In this document: positions 1 through 64,000 of the stretch, one piece after another
How the letters are laid out: the number at the start of each line of letters is the position of its first letter
How positions within the stretch are numbered: position 1 is the first letter of the stretch
Origin: Isoetes taiwanensis
Taxonomy: Eukaryota; Streptophyta; Lycopodiopsida; Isoetales; Isoetaceae
DNA length: 64,000 nucleotides
Reading direction: 5' to 3'
Assembly (NCBI GenBank): GCA_021234155.1
Contig: JAJEKV010000002.1
Coordinates: 17,484,041 to 17,548,040, forward strand
Translations under genes and position numbers: made by a program
Notes under the pieces: model-generated
Database searches by the model: none
What the model was told of the DNA's origin: nothing
What the model saw: the letters and a program-made list of their open reading frames with translations, nothing else

Positions 1-35
1 GAAGTAAAAGTCTTAGGAAGGAAGGAAGGAAGGTA

Positions 36-2500
36 TTTTTATCGTCCACGGAGACCAATCGGTCTATGGGACCCAATACAAAGGCGCAGCAAGCGGATTA
101 CTACCCGGATTAAAACACTCGGAAGGGTTTTCGAGGGAAAACCGCGGGCAAAAGAAGTGCTCCAAACAAAATGCAAAAACACACAAATATATATACACTC
201 ATGTACCGACGTAGTGTGTCGGACACGGCAAAACAAAGGGGCAAAGGTGGGCTCGCAGATCCGAAGACCTCGAATGTATGACCCAGAGCACGATCGACGG
301 CGGTGTGTTCATCAACAAATGTAGGGCAAGTCCTACCGCATTTAAGGGAACGTGATCGGCGGATGACCGATCAATGCCGGGCAACTCGAAAGTATGAGAC
401 TCATCCTCAATGGCACCCGCTTGACAAAGACCGAGTGAGTTCGCCCCGGCGGGGCTCCCCCAATCCACCCGCCTCGCCTCGATCGCGGAGATGGTGGGCA
501 CCTGTCGCGAATGGAGGCAATGAGTCTTGGCGCTTTTCGTGGGCGGTGGGAATGCGTGTAGAGCTGCGGGCCCCGGACCAACGCGGGGTTGATGTGCTCC
601 TTGTAATGGTCCGTTTTGACTCGCTTTCTAGATTTGGGGTCCTGTGAGCTTGGTAAGGAAGCAAGCGCCCGTACTCCTCCGCGGCCGCCACGACCGCCTC
701 TTTCCACCGCAGACGATCACAGGTTCTCGCGACGTTCCATCGGCGTAACCACCGATCTCTCTTACCCCTCCAACAGCCCCGAGCGGCTGCCGGGCCCATT
801 GCCACAAAGATAAGCCCGGCAATGAGTCGAAAGCATCACCCATATTAACCACTTTTGAAAATAGACGATGTGTCTATCAAGGGCTACCGGTGAAGTGGCA
901 AGAATCCGGTTTCACCGAATGTAATCGATAGGGGATCAAGGTTTCACCCCAAGTGCCCGTGCCAAAAATGCCTTTCGTGACCGCTCCAAGTCATTCAGTC
1001 GCCAGAGAGACGAGGGCTCCAAACCTCGACCCCGTACATAAGGACGGGCTCGACCTAGCCCCAACCGATGATGACCGATGGCCCCAATCATAGAGCTCGC
1101 TCGGTGATCGTTGTTACGCGATGGCATAAAGCGCTTAGCTAGGCTGTCACCCAGAAGCGGATGGACGCCTCCCAACAGAGCGGAGGAGGGGAACTCCACC
1201 CCTAGGTACTTGTAGGTGGGCGTGACCTCCACAGCCGCCCCCGATATGTGAGCGCCAGGAGGCGTGGGGTGGCGTGGAAGAGGATATGAGAACCACCCTA
1301 GTCTTGGCCGATTCACGCGCATGTCCAGAACCCGCGTATCGTGTTTAGGGCATCCGATGAGATCGCATAGCTTCGGGGGTGGGCCGGAAGGTCAACATCG
1401 CTCGCGATAGATGAGCCGGGCGGATGACCCGTGCAAAAGCCGATGCCATCCCCCCATGCTTAGAAGCCGTGGCTCTAACCGGTCAATGTAGAGGCCAAAA
1501 GTGTTGGGAGAGGGGCAGCCCCGCCGGACCTCGATATTACCGGGTGAATGCTTGGCCCGGCCTACGCATCCCCGCCAAAACAACTCTCATATACTTTGAT
1601 ATGGCATTACGCGCGACGACGGCAGCCCTGGGCTGACGCAGCCTAGCTATTATAGCTTTTCGGGGGATCAGATCAAAAGCCTTCAGCGAAGTCCACAAAG
1701 CAAAGAATACAAGTCCCCGCCGATGGTTTGGCTCTCTTCAATCATTGGCCGCGGTAGTAAAGATATGATCAATCGTTGAGTGGCGGGGTCTAAAGCCTAC
1801 TTGTGTGAGGGCCCGCGACATCGGCGCCTCGCCCCAATGGGTCAATCAAGCTACTCGAGAATGCCGCCCAATAGTTTGGCAAATACCGAATCGACCATGA
1901 TCGTCCGGTGAATTGGTAGGGACAAAGGTGGGTCGCCTGCCTTTGTGAATGGGGACAACCCCCGCTTGTGGTCCATTGTCTGGGAAACCTTCCCGCAATG
2001 CTCGTTGGAAGGGGTAGTGAGGATCGCGAAGACCGTACGCCCCGCCCATTTGAGTAACTTCGGATGCATACCATCGAGGTCACCGCCTTCCCATTAGCCA
2101 CCATTGCGTGCCCTCCACAACATCCTCCTCCGCCGAGAACCAATGGGGGCCCTCCCGCGGGGGTATGCACGCTGGCCCCCGTGGGTCATAGAGTCGCCTG
2201 GTATTGTTCCCACCGCCTCGAAAGTGTGATGTCCCCCTCAGAGGGTGGGGCGGCTCGAAGCACTCTACGCCAAAAGGTTCGAGGATGAGTGTCCAAGCCC
2301 AGCCGAACATCTCCCCCGATGCCCGACAAAGGTGCCGCGCCCTTTGTCTCCTTCCGGATGGGCACCGATCGCGGTGGTGGCCTACAAGCTGGTACTGGAT
2401 CCGTATCGTGACGGAGCCGGGCGCTATGCGTTCTTTACACTCTGATCAAACCAGGTTACGCTGAATGTTGTCGCCCCCGGAAGCGGCGACGCTGGGAGGG
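36..2500 (-). mobile_element. Decayed non-LTR retrotransposon (LINE copy A)
   Basis: Fragments of one LINE polyprotein run right to left in changing frames. Around 2069-1846 there is the RT motif block before the palm (VPIHKG, then YRTIMVDS-like and FAKLLGGILE). Around 1215-1190 there is the post-catalytic motif YKYLGVEF, and near 450-380 the C-terminal Cys/His motif (IEDESHT). The 3' end is at the left: the reverse complement of positions 38-80 reads TTGGTCTCCGTGGAC followed by an A-rich run and a GGAA/TTCC microsatellite. The same 3' end is seen in LINE copies B and C of this window. The segment is GC-rich compared with the DNA to its right. Many stops and frameshifts make it a pseudogene. 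The 5' boundary near 2.5-2.7 kb is only a guess from the drop in GC. The clade (I/Jockey-like) is inferred. Confidence 0.75.
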
Positions 2501-3041
2501 GGTCTCAGCAAAGCACTGCCGGGCATTGATCCCGTGGAATAAGCTCGGGCCAACCCCAGGTTCGTCACGCTTTAGTGTTAGGGTCACTACCCAAAATCTT
2601 GAGTCACTGAGTAACCGCCTTGATCTCTTCAAGCTACTAGAAACCCAAGGCAGTAACTTGGGTGGGCATTTGGCAATCAAGTCAATCTCACGTGACCAAC
2701 TGTCATGGTCGTGCCCTTGTCTAAAATACTATTTTGGAAATAATTAAGTGGGAAAATCTAAAACTAATTATTTTGCCAAGGTGTTTATAGATTTGTTATG
2801 GTACTAGGAAAAGTGTGCAGCATTGTTGGGGCTTTTAATCGGGCATAAGTTCAAAAATGTTAATATAATATCACATATACCTATTACATTGGCAAATGCT
2901 TTTCACAAAATTTTGGTTGGAGGGAAAAAGGTTTAATCAAAAGTAAATTTATAGGAGGGTTTTTTTTTTAGCACACCAGCTCTATCGGGCCTACAGCTTT
3001 TCTTGTAATTCCAGCATATCCACGTTGCACTTCCACCTCAG
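2501..3041. other. Intergenic, no gene seen
   Basis: Composition changes from GC-rich to AT-rich near 2720. I see no coding pattern or repeat that I can name. A poly-T run lies at about 2960-2971. Confidence 0.5.
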
Positions 3042-3825
3042 CTAATACGAATATGGTAGCTGGAGGGTGCGGCTTGGACGTTAGTCTTAGTGGACTAGCA
3101 TGGGTATCTAATTTTGGCAAATTATTGGCAAGACAAGGCAATAAAGGCAATAGAAGCTGAACTTAAGTTACACATATCTCAACCATCAGAGCTCCGATTG
3201 AGGTGATTTTTATTCCACCAGAACCTTCTCGGAGTTTAGCTTTTGAATTAGGGTGGCAAGTTTCATAATTCGTTCGGATAAGAGAGATCTGGCCGAAAGA
3301 GTGATAGGGAGGTCAAAGAAGACTGCTCTATTCTTTCGCTCTTGAATCTGATTCTAAGAAACCATTACTTTTTTCTAGAGCTCCTGATGTTCTTGTTCAA
3401 TAATCTATCACTATCCCTGAGCGTAACTCTTGGTATTCTACATTAAGAGCTGCTAGCTCGAGAGAGGAGCTACTGGTGGAAGCTGATTATCAGGCCTTGC
3501 CATAATTCTGCCAGATCTTAGCATCGATTGACCCAGTTGGACGGTGAACTACTATATATTGGTTATTGTATTTGGACCTAGCTCTGGTTTTAATGAACGA
3601 GATCTTGGCCAATCTGAGTTATTCGTGTAACTCATATCCTGTATTTATTTGACCTATTACTTCAAATAGAGATTTTTTTGTCATTGGTAACAGTTTGATT
3701 GTAGATTATAGATTATGTAGCAATTCTGGATGGATTACGGATTGCAATACCATGAATTGTCTGAAGAAGTCTTGAATAAGGGTTCGGAGATATAAAGGTA
3801 TGGTTCATTGGTGTGATCCACAACA
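3042..3825 (+). repeat. Left LTR
   Basis: Aligns along its length with 4714-5542. It lacks about 60 bases that the right copy holds near 4817-4880. The two copies have diverged clearly, so the insertion is old. Confidence 0.75.
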
Positions 3826-4713
3826 ATTGATATCAAAGCTTGGTTATTCCTGACGTTTGCAAATCATCCGGTTTGTGCTGCAGATTGCAAACTGGAATAG
3901 AGATTCTTATTCTGGCTATTCTTGATATCTGATCTATTCTTACCAATCTGATCCTCTTAAAAGCAATAAGCCTTCTAGAGTAGCCCTTGAAGATATGTAT
4001 GGTGAATTATTTTTGTTGCAGGAAACATATATGAATCTATTAGGTACAGTTCATTTGGAATAAGCAATGGGAACTGAGTCTATCCTACCTTATCAATCCA
4101 TTTCGTTTTGCCAAAATGGATCTCCTTCGAATCAAGCCTAACCAAAACTGGCAAACCATCTCCTTGGCCAGATCTCTGATTCAACACTTTCTATATCTAC
4201 GGTGGATGAATCTATTTCTATCCAAACTAACCCAAAGCCTGAACAATGTAAACTGCATCTTTATGAGTCTCATTGTCTCTAGTTATGGTTGGTGCCATAA
4301 GTATTTGATATTAATTGAAAATTTTAGATGGTGTCTAAAATTTTGAGTAGTGGTTGGTGCTACTAGTTGAGGTTTGGTGCTTCAACAAGAAATTACTAGT
4401 CTTTCTTAAACCTTACCATTCTTAAAACTTAGAAGTCCATTTTTAGTTAATGACCTTGATAATTGTCTTTCAATTCAATCCGTTCAATAACTTACTTCAA
4501 TCCTTAGCAATAAATAGTTGGTTATGGGATTATAACCCTATCCTTTGGACCCTGAAACAGATTGAGTTGGTGCTCATAAACATATAGATTGAGTCAGTGC
4601 TCATGTACAAATGGATGGAATGCGTTGGTGCTCATATGAACACAAATTGAGTAGGTGCTCAACTTGTGGTTGATGGTTATAACTGAGGTCAGCTGCTTCT
4701 TATAAAGGGAGGA

Positions 4714-5542
4714 CTAGATACAAATATAGTAGCTTGCAGGGTGTGGTCTTGGACATTAGTCTTGGTGGACTAGTATGGGTGTCTAAGTTTGACAAATTAT
4801 TGGCAAGGCAAGGCAATAAAGGCAACCTATGGTCTATATTTAATTATGATGCTAAAAAGGTTAAAGTCCCAGGAGAGGTCTATAAATAGAAGTTGAACTT
4901 CAGTTACACCAGAGCTCTGATTGAGGCGATTTTTACTCTGTCAGATCATCTCAGAGTGTAGTTTTTGAATTGGAGTGGCACTTTTCATAATTTGTCGGCA
5001 TAAGGGAGATATGACAGAAAAAGTGATAGGAGGTCAAAGAAGACTGCTCTACTCCTTCGCTCTTCAATCTGATTCTAAGAAACCATTACTTTTTCCTAGA
5101 ACTCCTACTGTTCTTGTTCAATAACCCATTACTATCCCTGAGCCTAACTTTTGGTGTTCTACATTGAGGACTGCTAGCTTGAGGGAGGAGCTACTGGTGG
5201 AAACTGATTATTGGGCCTTGTCATAATTCTGCCAGATCTTAGCGCCGATTGACCTAGTTGGGCGGTGAATGACCATACATTGATTATTGTATCTGGACCT
5301 AGCTCTGGTTTTGGTGAACTAGAGCTTAGTCAATCTAAGTTATTCGTGTAACTCGTATCATGTGTTTATTTGACCTATTATTTCAAATAGAAAGCTTTTT
5401 GTCATTGCTAACAGTTTGATTGAAGATTATGTAGCAATTCTGGATGGATTACAGGTTATGAGGCCATGAATTGTCTGAATAAGTCTTGAATAATGGTTTG
5501 GAGATATAAAAAATGTATGGTTCATTGGTGTGATCTATAACA
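4714..5542 (+). repeat. Right LTR
   Basis: Direct repeat of 3042-3825, ending in the same ...ACA. It follows the purine tract at 4704-4713. Confidence 0.75.
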
Positions 5543-8500
5543 TCAATAAAGTATGAGGTGGCATAATCCCATACCATTGGATCTTCAGTTTTTGAAATCT
5601 AGGGCTAGGAAAATTAGAAAAGGCCCCAGAAAATAGTGATGGAGATGGAAAGAGAAGCCAATTGAAGTATGCAAATAGAAGAGGTCTATTATGAAAGCTT
5701 TTCCTCTGGTCTAATATGAGTTTTTTAGGCATCCTGCATGACCAAAGAATCCCTCTTCATGGATGATGCCTCTCCTTTTTCTTTGTCCATAGTGTTCTCT
5801 GCATTGCTTTAGCAGTCCTGAGGCCTTCGAATGCAACTAGACAATTTCATAGTTCGTCAACCTCAAAAATTCAGGCAGAGTCCTCGATTAGAATTGGGCC
5901 CTACTACGGAGTTCTAAATCACTGCGATCAGCAACGTGACCATCAACAAATGGGCATGGAAACTCAAGAATGCCAGCCTCTGCTATGGCGCAGGCTTCAA
6001 CAAATGGATCCATGCGATTCTTACTCTATCCCCACTCAAGTATTGCTTCTATTCCTTTGTGATATATTCTCAGTCTTAAAATTTTCTTAGGACTTGGATT
6101 TGCCCTTTTCTTTTTAGCATGCATGAATGGCATCTGTATCTTACAAGTCCGAAGTGTTACCTTGGCCACCATTTGGGTAAAGAAGATGATCGCCTACTCT
6201 TTTACATATCCATTACCCAAACTGATGAAATTCACCTCTTACCACCCTATAATTTTTACTTGTTAATTTGTCTTGTTGTTGAGTCTATCTTGGAACCCTT
6301 TATGAGAATTATGGAATAGCAGTAGCAACATATGCAATAAAATGCTTAAGGGGCAACATCTTGGAGGTAGTTGTTTTCTACCACTGAATATTCTTCAATC
6401 TATTATACCACTATATCATTTCTTTTTGCAAATCGTTAAGTGTTTATTTGTTATATGAATTGCCTTTGCTATGCCTTCATTCATAAAATGTGGATGCCAA
6501 GTTGGCCTAGAAAGTAAAATCATGTCATTTCATTCTGCAAATGAAGTCAAATAGTTTCTTTTGCAAATCTTATAGTGTCCAAATCATATAACTCGTTCCC
6601 TTTTTGCTAATCATATATCATTAGGGGGGCTACTGGAATGCCTTCACTATGCCTTTGTTTAGTCTTAAAATAGAAATGCAAAGTTGGCTCAAAATAGGTC
6701 ATTTAAAAGGGATTACAAGGAAATATTAGTATATAGCTATCGGGCTGAAATAGACGTACACTATTTTGAGCAATGTTTAGTTGTTCAAAGCTTGAGGAGC
6801 TCCAACATGCAAATCTGTTCAACATTTATTTTCAGAATCTGTGGAATGTTTAAGTCAACAATTATTTGTCTATCTGTCTGTAAAGTTTAACTCCTTAATA
6901 GCAGAACATAATTTGAACTATATTAATATTAACTCTTTGTTTGCGTGAATCTGGCAGTGTAGAGAGGAAGCAACGTCGTGAGTTTCTTGAAGCTATGTTT
7001 TATGCATGAAGTTGAAGATGCATTGAACATGTATGGTCTTTTCTAATGTTCCTATACATGGTATCTAGTCTTGTATTATGATCTACTAGAACAGTTGAAC
7101 ATTCCTTTGTTTTCAATTGCTAAAGAGTAAGCTCAAATTGAGAGTTCCATTGAGCAAAGTTGTCTATTATTTTGTTCTGAACTGGAACGCTCTAAAGAAA
7201 CTAATATAATATAGAGTAATAAATGGGTCATGACATGTAAAGCCCTTACTGTACAAGCTATAGATAAGTTGCCAACTTCAAGTCTCAAGAATGAATTCCA
7301 AAGCCAATAACTCAAGGTCCAAAATTACAATGTGAATATATACCATATGCACATTCAACTTAATGATCATGTTCAGTTAGGCTAAGTTAAAGCTTCTGGG
7401 CTGCAGACTGTTCTTTCCCCATGCATCAGGCTATGTGATTTGAAGAGATATTTTTTGAGAGAGCAGTTTTTCACAAAAATGTGCCTCTGCAAAGAAATAG
7501 CATGCAGGCTTCAGGATGCTTCATTCTCCACTTTCCATGATGATCATCTTAATAAACTATGGTGTCTCCATGTGCACTATCCATAGATGACAAAACATCT
7601 TGTATCTATGCAGAACTACCAGTAGTAAAGCTGTTGCAAGAATGTTGTTCCATGGACATAAGTGAGATCCATTCATTCTTGATTTGCGACCAACTCGACA
7701 AGTTTTACTCGTCTCCCACACAGTTCGAGGGAATTAACGCTCCTCATCATACAAGTTCCAGGAGAGCATCTGGATTATTTTGCCATCAGAGCTGTTGATA
7801 GAGTCTTGCACATTGTACAGTAAGTCTCGAGGCATGCCATTTTTTAAATTTTTTAGTTGTGACAGAAAATATAGTTTTCTAGTGCTTTATTATCCCTCTG
7901 TTATTTGTTCATCTCAACTTGATCTAAGTTTGTCAAATTATCTTTATGTGCTAGGCAATTAGATCAGCTTGATTTTTCTCTTACTAGATTTGGACGTCTA
8001 GAGTTTTTGGAGGATCCTAACGATGTCTGTCTCAGATACGTTTTTTGGCAAAATCTTGGGTTTTCTTGGGTTTGGTATTCTATTCTATTCATGGCTTTCA
8101 CTTCCATCACCTGCCTGTGCTTTATGCTTTCATGCTAACCGAAGGAGATCGATGCATTCATTTTTTCTCCTCCTTTTTTATTTTGTTTTTGTTAAGAGCG
8201 AGAAGTATGCTCACCGCAGCACTTCAGATGATTAAACGACTAATTCTAACTAGGCTTAGCAGCAATTTTTTAGATGATTAAAGTTTAATTGCAAGCAAAA
8301 GTGTGGATTTGTGCATAAAGGTTTCGCCAGATAATCTTTGGCATTGTGCTTGAGCAGACATCGATTGTTGGAAGCATTGTGCTTAAACAAAAAGTAGTTT
8401 CTGCAGGCCCACTGCATGACATTTCAAGGCGGCCATTTTTTAGAGAAGCAGAGTCGATTTCGAAGACCATTGAAAAAGGCATGTGACTAGATGAATATAA

Positions 8501-9060
8501 CAGGGGAAAAAAAACCAATTATCGGTGGAACAGTGAGAATAAAGTAGAATAGAGGATTGGATACAGTAACAGAGCTGACTTGATGGCAGCAAGCAGGAAA
8601 AGTAGCCAACATTTGTGAATTCTGGATGCGTTGCTGAATTTGAATGCTTCGTGCCATTTTGAAGTCGATCTTTCTTTCTTGATTTTTATTTGTGTGCTTT
8701 GTTGCCAAGGGTTTGAAGATTGCCAAGCTTGTTATTATACTAGATATAGAAATCAGCTATTAGCTGCTACTAAAATTAAGCAAACAAACCTTGCCATCTT
8801 CTTGCAAGCCAAATGATTCAGCGTTTTCTCCATCTTTGTAAAATGCAAGCCGTGGCGAACTTTGACTAACTTTGCCTAGCCCAATTTTTCTCCTTCAAGT
8901 AAAACTCGTAGCCCTACTGAATTCAACAAATTTAACTTGAATGTTTGAATGAAATGATCTACATAATGGTATTAAAGCATTAGAATGAAGTCACATTAGA
9001 ATAAATTAATTAATAAATTCTTGCACTGCGACTCGCATGAAACCAACAAAGCGCCCGTAG
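5543..9060. other. AT-rich intergenic DNA, no supported gene
   Basis: Only short open frames occur. The stretches near 5870-6070 and 7560-7800 have somewhat gene-like composition and could be old exons, but I recognise no family and no splice structure that can be supported. Confidence 0.5.
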
Positions 9061-9622
9061 GCTTGTCATTCATCACAGCAGCAGTATACAATGTGTGGAA
9101 AACTAGGGAGAGAGAGGGATAGCCGACCATAGGAACAATATCGGACTACCCCCTAAAAAGAAATGTGCCAAGGCAAAATAAAAGGGTAATGGCGACAACT
9201 TCTCATCGGGATAAAAAACCCTGCCCTTCGGGTTTTCGAGGAAAACCCTAATGAGAAATGGTCGCCAACAACCTTGAATGTGTTGCCTGGAGAACGGAGA
9301 GAAACGAGTTGATGGCGAACGCAAATAGAGCACGACCCCAGCAAAACGAGTTGATGGCGAACGCAAAATAGAGCACGACCCCAGCAAACGGCAAAAGCCT
9401 CCCCCGCATGTATCCATGGAGAACCAAAGGAGAGGGGTGACGGCGAACAGAAATAGAGCAAGACCCCAGCAGACGGCAGAAAACGGCGGAATCCTGCAAG
9501 CAATACCAACAAAACTCCCAAAAAGAACACCCGTAAATGGTCGAGAAAATAAATAGCACAAGCCGCACCCAAGAAAGTCCAAAATGAAAACAGAGGAAAA
9601 AAAGAACATAACGTAAAAGATA

Positions 9623-9846
9623 GCATCACCGGTGCCGGTGGAGAACCATTATGTAAAAATATGCATCACCCTCGAGGTGGAAATAAACAAAGATAAAGCA
9701 TCACCCGTGGGTGGAGAACCATTATGTAAAATATGCCACACCCTCGAGGTGGAAATAAAACAAGATCACAAAGAGGTGGAGAACAACAAAGCAGGAGGGC
9801 GATGGAACGTAAATATAAGAATAGCAACACTCACTGTGTGGAGAAC
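9623..9846 (+). repeat. Short hairpin repeats GCATCACC...GGTGGA
   Basis: Several units share the outline GCATCACC, a short variable middle, then GGTGGA(G)AA, with copies starting at about 9623, 9663, 9698, 9735 and 9823. The middle changes but stays self-complementary: CACCGG/CCGGTG in the first, CACC/GGTG around CTCGA in the second, CACCC/GGGTG in the third. Two more copies lie at 11,476-11,495 and 11,501-11,521. The first four form a dimer with a period of about 72-75 bases. Confidence 0.7.
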
Positions 9847-10475
9847 AACAAAGAGGCATGAACAACAAAAAATACAAATGAAAAGACGATGCGCCCAACC
9901 GCGGAATGTGGCGGAAGGAGGGAAGCTACGAGAGGATAAGAAGAGCCGCCGTGAGAAGACGCCGATAACCGAGCCAAAACAGAAATGGCCTAATATAGCT
10001 GCTCGTTCCTTAGAATGGCGATCCGATGGCTCCGGATCGATGGGATTCTCGGGAAGGGACTCGAGAGACACAAAACCCGCCGACTACCAAAGGACTTCCT
10101 CAACTATAAGCCTAGTCGCCGCTTAAAACCTCCATTTTAAATCGATAGCAAGAAGACACCCCGCCACCACCCCGAAAGCAACCGGACAGACGCAGAGAAA
10201 AAGAGAGGAACGAAAAAGAGGGCCACCCGACGGAGGAGAAGCAGGAGATGAAAGGAACCGGTAGAAATTAGGGCGCTGAAGGATAGTGGCGTGGCATGCG
10301 AATGAAGGCAAGCAAAGGGGGGAAGAAAGGAAACCAAGATCCAAGAGTCCGTTCAAGCTGGAGAAGAAAACTACACATTGACGATTTAAAACCAGCAGCC
10401 ATGAGCGAAAGCCGTGGGGAGAAAACGGTTTGAAGAAGAAGAGCCTAAGAACCGGGCTACGGACGATATCAGCTC

Positions 10476-10670
10476 AATGACCTGAAAAAGGAAAGGATAT
10501 TAGAGAAAAAACAATGAAAAGAAAAGCACGCCGCCCCGATGACGAATCTAAGGAAGTGCCCCGACTGGACGGCAGCAGCGCAATGACCTGAAAAAAGGAA
10601 GCACATTAGAGAAAAAAAACAACGAAAAGGAAGGGACACCGCTACGATGACGAATCGAAGGAAGCGCCCT
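10476..10670 (+). repeat. Tandem duplication, about 103-base unit
   Basis: Both units start CAATGACCTGAAAAA and contain GATGACGAATC followed by AAGGAAG. They differ by many substitutions. No coding function is visible. Confidence 0.7.
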
Positions 10671-10756
10671 GGCATGCCAACGAGAACGGCAACAAGGCGA
10701 GGACAAAAACAAACCACGTTAATACGTACAATGCATATATGATATGGATGCAAAAC

Positions 10757-10842
10757 ACGGACTGATGTCCGTAGATAGTTGTCTTATTTGAATACAGATT
10801 ACGGACCAAAGCTCGTGAATGTGGCTACGGACTGAAGTCCGT
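10757..10842 (+). repeat. Three ACGGAC...GTCCGT hairpins
   Basis: ACGGACTGATGTCCGT lies at 10,757-10,772 and ACGGACTGAAGTCCGT at 10,827-10,842. A weaker relative lies at 10,801-10,816. The last two are followed by GAATGTGGCTA. Stems are 6-7 bp with loops of 2-4 nt. Confidence 0.6.
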
Positions 10843-11062
10843 GAATGTGGCTATGAGTCCTTCCGAACCTGTGGCCAAGAACTAATAACAAGTAACTGAG
10901 AGAAAAAGACAAGGAGGAAAAATCTTACGTATAGGAATGTAAAAATGCATAGACATAAAGAAGACAAAGTGCAACCCGACATATGTTGTCAACAAGAAGT
11001 CTAAAGCGAAGAAGGTTCATAAGGATGTAAAAAGGGGGAACAAGATGAGGAGAATGAAAATG

Positions 11063-12155
11063 CTAAGGTCTGGCGCAGGGTAGCATAGGAGAAATGTGTG
11101 GTGCTGTCAGAAGACAAATACCCTATGCATAAATCCATGAAAAAAGGCCCCAATAGGAAAACATACTGCGGCAAACGAGGGACGAGATTGATAAAGAGAA
11201 TGTAGACATACTAACGTAACTGCATAAACTAGAAGCCCAGCCGCCGCGACCGCCAGTGTCGAAGCGAACCGCACGGCTAACGAAAGCGAGGATGAGACGA
11301 AGAGGAGCACCAACGACCGAGCGCGAGAAGAACGGGAACAAAGGCCCCCAGGAGCGGTTAAAAAGAACAAAAACGCATAATGGTGAAGCGGCAAGTCAGA
11401 AGACGACAAGCACTCAAAATGACGTGAGCGATTAGAAATGATAAAAAATCAACAATTCATGGAAAAAGAGAGGATAGCATCACCCAGGGGTTGGAAAAAA
11501 GCATCACCCAGCGGGTGGAAGAAAAAACATGATAAACAAAAATTGGCATGCAAAAATAGCTAAATAGCAAATATGATGTATAATGGTAGCACAATGTATA
11601 ATGTATATTTTAAGCCCAAGCATAAATACGAGAAAAGAGGAATGCAAGCCAATGAACCAATCCATGAGAAAACAAGCACAGACAAGAGCCCAACGGCCAG
11701 AGAAAGTGTAAAACACGATCGCCTTAATAACAACCTGAACAATGCTAGAAGCCCCCAAAACCACATCAGATTATATGCCGACAGAAAACAGAATACAAAA
11801 AAATGATCGAGCGAGCAGAGCAAAACAATGGACGAAGCTCCCCATAACGGATATACAATAGGAAAATACTGACGGGGAAGACGAAACCGACGAGGTGAAT
11901 AGGGTTCAAAGGAGAAATATAGTGCAAAAAGAGCTCATAAATGCAAAAAGATGACAAAGTGCAAAAAACCATGGCAAAAAGAAGAATCGGAATGAGTATA
12001 AGGAAGTGCCAAATGCAATATGCGGCATAAAGAGCACAGATACAAATGACGTGTAATACTAAGGTCTGGTTCAGGGTAGCATAGGAGAAATGTGTGGTGA
12101 AGCAGAAGACAAACGAGGGACGAGTTTGAGGAAGAGAATGTAGACATACCAGCAC
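11063..12155 (+). repeat. Dispersed direct duplication (11,063-11,215 and 12,058-12,155)
   Basis: Both copies read CTAAGGTCTGG, then AGGGTAGCATAGGAGAAATG, and end in GAGAATGTAGACATAC. The left copy holds about 60 extra bases in the middle. Confidence 0.65.
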
Positions 12156-12317
12156 CGCGCAAAAGAATGGTCGAGAAGGAAACAGAAACTAAAGTTAATT
12201 CGGAGCACAAGGAAACGAAAAAAGGAGGCGTAACTTAAAAAACGATAAGCCCAAGGAAACAACGCATAGGCCACAGAAATAAAGTAAAAATGCGACCAGA
12301 ACATAAACAAGTAGATC

Positions 12318-14912
12318 AACCAGCTTCATTCTATCAGCCTCTTTGTCAAATCGATTCATCCTTGATAATTATATTGCTGTGATGGAAGGCTTCCATTGAA
12401 ATAGGATCTCAAATCACAAAACTTGATTTTTTTAAAGCTTTTGATATAGTTAGATGGGATTTCTAGGAATACGTCTTAAGTAGAATGGGTTCCAACAACA
12501 AATTGATTCAGCTTATCATGGAATTGGACTCTAGATACTCATTAATCTTGTAAGGGAAGTTAGACGAAGTTGTCCCTTAGCTCCATACCTAATTATCATT
12601 GTTGCAGAATTCCTTACCAAGACTGTCATTCATTAGTGGAAGCATTATAGGCCTTACTTTGCCTAATAATTCAACTGCCGTGAATATATTCTGCAATATG
12701 CAAATGATTCTCTCTGCTTCCTTCATAAATGACCTTAACAATATATCCTTCTTTCTTGGCATTATGGATAATTTAGTGCTGCATCTGGAATTCAACTTAA
12801 CCTCCACAAGAGTGTTATCGTTGGAGAGGACTTACAAGATGACATACTGGGCGTTAAAAGCTCTTCTCAAGCTACCAATCTACTTGACATGCCTTTTTCT
12901 TTGGGTTGGAATCTTAAAGGTCTTTGGTCTCCAATTATTTCTAGGATCAAAAGCCAGTGATTAATTATGGTAACTACCTATCCTTAGCGGGAAAAACACT
13001 CATTGCTAACTCTGTCATAACAAGTGCACATATATATTTCTCTTTAGCTTTGCTTGTTGCCAAAACAAATTCGCATTTATGTTTATTCAAAATTGGCTAT
13101 CTAAAAGTTATATCAAAGGGCATTCTTCTATTTCTCATCAGCTTCCCTCTTCAATTTTTAATAACCTGTAGCTAACTTCTAATATTTCTCCCTTGATGAC
13201 AAATTTTATTGTTGCTTGGAATAAGGTCAGGGATGCTTTTCAACACAATCAAATTGATGCCTTAAATGGCAACACAAATATCTCTTGGAATCCTATCTTG
13301 TCTCAAAATGCTAATATCCCTTTAGCTATTGCCATCTTCAAATTTATAAGAAATGGACTGGTGCAAATATTAAGTGCACTTCTGGCTTATGGTCAAATAG
13401 CAAGTTGGCTACTTGGACAAGGTTGAAAAATAAGATCCGGGGAACTTCGACTCTTTTATAAAGTCTCAGTTGTTATTTATAGATTTTTAGCCAAGCCAGA
13501 TACTCCCTCAAAGGCCAAATCCTACCAAAACATTCATGGAATCTAAGCTATTCACCAATATTTGGAACTCGTATTGTTCACCAAAAATGGCCTACTTCAT
13601 CTTGCCAATAAGAGTGTGTCAAATTTGGTTTCTTATTCCAAGCAACAAAATGTTAATTCTAGTCATGCAAATAGGAATATGATCTCTTCTGCATATCTAA
13701 TTGTAATAATTGTGAAACAATTGAGCATATTTTCACTTGCTCTAAGTTGAGATTTTCTGGTCATGGTGTGAGAGTGTTTGTAATTTTCAAAATCCAAATA
13801 ATTTCCTTGACTTTCTCAACAACAATGACTCGTATTGCAATATCATGTGCTACACTGTTCTTTGGAATATTTGTAAATAGAGAAATAAATGCTTCTTTGG
13901 CAATCGTAATTTTTCATTGGTATGGTTGAATATTGCATGTTAAATATGATCTGGAAACTATTGCAACTTCATATAGGAACATGTGCGAGAGTTTGGAAAA
14001 AGATTATAATACTAAAATGGGATACCATTGAACATTTCATGGTTTTCATAATCTATTTAGGCTCGACTATTTTTACGCATCTTCCAACTCAAGAACTTCT
14101 TGTATAACTCTAGACACCAATTTAATACAAGGTTTGATCAAGCTGAGGCAAGCTTGCATCACAGGGCACCATTGGCATTGGGAGATATATCTAGTACATA
14201 AAAAAAGGGATAAATATTTTTTGTGGTCTACAAACATTTCTCCAAATAAGATGCAATGGATAGTAGAATTTTGTAGAGCCACCCATCAAATGGCCAGTCT
14301 GTTTTGACTTTTGGAAATGAATCATTTGGAGATGCAGATACACAATTTAAGAATTACAAAGAATGTTACTATTTCCACAGGGGCACTATGAATGCTTATG
14401 GAATTCTCCTTCTCCCTGTGGCGACTTGCTGTTGAGATGATCTGATTGATAAAGCAAATTGGGGAAATAATTTCAAGTTCATTATCCAGCCTGAAGTGTG
14501 AGAAGGTTTTTTTCATTGAAACTGACAACCTTCGATACTTACTTTCTTTTGTTTCTATTATATATTAGATATCCGGCTTCTAGGCATGTGATAGAAAGTT
14601 TATGGAGTGAAAAAGGAATCCTTATGCACTTCAGTGGAATATCGAGCAATTTTGTAGCACAACCGAGTTCTCTATTCTCGGGTCTTGCACTAAATATGCA
14701 AGACATATCTTGGACTCAAGAATTATGATATTGTTTATTTCCAATGGTCTAAAACCATTGGAATTTATTTCTCAAATTTTCAAGCTTCTACTATGGTTTG
14801 ACTTATGATCATGATATTGACCATGGGTAATGTTCACTTTATACTTATTTTCTTATAATAATGAGTAAAAAAAACCTCATTCCTTCCAAAAAAAGAAAAA
14901 GAAAAAAAAAGA
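12318..14912 (+). mobile_element. 5'-truncated, decayed L1 retrotransposon
   Basis: Broken frames match the ORF2 protein of the L1 at 16,078-23,235 in order. SNRFILDNYIA lies at about 12,345-12,380, the LAGKTLIANS block near 12,985, IVAWNKVRDAF near 13,205, and the C-terminal zf-RVT region around 13,560-13,760. The 3' end at about 14,860-14,912 (AATGAGTAAAAAAAACCTCA followed by an A-rich tail) resembles the reverse complement of the 3' end of the other L1. Numerous stops and frameshifts show that it is dead. The catalytic YADD motif is not preserved in readable form. No target-site duplication was found. The 5' truncation lies inside the RT region. Confidence 0.8.
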
Positions 14913-15370
14913 GTGATACTGAGTGGAAGTCTGATATTATTAGGATTGGCAGATAGATTTTTTATTTGCCATAGTAGAAGTTGAAAACAAAGAAAGTGAA
15001 CTTTTATCTGCTTAAATGTATACAGAGTAAACATGTAGTGGAAAAAGCATTTAAGGATGTTTGGGGCCAGCACTTTGTCAGAAAGGAAGTTATTGTAACA
15101 GGTACTTTGTATAGAAATGTTGACAATGTGATACTTGAGCTGTTAAGAACGAAACCAGATGCCAATGTGTACAACCATGTGGTCACATCATACAATTTTG
15201 AGTTGATCCACAAAGGTGGTGACATGTGTTATTTGTCAGAATATCTACATTAATTGATTATGGATAGCTTGCCTAACAAGTCCACTACAACAGTTGGTGT
15301 TGCTGGAATTTTTGGAATAAGTGGTCAAAGAGGAAGAGGAAGAGGAAGAGGAAGAGGAAGAGGAGGGTAG
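14913..15370. other. Unassigned DNA with a GGAAGA microsatellite
   Basis: A 90-codon open frame at 14,981-15,253 (plus) matches nothing I recognise. A (GGAAGA)n microsatellite lies at about 15,328-15,366, directly before the first X repeat. Confidence 0.5.
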
Positions 15371-16077
15371 GATGCAATATCCAAATATAAAAGCTACATA
15401 CTCATAAACACTTACATTTTTGTCACAGTTGAAATCTTCAATGCTTAATTGCTCTTCTATAGAGCTCAATTTTGCAGCCAGCAGAGGCGCTGAAACCTCT
15501 GGCAGCTCATAAAGATCTGTGCACACACTCTCATAGCATGGACATCATTGCTCATCCTTTTTTGCTGCCCATTGCAGCCAATCTTCGTTGCCACTATGAT
15601 TCTCATCAGATGTTTTTTGCCCATCCCAAATAGTCATGTCGGAATATGTGAAATTAAATGAGTTCTTACTTAGATGTAAGCAGAGATATTCCTGCTAGAT
15701 CTAAGAATTTAATTATAAAAGGAGGCAATTGCTTTAATTTGCTTTTGATACGTATGCAAGTAAATGCTTAAATGTTTATGTTCATTATATAGGTTATATG
15801 GTCTCTTGTGTTGAGGAAAATAGAAATAATACTACTGGTTCTAAGAATTTAATGCATAGGATTATGCTTTGAAGAAATTTACTGATGATGACAAAAATGT
15901 TTTTGCCACTGAAGCATATCTCAAAAATAGGCGTTGAAGAATATTTCACAAAATCATGTGCCTTACGTATTTAGGTATTGTATATGGGCTTTTATAATTT
16001 ATAATCTTAAAAAAAAAGATAAGAAAAAGAAATGACGTGTCCAACCTATATGAAGCAATTGGAGACTTAAAGAAGTA
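15371..16077 (+). repeat. X repeat, unit 1, left part
   Basis: First copy of a roughly 1.5 kb tandem repeat. It starts GATGCAATATCCAAATATAA and is interrupted by the L1 at 16,078; the rest resumes at 23,236. On the minus strand it holds an exon-like stretch (LPEVSAP... to CDKN) ending at a GTAAGT splice-donor-like site near 15,410-15,416. Units 2 and 3 carry the same stretch, so X may derive from a host gene. Confidence 0.75.
16064..16077 (+). repeat. L1 target-site duplication, left
   Basis: GACTTAAAGAAGTA. It matches 23,236-23,249 (GACTTAGAGAAGTA) at 13 of 14 positions. The uninterrupted X unit at 24,714 shows that this sequence occurs once at the empty site. Confidence 0.8.
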
Positions 16078-16704
16078 TTTTTTATATATATATTTTTATT
16101 TTATTTTATTTTTTTGAGGAAAAGGAAGGATTATATTACTCATAAGTTAAAAACATACAAAATAAGGCTCAGAGCCCATAACAGAAAAAAATTAAAACAG
16201 TAACACAGTAGCAGTAGATCCAGTCAGCCATTTGGCACAAATTGTAGTCTGTCTGATCTGATGATCACCTTCAGAGCCATATACCAGAAGTAGAGGGAGC
16301 AGAATTTTGTGAAATTGGAGTGACAGCAGAAGGAATAGGCAGTGGAGATAGGTTCAACAGTGATTCCGGAATGGCAGGGAGGTCAGGGAAGGAGTGTGTA
16401 GCATTGAGGTGCAATGAGAAACAGGGGGGGAGCAAGCCAATTGATCTCAGCCCAGGAGGGGGTCAACAGCAGAAGCTCATCAATAGGAACCTAAATAATA
16501 TCCAACAGAACACCAAATGCACCTCACATCCGCCCTTGTGATAATAGTACATGGACCTGCGGAGAAAGCGGGGGAAAATTGTCTTTTACGTGAGAAGAGG
16601 CGGTTGTGAGTTCCAATAAACTTGTGTAAGATATGAGCGTTTTTGTAAGCTTCCTTGAGCGTGAATTTTAACCTAAAAGTAGCCCTTACTAATGTGACTA
16701 TTTT

Positions 16705-19700
16705 TTATCTTAAATCTATGGAGTCCCATTGAATGGTGAGTGGGTACATCATCCGGGAGAATTGTCCTCCTAAAACACGGACCAAAAACTGCTCAAAAAG
16801 GCTGCAATCCACAAAGGCATTCAAGTCAATGAGAGAATCAAAATGAATAGTGAAGAAATTAGACTTGAAGGATCCCCAGTTCAGACAGTCCAAGTCAAAT
16901 TTCTCTAATTTTAGAGCCTTATGAGCCATGGCACATCTGATAAGTTCAAATTGAAAATTGAGCTTCATCCAGTTAAGGTCACATTTCCTGTTTGCCAGAG
17001 CCACATTATTTCTATGTTTCCAAATTATCCACAAGGCTAACTGTAAAATTGTGCAATTGACATTGGAATTCTGGAGCAGGAAGAATTGAGAAATACTGGA
17101 TACAGAATCAAGATCAGGGATTTTCAAACCCGACCGAGTCAACCATCTCCAAAAGTCCTGAATCCTTTGGCAAGTGAAAATGTGTAGCACTGACTCATCA
17201 TGAGTGCTACAGAGCTGGCAGAGAGCACTATGAACAGACTTGAACTTTCTCTTGATCATGTTAGTATTGCTCAGGATAGCATTATGAAGAATGAGCCAAG
17301 AAAAAACTTTTATCTTAGGGCAGGCATAGGATTTCCAGCTGGATTGAAGAGTTTTCTTGAAGTTCTTGGGGGAAAGGCCCTGGAGAGAGGCATGTTTTCT
17401 GCTTTTTTGAGGAAGACATGCATGATAAATCTTAGAAACTTTATAGCTCCTCTTGACTTTGAAGAACCAGTTCAGAGGTGAGTGAGTTTCCCCTTTCCCA
17501 TCTTTGCCTAAAAGAGGGGAATAAGTCTGCACAACTTTCTTGTAAATAGACCTATGAGTAGCATCCCCTCCCACTTTCTTCTTAATCATTTCCCAAGGAA
17601 TCCAGTTTTCCTCATCATCAATAAGGTTTCTGACATAAAGAATATTAGCAGAATGCCATTTTTTGTAGCAGGTTGGATGACTTATAGCCATAGCCAGGGA
17701 GGAGGAAGGGGCCATCACAGGTGACCAGAATATGGAAGTATCCCTCACAGAATTAGAGAGTTTGTCATGAGTAAAAATTGCAGCCACTTTTTCCCAGGCT
17801 TTAAAGATACTCCCGAGTAGAGGGGAAGTATTGGCTGCACATTGAAAATTATAAAAGGCCGAGTCTGGGAGCTGATGTTTAATAGAGGGGCTTCCTAGGG
17901 GTTTGCTCTTGTTAAACCAAAACCTGATAAAGTCCATAGCAGGAGATTGGAAGCCAGAGATGGCTTTCCACACATTTTTGGCCCCAAGAACTTGGGCCTG
18001 AAGAAATAAGGACTTACACCCCAGCCCTCCTGCTTTTTTACTATGAGTCAGCTGATCCCAGGCAGTTAGATGAGTGCCTTGCCAAATATACTCTTTAATA
18101 CATTGCTCAATCTTACCATAGGAAGCTCTGTCAGCAATCAAGGCAGAAGAAAAGTAGACATGACTACTAGCAAGGACAGAATTGGCTATCAAGATCCTCC
18201 CAGCCAGAGACAAGGAACCTTTAAGGAGGAGAAGCTTTTTCCTGATCCTATTAATGAGGGGTTGCCATGCTATCTTATGAGACATATGCACTGCAAGGGG
18301 GAGCCCTAAGAGGGTCAAATATTGCCCATTGGGGACAAATTTGATACCATGGGTGTTGAGGTCAGGATAAGAGCCATCAGCCAGAATAGAACACTTGGTA
18401 TAGTTCAAGTGAATTCCAGAAGCAGCACTAAATTTGGAGATACAGTCCATGAAATTGCTCATATTGTTATTATCAGCTCTGAGCATGGTGAAGGTATCAT
18501 CAGCATATTGGAGGATCGAGAGCTGTTTATTAGAATCAGGCATTCGAAGCCCTTGGAGCAGACCCTTATCTTGATAAGAGAGGACCATCTTGGTAAGAAT
18601 TTCAGCTGCAATTATGAAGAGGTAGGGGGCTAGGGGGCAACCTTGTCTCACCCCTCTTTGGATGGGGAAAAAACCAGTGGGAGTTCCATTGACAATAACA
18701 CAGGAAGTGGCTTTTTGGTTTAACCCCATTATTAGCTCAATAAGGGCAGGATGAATGCCTATGTGAACAAGAGCTTTCTCAAGGAATTTCCATGAAATGC
18801 AGTCATAGGCCCTTTTAAAGTCCAACTTGAGGAGGATGCAGTTCTGTTTGCTCAATCTGTTCCAATGCAAAGCCTCATTTGCAGCTATGTAGTTGTCTAA
18901 AATGGATCTGCTAGGAAGAAAGGCAGATTGACAAGCATTCACCTTGTTATGGAGATGGACCAAAATTCTACCAGCAATTATTTTAGCCACTAGCTTGTAT
19001 AAGGTGGTGGTCAAAGAGATAGGGCGCCATTCATTAGTTTTGGAAGGAGCTTCAGTCTTAGGGATAAGCGAAATGACTCCAACATTGAAGGTGGGATAAA
19101 TAGTCCTGGCTCTCCAGACACCTTGGACAAATTGAATAATGTCTTCCTTTGTTATAGGCCAGAATTCCACAAAGAATTCAGGCTGAAAGCCATCTATACC
19201 AGGACTTTTTCCATGCTTCATCTTTTTGAGAGTTTCAAAGATCTCTGGGAGTTCAGGGACTTCTATCCAGTCATCATCCATCACTTCACTGGGGAGGCCA
19301 ACAATATCAAAGACTTCCTGAATTTTGCTGTTCTCTATTTCCTCCTCCTTAAAAAGATTAGTGTAAAAGTTGAAAAAAGCTGAGGAAATTTCCTTCTCTT
19401 CTGTAAGAGTGATCAGATTCCAGCTGAGTGATTGAATTGTTAACCAGCTTGTTTCTAACAATTATGAAGAACATTTTAGAACTCTCCTGGTCCAGCTGAT
19501 TATACATTTTTACTTTGCTTCTAAGGGCCATCCCCTTAACTTGGTGTTCTTCAAGGGTCTTGATCTGAATTTCCAATTGTTCCTCTCTCATATGAAGAGA
19601 GTCATCCTTAGGATTATTTTCAAGATCAGATCTAATATTCTTAATCTGCTCCAACAAGCTGGACATAATAGCTCTCCTTTTTTGAGCAAGGTCTTTACCC

Positions 19701-20586
19701 CATTGCTTAACCCAGATTTTGACTTTCTTCATTTTGTCATTGAAGCACTTCATTGATTGATGTTGGCCAATTTTGGGCAGTGACAGATAAAAAGCTGTGA
19801 AATCTTGGCAAAAGGATTTCATTTGAAGCAAAGAAGTATTAAACTTAAAGGGAGTGTTCTTGCTTCTTGGGCCAACTTTCAGATCCTTAGTGTCAAGGAA
19901 ATGGGGCTGATGATCAGAAATAGTGCTAGCAATATCTCCAGTAACAATGCAATTGTCTAACCAGCTAGCAGAATTGTGGATATAAAATCTGTCCAGCATA
20001 CAAAAAGTCCTCTGGTCTCCTTTTCTCTTATTACTCCAAGAGAATTTGGTGTTCGAAGATGGGACATAGATTAGATCTTGGCTGGCCATCCAATTGTCCC
20101 AAGAATATCTCTCATTTTTGGACATGTTAATTTTGTTGCCAAGTTTCATATCACTGTGTGGGGTATTATTGAAGTAACCACCTAGTTCTCTACATGTTGG
20201 TGTTGATTCATCCAATTGTTGATTTCATGCCACATAGGCTCTCTTTCATAGGGGTCAGTTGAAGCATAGATGTTTATGAAGGCAACTTGACAGTCCTTAA
20301 TTTGGAGGGTGACACAGAGCCATCTGTTGGAAGGACTGATGTAAGTGCTAATTAACTTTTGGTTGTACCAAAAGGTAGCAATCCCCCCTTTAGTGCCATC
20401 AGCTGGGATATAGCAAGAGGCCATCCCAGGGCGGATCCAATCACCCAGATTTGCAGAGTCAAATTTGGGGAGTCTATGTTCTTGTATCATGATGATATCT
20501 GCCCTAAAACCCCTCACAGTGGCAATAAATCGTCTTCTTTTGGTGGGGCCCTTGATGCCCCTCAGATTCCAGGTTAAGATCCTCAT
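16705..20586 (-). pseudogene. L1 ORF2, endonuclease-reverse transcriptase (two frameshifts)
   Basis: Starts at the ATG at 20,586 (MRILTWNLRG), 33 bases after ORF1. The AP-type endonuclease comes first: the TWNLRG and MIQEHR motifs are present and SDHQP follows, but the usual GGDFN block reads GGYFN (about 20,164-20,185), replacing a catalytic Asp. Frameshifts near 20,185 and 19,430 cancel out. The RT is well kept, with KLDFKRAYD, RGVRQGCPLAPYLF and YADD (18,496-18,507). After LAGRILIANS comes a zf-RVT domain near the C-terminus (KVFSWLILHN, then Cys/His ligands in CQLC and HIFTC). The protein would nick target DNA and copy element RNA; this copy is very probably inactive. Confidence 0.88.
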
Positions 20587-20619
20587 AAGGGAAGATGAGG
20601 AGGAGGCACAGGGAGGAAC

Positions 20620-22917
20620 TTAATAGTTAAGTTTTTTAAGGCCATGAGGTGAAGCCTTACTTCGAGTATTATATATGTGGGAATTTTCAATGCTCCCAGG
20701 AGACTTGGTTAAGGCCCTACCTTTCATTTTCCTTTTTAAGGATCTGAGGGATGTATTGGAGATATCATGCAGAGGACTGCTACTCATGTCTTCCTCTGAG
20801 TCAGGCACAATTAGATCTGGTTGACTCTGGTCAAAGTTCTTGTCCATGGTATCAAGATTCAGCTGTAGAGCTTGCAAACCATTATCAATGCTCTCTTTTT
20901 CAGTATAGGTAGATTGGACAACATCACAACCAGCATCTGAGGTGGGGCTTATTTGCTGGCTCTGTGTTTGACTTGTTTGGGAGTCAGACTGTGTGCTCTG
21001 GCAAACAGGGGAATGCTCACTTACCTGAATCTCCTTTTCTTCAGCCTGTTTGCTTGTCTTGGGCCAATTTGCATCCACAGCTTCAGAGACTATCCTGCTC
21101 ATCAGGTCCACAGTAGACTTACCATATTTCTTATAGAGATCAGGCAAAGGAGTATGGTGAGAAGAGGGGATGAGTTCAGAGCCAAAAATGCAGACATTGG
21201 TATGATTGGATAGGGGGTCAACTGAGAGATCAACAAAGATTTGATCAGACATGAGGGGGAAGGTGGGGGTGGTGGGGGCTACTGTTATTGGAGGGATTGG
21301 AGTAGGTGATCCTGTTCCCTTGGTCTGCTGAGGTGTCTGAGCCATATCTTGTATGTATCCTTCTTTTCCTTGTGAGGTGAAGAGATCATTGAACTCCTCT
21401 TCAGAATCATTTGTAGAATCTTGTAAGACTTTGTATCTGTTACTGCACAGCAGGGGGGAGTTGAATTCCCCCTCTTCAGTCCCATAGACTGGTTTTACAG
21501 CAGAGTCCTGCCTTGGTGAAGTAAGTTGAGTGTCGACTATATCATCTTTGACCGGGTGTTCCTTGTCAGAGAATTCTGTAGTGGGAGATTGGTAGGAGAA
21601 ATAAACCTCTTCTTGAGTTCCAACCTCCTCATCTACAATCACTGTGACCTTGTCAAATTATACCTGTTCTGGTGGTTTGTGCTTATCAAAGGTTTTAACC
21701 ATAGTCGAGGGGTTAAATGAGACACCTTTGGTAATAACCCCTTTGTTTAAAACCTTCACATTACCTCTGGTAGAATGAGAGTCCCGTTCATGTGACTTCA
21801 GAGTTTCAACCAATTCCTTATTGGCTAAGGCAATTTTTTCCTTAATAATTTGTCTCCTCCGAATTCTTCTGGCGCTACCATTAAGATTGCCTCGATGGTG
21901 GGCAGTGACGTGTTCTACAATTGGGGCTTGCTCCACAGTAATTTGATGAGTAGATACTGGGGAGCATTTTCCTCCTCCATGCAAATGTTTCCTGCAGATC
22001 GGACAAACAGGAGGCAACCCATTCCACCTTAAGAGCAAGGATTGGTCAGTCCCAAACATATCCTGGAAAGTCAATTCAAGCGGGATAGGTTTGAGAAGGT
22101 CCAATTGTATAAATACAGTGGGAGGCCTGTCAGGTCTGCGTTCTGATGATATGAAGGAGCCAATTGGAGAAAATATGGTTTTTAAGCACTGAGGATCCCA
22201 GAAGACTGGATTCAAATCATGCAAGTGCACATAAGCAGTGTGCATGAGAGTAGTAGGCCTTAGAGGGTTGAACTGGTAAGTCCATTTCTGGAATTTGATT
22301 CTAAAGCCAAGATGAGTGAGATGACCCATCTTTAAAATATGTTCTGCATCTTGATCCGAGCAGAATTCAATCATGAAGTATGGAAACCGAGTCCAATAGA
22401 TAGCAGAGATTTGGATCGATTTAGATAATGCACAGATTTGTTTGGATATATTTCCTAAAATAATACCTTCTTTTTTGGCCCAGCAAATAACAGCATGCGA
22501 AGAGAGAAATTCAAATCTTGAATGATAGAGCTCAGGATTCAATTCAGTACCTCTGGAATGACGGTATGTCAGTGAATTATGCTTCTTCATGGTCAGAATG
22601 TCTTGTTTTATGGCATTATCTTCCTTGAAAGGTTGAGATCTCCGTATGAAGGTGTTGCTCGAGTTCGCATTCAGAGGAGCATAACAATCCCAGAAAGGTC
22701 TATCCGGGAAGGAAGATGGAAGAGCATTCTTTGGCGCCATCGTCGTTGGGATGAAGGTAGTGAATTCACTGAATTGAATCGGAGCTAGGTCTCCTTGAAG
22801 CAGCAGCTGTTGTTGGGCTAGGATTTCTTTTTGTTCATCAGAATTTAGGGAGCAGAAGGTATTTAAGATGGTGTGCATTGGGGGAGATAATCCGTCCGCT
22901 GGATCCGGTGGGTCCAT
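20620..22917 (-). pseudogene. L1 ORF1, gag-like RNA-binding protein (one stop)
   Basis: The frame opens at the ATG at 22,917 and would give about 765 codons. A single in-frame TAA at 21,658-21,660 splits it into 419 and 340 residues. The N-terminal part has an RNA-recognition/DUF4283-like region, followed by a canonical CCHC zinc knuckle, CPICRKHLHGGGKC (C-x2-C-x4-H-x4-C), at 21,964-22,005. The C-terminal half is low-complexity, Ser/Gln/Asp/Glu-rich and ends in a basic segment. In L1 elements this protein binds the element RNA and forms the ribonucleoprotein with ORF2p. The stop is probably a recent lesion, since the frame is otherwise clean on both sides. Confidence 0.85.
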
Positions 22918-23235
22918 GGTAACAGAATGTTGCAGGGTGCCTCAAAAGCCGTGAAGAGAGGAAATGAGATGATTGGGAGTCAGAGAAGGGGAAAGTGGGC
23001 GAATAGCAGATGGGATATAAGAGAATTTTGCAGAGATGAAGATGCCTTTCCAGGGACGTGATGGGACCCAAGAAATCCAAGATCTAAAGGTGAAATGTAG
23101 ATTACCTTACCTGCTTACCTCGGTTTTCGAGCCTGATCGCGATCGAACCCCAGTTAGGGTTAAAACATGACCAGGGTTGCGCTAGCGCTCAGCGTCCGCC
23201 AATCCTCCCCCGATATGCATTCGGAACAAAAAAGG

Positions 23236-23937
23236 GACTTAGAGAAGTAGATGGGTTCAATGTTCATATTTTATTGGTGCAAAACTAAAAATTGGGTTGT
23301 CATATGGTGTGTAAGGGGAAGTATCATATGGCATTAGTTATAGATGTGAGACATGTATTTAATATGTGTTGGAAAAGAATGAGTGGCGATTATGAACTTC
23401 AATTTTAGTTGATTTGGATATTAGGAATCAAAGCTTTTCTGATACCAAAACAATATTGCTTTGGTAGAGTTAAATAAAGACTATTCTAGTAATATTTAAG
23501 AAATAGGAGGTAAAGACTATCAACAGAAGTTTGGTTGTTTGAATTATAAATCCATTTATCTGAACAACAAGTAAATTTATAAGTGAAAATGTAACTGGTT
23601 TTTTGTTTTTGGGTTATTGGGCTTTCCTTACAGCAGACATACTCGAAAAGTTAATAAATTTAGAGGTAAATATGTTTCAGAATCTTTGGAGTAGATTTTG
23701 GAAGTAAACTTGTAATAGATGCACTGCGAATGATAATTAAAATAGAAGAGATCACTTTTAAAACCTAAAAAAACAGAGATACTCTATGTTACTAATGAAT
23801 GGAAACTAAACTCCTTCCATGAGGATATTTAAAGAAATAGAATCAGTTGCTAATGCAACAGAGGGTTGCCCTCAAAACCAAGTTAAAACAATATCATTTG
23901 TGATGTATAAAATTAAGTGTTACATGTTTTAATAGAA
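23236..23937 (+). repeat. X repeat, unit 1, right part (with right TSD)
   Basis: Begins with the L1 target-site duplication (23,236-23,249) and continues the X unit interrupted at 16,077. It is collinear with 24,714-25,535 and 35,105-35,775. Confidence 0.75.
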
Positions 23938-25535
23938 GGATGAACATATGAACAAAGATGAAAGAATGAGACGAGGTCCTATGATGCAATATCCAAATAT
24001 AAAAGCTACATACGCATAATTCTAGGACTAACACTTACATTTTTGTCTCAGTTGAAACCTTCAGTGCTTAACTGCTCATCTATAGAGCTCAATTTTGCAG
24101 TCGGCGGAGGCGCTGAAACCTCTGGCAGCTCATTAAACTCTGGCGCACCCTCTTGTAGCATGGACTTCGCTGCTCGTCCTTTTCTGCTGCCCTCTGCAGC
24201 CAATCTTCGTTGCCACTTTGATTGTCATCAGATATTTTTTGCACATTCCAAATATTCATGTCGGAATATGTGAAATTCTAATATGTCTATGTTCATTATA
24301 GGTTAATGAGCTCTTACTTAGCTGCAAGAAGAGATATTCCTATTGCATCTAAGAATTTAATTATAAAAGAAGGCCACTGCTTTAATTTGCTTCTAATACG
24401 TATGCAAATAGATGCTTAAATGCTTATGTTCATTATATAGGTGAAATGGTTTTTTATATAAGGTAGAAATAATACTACTGGTTCTAAGAATTTAATGCAT
24501 AGGTTATGCTTTGAAGAGGTTTATTGATGATGACAAAAATGTTTTTGCCACTGAAGCATATCTCAAAAATAGGCGTTGAAGCATATCTCACAAAATAGAT
24601 GATGTACATGTCCACCTTACATATTTAGGTGTTGTATATGGGTTTATATAATTTATAATCTAATAAAAGAAAAAGAAAAAAAATGACTTATCCAGCTATA
24701 TTAATCAATGAGAGACTTTGAGAAGTGGATGGATTCGTTTTTTATACTTTATTGACGCAATACTAGAAAATAGGTTGTCATATGGTGTGCAAGAGGGAGT
24801 ATCATATGACATTAGTTATAGATGTGAGACATGTATTTAATTTGTGTTGGAAAAGAATGAGTGGAGATTATAAAGTGAAAGAGGATATGGATATTAGGAA
24901 TCAAAGCTTTTCTGATAACAAAATAATGTTACTTTAGTAGAGTTAAATGGGGACCATTCTATATTTGAGAAATAGGAAGTGAAGACTTTCAACAGAAGTT
25001 TGATTGTTTGAATAATAAATCCATCTGGACAAGTAATTATATAAGTATGAATGTTTTTTTTTTTTTGGTTGAAGGATAAATGCAAAGACAGGAATACAAC
25101 ATCAGCGGATAAGCAGAGACCCACCGAGTGAAGCAACCTGCTCAAGCATAAGAGCGCGCATCCAAATATTCCTCAAAGATCAATCGCCTCTTACGAGGGG
25201 CAAGTGAAAATGTGATTATGGTTTTTTATTTTTGAGTTATTGGACTTCATCTACAGTTATAGGTATTAGGCAGCAGACGTACTCGAAAAATTAATAAATT
25301 TAGAGGTAAATATGTTTTAGAATCTTCGGAGTAGACTTCGGAGGTAAGCTTGTAATAAAATGCACCTATGCAAACTGCAATATTATAATAGTGAATGATA
25401 ATTAAAATAGATCACTTCTGAAACCTAAAAAAATAAGAACAAGTTGTTAATGCAATAGAGGGTTGCCCTCAAAACCAAGTTAAAACAATAACATCTGAGA
25501 TGTGTAAAATTAAGTGTTACATGCTTTAATAGAAG
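23938..25535 (+). repeat. X repeat, unit 2
   Basis: The only complete unit. It starts GATGAACATATGAAC and is followed directly by unit 3, which starts the same way. It carries a 148-base retroposon at 25,054-25,201. The minus-strand exon-like stretch (ELPEVSAP, SSIDEQL) lies at about 24,030-24,200 and needs a frame change to read through. Confidence 0.75.
25054..25201 (-). mobile_element. Short retroposon (SINE or LINE tail) in X unit 2
   Basis: A 148-base insert absent from the other X units. It opens with a T run (poly-A on the minus strand) and is flanked by AAGTATGAATG (25,043-25,053) and AAGTGAAAATG (25,202-25,212), an imperfect 11-base target-site duplication. No coding frame is seen. 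I cannot tell a SINE from a truncated LINE end. Confidence 0.65.
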
Positions 25536-26007
25536 GATGAACATATGAACAGAGATAAAAGAATGAGACGAGGTCGTATGATGCAATATCCTAACATAAA
25601 AGCTATATACTCATAATTTTAGAACTAACACTTATATTTTTATTACAGTTAAAACCTTCAGTGTTTAACTGCTCGTCTATAGAGCTCACTTTTACAGCCG
25701 GCGAAGGCGTTGAAACCTCTGGCAGCTCATAAAACTCTGTACACATCCTCTCGTAGCATGGACCTCGCTGCTCATCCTTTTCTGCTACCCTCTACAATCA
25801 ATCCTCGTTGCCACTTTGATTCTCATCACACGATTTTTGCACATCCCAAATATGTCGAAATATGTGAAATTTCGATATGTCTATGCTCGTTATAGGTTAA
25901 ATAAGTTCTTACTTAGTTGTAAGCTGGTTCTAAGAATTTAATTATAAAACGAGGCAATTGCTTTAATTTGCTTCTGATACATATGCAATTAGATGCTTAA
26001 ATGTTTA
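25536..26007 (+). repeat. X repeat, unit 3, left part
   Basis: Runs up to ...AAATGTTTA, where the Helitron begins. The unit resumes at 34,834 with TGTTCATTATAT. Units 1 and 2 have these joined without interruption (about 15,768-15,795 and 24,416-24,442). Confidence 0.85.
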
Positions 26008-26212
26008 TCTATTGTTTAAATTCGGTTTTTCCGGTTTGGTGAGAAAGGTTTTTGGTTTTTCTTTTAGCCTAATTTCCTATGATTGTTGGCATTTTAGTCA
26101 CCGGAAAATATTCCGTTGCTTCCAAAAATCGCTCACATTTTTTTAATATGATTTCAAGCTGCAGGGGCGCTCCCACTATCTCCCCCCGATTGGGGTTATT
26201 TTATAAATTAGT

Positions 26213-26301
26213 GGAAACCCTTCCGGGGTTCTAATATGGAAACCCTTCCGAATTTCCGAAACCCGGAAGGGTTTCCAAATTACAACCCCAGAAGGGTTTC
26301 C
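26213..26301. repeat. GGAAACCCTTCC palindrome cluster 1
   Basis: GGAAACCCTTCC at 26,213-26,224 and 26,238-26,249; its reverse complement at 26,265-26,276; and AGAAGGGTTTCC at 26,290-26,301. The cluster lies about 200 bases inside the Helitron 5' end. Confidence 0.8.
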
Positions 26302-27132
26302 ATAAAAATATTATAATTTTGGATTTCGATGTAACCACCGTTAATTAATGCTCACCTTAAATTTCTACGGCTCTGATAATAGCCCATTCAAGAAAAGTAG
26401 CTTCTTTTTTTTTCTTCCTCTTCCTCCGGCGGATCTGTTGGCGGATTGATGCAGACCTTGGCGGACAGATACATCTCGCTCGGATACATCTGTTGGCGGA
26501 AAGAGGAAGAGGATTGATCGGATACATCTGTTGGCGGAAAGAGGAAGAGGATTGATCGGATTGAGAGTTTTATAGAAAGATTGAGCAGGTAGAAAAATTT
26601 ATCGGCTTTGATTCTACTGCTCTGATTTATTCTACTGCTCTGATTCTATTGCTCGTGTTCTATTGCCCAAGTATTACAAAAAACCTGGCTTAAAGTAAGC
26701 TAATTTTTCTGCTCTTTCGGCATCGATTCAAGCTCTTGGTAATACACTGATTTGTTCTACTGCTCCGATTCTACTCCTCGTGTTCTATTGCCGAAGAATT
26801 ACAAAGAACCCTGCAGCGATTGCCAGGTAAATTTGGATTGCTCGCTTTATTTTCCAGTTTTCTCTTTGAAAGATGCAGACCTTGGAGAATCTACTACATC
26901 ATCGTCATCTACACTCAACATAACTATCTCAGTAGTCGTCGTAGTCAGCTGCTCTTTAATACGCTGTTGAGCCGCTGCAACAGATGTATCAGTCTGCCAC
27001 TCCACATCATCACGTTAAGCCCTATATCAATAAAGAAATCCTCTCATCATCCTCCTTAAGCCCTATATCAGTAAAATTGCTGCATATGGGCGATGCAAAT
27101 CTATTCATAAATTTTGTTTTTTTGCTTCAAAC

Positions 27133-27590
27133 ACCAGACCCGGATTTTGCCGCAGAAACGGAATTTATGACCTCGGATTATCTGAGCAACGAATAGAATT
27201 GTTGAAGCTCGTTTTAGAATTGGGATATAATTTTATTTTCACAGATACAGATAATTGTGGCTTCGTGACCCATTTCTGCACTTTTGGACGGATTGAGATT
27301 TGGAAATGGCATCTGATCAATTTAATGGAAATCCTGAGGTATTAAATAACATAGCCAATGGAGGTTTTGTTCGTGTTCTTTCAAATGAGAGGACTGTCAG
27401 ATTTTATAAGTATTGGCTTGATTCTAGAATTCGGTTTCCGGATAAACATGATCAGGATGTGTTTAACGCTATCAGCAATTTTACTCATATAGGGCTTAAG
27501 GTGAGATTTCTTAGCAATTTTACTGATATAGGGCTTAAGGTGAGATTTCTTAGCAATTTTACTGATATAGGGCTTCTTCTCATCATCCTC
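27133..27590 (+). pseudogene. Captured fragment of a GT77 nucleotide-sugar transferase gene
   Basis: Consecutive pieces match plant GT77 (Nucleotid_trans domain) proteins. LVLELGYNFIFTDTD, the DxD-type donor-binding region, is at about 27,210-27,252; a shift of frame is followed by WLRDPFLHFWTD (27,258-27,293); a TGA stop lies at 27,294-27,296; then comes MASDQFNGNP, later NGGFV, FYKYWLDSR and the conserved HDQDVFN (up to about 27,470). The family transfers sugars in the Golgi, mainly onto cell-wall glycans and glycoproteins. Directly after HDQDVFN the 13-codon piece ending IGLKVRFL is tandemly repeated (27,474-27,575). There is no N-terminal anchor or remaining C-terminus, so this is gene debris carried by the Helitron. 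Confidence 0.8.
27474..27575 (+). repeat. 39-base tandem repeat within the GT77 fragment
   Basis: Two full units and one partial unit of AGCAATTTTACTGATATAGG plus 19 further bases. A related inverted copy lies at about 27,055-27,085 (CCTTAAGCCCTATATCAGTA), upstream of the fragment. Confidence 0.75.
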
Positions 27591-28634
27591 ATGACCTTTC
27601 TTTTTCTTTATTGCTTCCTTTCTTTGCCTTTTTATTTTCCTCATCAGCAAGCTCATCAGCATTGCTTCCTTCTTTGCTTCTTTATTTTCTTTATTGCTTC
27701 CTTCTTTGCTTTTCCTTCTACTGTTATAGAGAGAGACAGTATGTTATATTCTTCTGCTTTGTTTATGCACATGGTTTTGCACAGTATTGCTTTCAATTGG
27801 TAATTATTTTGTTTGCATTTTATATGGCATATAGATTCTAAATTTATTGAGCTTGGAGCAGGTACCCTTTGCAATACCTAAGGCAGCTTTTTAACTTCTT
27901 GGGAGCCCGTGTTTCTCTGCAGCTTGGAGCACAATACAAGGTTAGAAAAATTTCTCCATCTTGTTCATTACAGCATACAAATAATTAGCGCATGCATGTA
28001 AATAATTGCATCTATTTCCTTGAAGAATAGCTTAATTCCAACGAAAAAGTTTTGAATTCTTTTCATCTTGAATGCTTGAAGGTGGAGCGCATTTATCAAT
28101 TGGGCAGATCATGAATCCTCTACGACATTCTTATTTCTTTTGATGAATATTAGAAACGCTTGGGTTTTAACCCAATCAAGAACTCCAAATGTATTGTGTC
28201 CAAATATTATAAATAAAAGCACTCAAAGTGCAATTTTTTTCCTTTCATTGCATCTCTAGTTCTTCTTTTTGCTTATGTAAATGGTCGTGGCAATAAGAAA
28301 AGCCTAAGGCTGTTCTAAGAAAGGGTTCTCTACATCCACCCAAATGGATTCTGTCTTGACAGATTGTAGTGTATAGTTATAAGTCAAACGTGAACTAGCG
28401 AATTCAATTCTCCTGGAATTTAGAATTTGTTCGGCAGGATGCTCTTCTTTGTTGCGTGTCATTGATTGCTCAATAATCGCTATGTGTTTTTTGTTAGTAA
28501 TTTTTTTACATGTTTCTAGTAGATTACATGCTTATGCTTCTGTTGTAATGTTTTAAAATAGATATGGTGGGTATAGGCGCGGGCCAGGACGCTAGCATGA
28601 AGCGCGCCCGTTAATGTACCGTTTAGGACGCTTT

Positions 28635-28656
28635 ACCCGACGGGTTAGTCTCTAGT
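28635..28656 (+). other. Possible nested Helitron 3' end
   Basis: ACCC-GAC-GGGT followed by TAGTCTCTAGT looks like a Helitron terminus (hairpin then CTAG/T). Just upstream the sequence is GC-rich with self-complementary GGCGCGGGCC/GCGCGCCC pieces. There is no matching 5' end or empty site, so this is weak. Confidence 0.25.
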
Positions 28657-28828
28657 ATAAGCATAGGTTTCTATTGTTCAGTATCTAGTCATGGACACAA
28701 ATATAGGTTGTCTTTTAATTTTAGATCTTGTTCCTTTAGATGTAGATGGAACGTAGTGTTATTCCTGTAAGTCGAGTTTTTTTTTTTTTCATCGATTTAG
28801 AGTTGTGTGATCTTAGAATTTAGAATTC

Positions 28829-29255
28829 TTTAGGGACGAGCTCCATGGGCATTGGAGAGTACGTCGTTTACTGATCACCATCCCTGGGGCTCCTACGAGG
28901 TCCCAGGATAGATGGTTTTGTGAGCACGAGGGGTGCACACACACGCTTCCTCCGGACCAGGGTGGTTGGGGTTTAGGCATGGATGCCGCGAAGAAGCACC
29001 ACATGAGCTGGCATGGGGAGGTACCATGGGTGCCTCGACCTCGTGGTGCACGCAGAGTGCGTCCGAGGGACGAGGAGGATGATGCAGCACGCGAGAGAGA
29101 GAGGGAGAGGAGCCGCCCGTGGGGTGGGATAGATGTGCCAGGCGAGTTTCTAGTGTCCCGGCCAGGGAGACACACTTTACGGCCCGACTCCACAGACGGG
29201 TTGTGGCAGAGTGGGAGCTCATTGAGAGGTCCTTCTCACAGGAGGAGTTAGCTAC
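28829..29255 (+). other. GC-rich coding-like segment, family unknown
   Basis: An open frame with biased composition. It includes a Cys/His-rich piece (WFCEHEGCTHT, followed about 20 residues later by KKHHMSWH) that could be a degenerate C2H2 zinc finger, then Arg/Glu-rich low complexity. I cannot assign it. It lies inside the Helitron and has no recognisable start context. Confidence 0.3.
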
Positions 29256-29486
29256 GAGATACCCACAGGGAGGACCACGTTGGATGGCAGATAGAGGACC
29301 AGGTTGGGTGGAGGCAGAGGTATTGTTGAGGAGGAGAGAGACCGCCCTATTGAGGATGAGGCAGCTGACACAGGGTTGGTAGGGAAGGAGGATGTCGTAG
29401 AGGTAGCCGAGGCACATGGATTAGGGTTTACTGCAGACTTGACAGCCCAGTTAGGGTTGCCATTTTCCATTAAAACCAGGAAGGGT

Positions 29487-29622
29487 GAAACCCTTCCTAT
29501 TTTCCATGGAAACCCTTCCTATAGGAAGGGTTTCCATGGAAACCCTTCCTGGTTTTAATGAAAGCCGGAAGGGTTTCCATGGAAACCCTTCCTATTTTCC
29601 ATGGAAAATTGGAAGGGTTTCC
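29487..29622. repeat. GGAAACCCTTCC palindrome cluster 2
   Basis: Seven occurrences in 136 bases in alternating orientation: forward at 29,487-29,497 (first base differs), 29,508-29,519, 29,538-29,549 and 29,581-29,592; reverse at 29,524-29,535, 29,567-29,578 and 29,611-29,622. Many are joined by CCATGG, giving a multi-arm foldback. Each contains AAACCCT, the telo-box core. Confidence 0.85.
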
Positions 29623-29782
29623 ATGGGAGCCCAACCCAAATACGCCCACTTTATTGGCTCCCGAAACCAAGTTCGCGAACCAAGGCGAACCCGAAAATTC
29701 GCTTGGGGCTTAACCCACTTGGTTCGGGCGCGAGGGCCGCGGGCGTGAGCGTGGGGCATGGCATAACGGGTGCCTCCCTACC

Positions 29783-30971
29783 GGTTCGCTTCGGGCGAAC
29801 CCGCTACTCCGTTAGTTGCGTGCTTGGCGGTGTACGGCGGGCTTGGCAGCCTACTTGTGTTTGTACCACTTTGTACCATTTTTCGACGCTCTCTCTCCAT
29901 CCCGCCGCAGCCAAGCATCGCCCCATTTTTCCTCGTTTCCTACGCATTTTTGATCGCCATCCGTCAATTTCTTTGCCGGATCCAAAGAACCCAATTCATA
30001 TCGGATCTCTCATACCGAGACCTTGAAAGAATCAGACTTCACTTCGCTTCCGAGCTCATTATTTCTTCCGGGTCACCTGAAATATGGGCCGATGATCCGA
30101 TTATACTGAAATAAACTCACAAGCCGCTTTTTGCGAGCTTTTGACCTGGTTTTATTGATGTGTGCAAGAAACAGGGGAGCTATTTTTTTGGCTATGGAGA
30201 TTTAGGGCAGATTGGCTATGGAGATTTAGGGCGGATTTTTAGCATGGCAAAGAAGGAAGGAAGCTTTAGCGGATGGTCGCAAAGGGTTCAAGAACGAGGG
30301 GAGTTCAAATGATGTGAAAATAATAGTAGAAGACCAAGATTTTCTTCTTCATATGCTCCCCTTCAAAACTAATGCTCTTATTTTTTGAATCGCCCAAAAT
30401 GGAGGCCGGAAACAGAGTAGTAAAAATCCCAGATCTACCCTACGAGCGTAAGCCTTCGCCATAGCCGCGGATTTTTGCTACCTCATAAAACCCACATACA
30501 ATTTTGGGAATATCGTGATCCATCGATGTGGGCGAGTTTTTTTAGGTATGGCGGATCTGGCTGGACAGCACAAGAAATATTTTATACACAAATGTGTTCA
30601 CCATTGGAGATCTTGTGTTGGTTACCTATGTGATTATAAAAAGATCAGCCCTATTTTTGTGGACTTAATATGTTGAATCTCATTGCGTAAAGGTAATAAC
30701 TTACGCATGTTCTAAAGGATTTTTTCGCGACCGACGCTCGCCATCATGCTCGCCACCCGTGATTCGCCGGGCGAACCGGTAGGGTGGCTGTGCACCACCG
30801 ACGCTTCCATCGACGCTCCCGCCATCTTTGCAGAGGTAACCCGGGTTAGGGGTTCGCTTGGGCGAACCCGGCAGCAATGCCAAGTAAGCCGGCCGCCATA
30901 GCCACGTCTGCGACTTCGCTTGGGGTCGGGGTTCGCTTGGGCGAATTCACTGGGTTCGCTTGGGCGAACCC
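29783..30971. repeat. GGTTCGC...GCGAACC hairpin series
   Basis: Five related hairpins: 29,783-29,801 (GGTTCGCTTCGGGCGAACC), 30,761-30,777, 30,850-30,869, about 30,930-30,946, and 30,952-30,971 (GGGTTCGCTTGGGCGAACCC). Stems are 7-8 bp around a TTGG or TTCG centre. Translated in any frame they give repeated short peptides, which is a by-product. Confidence 0.8.
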
Positions 30972-33900
30972 AGTTGGATGGCCAACTTCCTTTCGGGTGC
31001 CATTCGAAGCACCGACCCAAATAGGGAGCACTTCGAACCATCGGGTTTTAGGGGTTTTTTCTTCCTTTCTTTTCCTTTCCATTCGGGCATGATTGCCACG
31101 AATTTTTGCCCTTTCTGTGCATCATCTATGCACCGACATGTAATTTTATCCATTTCGAAATGGGTAGATCTTCTTTAGGCTTCCAAAACGGTGCGATTTT
31201 ATATGTTCTTGCTGATGGGCATGTGAAATTGTATATTTTGTTGCAACAGACACTGCAGAAATCGTTGCATAATGATTCTTAGCAAATGAATCAAAGATAG
31301 ACGCATGCAGTGTATCGATTCAGTGGGTTTGTTGATCTTAGATTGATAAATTTATTTTGTAAAATCACTTCTGTTCATCTGCTGATTTGGGAGTTTTAAT
31401 AACTTCTGTTCATCTGCATTTTTTTTCCAGAAAAATCGCTTGATCCGGTATCCTAGAACCTTTCGATCATTTCTTACTTCACAGAACCTTTCGATCGCTC
31501 ATCCTTCTCCTCGCGCTTTCAGTCTAGGGCCCATTCCAGCATTTTCAAAGGTGCTGCACGACATTTCATTGCATGGCATTCTATCTTGCTGCAGTTTGCA
31601 AATATTGGGTTGTATATTTCTGAAGCTTTTGATTTTTCTTATCCTCTCATTGCGAGCGTTCTTTTTTCAGGTTACTGTGGCATCTGCAGCGAAAACTCTG
31701 TTCAAGAAAACCGTGTTTCGGCCATTTTTTTCAAAAGCCTCCACTCTTCTCTCCGAAACGGCAGCATGCTCGGAGTGATGATTAGAATCCGCAAACGAGA
31801 CTAATGCCGATTTGAAGAGGGATTAGTCGGAAGGCAGAGCCAACCAGCCGATTTTGGATTTTGAGGGTCAGTAAGAAATAAACCTCAGACTGACTTGCGA
31901 TTCATGCCGCCCAAAAAGCTTCGTAATTCTTTTTGCGTTCATGTTTGTGCCATGTTTTTCTTCAGGTACTTTGATATTTCTGCTTGAAGTATGGTGCAAG
32001 AATCGGTGCCAACCCTGCATCTAAGCTCCCGGAAGCATCTTGGGTTCCAGAATTTTGATTGAAGCAAGCAGTTCGTATTTGGCAAAGTAGTGCTGCGTCT
32101 ATCTTTAAATTTTTACCCTTAGATGAAGTCTTGCCATTTTTCTTTTTAGGTTGTTGCCTGGATGGAGCTATTCTCTTCCATAAATTTGGTTTTGCAACCT
32201 TCCATCTTTGAATATGATCCATGATATCATAACCAGCAGAGTTGGCTGTGCCTTCCGCTCCATGTGCTGGGCATAATTCACCATAGCCATCACTTGGCTG
32301 GCAACCTCAGGGTGAAGGTTTTCTCTTTTTATATTGAAGGCAGGCAGGGTGAAGGTTTTCTCAAATGCTATATTTATTTTCGATGTACTCACAGATCCTG
32401 AACTGGTAGTAATCTGCCTACTACCTGTGGGATCTACTCTTGAGGCTTTTGGTTGATTGGGTCTTGAAATTCCCTAATATTCGTCTACACCAAGAATCAG
32501 AGGATATTAGCTTCATCTCTTACTCTGTTGGTCTTTGTTCCTGCTTTGATTCAGATTCAACCAGGAAAAGATAGTTTGAGTCTCTTTGTAGGTCTTAAGT
32601 TTAAACGGTGATATGTGTTTAAAAGGTGATATGTGCTTTGCAAAAAGTCCAGTTGTTTAATTGCGATTTTTATTTCCATGTGCAGGAACTAGGCTCAGGC
32701 AATTCCAGTATCTTGACTCTCAAGGCTGATTATTATCTCTTAGAAATCTGTAGATGAGCCCACAAGGTAGTTTTCTTCTTCGAGAGATCATAGGGTCCAC
32801 ATATGGACACCTTTCTTGACATGTTCTTTATCTGTTTAGTAATTTCCTTGCTTATTTTGGGATGCTCATAGCAAAGCTCATGCAGTCTTGCCAGGTACTT
32901 TGGTGTCCAGTCCTAAATGCTTAGTACAACGTTATTGCACCTTGGCCAGTGAAACAGGTGCAAAACAGGTGCAGCATCTTTTATATTTTCATCGTTTGTC
33001 ACCTTCGGATATAGCATTTCTTGAATTTCACAACCCATTGAGAGGCAAAGCCACGGTGGTGCAACTCTGGCACTCAATGTGGCAATGTTTTTGCAATTTG
33101 TACCATTTTTGCCATATTTTAAAGGTAGGGAACTGCTAACCAAGCAGTCTTAAATGTGGATGAATGTTGTTTTGGTTTTCATTTTCTCAAGGTGGTTTTT
33201 GGTGAACCGTACTCTGATTTTATGTTGCTGATTATCAATATGTCAACTGTAGGTTGGGAGCAACCAATTTGTGAAGATGGGCTCTAGGAACAAGTTATGA
33301 ACACGTTACATTGTTGTGGCTTAATCTATTACCATTTATCATTTCCAGGTCATTCATATTGTGGCAGATGTTAGACGTCTTTCCATAACTGCAACATGAT
33401 AGATAACAATATTCATTCTACTTAGTAGTTGGACTAATGTTCTCCCAGGGTATTTTCTGCAGGGTGACAGGAAGAAATAGGGTGGTAGGTCGGTTAAATA
33501 GCCATGTGATAACAAGGCAGGGTTTGTATGATTGTTTGAGTCTCTTACAAGCTGCTGTAGCAGTTGTCCAAAAGGTACCCTGAATATATTTTAAGTGCAC
33601 AAAACATCGAAGACCAACGCTATTCTAAACACCAACTCCAGACTTAGACATTCTATTTGTTACAAGGTTTCTTAGATTTTTATGCAATTTGATTTAAATT
33701 GATGTTATTTGGTGACTTTTGTTTTCGTGCAAAAGTCGCACTAAAAACACAGTATTTTCAACATAAAGGAACTACAAACTCTATAAACAAACAAAAATGT
33801 TAATATATGTATTGTGTTAAATGCAAAGTTTCCTTGAAGCAATCATTGTATTTTTGAACCTAGAGGCTATATTTTGCCAAGTAGTCTAGAGTAGTCTAGA

Positions 33901-34803
33901 ATATATGCAACAATTGAAGGTCCATTTTCCTTAAACTTGAGGTACAAAGGACCATCTTATGCTATAGGCACAAGCTTAGACTACCAAAAGTAGATATTTG
34001 GACAGTAGGAAAATAAGGAGTTCTCTTGGGCATTACGGTATCATTATCAGGCCTAGGAGTAAAAGTGAAGGCAATGCAATAAAGAGAGTCTTGAAGCACC
34101 GAGTTCAACAACTCTTACCAAAATAACTCTTACCAAAATATTGTTGAATGCGCCTTCCATGTCTAAATTATTCTATCTTAAAATAATGAGCATGGTTATA
34201 ACAACATTTAAGATGATGTTACCATAGAGAAGTCCATATGTGCATGTCATCTATGATAATGAGGTTATTTCATGGGTAATTGATAACTGCCAATTTAACT
34301 TTACAGCTGGAATATTTAAAATTTAAAATTCCAAACATACCCTGCAAATGAAGAGCATTTTTGGAAAAATGGTAATAGAGCTTTTGTTGCTCCTCAAATT
34401 TTGCACGAACACTATAGATTTGAAACAGATCTTCCCAATTAAATCAAATTCATCTAAATTGGAGTCAAATTTCACAATTTATGTTCATATACATTGTTTT
34501 TTATAGCACTTACTTAAAACACTATAACTTAAAGATTCCAACTCCATTTTAGACGATTCTACTGCTACTGGATAGCTTCACTCTCAACTATAAGTTTCAT
34601 GAAGGGCACTTTTTCAGTTGGTTGATCACAGGCAAGTTATTGCCATTTGAGCCAAATACCCTGCTTCTACAGATATTTCTAGAATATTTGTAAACTTCAA
34701 GGTTACCACGGGACCAAAATAAAGTTCATTCTTGCCAATATCTGTTGTTGAAGTTGCACATATGGACGTTAAAGTCCGAGTAAAACCAAATGCCAGGACA
34801 TTA

Positions 34804-34833
34804 GCCCGGCAACGCCGGGCACCCGTTTACTAG
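34804..34833 (+). terminator. Helitron 3' hairpin and CTAG end
   Basis: GCCCGGC, loop AAC, GCCGGGC, then ACCCGTTTACTAG with host T next. This is the replication-termination signature of Helitrons (not a transcription terminator). Confidence 0.88.
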
Positions 34834-35775
34834 TGTTCATTATATCGGTTTAATGGTTCTTTATGTTGAGGAAACTAGAAATAATACTATTGGTTCTAAG
34901 AACTTAATGCATAGAGTTATGCTTCAAAGAGGTTTATTGATGATGACAAAAATGATTTTCCCATTAAAGCATATTTCAAAAATAGATGTTGAAGCATATC
35001 TCACAGAATAGATGGTGTGCATGTCCACTTTACGTATTTAAATGTTGTATATGGGCTTACATAATTTATAATCTAAAAAAAGAAAAGACAACGAATGACT
35101 TGTCCAGCTATGAGAGACTTGAAGAAGTGGATGGATTCACTGTTTACAGTTTGTTGGTGCAATACTAAAAATTCAGTTGTTGTATGGTGTGCAAGGGGAA
35201 GTATCATATGGCATTAGTTATAGATGTGAAAAAGAATGAGGGGAGATTACAAACTTCAATTTTAGCTGAAAGCGATTTGTACATTATGAATCAAAGCTTT
35301 TCTAATAGCAAAACAACGTTACCTTGGTAGAGTAAATGGGGACCATTCTGATAATATTTGAGAAATAAGGAGTAAAGACTTTTAACAAAAGTTTGATTGT
35401 TTGAATAATAAATCCATTTATCTAGACAACAAGCAAATTTTATAAGTGGAAATGTGTATGGTTTATTTGTTTTTTAATTATTGGGTGACCCTTACAGTTG
35501 ATGGGTATTAAGTAGCAAACGTACTCGAAAAGTTAATAAATTTAGAGGTAAATATGTTTAGAATCTTTGGAGTAGACTTCGGAGGTAAGCTTGTAATAGA
35601 TGCACTTATGCAAACTGCAATATTATAATGGTGAATGATAATTAAAATATAAGAGATCACTTCTGAAACCTAAGAAAACGGAGATACTCTATATTACTAA
35701 TGAATGGAAACTAAATTCCTTTCATTATGAGGATGTTTAAAGAAATTATAGAACAAGTTGCTGACGCAATGCACC
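34834..35775 (+). repeat. X repeat, unit 3, right part
   Basis: Continues unit 3 from TGTTCATTATAT and is collinear with units 1 and 2. It loses similarity after CAAGTTGCTGACGCAATG (about 35,770). Confidence 0.85.
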
Positions 35776-36649
35776 TTATCTTAGCTATTCATTTCAGAGA
35801 AGGAAGAATATCGTATGGCAGAGACCCTTGTTGTTTGCATGTGTTTCTTATTTGTGTGCCCTCTCAATCTCGGCAACACAAACCCTTGAGGATCGGACTA
35901 GCTATGATGATAATATTGGGCTAGATATGGTGCCAGGTAATATTGTTTCAAAGAAAAAAATCATTGAGGCAAATCCTTTGTTTCGGGACAAGCTTATCTG
36001 AAAAGGAATGCAAATTTATACTTCACCATTTAGGACAAAGCAGAGATAGCAAATTTGCAAAAAGTGAAGAGCCTTGATTTTGCAAAAAGATGAAGCGAAA
36101 AAAAAAGGGGGGAGAAAGTCAGACGTCTCTCTAATAAAAGAGTTTTTTTAATGGATTTTGCAGAAAGTGAGTTTTTCCTTAAAAGTTGAAGGGTCCAGGA
36201 TCAAGCGAAAAAGAAACAGGTCGAATGTCTCAGAGCCTTTTTCCAGTGGATTTGCACAAACCCTATTTTCCTTAAGAGTTGAAGTGAGACCAGGAGGAAG
36301 CGCAAAAAATAGGCCGATTGTGTCTGTATGCTACTCGTCTGGGGCTCTATATCTTCAAAACATGTCGCTCAATGGGGATCTAATAGGTATCGATCTCCAA
36401 AGCTTACTCAATTTAATTTTGTTAACAATTGTCGAGCATCTGCAAATATTCTTCAGACCTTTGGAATACTATAATTTTAGGTTGTGTTTATTTGGCCTGC
36501 TCTTCTTTACTAGGTCTTCAAAGGTGCAGCAATGGCTGCTTTGAGACAAGATTATTGATTCTGTACAAATCTATGATTGAAAGTTATTCTTCAACATAAT
36601 TTACGAGATACTTGTACTCTATAATTCTAGCTTATTCAATTTAAGCAAA
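35776..36649. other. Unassigned DNA
   Basis: A 128-codon open frame at 36,158-36,544 (plus) follows a purine-rich stretch at 36,080-36,120. It has no recognisable domain. AT-rich flanks. Confidence 0.45.
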
Positions 36650-37015
36650 TCATGGAATGCAATATTTATGATGTTATAATATGCGTAGTTAGAAAGATAC
36701 AAGACATAACCTTATGGTTTGATTCACTCAGATGGTTTGCAACAAGTTATTGAGACCATCTTTACAAGATGCATCTAATGCGGATTGTAAAGAAGCTTCA
36801 GGATTGTAGTATGTCATTTCAGGCAGCGACATACAACGACCATTGGAAGTTTCTAAAACACCCTTCTGCAAATTGAGATTTGCAGTCCAACAAATTAAAC
36901 AAAGGTTTCTATTCTAGCATTTGGCAAATGAATGTGTAGAAATTTGTTTGTAGCGGAACAAATGTGAAACACCATTGTAAATGGACAAAACATAGTGTGC
37001 ACATGTTGTGTTTAA
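36650..37015 (+). repeat. Inverted repeat Y, left arm, outer part
   Basis: Matches the reverse complement of about 44,945-45,300 along its length (for example GTTAGAAAGATACAAGACAT). The match breaks at 37,015 and resumes with 39,773-39,990, so 37,016-39,772 is an insertion. Confidence 0.8.
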
Positions 37016-37321
37016 TATGTAGCATTATAACATGGGGAATTTTTTTGTGATTTTATACGCTTTTTGGCATGGTTTTTATATGATTTCATGGGCGTATTGC
37101 ACGAGGCATACTAATCAGTACATCTAGAGTGCACACTGGATTCTCATATTTGAATGGCATTTTATCTATGGTTTTGCAATGGTTTTGCCTTGTATGTTTT
37201 TGTTCCTTAAAAACTTAATTAATTTAATTTTATAAGCAACGAGGCATTCAACTTTAGGGTTCGTGGAGAAGGGGATTTAGAGGAGAATACAGAGACCATT
37301 TTCGGCAGTTTTCTCCTCGCT

Positions 37322-37834
37322 ATGGCTTCCACAGTTCTCTGCACCAATAATTGTAAAGACGTTTTGATTAAGTTGCACAAGATCAGTATTTTTGACAGCA
37401 GAAGGTTTGCCAAAAAAGTGAAAAACCCGAGTGGCTTAGGAAGTTTTAGCAGATCAGGGTTTGAAGATAATGGGAAAGGTACCAACTGCCCTTCATGTGG
37501 TCAGGAAAGAACACCTGGAACGGTATGTTTTATGTTGTTTTTAATCTCAAATTTAATGTGCCATCTATTGCGATATATTTCTTTGGGGTTGTGAGACTTT
37601 GAAGGTTTCATGTGTGTAATGCAGAGTCTAATGCTGTAATGTTACAGTATGTACAAGAATGGCCTGGGCTTCCAGCTGGTGTAAAATTCGATCCAGGCGA
37701 CAAAGAACTTTTGGACCATCTTGCAGCTAAAGTCGGTCACAGCAGTCATAAGCTACATCCGCTAATAGATGAATTTATTCCAACCCTAGATAGTGAGGAT
37801 GGCATTTGCTATACTCACCACGAGAAATTGCCAG
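37322..37834 (+). pseudogene. NAC transcription factor fragment, SOG1-like (exons 1-2)
   Basis: Exon 1 is 37,322-37,522 (67 codons, starts MASTVL, includes CPSCGQ) and ends at a GTATGT donor. Exon 2 is 37,648-37,834, begins after TTACAG in the same phase, and encodes [19 protein letters not shown] followed by [12 protein letters not shown] and [12 protein letters not shown], ending at a GTATTT donor. This is subdomain A and the start of B of the NAC DNA-binding domain, in the form typical of the SOG1/NAC8-like group. Both exons are open and splice in frame. The following exons (rest of the NAC domain) are not found downstream before the copia scrap and foldbacks, so I call a captured or truncated fragment. 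It lies in the insert that breaks repeat Y. Confidence 0.78.
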
Positions 37835-38229
37835 GTATTTATTGATTGTCTCTCCTTCGTCTCATCCAAACTGTCTTAAATTAAATGCTTGTACATAACC
37901 TCATTGTCATCTCTGACATGTGAAAGGGGTTAACTTGATACGAAAAATTCTGAGTTTCAACTCGAGGTTCAAGTAGGTGGCAAAAACAGAACCTTAGAAC
38001 ATCAAACTATCATATTATCATTCACTGACATCTGATGGAGAAAGGACATGCATATCACGTTTGCTTGCATTTCCACAGAGAAGTATCTATCCATCTGCTA
38101 TAAAACATGGGTTATGTTTATAGGACAAACGTTTGGGATATTGTCTTGTTACTCATTCAACTCGCTAGATTAGTAGCTTTAAAGAGATTTTTACTTTTAC
38201 ATGGAGCCAGCCGAAATGTTCTACTTCGG

Positions 38230-38710
38230 TTGAAGCCTGCTTCAAATGCGACCCCTGATGCCTCCTCACATTTCCCTGAGTCTATCATATGTTAAGGTAA
38301 GCATGTATCCCTTAAATAGCAAATGCAAATTATTTAATGGCATGTCTGATGCAAGCTATGAAGTTCAAATGCAGGGGGCAACTATCAGGCTTCAGAACAT
38401 TTTGTACGGCCTTAAACAAGCACCATGTGGTTGGCATGCAAAGATTAGCCATATCTCTTGGCACAGGGGCTTTAAGTACTGGCGAGCTTGTTTTTCAAAC
38501 TCAGAGCACTTAGCTCTGTATCATAGTAAAAATCATGATGCCTAAAGCACAAGGCTCAAATCCTTCCACTATTTTGTGATTAATCAACTTCTCCAAATTC
38601 GGTGTGAAGCCTGCTTCAAATGCGGCCCCCTGATGACTCCTAACATTTCGCTGAATCTTTGATATGCTAAGGAAAGCATGTATCCCTTGAACAACAGATG
38701 TAAGTTATTT
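38230..38710 (+). repeat. Short direct duplication (38,230-38,340 and 38,607-38,715)
   Basis: Both copies read GTTGAAGCCTGCTTCAAATG (with small changes), then AAGCATGTATCCCTT and a TTATTTAATGG-like end. A third partial copy (TTTAATGGCATGTCTGATGC) is at about 39,243-39,280. Confidence 0.65.
38371..38545 (+). pseudogene. Ty1/copia reverse transcriptase scrap
   Basis: An open piece encoding LQNILYGLKQAPCGWHAKIS followed by GFK and then SEHLALYHSKNHD. LYGLKQAPR-W--KI is diagnostic for copia RT just upstream of the catalytic YVDD block. The catalytic block itself is absent and the frame ends at 38,545. Confidence 0.75.
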
Positions 38711-39409
38711 AATGGTAGAAAATGCTGAAATGAGCTGAGCAGTAATGCGATGGCATTATAGGCAGGTATGTTGATGTAACTTTCGAGTTCTTTGGTTTGT
38801 CAGATTGAAATTGTTATTCTTATGCACGTCTGATTTCTAAAGCATTGTCTACAGGTCCTACACTCGAAGATATTAAAAAAATTGCTAATTTGATTTTATT
38901 AGCTTTTGAGTTTGTTTACAAGATGCATGAACTGTTACATGCTTCAAAGCCATAGAATGGCTACGAATTATATCGAGTATTATGTTATCCACTGTTTTAT
39001 TTATGCTGATACTGCTTCCTAGAAAGCAAATATAGTGAACAGAACTTCCATGCATCCATAAATGCATATTTATGGCTTAACACCTATGCTGGATATGGAA
39101 CCAGTGTATGTTTCTCTATATTTAGTTTCAATATGTCTTCTAGTAGATAGACCATAATATTATTTGAACTATAATGGCATGATAGCCAGATTATTTGTTA
39201 GCCATTATTATTTGAACTATGAAGTTGCCCTGATACATGAACTATTTAATGGCATGTCTGATGCAAGCTATGAAGTTAAAATGCACTATTATTCTCTAAA
39301 TATTCCAGAGTTTCCTTTGTATTCTAATGTCACCCTCACAATGTCTTCATTTTTTTGATCCACTTCTTATTATACATTGTATAATAGAAATGCCAATTTA
39401 AAAGATTTT

Positions 39410-39772
39410 TGGGTTAACACAGAAACCATTACATCCAACACTCTAAAATTAAATCCCCCTTCAAACCCCCTTTGGTTTAGGTGCATATTCACACGGGGGG
39501 TGACATAGGGCAGCGAGAGCCCCTATAATTATGTTTTGCACGTACAACATCAACACCATATAGTATATTACCTTAAATCTTAGAGTATTTTGCAAATCTT
39601 GTTATACAGTATAGCAAATTCCATACATCCATACCCCACAAATGAGGAACTTTGTGTATGGTGTAGATTAAGGAATAAGGGGTGAATATGCCTATCCAAC
39701 AGCTCTCGTTGCCCGAAGTCACCCCCCGTGTGAATATGCACCCAAACCAAAGGGGGTTTGAAGGGGGATTTA
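39410..39772. repeat. Foldback element FB1 (inverted repeats)
   Basis: The segment around 39,449-39,530 (AAATCCCCCTTCAAACCCCC, then GGTGCATATTCACACGGGGG) is inverted at about 39,690-39,772. The middle is about 160 bases with no coding. A related pair forms the inner part of FB2. Confidence 0.75.
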
Positions 39773-39990
39773 ATTTTCTGGAATGTTGTTGAAGCACACA
39801 ATGCTTCTATTTTCGAATGCTTTCTCATGGGTGATAAGATTGGATTGTTGCATCTTTTCTTGCAACTAATGCGGATCATTCTTTTTCAAAATTATGTGTT
39901 TAGATATAAGCCTATAGATGGTCTTATCTATTGCTAAATACTCCACATATGCTTTGTCTTTTTCTATGAGTCTATAGAATATCAATACAT
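39773..39990 (+). repeat. Inverted repeat Y, left arm, inner part
   Basis: Reverse complement of about 44,610-44,940 (for example GAAGCACACAATGCTTCTAT and TAGATGGTCTTATCTATTGC). The right arm holds about 100 extra bases near 44,713-44,815. Confidence 0.8.
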
Positions 39991-41150
39991 ATATTGCTAC
40001 ATAGGCCTACTTATGATAAGTTCATTTTTTTAATACATGACTACCTAGATGCCACGACAAAGGATAGGGTAATACAATGCAGGTGTAAGTGGTCTTGAAG
40101 CGTCCGAAGGGGCCATTTTTTTTTAAGTTAACACAAACCATTATATCCAACAATTTTAAATTAAAATCCCCTTGAAACCCCCTTTGGTTTGGGTGCATAT
40201 TCATATGGGGGGTGACAATGGACAGTGAGAGCCCCTTCTATTCCCTATAAATCGAATAATATATGTATAAAATCAACACCATTTGGTACATTGCCCTAAA
40301 CCTTCTAGTATTTTGCAAGCCTTGTTATACAATATACCAAAACATGTAGCAACATACCCCACAAATGAGGATCGCTATCTACGGTCTAGATCGAGGAATA
40401 ACTTATAAATATGCCCATCCAAAAGCTCTGGACGCCCGGAATCACCTCCTGTGTAAATATGCACCCAAACCAAAAGGGGTTTCAGGGGGGATTTTAATTT
40501 AAAAGTGTTGGATATAATAGTTTGTGTTAATTTAAAAAAAAATTGGCCCCTTCGGGGCCTTCAAGGCCACTTACACCTGCACTATATTACCATGTCCAGG
40601 AACAAGCTTGTAGCTATTGCATCAATTCGCACGGGGTCCCACAGGCTACGGATTGAGACAGATAGATGGGAGCGACCGCAATTGCCGCGAGAAGCGAGAC
40701 TATGTGCCTGTTGCCAGTTACAGGTTATTGAAGATGAAAGCCATACTCTTCTGAGTTGCCCTGCTTTTGAGATAGTCCGGAATCATTTTTTGACCTTAGC
40801 ATTCCATTCCACGCTTCCACAACTTCTCAGAGCACCATCTGTGCATGACTTGACATTATACATACTTGAGGTTCTAGATAAACGTCTGCAATTACTGAGC
40901 CCTCAGTAGTCATTATCTCCGCTTGTCTAGTATCATCATTACTGCAAAGGTTTTTCCCTTGAAAACCTTTCGAGGCAGGGGTTTTTTAATCCTAGTAGTA
41001 ATGATTGTACTAGCCCATTGTATGGGTCCCATGACCTATTGGTCTCCGTGGACATTAAAAAACTATTCTATTCTATTCTATTCTATTCTTTGCCCTGGCA
41101 TCTAGGTAGTCATGTATTTAAAAAATGAACCTATCATAAGTATTTAGCAA
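39990..41150. repeat. Foldback element FB2 with long inverted arms
   Basis: The left arm (about 39,995-40,250) matches the reverse complement of the right arm (40,430-40,591 plus 41,093-41,150), with end sequence CTTATGATAAG/CTTATGATAG and the phrase TACATGACTACCTAGATGCC in both. The right arm is interrupted by LINE copy B. The inner arms resemble FB1. No transposase is seen. Confidence 0.78.
40592..41092 (+). mobile_element. LINE scrap B (3' end), inserted in FB2
   Basis: A 0.5 kb 5'-truncated non-LTR fragment. It encodes the C-terminal part AIASIRTGSHRLRIETDRWE, then CACCQLQVIEDESHTLLSCP (a Cys/His zinc-binding motif), followed by the family 3' end TTGGTCTCCGTGGACATTAA and a (TTCTA)n tail at 41,064-41,092. 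It splits the right arm of FB2, so it is younger than FB2. Confidence 0.85.
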
Positions 41151-41290
41151 CATATCACTAATATATATACACGTATTAGATGTGTGTTTTGTCATCCCAT
41201 GGGCATGTTCATAGAGATTCATCCTAGCCGTCCAATCACAAAATAGAAGGCCAGGATAATGCCACCTCATTTGGGTGCATGGATGGCCAT

Positions 41291-42610
41291 GATGGGCAAA
41301 CATGGGCATGCATGGGGGCATGCACCACATCCCCAGACCGTTGGATCGAAAGGGGAGAATAAATCTTAACCCTTGATTTTTTGTAAGGAAGGTGCAGGGA
41401 AGGTGCTAAAATTTAAATTTGGTGTAGCAGATCTTAACCATTAGATCAAAAGGTGAGGATAAATCTTAGCCATTAACTTCTTAATATTAAATTAAGTTTT
41501 TTTTTTAAAGGAGGTGAGGTGTCACCCTCATTAATAAAAAAAAGAAGTGAGGTGGCAAAGCATTTATGAATGGACTTTCTAGGAAGCTTCCTTCCATTTA
41601 ATCGCCTTCAAAAGCACGTAGCTTGCAGTAGAGGGGTCGGCTGAAGGTGGGACCCATGCCATTGGATTCCTCTCATCGACAGCTTTCTAATGAGGGTGGT
41701 TTGGCAATATTTTGTCGCAGTTGGAGCCAACATGATCAAATACTAAGAATCTTCTTGGAATCTTCGAGTTTTAAGGAGTCTATGGTAAGTTGAGGGAATC
41801 TAGGAGAATCTTTATAGGATAGAGGAATATCATGAGAATCTTAGAGAATCTATGGGAATCTTAAGAGAGCATCCTTGAGAATGTAAGAAAATCTAGGGGA
41901 ATCTTGATAAACTTTTTAAGAACTTAGAGGAATCTTTATGGAATCTTGGGGATTCTAGGGGAATCTTCATAGAAACTATGGGAACTAGAGGAATCTCAAG
42001 AGAATCTATAGGAATCTCAAGCGATTCTTTGGGAATCTAGGGGAATATTCCTAAAATCTTTGAGAAATTAGTAATTTTGGTGGAATGTTGGAAAATATTC
42101 TTTTAAAATCTATGGAGTCTCAAATAAATCTTTGAGAATCTAGGAGAATCTAAAAGAATCTTCATAAAATCTTTAAGAATCTATGGGAGTCTAGATAGAA
42201 TCTTGGAGAATCTTCGTAGAATCTAGGAGAATCTTTGTAGAATTCTAAGGAATCTAAGAGAATCTTTGGGAATCTAGGATAATCTAAATGAATCTCAAGA
42301 GAATCTTTGAGAATTTAGGGGAATCTTTTTAAAATTTTTGAGAATCTAAGGGAATCTCGATGGAATCTTAGAGAATCTAAGAGAATTTTCATAGAATCTT
42401 GGGGAACCTAGAGGAATCATGTGATGATCTTTGGGAACCTAGGGGAATCTTCATAGGATCTTGGAGAATCTAGAGGAATCTCAAGAGAATCTTAGGGATC
42501 CTAAGGGAATCTTATAGAATCTTGGAAAACCTAAGAGAATCTACATGGAATCTTGGAAAATCTAGAGGAATCTTGGGATAATCTTTGAAAATCTAGGGGA
42601 ATCTCACCTA
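41291..42610 (+). repeat. 1.32 kb tandem duplication, copy 1
   Basis: Starts GATGGGCAAACATGGGCATG and repeats at an offset of exactly 1320 bases. It contains about 450 bases of ordinary AT-rich DNA and then a GAATCT array. Confidence 0.93.
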
Positions 42611-44560
42611 GATGGGCAAACATGGGCATGCATGGGGGCATGCACCACATCCCCAGACCGTTGGATCGAAAGGGGAGAATAAATCTTAGCCCTTGATTTT
42701 TTGTAAGGAAGGTGCAAGGAAGGTGCTAAAATTTAAATTTGGTGTAGCAGATCTTAACCATTAGATCAAAAGGTGAGGATAAATCTTAGCCATTAACTTC
42801 TTAATATTAAATTAAGTTTTTTTTTTTAAAGGAGGTGAGGTGTCACCCTCATTAATAAAAAAAGAAGTGAGGTGGCAAAGCATTTATGAATGGACTTTCT
42901 AGGAAGCTTCCTTCTATTTAATCGCCTACAAAGGCACGTAGCTTGCAGTAGAGGGGTCGGCCGAAGGTGGGACCCATGCCATTGGATTCCTCTCATCGAG
43001 AGCTTTCTAATGAGTAGTGGTTTGGCAATATTTTGTCGCAGTTGGAGCCAACATGATCAAATACTAAGAATCTTCTTGGAATCTTCGAGTTTTAAGGAGT
43101 CTATGGTAAGTTGAGGGAATCTAGGAGAATCTTTATAGGATAGAGGAATATCATGAGAATCTTAGAGAATCTATGGGGATCTTAAGAGAGCATCTTTGAG
43201 AATGTAAGAAAATCTAGGGGAATCTTGATAAACTTTTTAAGAACTTAGAGGAATCTTTATTGGGGATTCTAGGGGAATCTTCATAGAAACTATGGGAACT
43301 AGAGGAATCTCAAGAGAATCTATAGGAATCTCAAGCGATTCTTTGGGAATCTAGGGGAATATTCCTAAAATCTTTGAGAATTTAGTAATTTTGGTGGAAT
43401 GTTGGAAAATATTCTTTTAAAATCTATGGAGTCTCAAATAAATCTTTGAGAATCTAGGAGAATCTAAAAGAATCTTCATAAAATTTTTAAGAATCTATGG
43501 GAGTCTAGATGGAATCTTGGAGAATCTTCGTAGAATCTAGGAGAATCTTTGTAGAACTCTAAGGAATCTAAGAGAATCTTTGGGAATCTAGGATAATCTA
43601 AATGAATCTCAAGAGAATCTTTGAGAATTTAGGGGAATCTTTTTAAAATTTTTGAGAATCTAAGGGAATCTCGATGGAATCTTAGAGAATCTAAGAGAAT
43701 TTTCATAGAATCTTGGGGAACCTAGAGGAATCATGTGATGATCTTTGGGAACCTAGGGGAATCTTCATAGGATCTTGGAGAATCTAGAGGAATCTCAAGA
43801 GAATCTTAGGGATCCTAGGGGAATCTTATAGAATCTTGGAAAACCTAAGAGAATCTACATGGAATCTTGGAAAATCTAGCGGAATCTTGGGATAATCTTT
43901 GAAAATCTAGGGGAATCTCAAGAGAATCTTAGGAAATCTAGGGGAATCTAAGGAAATGTTTATAAAATCTTTGAGAATCGGGAGGAATCTTGATAAAATC
44001 TTGGAGAATCTAGGGGAACCTCCATAGAATCTATGGAAAGTAAGGAGAATCTACATAGAATATTGCAGAATCTAAAGGAACCTTGAGATAATCTTCAGAA
44101 ATGTAGGGGAATCTTTGTAGAATCTTAAGAATCTAGGGGAATCTTTCACGCTGGATGTGTTTTGAAGGGAAATCTTTCTTGCTAGGTGTGTTTTTTCATG
44201 GAATGTTGGAGAGTCTAGGGGAATCTTCATAGAATCAAAAGGAATCTAGGGGAATTTTCATAAAATCTCTGAGAATCTAAAGGAATCTTGATAGAATCTT
44301 AAGAATCTAAGGTAATCTTGATATAATCTATGGGAATATAGGAAAATCTACATAGGATCTTGCAGAATATAGAGGAATATTGGGATAATCTTTAGATATT
44401 TAGGAGAATCTTATAAGAATCTAGAGGAACCCCTAAGAATCCTTATTGAATCTTAGGGAATCTATGCAATATAATCTTATGGAATCTTATAGAATCTTAG
44501 GGAATTCAAGACAGCCTTAATGATATCTCAACGGATCAAGGAAATCTTGGAGAAATCCAA
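41745..44560 (+). repeat. Degenerate GAATCT short-period array
   Basis: About five occurrences of GAATCT per 60 bases. The period is irregular, roughly 10-13 bases, with typical phrases AGAATCTAGGGGAATCTT and CATAGAATCTTGG. The only interruption is the non-array start of copy 2 (42,611-43,065). There are no stable open frames. The strand is consistently purine-rich (GGAATCT/AGAATCT). Confidence 0.9.
42611..43919 (+). repeat. 1.32 kb tandem duplication, copy 2
   Basis: Nearly identical to copy 1, with a 12-base deletion near 43,260 and scattered substitutions. At its end the GAATCT array continues, whereas copy 1 jumps from GGGAATCTCA to the start of copy 2. Confidence 0.93.
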
Positions 44561-44599
44561 ATAAAATTTTGTACTGCGTCATCTTTTGCAGGCCCTAAA

Positions 44600-45300
44600 C
44601 TTAACAATTTCTTGTATATTGATATTGATATTATAGACACATAGAAAATGACAAAGCATATGTGGAGTATTTAGCAATAGATAAGACCATCTATAGGCTT
44701 ATACTTAAACACATATGGCAACATGCAAATAACTACATCTTCAATGTGACTCATTTATTGCTGGATATAGTAACTATTGCTTCAAATGATGTGGATGGCT
44801 TACAAAAATAACCTAGTTTTAAAAAAGAATGACCAGCATTAGTTGCATGAAAAGATGCAAAAATCCAATCTTATCGCCCATGAGAAAGCATTCGAAAATA
44901 GAATTTGAAGCATTGTGTGCTTCACAACATTCCAGAAAATAAAATAATAAACACAACATATGCACACCATGTTTTGTCCATAGACAATAAATGTTTGGTG
45001 TTTCACATTTGTTTAGCTACAAACAAATTTTGCACATCCATTTGCCAAATGCTAGAAGGAAAACCTTTATTTAATTTGTTGAACTGCAAATCTCAATTTG
45101 TAAAAGAGTGTTCTAGAAACTTCCAATGGTTGTTGTGTGCCGCTGTCTGAAATGACAATGGGACTACAATCTCGAAGTTTCTTTACAAACCGTATTAGAT
45201 GCATCTCGTAAAGATGGATCAATAACTTGATGCAAACCATCTGAATGAATCAAACCATAACATTATGTCTTGTATCTTTCTAACTACGCATAATTAAGAT
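44600..45300 (-). repeat. Inverted repeat Y, right arm
   Basis: Uninterrupted partner of 36,650-37,015 and 39,773-39,990 read in reverse. It shows the sequence state before the 2.76 kb insertion in the left arm. No coding frame or transposase is recognised, so Y may be an unknown element present twice in opposite orientation. Confidence 0.78.
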
Positions 45301-45306
45301 GCAATT

Positions 45307-45420
45307 ATGAACATATGAACAGAGATGATGGAATGAGACGGGGTCGTATGCTGCAATATCCAAATATAAAAGCTATATACTCATAATTCTAGGACTAACA
45401 CTTACATTTTTGTCACAGTT
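45307..45420 (+). repeat. X repeat, isolated 5' scrap
   Basis: Starts ATGAACATATGAACAGAGAT and matches the first 115 bases of X units 2 and 3. It stops at ...TTTTTGTCACAGTT, next to the exon-like end CDKN on the minus strand. Confidence 0.8.
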
Positions 45421-45849
45421 ACATGCCCTCCCCTGTGCAGCAATCCTTGCCTCTTTCCTCATAATAACAACAGAGGTAACTGCATAGATGCAACAAAGCA
45501 ACAAAAATCTCACCTGATAACATTGATTGGGAGGAAGAAGGCTAAAAAGCAACATCCCCATCCCTCCACAAGAACAGGATGCCCAGCCATCAACCACCAC
45601 ATCAAAATGCTCCATGCTTATCCGTAGCATCATAGCGGGGAAAGAAATCCTCCCGAGGTGCCCTACACCACATGCCCTCCTTCCAAATGATCCACCTCCA
45701 AAAATACTATCAAAATTTGGAATTCAAGGTCAAGGTATATTTATAATATATGATTTCCAATGGTTTGGGGGGTACAAAAATAGGGTGGTGTGACCGATCA
45801 GGAGCAGTCCATGCTATGCTTTTCCTCCATTCCCTAAGAAAAAGAGGTA
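45421..45849 (-). other. Exon-like debris, unassigned
   Basis: On the minus strand 45,633-45,516 reads MMLRISMEHFDVVVDGWASC and continues to a GTGAG donor-like site near 45,513. A second piece, 45,470-45,412, joins the X-type CDKN end. This could be a fragment of the gene from which X derives. I do not recognise the family. Confidence 0.35.
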
Positions 45850-46512
45850 TCTATTTTTTATATTTGGTTTTTCTGGTGTGGTGAGATGTTTTGGAAATCT
45901 TTTTTGAATTATTTTTCTAAGGTTTTGAGTTTTTTGATGCCGGAAAAAATTCCTGATATTCCCAAAATCGGGAGAAATTTCTTTCGTATGGTTTTGGTTT
46001 TTTCTAGCTCTCCTTATCCGATCACAACTGCATGCATGCCACGATTGGTAGGCTCAAGATTTTTCGGCATGCAGACCAACTTTTGTCTGATCATTTTTAC
46101 CCTCTCTCAAATTTAGTCCGGATCATTTAAAGGCGTTGGATTTCTGGAGTTCTTTGGCATGATCTGTGCACCGCCCACATTTTCTATTGTTTGCTCAGAT
46201 TTTGTGCATCCTTATTCTCAGATTTTGTGCATCCTTATTCTCAGATTTTGTGCTCAGCGAGCGATTGGGCTCAGAAACCATGCCATCATTGATGCATTAT
46301 TTGTGTTTTGATTTCATATCAGGTCGTCGTGAAAATCATTTCTGACAAAGCTTAACAATAGATTTAGGTTGTTCGTTTTTTAGTGTTTCACAGGGATTTT
46401 GGCAGCACTATAGTAGATGTATGTGCTTCTCGGATAAGCCCTCTTGGATTTTGTGGATGCAGCTACATTTTGCTATGGGTATAAGCAAGCTATTGGAATC
46501 CAAAAATGAATT
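45850..46512 (+). mobile_element. Second Helitron, 5' end
   Basis: TCTATTTTTTATATTTGGTT after an A, followed by TTTCTGGTGTGGTGAGA. It matches the first 40-odd bases of the Helitron at 26,008 with few changes, and later CCGGAAAA-type phrases also correspond. No 3' hairpin with CTAG is found before the Gypsy element, so the 3' end is lost, deleted or beyond the window. The stretch to 46,512 has no gene. Confidence 0.6.
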
Positions 46513-47663
46513 TTATATAAGGAAGGAAGGAAGTATATTTTAATGTCCACGGAGGCCAACTGGCCTATGAGATGGTTATAGACATACAATATATCGGAAA
46601 GTATCCAAACATAAAAGAAAACCACAGAAACCCTGTACAATGTGTCTCTACCACGAAAAAACCCCCTATGTGGGAGGAAAAACCCTTGTTGTAGGCGTTC
46701 AGAGTCCCTATGTGGGCGCTCAGATTCCCTGTGCTGTGAGGGACTCTCTGACGGTGGAGATTTGCAGAATGTAGGACGCGAGACGTGCAACCATTGGCGA
46801 AGCCAGCAGTTGATGAATTGCTATCTCAGCGCATCTGAGATCGGCATGAGCTGCTCGGATGTGTGCATATGCCGGACACTCCTGTAGAGCATGGTGTTCA
46901 TCTTCTACTATCTGCATGTGACAACACTGGCATAATCTCTCGTGCCGGGGGATTCCCTGCCCGCCATCCGTACCCCAGCGGCCTGTCCTTATTGCAGCTA
47001 TAGCTCTCCGTTTCTTGGTAGAGATGTGTGCCTTCAAATACTGGTGGGCGCCATGTTCAAGTGAGGGATTAACCTGCGTGTGGTAGTGCTTTGTTTTGGG
47101 CTTTGCAAGAATGGGCGCATCCCACAGAGAGGTAGCAAAGCGCTCATTCAAATGCAGCTCCTGTTCCGCGATATCCGACATATCCATAATCTGTTGATAG
47201 TCTATGGACCATCTTGCGAACCATCCCCTACAATGCTCCTGCCACACTCCCTTCAGACGTTGTGGCCCTTGTGCCAATAACAGAGCTCGGGGAGGAAGAT
47301 GTTGTGCATCCATTCTGTCAATCTCTGCAGGGGCCAAAAGCCAGTCTCGTACAGCAAAATCGGATAAGGCACCGTGTCCTTGACGCCTAGACTATATGTC
47401 AGGAAAGCCTTCTGTACCCTCTCTAGCTTATCCCAACTGCCCTTGCTAATCACTGGCCCTCAGACCTCTACCCCATACAGCAATATTGGTTCAACAAGTG
47501 CTCGGAACAGGTGTGCTTTACGTGCCCAATCGCAGAGATCTATTCTGTAACAGCTATTCTGCATTGCATACATGGCTTTCCAACAGACGCAAAACCCACA
47601 GACGCAATGTAAAGTGGTTGGGGGCAGGGCCCAACCGAGCAATGTAGTGTGGTGTGTGGTCAC
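46513..47663 (-). mobile_element. LINE scrap C (3' half), decayed
   Basis: Minus-strand frames in order: RALVEPILLYGVEV (about 47,500-47,460), WDKLERVQKAFLTYSLGVKD (about 47,430-47,380), then a 205-codon frame (47,337-46,720) with AIAAIRTGRWGTDGG and CQCCHMQIVEDEHHALQECP, the same Cys/His C-terminus as copies A and B. Its 3' end at 46,562-46,520 shows GGCCTCCGTGGACATTAAAA followed by a TTCC tail. The catalytic part of RT is missing. Two frame changes show that it is dead. Confidence 0.82.
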
Positions 47664-47730
47664 ATGTCCAGTTGGATGCTGCCTAGTGGCGTGACATTAA
47701 AATACTATCTATCTATCCATCCCGCGCTGA
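47640..47730 (+). mobile_element. Possible LINE 3' tail on the plus strand
   Basis: GGCGTGACATTAAAATACTA followed by (TCTA)n at about 47,690-47,722 resembles a LINE 3' end in the opposite orientation to copy C. No protein part is seen, so this is tentative. Confidence 0.35.
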
Positions 47731-48064
47731 CCCTTCTTTCCAGAGATCATAAGATAATATGGTCGGAAGTACACTTATCTGATGTCTCTGTCATTGGAAG
47801 TTTTGGAATGTTTTTTTCCTTCTTACGCCTAAAGGTAAACGATTCTTGCACCATCATTTTGCTAAACTTTAGATATCATCTCTATTGTATGTATAATCTA
47901 ATTTGTTTTCCTTTTTGTAGGTTTTGGCAGGCTAATGTTTGCACATACTTCCACCAAGCTTCAAGCTAAAGGTCATCTACAATGGCTCTGCTTGACAATA
48001 TGAAGTTGATAGTTTGTATAATTTGAAAGTGCATGCAGTTAGTCATATATGACTCAAATAACCT
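47731..48064. other. Unassigned DNA
   Basis: AT-rich, with no repeat or coding pattern that I can name. Confidence 0.4.
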
Positions 48065-48945
48065 GGTAGCTTTGTTTTTTCGAATCTTACAGTAGCTTTC
48101 AATCTTTTAAAAATAGAGTTTTAGTAAATTCCAGTCTATTTATCATGAGGCATCAAATCTAAATTAAGTTTTAATCGTAGAGCATCGTGGTGTAGACCAG
48201 GTCATTTGTTTGCCCAAATTTTGGAAATCCTTCCACTTATTTCAGTGTGAATACAAGTTTCAAATGATTGACAATTTGATGTTTTAGCTACAGGTGTTGC
48301 AACGACAGGATCAAGAGAGCTCACGAAAACCAGCTCTAGATGAATGCTCTTTGTGATGGATCCTTAGTGATAGAAAGATAGGCAAGGCGCATGTATAAGA
48401 ACTGCAAAAGATGCCCCAAATTTTCACGTTATTTGAATCATGAAGGTATATGGCTTGACTTTGCATGAAATAAACTACACTAGCAATCTCATATTTTTTC
48501 TCATGTTGCTCAATCTCATGGAAGCAATGTAATGCTCTCATTTTAGTAATATGATTGTATTGCATCATAGCATACTTGCTCTTACTGCCAGTGAACTGAT
48601 AAATTTTGCATTTTGCAGGCAACCAACTTTGGATTCTGCACTATCAACATGGAATATGGTGCACCACATTTAGTACGCCATTTCTGGTTACGCCATTTCA
48701 AGTTAAAAATATTTCTGTTGATGCATTATCTTTGGGATTGAGCTTTGCTCTATTGCAGCTTTTCAGAAATCATTATGGCTTGCAAAGGATGTCATTTGTC
48801 TAGCAGAAGCTGCAGGTTATGGTCTGATGTTGCCATAAATGGCTTGCTAAAGGAATATCACGATTTTGTGGATTTGGCAAAATAAGTTTACGTTCTCTAG
48901 TTGAGAAAATTCTTGAATATGATTTCAACAATTTCATTCGGACAA
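48065..48945 (+). repeat. 0.9 kb direct duplication, copy 1
   Basis: Collinear with 49,180-50,122 (shared phrases AGTAGCTTTCAAT, GTAGACCAGGTCATTTG, GCAAGGCGCATGTATAAG, CGTTCTCTA). Confidence 0.85.
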
Positions 48946-49179
48946 GTAGTATTGCCACAGACTTGGTAATTTCATATAGAAAACTGAGAAGCGTCTAGGA
49001 TCCTAGGGTATACATCAGTAAAAATATTTCCAAAGGCTTTAGGCAAATGCCTAACGTGGACTTAATGTGTATTGTACATTCATTAGTGACATGGCAGCAA
49101 GGTCTTAGCGTGGTACTTGATCATCAAGTGTCCATTGTTTATAAACGAACATTGCTTAAGCCCTTGGGCAAGTTACTTG

Positions 49180-50122
49180 ATAATAGTTTTTTCGAATCTT
49201 ATAGTAGCTTTCAATTTTTTAAAAGTAGAGTTTTAGTAAATTCCAGTCTATTTATTATGAGGCATCAAATCTAGATCAAGTTTTAATCGCAGAGCATCGT
49301 AGTGTAGACCAGGTCATTTGCTTGCCCAAATTTTGGAAATCTTTTCACTTATTTTAGTGTATTTCAAGTTATTGACAATTTGATGTTTTAGTTACAGGTG
49401 TTGCAATGACAGGATCAAGAGAGCTCACGAAGTTTTGTGCTGGAAGGATACCAGCTCTAGATTAATGCTCTTTGTGATGAATCCTTAGTGATAGAAAGAC
49501 AGGCAAGGCGCATGTATAAGGACTGCAAAAGATGCCCCAAATTTTCACGTTATTTGAAACAAGAAGGTACATGGCTTGACTTTTGCATTAAATAAACTAC
49601 ACTAGCAACTGGTGCGTTTCACATTTTTTTTCTCATGTTGCTCAATCTCATGGAAGCAATGTAATGCTCTCATTTTCAGTGATATCATTGTTTGAAAATA
49701 TGACTTCATTCTATTTGCATGCAGGCCAGTCTTAGGTATTGCATCATAGCATACTTGCTCCAATGCCAGTGAACTGATAAATTTTGCATTTTGCAGGCAA
49801 TCTACTTTGGATTCTTTACTATCAACATGGAATATGATGCACCACATTTAGTATGCCATTTTTGGTTACACCATTTCAAGCTAAAAATATTTTTGTTGAT
49901 GCATTATCTTTGGGATTGTGCCTTGCTCTATTGCAGCTTTTCAGAAAATCATTATGGCTTGCAAAGGATGTTATTTGTCTAGAAGAACGTGCAGGTTATG
50001 GTCTGATATTGCCATAAATGCCTTGCTAAAGGAATATCACGGATTTGTGGATTTAGCAAAATAAGTTTACGTTCTCTACCTGAGAAAATTCTTGAATATG
50101 ATTTCAACAATTTCATTCAGAC
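49180..50122 (+). repeat. 0.9 kb direct duplication, copy 2
   Basis: Second copy, about 65 bases longer (extra sequence near 49,690-49,735). It holds a short coding-like piece, RRMYKDCKRCPKFSRYLKQE, around 49,505-49,565. It leads directly into the gag-like frames, so the duplication may be a repeated 5' region of that element. Confidence 0.8.
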
Positions 50123-51540
50123 TTGCAGGAAGGTCTGAATCCGGCATCCTGGGCAAAAACCCCAAATCTGGGAGATGTTTGTTGCAACCTCGAAAATGGC
50201 AGTGAAGGATCAGTCGATGGAGCTATGGCAGGCAAGACCCGTGCAGTGGGGACTCCGGAAGATAGGAGCAAAGTGGCAGTTGTGCTGCACCATGTAACAG
50301 GCCTGTTGGGAGAAAATAGTTGCAGCCATGGAGCTACAAACACAGCAGGTCCGCCCATAGCAGAAAGGGCATTCTTGGATGCTGAGAAATCAGCAGGGGC
50401 ATATGTGGGTGTTGAGAATTTAGCATCTGTAGAAGGAGCCAGGGCTTCTGATCTTTGTATAAATGCCATTGGGGCAGTGCGTAGGCTTAAAGCAGAACTA
50501 TCCGGGGTAGGCATTGCCGATTATGAGCATAACATACCACACAGCAGGGGTTGCTACTCGGTGATTGTCTAGATTCTATGATGGAAGAGGCAACAGAGAT
50601 GACAAAGGGGCGGGAGTGGGAAGAGAAGAAAAAGATAGTTGGTGATAAACTGGCAGAGTTAAGGAAAAATTCAGCTGCGCTGGTAGAATCTATACTAGCA
50701 AAGAACACCACGGAGCATACAAATTTAGCGAGGAAAATACAAGGCAATACAACAATTGGGCATCAAACAAGCGTTACAGGTAAGTCTAATCCAAATTTGT
50801 TGCTAGTCAAAATAAAAGCATAAAATCGCGGATGGGACAAATATGGATGTTGAAAACCTTAACAACACATGCACACATAAAGGTGCAACTGTATTTGGTG
50901 TGACTCAAACACCTCCAAATGTGATAACAACTGTAGAGAAAGGAGCAGGCCATATAATTAAGGGGAAGGGCAGTGCGGTCGCGGTGCATCAAACCCGATG
51001 AGAGGGTAGATGCTTATCAGGCAGAAAAGGCAGCAGAAAGCATATGTGGTCATCCAAAAGCTTCAGCGTGGAAAGGACAGGATTCAGTGAGAGTAGTAAA
51101 TAAGCCAAGATTTTCAGAGTGGATTCAGAACCACATTCAAGATAAGAATAGAAGCACAAGAGTCACAGAGGCGCTCCAAATGGTTGAGATGGGCCTCATT
51201 CAGAACCTTGGGACAGAAATTAGAAGCACTAAACCAGGAATGGCCATTGGCACCAACAGAGTTCTGGAGGTAGAAGATAATTTTCCAGTGGCAGAAATTA
51301 ATCACGAGGTGCATAAAAAGTATTTAGAAAGCTTGATCTCGCGCTCAGTTGTAGGCTTTTTTACGGGGGGCTTCTTGGACCTGCGCAGATTAAGCACGTG
51401 GCTATCAACACACTTGAAGAGGTTAGGTTTGCCCCAACACCAATCGCTTAAGGCACTTGTTGAAGGTGTACTTGGAAAACCTTCAACTCAGTGGTTGAGA
51501 ACCTCCAGGTTGCTTAAGGCAACCAATCTATGGCCAGATC
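50123..51540 (+). pseudogene. Gag-like (DUF4283-type) ORF debris, cut by the Gypsy element
   Basis: Three frames in succession: 50,123-50,572, 50,551-50,823 and 50,973-51,540. The first is Gly/Ala-rich. The second is a Lys/Glu-rich helix (EKKKIVGDKLAELRKN). The third ends with RSVVGFFTGGFLDLRRLSTW and LSTHLKRLGLPQ, which resembles the start of a DUF4283 domain (ORF1 of plant L1-like elements and related gag-like proteins). The frame runs straight into the Gypsy LTR at 51,541 (its apparent last codons use LTR bases), so it was interrupted there. Function is inferred only from that resemblance. Confidence 0.45.
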
Positions 51541-53210
51541 TGTGACGTTCCAACACAGTATACGGTCCCAGGACGTATACTGTACCGCCTCGTCACGCGT
51601 ACACGCCACCCCGACCGACGTGTACGTCGACGTATAGCCAGGCGAGTAGCCCCTAGGGGGCAACTTGCAAGGAGCGTGCATTTATTAATGTGCACATTTA
51701 ACCATGTGCACATTTATCTAGGTGCACATTTTCCCATGTGGACACTTTATGCCAAGTGGGCCATACCCAAGTGTGCAATTAATGTGCACATTTACCAATA
51801 TGCACATTAATGTGGGCACACCTTTCCATGTGGGCACATTTTGCCACCTAGCCATTAAAGGCAAGTGGGCCCATTCCCAATTATCCCACATGCCTAAAGG
51901 GGATAATTGGAAACCCTAGCCAACCCCTTGTCTATTTAGGAAGGGAAACCCTAACTTGCCCAATTTTCATTTCTAGGGTTTTAGAGCTCTGTTTTGGCTG
52001 CCCCAAGGGTCAAAACCGCCTCCCAGACTCTGTCTGAGAGAATTGCATCATTAGTTTCCCTTGATTCGAGCATTTCAGCAGGATGGTCGAACTCAGGTCA
52101 GGAGGAGGAACTCAAGGATCAGGTATTTCGTCAATTTAATAGCCTAAACCATCTTCTAGTCATTGAATCAGTAGGTTTAGCCTATTAAATTGCCCATAGC
52201 AACCCTCTAGATCTCTAGATATCGGACTTTAACTAAAGAACCTAACTCTATGATGTAGACTAGATTTAGTTCTTTAGTTCTTCTGTGATGTATATGGATG
52301 ATGTATCTCTATGAACTCCTTGTATTGGGAAGGGGGGTAGAGACCTAAAGCTTGGTAGTAGATGCTCCTAGATTAGCCTCTCTAGCACACTATAGATTCG
52401 GCCTGTGTACAAGAACCACACCTGGTTGTGGGTGAAGGAACCAGACTGGCTTACAAAGAGGTTCGTGTTCTGACTCTTGAACGATCTCTCTGGTGTGTAA
52501 TGTCTACCGGGGATCATTGAGACTAGGCCTAATGGCTTGCCACTGAGTGTGGGCAAGGCATGGGCTCGACACCCGTGGGGTGATGCGTCACTCTCCAGTG
52601 GGTTCAAGTCGAATAAGGGCAGTGGCCCTCTAGTCTCCTTGAGTCAGCATGTAGATCTCTGGAGGGAGAGATCCCTACCTGCCCCATCGGAACTGGGGAG
52701 ATGTAACCCAGGAATAGCCCCTTTGGCTATGCCTCCGGCGGGCTACAGTCAGGTCCCAACACTTTTCAGCCTACTCTGCAAAGTGTGCACAGGAGGGGCG
52801 GATGGAGTGGACAACCCGATGCCATGTTCTTATGCCAGCCAAATCCATTGCCATGAATTCTGTCTGCAATGAACTCTGGAGACCCAAGCCGCCAGTCATC
52901 CCACCGAGTCTGAGCCTTGGGTAGGGAATCCCCATATGCATTGTGCTGATCTTTGTCTATGCAGATGTGATGGACCACCCTTCGAGGTGGATATGTGATT
53001 GTGATGTATACTGACATGTATGTTTACGCTTCCGCAGCTAGGTAGGCCCTGAGGGAGACGGGGTAAAATGACCCCTTCATTCTTCCCACTGGGGACCCGA
53101 TACGGTCTCAGTGACATGTGGAGGGCCCTGTATCAGTGTGGAGCTGGTATGGGGGATGAACTCCTGTTTGTATACGGTGAGTGCACCGTATACGAGTAGG
53201 GGACGTCACA
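51541..53210 (+). repeat. 5' LTR of the Gypsy element
   Basis: 1670 bases, starting TGTGACGTTCC and ending GGACGTCACA: TG...CA with an 8-base terminal inversion (TGTGACGT/ACGTCACA). The PBS follows after one base. The U3-like part has a dozen short TGTGCACATTT-type subrepeats (51,677-51,850) and a self-complementary start (AGTATACGG/CGTATACT). A possible weak TATA (CTATTTAGG) lies near 51,930. The second LTR lies outside the window. Confidence 0.9.
51677..51850 (+). repeat. TGTGCACATTT subrepeats in the LTR
   Basis: Irregular copies of (A)TGTGCACATTT and GTGGGCACA separated by CCATG or CCAAG. They may be promoter-proximal motifs; no function is shown. Confidence 0.7.
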
Positions 53211-53211
53211 G

Positions 53212-53223
53212 TGGTATCAGAGC
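53212..53223 (+). other. Primer-binding site, tRNA-iMet
   Basis: TGGTATCAGAGC, the usual complement of the 3' end of plant initiator tRNA-Met, one base after the LTR. Confidence 0.95.
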
Positions 53224-53415
53224 AATGTTCTTGGTGACCAAGAGCAAAGCACTGACCATGCTCCCAGTAGTACTAACTTGATAGGATCCTTAAACCTCGA
53301 AAAATGGGAAATTTTTTTTCTCATTTTTGTAGTTTATGCTAAGCTAGTAACAGTTAAAATAAATGAAAACATAAAAAGACTAAAATTGGTGAGCCAACCT
53401 TCAAAAAGTAGGGTG
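53224..53415 (+). other. Untranslated leader
   Basis: No gene. It runs to the first 67-nt hairpin. Confidence 0.5.
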
Positions 53416-53482
53416 GTCTCACACGTCGCGCCAGGACAGATAATGAGAATCTCATTTTCGGGCTGGGCGCAACGTGTGAGAC
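53416..53482 (+). repeat. 67-nt hairpin, copy 1
   Basis: Outer arms GTCTCACACGT/ACGTGTGAGAC, then GCGCC/GGCGC, with inner arm AATGAGA/TCTCATT around a single A. Exactly 67 nt, like its three relatives. Confidence 0.9.
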
Positions 53483-53628
53483 ATTCAGCTTGAAACATTA
53501 AAAAAAGTCATGAATTACAGTAAAATAACTTGATATTCTAATTTTGAGTTAAGAATTAGCAGAACTAATATATCATATTCCCAGAAACATGCTTAGAAAG
53601 TATGAAATTTAGCAGTGGATCCCACCAT

Positions 53629-53695
53629 GTCTCACACGTCGCGCCAGGACAGAAAATGGACTTTCCATTATCGGGCTGGGCGCAACGTGTGAGAC
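53629..53695 (+). repeat. 67-nt hairpin, copy 2
   Basis: Same outer arms. The inner arm is AATGGA/TCCATT with loop CTT. It lies 213 bases after copy 1 and 78 bases before the TATA box of the H3-like gene. Confidence 0.9.
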
Positions 53696-53772
53696 CATGC
53701 TTAGATTTAGGTGTTTTAGATGTTCTAGATGACCCAAAAAGGTAGTTTAAAGTTTGACCTAAAATCGACCCC

Positions 53773-53780
53773 TATAAATA
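53773..53780 (+). promoter_or_regulatory. TATA box of the H3-like gene
   Basis: CCCC-TATAAATA-GATC, about 100 bases before the ATG at 53,882. Between them lies GCTCTC...AAGGCGATCTTC (53,825-53,848), a leader motif repeated before the second extra gene. Transcription from here is inferred. Confidence 0.6.
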
Positions 53781-53881
53781 GATCTAGACCCTCCCCATTT
53801 CCGCGTCCCTTCCTTAGAAATCTGCTCTCTTTTGCCAAGGCGATCTTCTGGCGCATAGCTCGGATCGGCGAACCGTCGAAC

Positions 53882-55135
53882 ATGGCCCGGACAAAGCAGA
53901 CTGCTAGAAAGCCCCGCCGAGGCGAATCTTCCAGCGCCAGTGATCCCGCCCTGATTCAGAGGATACTCCAAGAACGCCTTTTCTGACAAGGCGAATCGTC
54001 ATCAAGTGAGGAGGCAGACTCGGGCCAAAGCGACGGAACAGAGGTCATAGGGGAGGAGCAGCCGGATGTCATGCACCAGATCCTCGAAGAAATCGCCGAG
54101 GAGGAAAGGAGGAGCAAGGAGGAACGGGAGCAGAAGGGACAGCCAACCGTCGAGGAACAACTCGAAGCTTGGGCCCGTCTGCAGGAAGCTGAGGAGAGGG
54201 AGGAGCAGCGGCAGCCGAAGCTTAGCCCTGCTGAAGAAGAAGACCTCGCGGCGTTCATCAGCAAGTATGAAGCCAAAGAGCACCGCCGAGAGAGGAGGAC
54301 GAAGAGACGGGAGGACGAACCTAGCACAGCCGGTGAGCCGAAGAAGAGGAAGGCCAAAGGCATTAAGGCGGGTAACAGAAGAGTTGTGAAGGTTGGTAAG
54401 CGAGGGCAAGGTCCCGTCATCAATGAGCCATCAGGCGAGCAGACCCCGCCTTCTACTGACGACTCGGACGAGGATTACGTCCCCAACACTGAGGGGGCAA
54501 GCTCTTCGAAACCCCCGGTCATGGAGAAGGAAGTACCTGAGCAGGTGGCACCAGAAGAGGAGCAGCCCGGGCAGGCGCCGAAGCCCCCACCTTTCCCGAC
54601 GTGGGATAGAGTTAAAGCCCCGCGACCACAACGGGAGGCGTACGTGATAGACCCCGTCAAGGTCTATCAGAAGAAGATCAAGGAGCACAATGCCTACATG
54701 GCAAAGTGGGAGGCATACAACGCTTACTACCAGGAGCACAGGGTGAGAACAATTGAAGGCGGACACCCGACAAAAAGCCAGACCCTGAAGCCGCCGCCAC
54801 CCAGGCCCAAGCCCCCCAAAGCCCCAGGAAAGAAGCGGACCAAGAGCAAGCAGAAGGAGCAGAGAGCCCTCAAGGAAATCCGGCACTTCCAGCGAAGTTA
54901 CGGACTCTTGATCCCCCGGGCACCGTTTCAACGCTTGGTCCGAGAAGTCATGCAGGAGTACAACACGGACATGCGGGTGACCGATGAAATGTTGCTATGC
55001 CTACAGGAGGCAGCAGAGGCGAAAATAGTGCAGCATTTTGAGGATTCGACGGCCTGCACAGTTCACAAGAAGAGGGTCACGCTCATGAGGTAAGATATGC
55101 ACTTAGCTAGACACATCAATGGAGAACGCCCTTGA
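53882..55135 (+). pseudogene. Histone H3-like protein with long internal extension (two in-frame stops)
   Basis: The frame would encode about 417 residues. Residues 1-10 are MARTKQTARK, identical to the canonical H3 tail through K9 (H3 numbering); residue 10 is Pro, not Ser. Then comes an insertion of about 300 residues: Glu/Arg-rich coiled-coil-like, a basic patch (EPKKRKAKG), an acidic DDSDEDY stretch and a Pro/Lys-rich linker. From about residue 325 a complete H3 fold follows: alpha-N (ALKEIRHFQRS), PFQRLVRE, a loop 1 of canonical H3 length, LQEAAEA, FEDS, KRVTLM, and finally DMHLARHINGER, the H3 C-terminus. By hand about half of the fold positions equal canonical H3. In-frame TGA (53,984-53,986) and TAA (55,091-55,093) interrupt it; both flanks stay in the same frame. 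It lies inside a Gypsy element. Incorporation into nucleosomes is inferred, not shown. Confidence 0.9.
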
Positions 55136-55279
55136 ACTCCTTGTGAATAATGGAAATTTTTGTTAATATAAAGAAATTTTGAGTAAATAATGTGTCCAAT
55201 CTTGCTTAATCAGGTTAAGATATTGAATTCTAGCTTTTGTTTTGGTCAAATTGGAGTTTTTGAGCAAAATTGAGACGAT
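55136..55279 (+). other. Spacer after the H3-like gene
   Basis: AT-rich and non-coding, up to the third hairpin. Likely 3' untranslated sequence of the H3-like unit; no clear polyadenylation signal is called. Confidence 0.4.
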
Positions 55280-55346
55280 GTCTCACACGTCGCGCTAGGA
55301 CAGAAAATGAGAATCTCATTTTCGGGCTGGGCGCAACGTGTGAGAC
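55280..55346 (+). repeat. 67-nt hairpin, copy 3
   Basis: Same outer arms. The inner arm is AAAATGAGA/TCTCATTTT, nine base pairs. Confidence 0.9.
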
Positions 55347-55469
55347 CATGCCCCAAAACTGCTCCAAATCGACCAAATAAGGGGTCAATTCTACCTAACT
55401 CGACGAGTTGAGTAGAATTACACCCTCAGATCACCCAAATTGATTAAGTTTAGCCCATTTGGAGCCTAT

Positions 55470-55536
55470 GTCTCACACGTTGCGCCAGGGCAGAAAATGA
55501 ACTTTTCATTATCGGTCTGGGCGCAACGTGTGAGAC
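55470..55536 (+). repeat. 67-nt hairpin, copy 4
   Basis: Same outer arms, but here T replaces C after CACGT, which restores a pair with the opposite A. The inner arm is AATGAA/TTCATT with loop CTT, a compensated change relative to copy 2. Confidence 0.9.
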
Positions 55537-55726
55537 CTCGCACCATTTTCTTCACCATGCCATACCTAAACGATCTCCAGTCATTGCAATAGGTCCTTTA
55601 GTTGTTCTTAGCATGCTCAAACCCTAAAAAGTAGTCTTCAAACTCTCAATTGCACCTCTTAATAGATCAGAATCGCCCAATCCCAGTAAATTCTAGGTCA
55701 TCCAAAAATTAGGGTTTCCCCTTTTC

Positions 55727-55735
55727 TATAAATAG
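55727..55735 (+). promoter_or_regulatory. TATA box of the second extra gene
   Basis: TATAAATAG preceded by CCCCTTTTC, 113 bases before the ATG at 55,849. The leader motif TTTGCTCTCC...TTAGGCGATCTTC follows at 55,767-55,795, matching the one before the H3-like gene. Confidence 0.6.
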
Positions 55736-55848
55736 ACCCCCCATTCCTCATTTAGCACCCTATAAGTTTGCTCTCCACTGCTTAGGCGATCTTCCAGCTC
55801 CCTGAGGCGCTTCTGCATCCGTTTGTTACTCTCTTCTTCGCTAGATCA

Positions 55849-57324
55849 ATGGCCACTGCTGACTTCAGGCGATGGTACAGCGCCAGTGCCCATGCTGCTG
55901 AGGCGGATGTCAATGACATCTTCCAAGTCTTTGGGAAAGAAATAGATATCCAAGCCACGCTGAATGCAACCCCAGCATATAGACAAGTCTTAGCAGAGTT
56001 CCAAGCTAGGGTAGGACCCTCCCTCGTCCAGGTCCCCCCTTGCATAGGATATTTTGTTCCCCGCCCATCCCTTCAAACAGCCTTGGGTGATGTCCCGAAC
56101 ATCGCCAAGTACTTAACTAACAAGGCGCAGAGGCTGCCAGACTACATGGTTCTGACAGCTAACAGGACCAAGTATTTCTCCTACACTGCCGCCCTAGCTA
56201 TTTTCCTTTCCCACCGCGCCGAAAACCCAATGGGGGCAACATCTATCCCTCCGATGGAGGTGGACCCCATAGCAGTCCAAGCGGAAGAGCAGATGCTTTT
56301 GCAGTACCAGCAAGAGCAAGAAGGAAGGGAGGAAGAAGAGGAGTCGGACGACTTAGAGTACACCGAGCTAGACTCAGAGGAGGAACGGCGACAAGCAGAA
56401 GAGGAGCTGGTCAACTTCGAGCAGAGCCGGCAGAACATCAGAGTTGCTCCCCCACTTGGGCTAGGCATCACAAGCCTAGCCCCTATCATCATCGACGGAG
56501 AGGAGTATCTACTCCTCAGTGACATCCAGAACCTCCCTGAATGCAGGGAGAGGGAGCTCCGATTGGATGAACTGCTCCACCAACTATGGCAGTCCGACTT
56601 GGACGACTTCATCGTCCGAGGAGCCTCGGACTTTCCACTTCAAGTCAGGGAAGCCGACACCTACACAGGGGAGTCAACTTCCGACATCCAGGCCTACAGC
56701 AACATCAGGCAAATGATGGAAGAGCGAGAGCTGCCAACGGAGGAGGAGTTCCTCGCCCTCCAGGAACAGATGGGGATCCGCGGGAAGACCACGAGCATCT
56801 TAATGCCCAGGCCTTCGACACCACCTCCAACAAGAGGAGCAGGAATCGACCTCAGGCGAGTCGACTCCACAATTGAAGACTACCGGGACCTCACTGAGAT
56901 AGAGGTCGACGAATACGCCGGGCGGCATAGAGCTGGAGGCCAAACAAGTGGAGAATCATCCGCGACGCACAACGACAGGTCGCTGAGGTACTACCTGCCA
57001 CTGCTGCTAGACGGGAGAATAGCGGTGATACACCGCAAATTCAGCCCCCGGGGTGAAGAAGGAGTGTTCATGCTGATTGCACTCTCAGGCTTCGGCAGGC
57101 ATGCTCGAATAGCGGCAAATGTCGACTATGCTGTCCTAGTGAAGAGAGCAATGGCACTTGACCTCTTTGACTTCGCCATACCCCATCGACGGCAGGCAAG
57201 ATTGGCGGTGACCGCAGCCTTCACATCCGACCGCAGGGTGGGAGTTGGCGAGAGCCTTGCAGGGCGGCTCGTCAGCAAACGTCCTCAGGAACTTGGGTCA
57301 TTCGGTAGGAACGACCCAAGTTAA
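55849..57324 (+). CDS. Unknown 491-residue accessory protein of the Gypsy element
   Basis: An intact open frame starting MATADFRRWYSASAHAAEAD. I recognise no family. Residues 1-140 look globular (Ala/aromatic-rich, FSYTAALAIFLSHRAE). Residues about 150-200 are strongly acidic (EEEEESDDLEYTELDSEEE) and helix-prone. A middle part follows with IIIDGEEYLLLSDI, then a C-terminal globular part (RYYLPLLLDGRIAVIHRKF, VFMLIALSGFGRHARIAAN). It lacks CCHC, DSG, RT or DDE motifs, so it is neither standard gag nor pol. After about 57,265 another frame stays open to 57,381 (ending KKFLEDNPSYRRFQDYLDS), so the original C-terminus may differ by a frameshift. Its promoter module duplicates that of the H3-like gene, which hints at a related role. 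Confidence 0.75.
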   Translation: MATADFRRWYSASAHAAEADVNDIFQVFGKEIDIQATLNATPAYRQVLAEFQARVGPSLVQVPPCIGYFVPRPSLQTALGDVPNIAKYLTNKAQRLPDYMVLTANRTKYFSYTAALAIFLSHRAENPMGATSIPPMEVDPIAVQAEEQMLLQYQQEQEGREEEEESDDLEYTELDSEEERRQAEEELVNFEQSRQNIRVAPPLGLGITSLAPIIIDGEEYLLLSDIQNLPECRERELRLDELLHQLWQSDLDDFIVRGASDFPLQVREADTYTGESTSDIQAYSNIRQMMEERELPTEEEFLALQEQMGIRGKTTSILMPRPSTPPPTRGAGIDLRRVDSTIEDYRDLTEIEVDEYAGRHRAGGQTSGESSATHNDRSLRYYLPLLLDGRIAVIHRKFSPRGEEGVFMLIALSGFGRHARIAANVDYAVLVKRAMALDLFDFAIPHRRQARLAVTAAFTSDRRVGVGESLAGRLVSKRPQELGSFGRNDPS

Positions 57325-57381
57325 GAAGTTCCTTGAGGACAACCCATCTTACCGGCGATTTCAAGATTACTTAGACTCTTG

Positions 57382-57592
57382 ATCCCGGAGACTTTTGTAC
57401 TAAAATATTATATAATATATGAATATAATTTCTTTTGCACTTTAAATGTTTTGTTGATACATTTTGTCCCACAACTATACCAACAAACATAAATAATGCA
57501 AGAGAACAAGCTAAAACTAACCATATAGCCATGAATTACTTGTGTATGCAGCTAGAGGCCTAGGCTCAGGGGAACAACAACGCCGAGACCAC
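57382..57592 (+). other. Spacer before gag, with splice-acceptor-like site
   Basis: AT-rich (TATTATATAATATATGAATA) and ending TTACTTGTGTATGCAG at about 57,551, a plausible 3' splice site 42 bases before the gag ATG. Gag could be translated from a spliced genomic transcript that skips the two extra genes. No hairpin pair precedes gag. Confidence 0.4.
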
Positions 57593-58944
57593 ATGGAAGA
57601 ACAGAGTCCGCCCAGGCCACCCCCGGCAAGGAACCTGTTTGAGGAATATGGACCCATAACCCCAGAAGAGGAAATATCACAGATGAGGACAGACCTTGAG
57701 CAGATAAAGGCTTTGCTGGCCGCACAAGCAGGAGTGGGTTCGGTGGCCAATGCTCAGTTGCCTCAAGCATCAGCTCGGAAAACAGGAAGGGACAAGAAGA
57801 AGAGCAAGAGAAGGAGGTCCTCCAGCTCGGACTCCTCCGACTCAAGCTCGGACTCAGACTCCGACTCCGAGGAAGAGGAAGAGCAGGCCCAAGACTGTAG
57901 AGATGCAAGGCAGAGGGTTACAATAGATGGAAGGCAGAGGGACACCCCAGATAGACGACAAAGAGACACAAGAGCCTCTGACTACCAGAAGAAGGTAGAC
58001 TCTGCTTTGGGAAATGTTTGGAAGGCCAGGAAGCTCGAGCAATTCTCAGGTGAGAACAGGTCAGGCATGGAGGCAGAGGCTTGGCTCGATGAGATGAGTG
58101 AGTACGGCAACGCTTATAGTATGAAGGATAAGGATAAAGGCAGGGTGGCAACAGCCAACCTGAAAGGAGCAGCACGCATTTGGTGGAAAGGGTACGCAAA
58201 GGCCCATGGCTTGAGCAGGGATGCTTGCAGGTCAAGAAGTTTGCTAAAGCCTTCAAGCGCCACTACGTCCCAAGAGAGCACAAGTCCAGCATGATGCAGC
58301 AGTTCTACAGGTTGCAGCAAGGCAACAAATCAGTCCAGAAATATACAGAGGAATTCATGAGGCTAAGGCTGTATGTGCCAAAGTTGGGTGAAACGCATGC
58401 AGTGGAAAGCTATATTGAGGGGCTGAATGATGAGATCCGCAAGCTTGTAAGGGCAATAAACCCTAAGACATTATCAGAAGCGGAGTCCAAGGCAATAAGC
58501 TTGCAAGGGACGGGGCCTCAGAATAGTGGGCAGAGGCAGCAGCACTTCCAGGATAAAAGCAAGGCAACAGGGAGTTATAGCCCTAGGGCAGCCAGTCCAA
58601 GCCTAGCTAGAGCCCCATATGGCGGCAACCAGGGGAAGCAGCACGAGAAGAAGCAGGTGTCCTTCAAGGACAAGCAGGTTGGGTCAAACTACTCCAAAGC
58701 AGTGCGATCCTTTTTGCAGGCTATGCCCAAGGAGAAGAGGCAGGAGTGTATAGAAAAGCAGCTTTGCTTCAGGTGCTTCCAGCCAGGCCATAGAACAGCG
58801 AACTGCCCCTACGTCATGAGTGCAGCACTAGCGGAGTTGGGAGATTGGGACACCCTGTCCGACGACGACGGCGAGGCAGCCCGCGACTACATTCAGGGTG
58901 AGTGTCATATCTTTGCCGCAATAGATACAGAGCAAGCAGAGAGT
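57593..58944 (+). pseudogene. Gag polyprotein (one frameshift)
   Basis: Begins at ATG 57,593 (MEEQSPPRPPP). Residues about 20-50 are a helical segment (EEEISQMRTDLEQIKALLAA), then a Ser/Asp-rich low-complexity stretch (57,820-57,890), then the retrotransposon gag domain (LEQFSGENRSGMEAEAWLDE, ARIWWKGYAKAHG). A single frameshift near 58,205-58,225 changes frame. The domain continues with FAKAFKRHYVP and QQFYRLQQGNKSVQKYTEEF. The CCHC zinc knuckle CFRCFQPGHRTANC is at 58,765-58,806. The frame closes with a TAG at 58,945. Gag forms the virus-like particle and packages RNA. Confidence 0.85.
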
Positions 58945-58947
58945 TAG

Positions 58948-60804
58948 TATAAGGTAATTTCCACAGTAGGGAAGGCCAAGGCCAAGTCTTTCATAGTCCT
59001 GATAGACTCAGGAAGTAGCCATAATTTTGCATCCCCAAGGATGGTAGAAATGTTGAAGTTGAAACCACTGAAGTCGAAGCCGAGGCCCGTTGTTTTAGCA
59101 AGTGGAGCAGTAAGGCAGACAGCAGGCAAGAGGATCAACTTCGACATCGATTTACCAGGGATTAACATCCAGATGGGGGCAGAAGTAATGGGCATTGGCA
59201 AGTATGACTTGATCATAGGAATGGAGTACCTTGGACCAGCAGGGGCCATCATTGATTGTGGAAAGCGGAAGGTGACCTTCCCAACGCCCGACGGCAAGAT
59301 CATTGAGATCACAAGTAAAGAAGTTGTTCCCATCATGCAGTGTATGTCTTAACGGCTGTTCAAGTGCATCAAGAGCGAGCAGGTAGCATACATCTTCAAG
59401 CTTGAGATGGAAGAGCCGGAGTCAGAAGAAAGCAAAGAAGACAAAGTGCTCAGCAAGTTGCCGAAGCAGATAGCCCAGTTGATCACGGAGTTCCACGATC
59501 TCTTCCCTGACGAGATCGAGCACCTCCCTCCTTACAGGGGAGTCGAGTGTGAGATAGCACTCGAACCGGGAACGAAGCCGACAAGTAAGGCTCCATACAG
59601 AATGACGACGCAGGAGTTGACGGAGCTAAAGAAGCAATTGCAGGAGTTGCTCGACCTAGGCTTCATCAGACCTAGCGTCTCGCCATTTGGAGCGCCCATT
59701 CTTTTTGTCAAGAAGAAGGATGGCAGTTTGAGAATGTGCATAGACTATAGGCAGTTGAACAAGCACACCATCAAAAACAAGTACGCGCTTCCCAGATCGG
59801 ATGACTTGATGGACCAGCTTCAAGGAGCAAAGGTCTTCTCCAAAATCGACTTAAGGTCAGGCTATCATCAGATCCGGATAAAGGAAGAAGATATTCATAA
59901 AACCGCTTTCAGAACGTGGTATGGGCATTATGAGTTCACGGTAATGCCTTTCGGCTTATCGAACGCCCCCGCGACGTTCATGAGGCTCATGAACGACATC
60001 TTCAGGGAGTTCTTGGACACCTTTGTGATTGTATTCTTTGACGACATTTTGGTGTATAGCAGATCCCTTGAAGAGCACGTACAACACTTAAGGAGAGTGC
60101 TAGAGAAGTTGAAGAGGCACCACTTGTACGCCAAGTTGTCGAAGTGCCACTTCGCAACGGAGAAGGTGGAATATCTTGGTCATGTGATCTCAGCAGAAGG
60201 AATTTCGACGGACCCTTCCAAGATTGAAGCCGTCATTCAGTGGCCGGCACCGAAGAATGTGCATGAGGTTAGAAGTTTTCTCGGCCTAGCAGGGTACTAC
60301 AGGAAATTCGTGAAGAACTTTGCTAAGATAGCGGCCCCGCTAACAGACTTGACGAGGGCGGAAAAAATGAAAGATTGGGCAGATCATTGGCACAAGAAAG
60401 CCCAAAAGGGCTTTGAAGTGTTAAAGGAAGCTTTAACGACCGCCCTCGTCTTAACCCTGCCAGATCCAGAGAAAGATAAGCTTGTGGCGACAGATGCGAG
60501 TAAGATAGCCACAGGTGCAGTGCTCATGCAAGAAGAGCGTGTAGTAGCGTATGATTCCAGGAAGATGAACGACGCCGAAACCCGCTACCCCACGCATGAT
60601 CAGGAATTGCTTGCGGTTGTCAGGGCATTAAGAATTTGGAGACATTACCTTTTGGGAAGGAAGTTCCAATTGGACACAGATCATCAGAGCCTCCAGTATG
60701 TATTCACGCAACCACACCTTAACCTGAGGCAGAGAAGGTGGATGGAGTTCCTTGAAGAGTATGACTTTGATATAGTTACAAGCCAGGGAAGCTCAATGTG
60801 GTAG
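58948..60804 (+). pseudogene. Protease, reverse transcriptase and RNase H (one stop)
   Basis: In the same frame as the second part of gag, directly after its TAG. The aspartic protease has LIDSGSSHNF (DSG at 59,005-59,013) and later IIGMEYL. An in-frame TAA at 59,350-59,352 follows. RT then runs from about 59,560: [45 protein letters not shown] and the catalytic FFDD (60,034-60,045, for the usual YVDD or FIDD). After [11 protein letters not shown] comes RNase H, with [18 protein letters not shown] and LDTDHQSL. The frame is lost near 60,775 by what looks like a one-base change, just before the integrase frame. All catalytic residues are present. Confidence 0.9.
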
Positions 60805-62381
60805 CGGATGCGCTTTCAAGGTATCCCCTGACAACTAGAGTGCATTGCAATGCAATTTCGACGCTTTCCAGCGACTTTGGTAAGAAGATTGAAGAATCCT
60901 TGCCAACAGATGTGGATTTCAAGGAAGTATGGGCAAGCCTGTCTAGGGAGGCTAGAACAGATAAAGAGCGGGAGGCTTTCAAACATTATAAGAAGGAAGG
61001 CAACCTGTTATACCATAAGAACAAGTTGTGCGTGCCCGAATCATCAGGTGTAAGGAAATTGATCCTCCATGACACGCACAACAGTCCAATAGCTGGCCAT
61101 GCGGGATTCATGAAAACATATTTCAAAGTGCGCAGCAGCTATTATTGGCCAGGAATGAAGAAGCAGGTAGCTCGCTACATCAAGGAATGTCAGCTATGCC
61201 AGCAGACGAAGGCAGAGCAGCTTCGAATTCCAGGGGCATTAGAACCATTAGCGGTGCCAAACGCTAAGTGGAAAGTAATCAGCATGGATTTTATAACAGG
61301 GCTTCCAAGGACAGTAAGAGGGAAGGATGCCTTGATGGTAGTGGTCGACAAGTTGTCGAAGATGGCACATTTTGTGCCTTGCAGGACCACAGATACCGCT
61401 ATGGATACAGCGAAGCTCTTCACCAAAGAGATCTTCAGGCTTCATGGCATGCCAAGGGAGATTATCTCCGACAGGGATCCGAAGTTTATGAGTGCCTTTT
61501 GGCAAGACCTCTTTGCGACAATTCAGATGAAGCTATCCATGAGCACGGCGTATCATCCTCAGACGGATGGCCAAACGGAGCGGACCAACAGGATTTTGGA
61601 GGACATGCTACGAAACTATGTCTGGAATAAGCAAGGTATATGGGAAGAATTTATTCACTTGGTGGAGTTTGCATACAATAGCACCAAGCAGGAATCATCC
61701 CAAATGTCGCCGTTTATGATCAATTACGGCTATCAATGCCTAACTCCAGACACCTGGCACAATCCCGTGTCAAAAGTGGAAGTTTCGCAGCAGATGTTGG
61801 CCGATATACAGCAGCTGGTGGAAGAAGTTCGAGGATATCTCCTAGCGGCAAGGAGTCATCAGAAGAGCATCGCCCACAATCATCGAACAGTTAGAGAGTT
61901 CCAAGTTGACGACCATGTTTGGTTGAAGATCAAGGTAAAGCAGGCGAAGCTCAGGATCGGGAATTGCAAGAAGCTTGCTCCAAGGTGGGCTGGACCTTTC
62001 AAAATAGTCCAGAAAGTAGGTAATCAATCCTACAAGCTAGATTTGCCACCATACCTAAAGATTCATAAGGTCTTCCACGTGAGTTTGTTGAAGAAGCACA
62101 CTCCAAATCCAGACGAAGTCTTGGACACTCCAACGTTGTTGGAAATGACGGAGGAGCAGCTGGAAATAGTTCCAGAATTGATTCTTGATAAAGCCTTCAA
62201 GAAAACAAGGAGATCAGAGTTTCTCCAATACTTGGTCAAGTGGAAACACTTGCCAGTGGAAGATGCGACGTGGGTACTTAAGAAGGACCTATTAAAGCAG
62301 TACCCACGGTTTATGGAGCAATGGGACGGCAAGGTCATCTCCGAAGAAATCGGCTCAGGCATGTCGATTTGTGTAGATTAA
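60798..62381 (+). CDS. Integrase with chromodomain-like C-terminus
   Basis: A 527-codon open frame continuing pol. The apparent first Met is internal to the family motif VVADALSR, so it is not a true start; the protein would be made as part of Pol if the upstream frameshift were absent. The HHCC zinc domain uses H94, H101, C131 and C134. The catalytic core has [15 protein letters not shown] and [12 protein letters not shown], giving the DDE residues. Next is a GPF module ([12 protein letters not shown]). At residues about 458-510 there is a chromodomain-like segment ([26 protein letters not shown]). It has the VKW and TW core but lacks some cage aromatics, like the divergent group of Gypsy chromodomains. 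Integrase inserts the cDNA; the tail usually guides it to marked chromatin. Confidence 0.9.
62189..62330 (+). other. Chromodomain-like module
   Basis: Encodes [16 protein letters not shown] and flanks. It fits the chromo fold (beta strand with VKW, then DATW, then an alpha helix). Not all histone-methyl-lysine cage residues are evident. Confidence 0.65.
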
Positions 62382-62397
62382 TCATTGTATAGCCATT

Positions 62398-64000
62398 CAC
62401 TAAAATAATAGCCACTATGCTTGAGCAACGGATTAGTCTTTGGACAGAGACAGAAGGCAAGAGAAGTATCTTTCAGGCTGGTTTCAGGAAAGATTATAGC
62501 ACACTCGATCATGCACTGGTGTTGAGGATCTTGTTTGAAAAGGCAAGAAGGCCGAGGCAGTCACTATATCTTGCATTCGTAGACTTCTCGAAAGCATTCG
62601 ATATGGTGCCACGAAAGAATTTAGACGTGAGAATGGAAGAACTAGGAGTGCCATTTAATTTGAGAAGCTGCGGTAGCTCAACTCTACTCGGAGGTCGATT
62701 AAGATTGGCAAATGGGGGGATTAATCGAGCTTCTTAGCACTATTGGGGTGAGGCAGGGGTGCCCGCATTTGTCTCCTACGCCTCTTTGGTTTGTACATTG
62801 TGGCTGGATGAATGGTTAAGACAAAGATGCTTGGCGTGAACCGATCTAGGGGGTTATCTCGTGCAGTTATTGATCTATGCTGATGACGTAATACTTATAT
62901 CATCTACAAAGGAAGGGTTCAGGTCTATGTTAGACATGCTTTCAGAATTTTGCATGAAGAAGGAGATGCGGGTCAACCTGACCAAGACCAAGGTGATGGT
63001 GGTCGGAACTAGAGAACGGCCAGAATTCGCCAGTTACAAGGGCCAGATAGTAGAGACAACGGAGGTATACAAATACTTGGGATTGGAATTTGAATCGAAA
63101 TATTCATGGAAATCTGTGTTGATAAGAGAGTCAATGGGGGAAAAACGCTCTTCGCATGATGATGAGAAGTTGTTGGCGTGCTAATTTAAGAAGCTGGCCG
63201 CTGCGCAAAATGCTTTTTAAATCTCTGGTTCAGACCATTGTGCTGTATGGCTCGCCAATTTGGGGGCCCAATTTGTCCTCGAAGCATTGGCAAAAGATAG
63301 AGCAAGTTCTTAAACTGTTTCTGCTTGAAGAATTTGGGGTGAAAACCCAGACGCCGTACGCTATGCTTCTAGCTGAGGCGGGTTTGCTTCCTTTAGAAGC
63401 CGAGGCCTTATACCAGACGATAAACTTTGTGAATCGGTTAGAGCTGCAATCTGAACTCAGGCTGTCAAAAAGGGCATTAGAATGCTCCAGAAGCTCTGGC
63501 TGGTGGCAGGAAGTGTTAGCGTGGGCAGCCAAGTGGGGTATTACCCCAGATATTTGGCCGGAATCAGTGCTCGGTGCAAGGGAACTGGTACAAGACAAAG
63601 TGGTAGAGAGACTTTGGTCTCATAAGGGCAGTCGTATGACAAAGTATACTGAAGAGGTAAACCCAATGTTGACATATATGGAACCCGATTATGTGAAGGC
63701 GGACTTGTCTAAGCATAAGAAAGCGGACTATTGCCGGATATAGATTGAGCTCCCACCACCTTATGGTGGAAATAGGGAGATGGAAGGGAATTCGAGGGAA
63801 GGCGAGGGAAATGTCCCTTCTGCACCCTTGATGCTATTGAGGATGAGAAACATGTCTTCATTGAGTGTCCGGAGTATGTACATATAAGAGAGAAATTTGG
63901 CATATATCAATCTCAATTGGACAGTATTTTCGAGTTGGAGCCACACATCCTTGGTTGCTTTGTCAAGGAAGTGGACTCACACCACTCATTATTGATGAGT
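62398..64000 (+). mobile_element. LINE copy D, truncated by the window edge
   Basis: A 5'-truncated non-LTR element starting inside RT (LEQRISLWTETEGKRSIFQA). It continues with FVDFSKAFDMVPR, a decayed GVRQGCPxSP-like part near 62,745-62,770, YADDVILIS (62,875-62,901, intact YADD), YKYLGLEF, and a 195-codon frame (63,156-63,743) with LVQTIVLYGSPIWGPN. The Cys/His end (CTLDAIEDEKHVFIECP) lies at about 63,815-63,870, and the sequence then leaves the window. Several frameshifts and stops occur. It is of the same type as copies A-C. It sits directly behind the Gypsy integrase gene and probably separates it from its 3' LTR. Confidence 0.85.

Follow-up and report, generated by a model that had tools for sequence, protein, structure and literature searches.

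Introduction

Carriage of a histone H3 gene by a mobile element is already known from hAT DNA transposons of fungi (PMC3538342, PMC6710886). The available part of the first source describes 26 copies of a captured H3, with ESTs, in hAT elements of Pyrenophora tritici-repentis, 23 of which are potentially coding as cited in PMC6710886, and the accessible text of the latter reports capture of H3 by hAT DNA transposons in six Mycosphaerellaceae. No LTR retrotransposon with a histone was found among the results listed from the open-licence PMC literature; this agrees with an earlier note on the present DNA, whose author knew of no such element, H3 capture being published for the fungal hAT transposons. 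A screen of 121 angiosperm genomes passed 15 extra domains through its filter, and in the available portion of that paper the word 'histone' occurs twice, never as such a domain (PMC9289625). The word is absent from the main text of a study of giant elements (PMC6431247) and from the accessible part of a study of additional ORFs in plant LTR elements (PMC7264820).

Chromodomains of plant chromoviruses are classed by the residues of their aromatic cage, for which criteria are given in PMC3350952 and PMC6317226. The available sections of both papers call the binding partner of the cage-less chromodomains not known, and those of PMC6317226 describe such chromodomains as general among seed-plant chromoviruses. 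Here we describe a chromodomain-bearing Ty3/Gypsy element with an H3-like gene, found in the window, that is, the whole stretch of 64,000 nucleotides of Isoetes taiwanensis DNA that was analysed.

Architecture of the element

The element comprises a 5′ LTR, a primer binding site (PBS), the H3-like gene, a second accessory gene (ORF2) encoding 491 residues, gag, reverse transcriptase (RT) and RNase H, and an integrase with a chromodomain, and extends to position 62381 (Table 1). The claim of the earlier note that the H3-like frame lies between the PBS and gag of a Gypsy element was borne out, and the element can be assigned to the Ty3/Gypsy chromoviruses because RT-RNase H precedes an integrase with a C-terminal chromodomain. 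The PBS, TGGTATCAGAGC, is of a type that we take to be tRNA-Met. In addition to the 5′ LTR and PBS of the window, an LTR pair is present in another copy, and LTR stretches of the copies L047 and L050 match the whole of the window LTR (51543–53209) at 93%. No second LTR copy was found within the 64-kb window, in which a sequence resembling a LINE reverse transcriptase by eye (62380–64000) cuts the element off after the integrase. A second LINE-like reverse transcriptase sequence, also recognised by eye, lies on the reverse strand at 16705–22917, and a 1.3 kb tandem duplication (98% identity) occupies 41291–43920 as part of a larger array of repeats that have diverged.

Table 1 Features of the H3-bearing element and their positions in the window.
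Feature	Position	Strand	Basis or remark
5′ LTR, TGTGACG...CGTCACA, about 1.67 kb	51541..53210	+	ends read from sequence
Primer binding site TGGTATCAGAGC	53212..53223	+	sequence; exact motif in 12/16 sister-family loci
Hairpin A, first leader module	53416..53482	+	RNA fold −39.8 kcal/mol, z −8.75
Hairpin B, first leader module	53629..53695	+	RNA fold −39.5 kcal/mol, z −7.65
TATA box-like TATAAATAGA	53773..53782	+	motif search; 109 bases upstream of H3 start codon
H3-like gene, 418 codons, two internal stops in window copy	53882..55135	+	Pfam Histone; present family-wide
Exact H3 N-terminus MARTKQTARK	53882..53911	+	frame translation; dN/dS 0.011 (17 copies)
H3 histone fold, 88 codons	54866..55129	+	57% identical to host H3
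Hairpin A, second leader module	55280..55346	+	RNA fold −40.6 kcal/mol, z −7.67
Hairpin B, second leader module	55470..55536	+	RNA fold −45 kcal/mol, z −9.41
TATA box-like TATAAATAGA	55727..55736	+	motif search; 122 bases upstream of ORF2 start codon
ORF2, 491 aa accessory protein, fold unassigned	55849..57324	+	frame between H3 and gag
gag, two overlapping frames in window copy	57542..58947	+	second frame Retrotrans_gag 4.8e-13, Ty3_capsid 9.1e-13
Reverse transcriptase + RNase H	59407..60804	+	RVT_1 8.4e-41, RT_RNaseH 1.1e-34
Integrase with C-terminal chromodomain	60798..62381	+	Integrase_H2C2 2.4e-20, rve 9.7e-10, Chromo 3.4e-10

The window copy is damaged outside the H3-like gene as well, gag being split over two frames, the first of which had no Pfam match, and stops being present in the protease stretch. 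ORF2 matches nothing in Pfam, even at E values up to 10. Among 7998 candidates scored, it has a single homologue (P0121, 46% identical over 95%), and the AlphaFold model computed with this one homologue has a mean pLDDT of 36. The ORF2 of copy L045 is recovered in three pieces of 92–96% identity, and distant relatives of 21–27% identity occur in 10 of the 16 sister loci described below.

In the alignments the integrase chromodomain of the query has no aromatic residue directly ahead of the first strand, keeps the tryptophan (W) and carries a leucine at W+3. It lacks two of the three aromatic-cage residues and is of the type II (cage-less) kind, in which the first and usually also the third of these residues are absent; thus, the integrase is not expected to read its own K9-methylated H3. 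The named relatives of the integrase are from the fern Adiantum, from entries with PITA codes (presumably pine), from the alga Closterium and from several flowering plants; with the types of PBS and chromodomain, they indicate a streptophyte as host. In the integrase tree the window sequence and P0126, the latter 77% identical over half of the query, form a deep branch of their own.

The H3-like protein

The H3-like gene opens with MARTKQTARK and closes with a full H3 fold, all in one frame, and the start, the fold motifs and the coordinates are as the earlier note had read them. The frame of the window copy is interrupted by the stops TGA at 53984–53986 and TAA at 55091–55093, ahead of the terminal stop at 55133–55135. 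A chance open frame was considered and rejected, since first-order Markov copies have 12.7 stops (sd 3.5) where the 418 codons have three, a count reached by 3 of 5000 such copies.

The earlier note had proposed Pfam and AlphaFold analyses of the translated frame, and both support its assignment. The Pfam Histone model matches the stop-free portion (54071–55090) at 2.5e-23 and the read-through frame at 6.2e-28. The same stop-free portion matches H3.3 of the PDB at 1.1e-21, and the best 60 of the 174 PDB matches are all H3 chains. Modelled by AlphaFold with a residue in place of the stop, the C-terminal 149 residues reach mean pLDDT values of 90–97 at residues 81–149 of this piece, from the end of alpha-1 to alpha-3, and lower values of 71–80 in the alpha-N stretch. 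Foldseek comparison of this model returned nucleosome entries throughout the 50 matches listed. Placed side by side with rice H3 the fold shows 48 identical residues out of 88, and its BLAST alignment with the H3 relative P0007 is gapless, so that loop 1 has the canonical length that the note had assigned to it. By Pfam, PDB, BLAST, AlphaFold and Foldseek alike, the protein has an H3 fold with canonical loops. Some likely DNA contacts are altered relative to rice H3 (Arg63 to Pro, Phe84 to Val).

The proposal that the protein is nearer to H3 than to CENH3 holds loosely. The listed PDB matches are H3. Loop 1 has no insertion, the alignment with H3 relatives is gapless and the tail has an H3-type start, unlike the longer loop 1 and divergent tail of CENH3, and the fold tree, which is weakly resolved, does not group the window family (F1) with the row named Cse4 (P0098). 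Against this, F1 occupies a long branch of its own in that tree.

The canonical H3 tail of about 40 residues is not present. Only the first ten residues are canonical, and an arm of about 328 residues precedes the fold in the window family, in keeping with the expansion of about 300 residues that had been suggested. Kinship of the arm with the long-tailed H3 proteins of the protein search was rejected, the best E value among 114 of their tails (taken from the best 120 of 155 matches) being 1.6. The N-terminal parts of F1 and of the three sister families F2–F4 likewise gave nothing at E ≤ 1e-3 against these 114 tails, and relatives sought in scans of viral contigs were not found.

Many of the 'ena' proteins in the range P0003–P0120, which carry no annotation, have H3 folds behind unrelated long N-terminal arms, and several of them open with MARTKQTARK (e.g. 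P0006, P0013, P0034 and P0048). Four of the 120 proteins listed (P0036, P0055, P0102 and P0116) run past the end of H3 into extra peptides, which presumably correspond to the animal histone 3′ stem-loop. The long-armed 'ena' proteins may represent long-tailed H3 genes that arose separately in animals.

Copies in the host genome

The genome from which the window derives (1.66 Gb in 1110 contigs) was searched with the H3-like protein and with RT; the first-look candidate counts given here are loose and are not copy numbers. With the H3-like protein, 119 places (the window included) were scored of 15368 first-look candidates, at 74–100% identity. The matched stretch contains a stop in 37 of the 120 scored rows and is stop-free in 83, which answers the question of the earlier note whether uninterrupted copies exist. 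With RT, 91 of 40007 first-look candidates were scored, at 93–100% identity, and every fifth by rank, the window excluded, was taken to give 18 copies, in each of which 2.4 kb was read at the expected place of the H3-like gene. Two of these 18 RT-chosen copies are also rows of the H3-like protein search.

The H3 fold is at the expected place in 14 of the 18 RT-chosen copies, in two of which it is cut by the stretch or shortened, and no H3 fold was found in the stretch read of the other four (L054, L067, L068 and L070). An exact MARTKQTARK is present in six, two more match at nine of the ten residues, both with a change at K9, and in the remaining copies the start is more decayed or cut. The LTR pair of another copy has 13 mismatches over 1510 aligned bases, one inserted stretch aside, and thus at least that one copy is young; the 3′ LTR is absent from two of the three stretches taken for dating. 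The H3-bearing family is apparently large and recently active.

Selection on the H3-like gene

Twenty copies of the window family were sampled, 17 of which can be read without interruption from a start of the MARTKQTARK type to the fold; since all 20 were drawn from stop-free rows, this proportion is not a family-wide rate. The three copies dropped (L025, L028 and L042) are without an open frame from a recognisable start. The 17 copies yield 136 pairs, for which dN/dS, another of the analyses that the earlier note had suggested, was computed by the method of Nei and Gojobori. The ratio is 0.171 for the whole gene, 0.200 for the arm and 0.091 for the fold, and in each of the three dN is the smaller value in all 136 pairs. 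For codons 1–10 it is 0.011 (dN 0.010, dS 0.958), with dN below dS in 112 of the 115 usable pairs, 21 of the 136 having been omitted as saturated or too short. The dS of these ten codons is not below that of the other parts, and therefore the constraint acts on the protein. The start pattern conditions codons 1–6 of the ten-codon estimate and leaves codons 7–10 unaffected, and among the latter there is a single change in the 17 copies. From R2 to K9 the 17 sequences are invariant except for one change at K4 and one at A7, and none of them has a serine as H3 residue 10 (proline in 16, threonine in one).

Choosing copies by similarity lowers dN, and the RT-chosen set, in which H3 was irrelevant to the choice, serves as a control. 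Twelve of its 14 folds were used, L062 and L066 being cut and left out, and stops lie inside two of the twelve (L063 and L069). The fold dN/dS in this set is 0.113 at a high dS of 1.37, with 37 of 66 pairs usable and 29 omitted as saturated or too short; dN is below dS in all 37. The window copy keeps every fold position whose conservation reaches 95% or more among 54 other H3-like proteins (17/17), compared with 34 of 70 other positions, a result favoured somewhat by the gathering of the 54 proteins through similarity to the query. Among the unchanged residues are R69, R72, R83, C110, H113, K115, R116, T118, D123, L126 and I130, which we take to have roles in the nucleosome; for all of these but K115 and I130 the roles would lie in H3–H3′ pairing and in contacts with DNA and H4. 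A simulation of neutral drift was mildly informative, the stop count being ordinary and the substitution score being met in 0.55% of 2000 runs. Natural selection preserves the H3-like gene across the copies, and this purifying selection is strong.

Sister families

A search with PF00125 in which the best 150 of 8705 first-look candidates were scored, all past the cut-off and host H3 genes included, provided 16 sister loci, picked for long open frames. Host H3 genes at eight loci are canonical. All 16 sister loci contain an H3 fold, the exact PBS motif lies ahead of it in 12, and gag, RT or integrase lies behind it in 14. Their proteins begin with MPRFKLT or MSRFKLT in F2, with an ME...QVYKRKPR-like sequence in F3 and with MANTKSA in F4. 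The identity of the fold to host H3 is 83–86% in F2, 88–89% in F3, 88–89% in F4 and 45–59% in F1. F2, F3 and F4 share a common N-terminal domain at 29–37% identity (E down to 1e-41) that was not found in F1 by BLAST at E ≤ 1e-3, and outside the histone fold none of the four family proteins has a Pfam match reaching the cut-off. The fold dN/dS is 0.039 in F2 (8 copies; L022, with a late-starting frame, lies outside this estimate) and 0.021 in F3 (5 copies); the pairs omitted in F2 as saturated or too short were 5 of 28 for the N-terminal part and 1 of 28 for the whole gene. The RT of five sister loci has a dN/dS of 0.046.

The fold tree separates a clade of F2–F4 (96/98) from one of F1 (100/100), with unsettled bootstrap values. 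The RT tree unites all 13 H3-bearing rows in a single clade (100/100) in which F1 lies outside F2–F4 (100/99), and the F2 and F3 sequences are intermingled with moderate support. A single capture of H3 in the ancestor of F1–F4 is the simplest explanation, two separate captures being a less simple alternative. Comparison of L017 (F3) with L018 (F2) shows 81% identity at the LTR end and 86% over the aligned gag-pol, whereas the stretch from H3 to ORF2 is unalignable except for 273 bases of the fold at 73%. This disparity, together with the mixing of F2 and F3 in the RT tree, suggests that the 5′ cassette is exchanged between elements or diverges very fast. A second pol lineage, considered for L012 and L017 on account of their low RT identity, was rejected because DNA alignment reveals close relatives with broken frames.

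Leader modules

Two copies of a leader module, one before the H3-like gene and one before ORF2, each consist of a hairpin A, a hairpin B, a TATAAATAGA box and a start codon. The four hairpins are 67 bases each, with 26 pairs intact in all four and two pairs changed on both sides, a count of double-sided changes that 120 of 500 shuffles of these only four sequences equal. The copies L045 and L046 share the gene order of the window; L045 lacks most of RT and has the exact PBS motif, which is absent from L046. The sequence TATAAATA is located 109 bases upstream of the H3 start in L045 and 112 in L046, and 122 bases upstream of the ORF2 match in both, such that the TATA box precedes both genes in all three window-family copies inspected. 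Exact hairpin 5′ arms number four in L045 and three in L046, and the exact hairpin arm motif is absent from all 16 sister-family loci. Rfam matches at the hairpins were below gathering scores only. The hairpins may be promoter elements, RNA structures or sources of small RNAs.

Proposed role of the H3-like protein

Hosts silence retrotransposons via histone H3 marks, and the preserved H3 gene suggests a chromatin protein made by the element itself. The reading that we prefer, to which we give a probability of about 45%, is that the protein is an element-owned H3 variant that would reside in nucleosomes and present an H3 tail or another domain there, probably acting against silencing. A chromodomain Ty3/Gypsy lineage would have taken up an H3 gene that became a standing part of the element, placed between PBS and gag, and is probably transcribed from its own TATA promoter beside the LTR transcript. 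The product would pair with host H4 and join nucleosomes as an H3 variant, its long flexible arm bearing a payload, which would be the unmodified H3 N-terminus in F1 and another conserved domain in the sister families. A fold that is constant behind a variable preceding part favours such a nucleosomal variant with a payload. Against it count the low identity of the F1 fold to host H3, the altered DNA contacts, the stops in two of the twelve RT-chosen folds and the four RT-chosen copies that had no fold in the stretch read. New or unintegrated element DNA, or its surroundings, would thereby receive an H3 that has K4 and K9 but few sites for tail marking; in the F1 tail, writing and reading of K4 and K9 would still be possible, while the switch at S10 and the stretch K14–K36 are gone. 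The likeliest use of an altered H3 would be to blunt or redirect host silencing. Anti-silencing fits the sequence data as one of several such uses, which we would rank, as a guess, with blunted silencing on element DNA first, a decoy for H3 writers and readers second and a tether for integration third. A further suggestion, which we regard as doubtful, is that the histone fold is a delivery device whose payload is swapped by exchange of H3-ORF2 cassettes among elements whose LTRs and gag-pol are closely alike, which would give element copies a private type of chromatin.

Among the other readings, it is possible but unlikely that the protein acts outside nucleosomes as a soluble decoy, titrating the writers and readers of the H3 tail (K4 and K9 enzymes or H3 chaperones) and so weakening silencing. 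Codons 1–10 are indeed the most constrained part of the gene in the window family, and the replacement of residue 10 in every copy would remove the phosphorylation switch that S10 of H3 provides; a decoy does not account for the strong conservation of the fold, nor for sister families that have the fold without the H3 N-terminus. We consider it slightly less probable still that the protein, carried on integrase or Gag, tethers the pre-integration complex to chromatin or H4 in place of reading by the chromodomain. The cage-less integrase chromodomain would suit a tether, but there is no sign of an interaction, and cage-less chromodomains are described for seed-plant chromoviruses at large, with no H3 gene mentioned for them in the available text of PMC6317226. 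Compaction of element cDNA or RNA in particles, in the manner of the histones of giant DNA viruses, appears improbable. Viral histones exist (PMC9145170, in its accessible part), yet the six element frames scanned contain a single H3 fold with no H4, H2A or H2B match beside it, and this role is difficult to reconcile with an arm whose 316 residues include 61 acidic and 58 basic ones.

Readings in which the gene does nothing fare worse. A functionless captured H3, comparable to transduplicated host genes, could explain the two stops of the window copy, the stops in 37 of 120 rows and the four RT-chosen copies without a fold in the stretch examined. It is contradicted by the selection data, namely the excess of dS in every pair for arm, fold and whole gene and in every usable RT-chosen pair, as well as by conservation of the gene across sister families, and a bias mimicking selection would need to hit codons 1–10 and the fold while affecting the arm less; we give this passenger explanation very little weight. 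Insertion of a host H3 pseudogene in the window copy only, which the earlier note had opposed to its own reading of an element gene, was rejected and retains a negligible probability: the 119 matching places, the gene order of other copies and the fold in 14 of 18 RT-chosen copies refute it, and the related elements, whose lack of the gene would have favoured it, carry the gene.

If the nucleosomal H3 variant is real, an H3 supplied by the element with residues 1–10 frozen and most other tail sites gone would be a direct move in the silencing conflict. Through its many copies the family is a natural and highly replicated test of the importance of each part of the H3 tail, and it may give a lead on the partner of the cage-less plant chromodomains. 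When H3 variants are counted in large plant genomes, some of the genes counted may belong to elements.

Comparison with known systems

Plant chromoviruses with type II chromodomains resemble the window element in the missing cage residues of the integrase. No H3 gene is mentioned for them in the available parts of PMC3350952 and PMC6317226, and the window lineage with P0126 is a separate deep branch. An orchid Ty3/Gypsy element with an AlkB-type RNA demethylase is a similar case of a plant Ty3/Gypsy that gained a host epitranscriptomic gene, the cargo there being an RNA demethylase and not a histone, as far as the accessible text of PMC9289625 describes it. DNA viruses with a single H3 are alike in that a selfish genome has its own H3, in some cases with an extended N-terminal tail; according to the available portion of PMC9145170, these H3 proteins are 73–87% identical to host H3 and one extension has 68 residues.

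The hAT elements of Dothideomycetes are DNA transposons, in contrast to the LTR retrotransposon of the window, which is built on LTRs and RT in place of the terminal inverted repeats and transposase of a hAT element, and in which the six element frames scanned gave no hAT match at E ≤ 0.001. In the accessible text of PMC3538342 and PMC6710886 no long added arm is described for the hAT H3 copies, and those of the Mycosphaerellaceae are inactivated. Nonetheless, as far as the available sources describe the fungal elements, the two systems are alike in that a mobile element acquired the coding sequence of an H3 and spread it in many copies.
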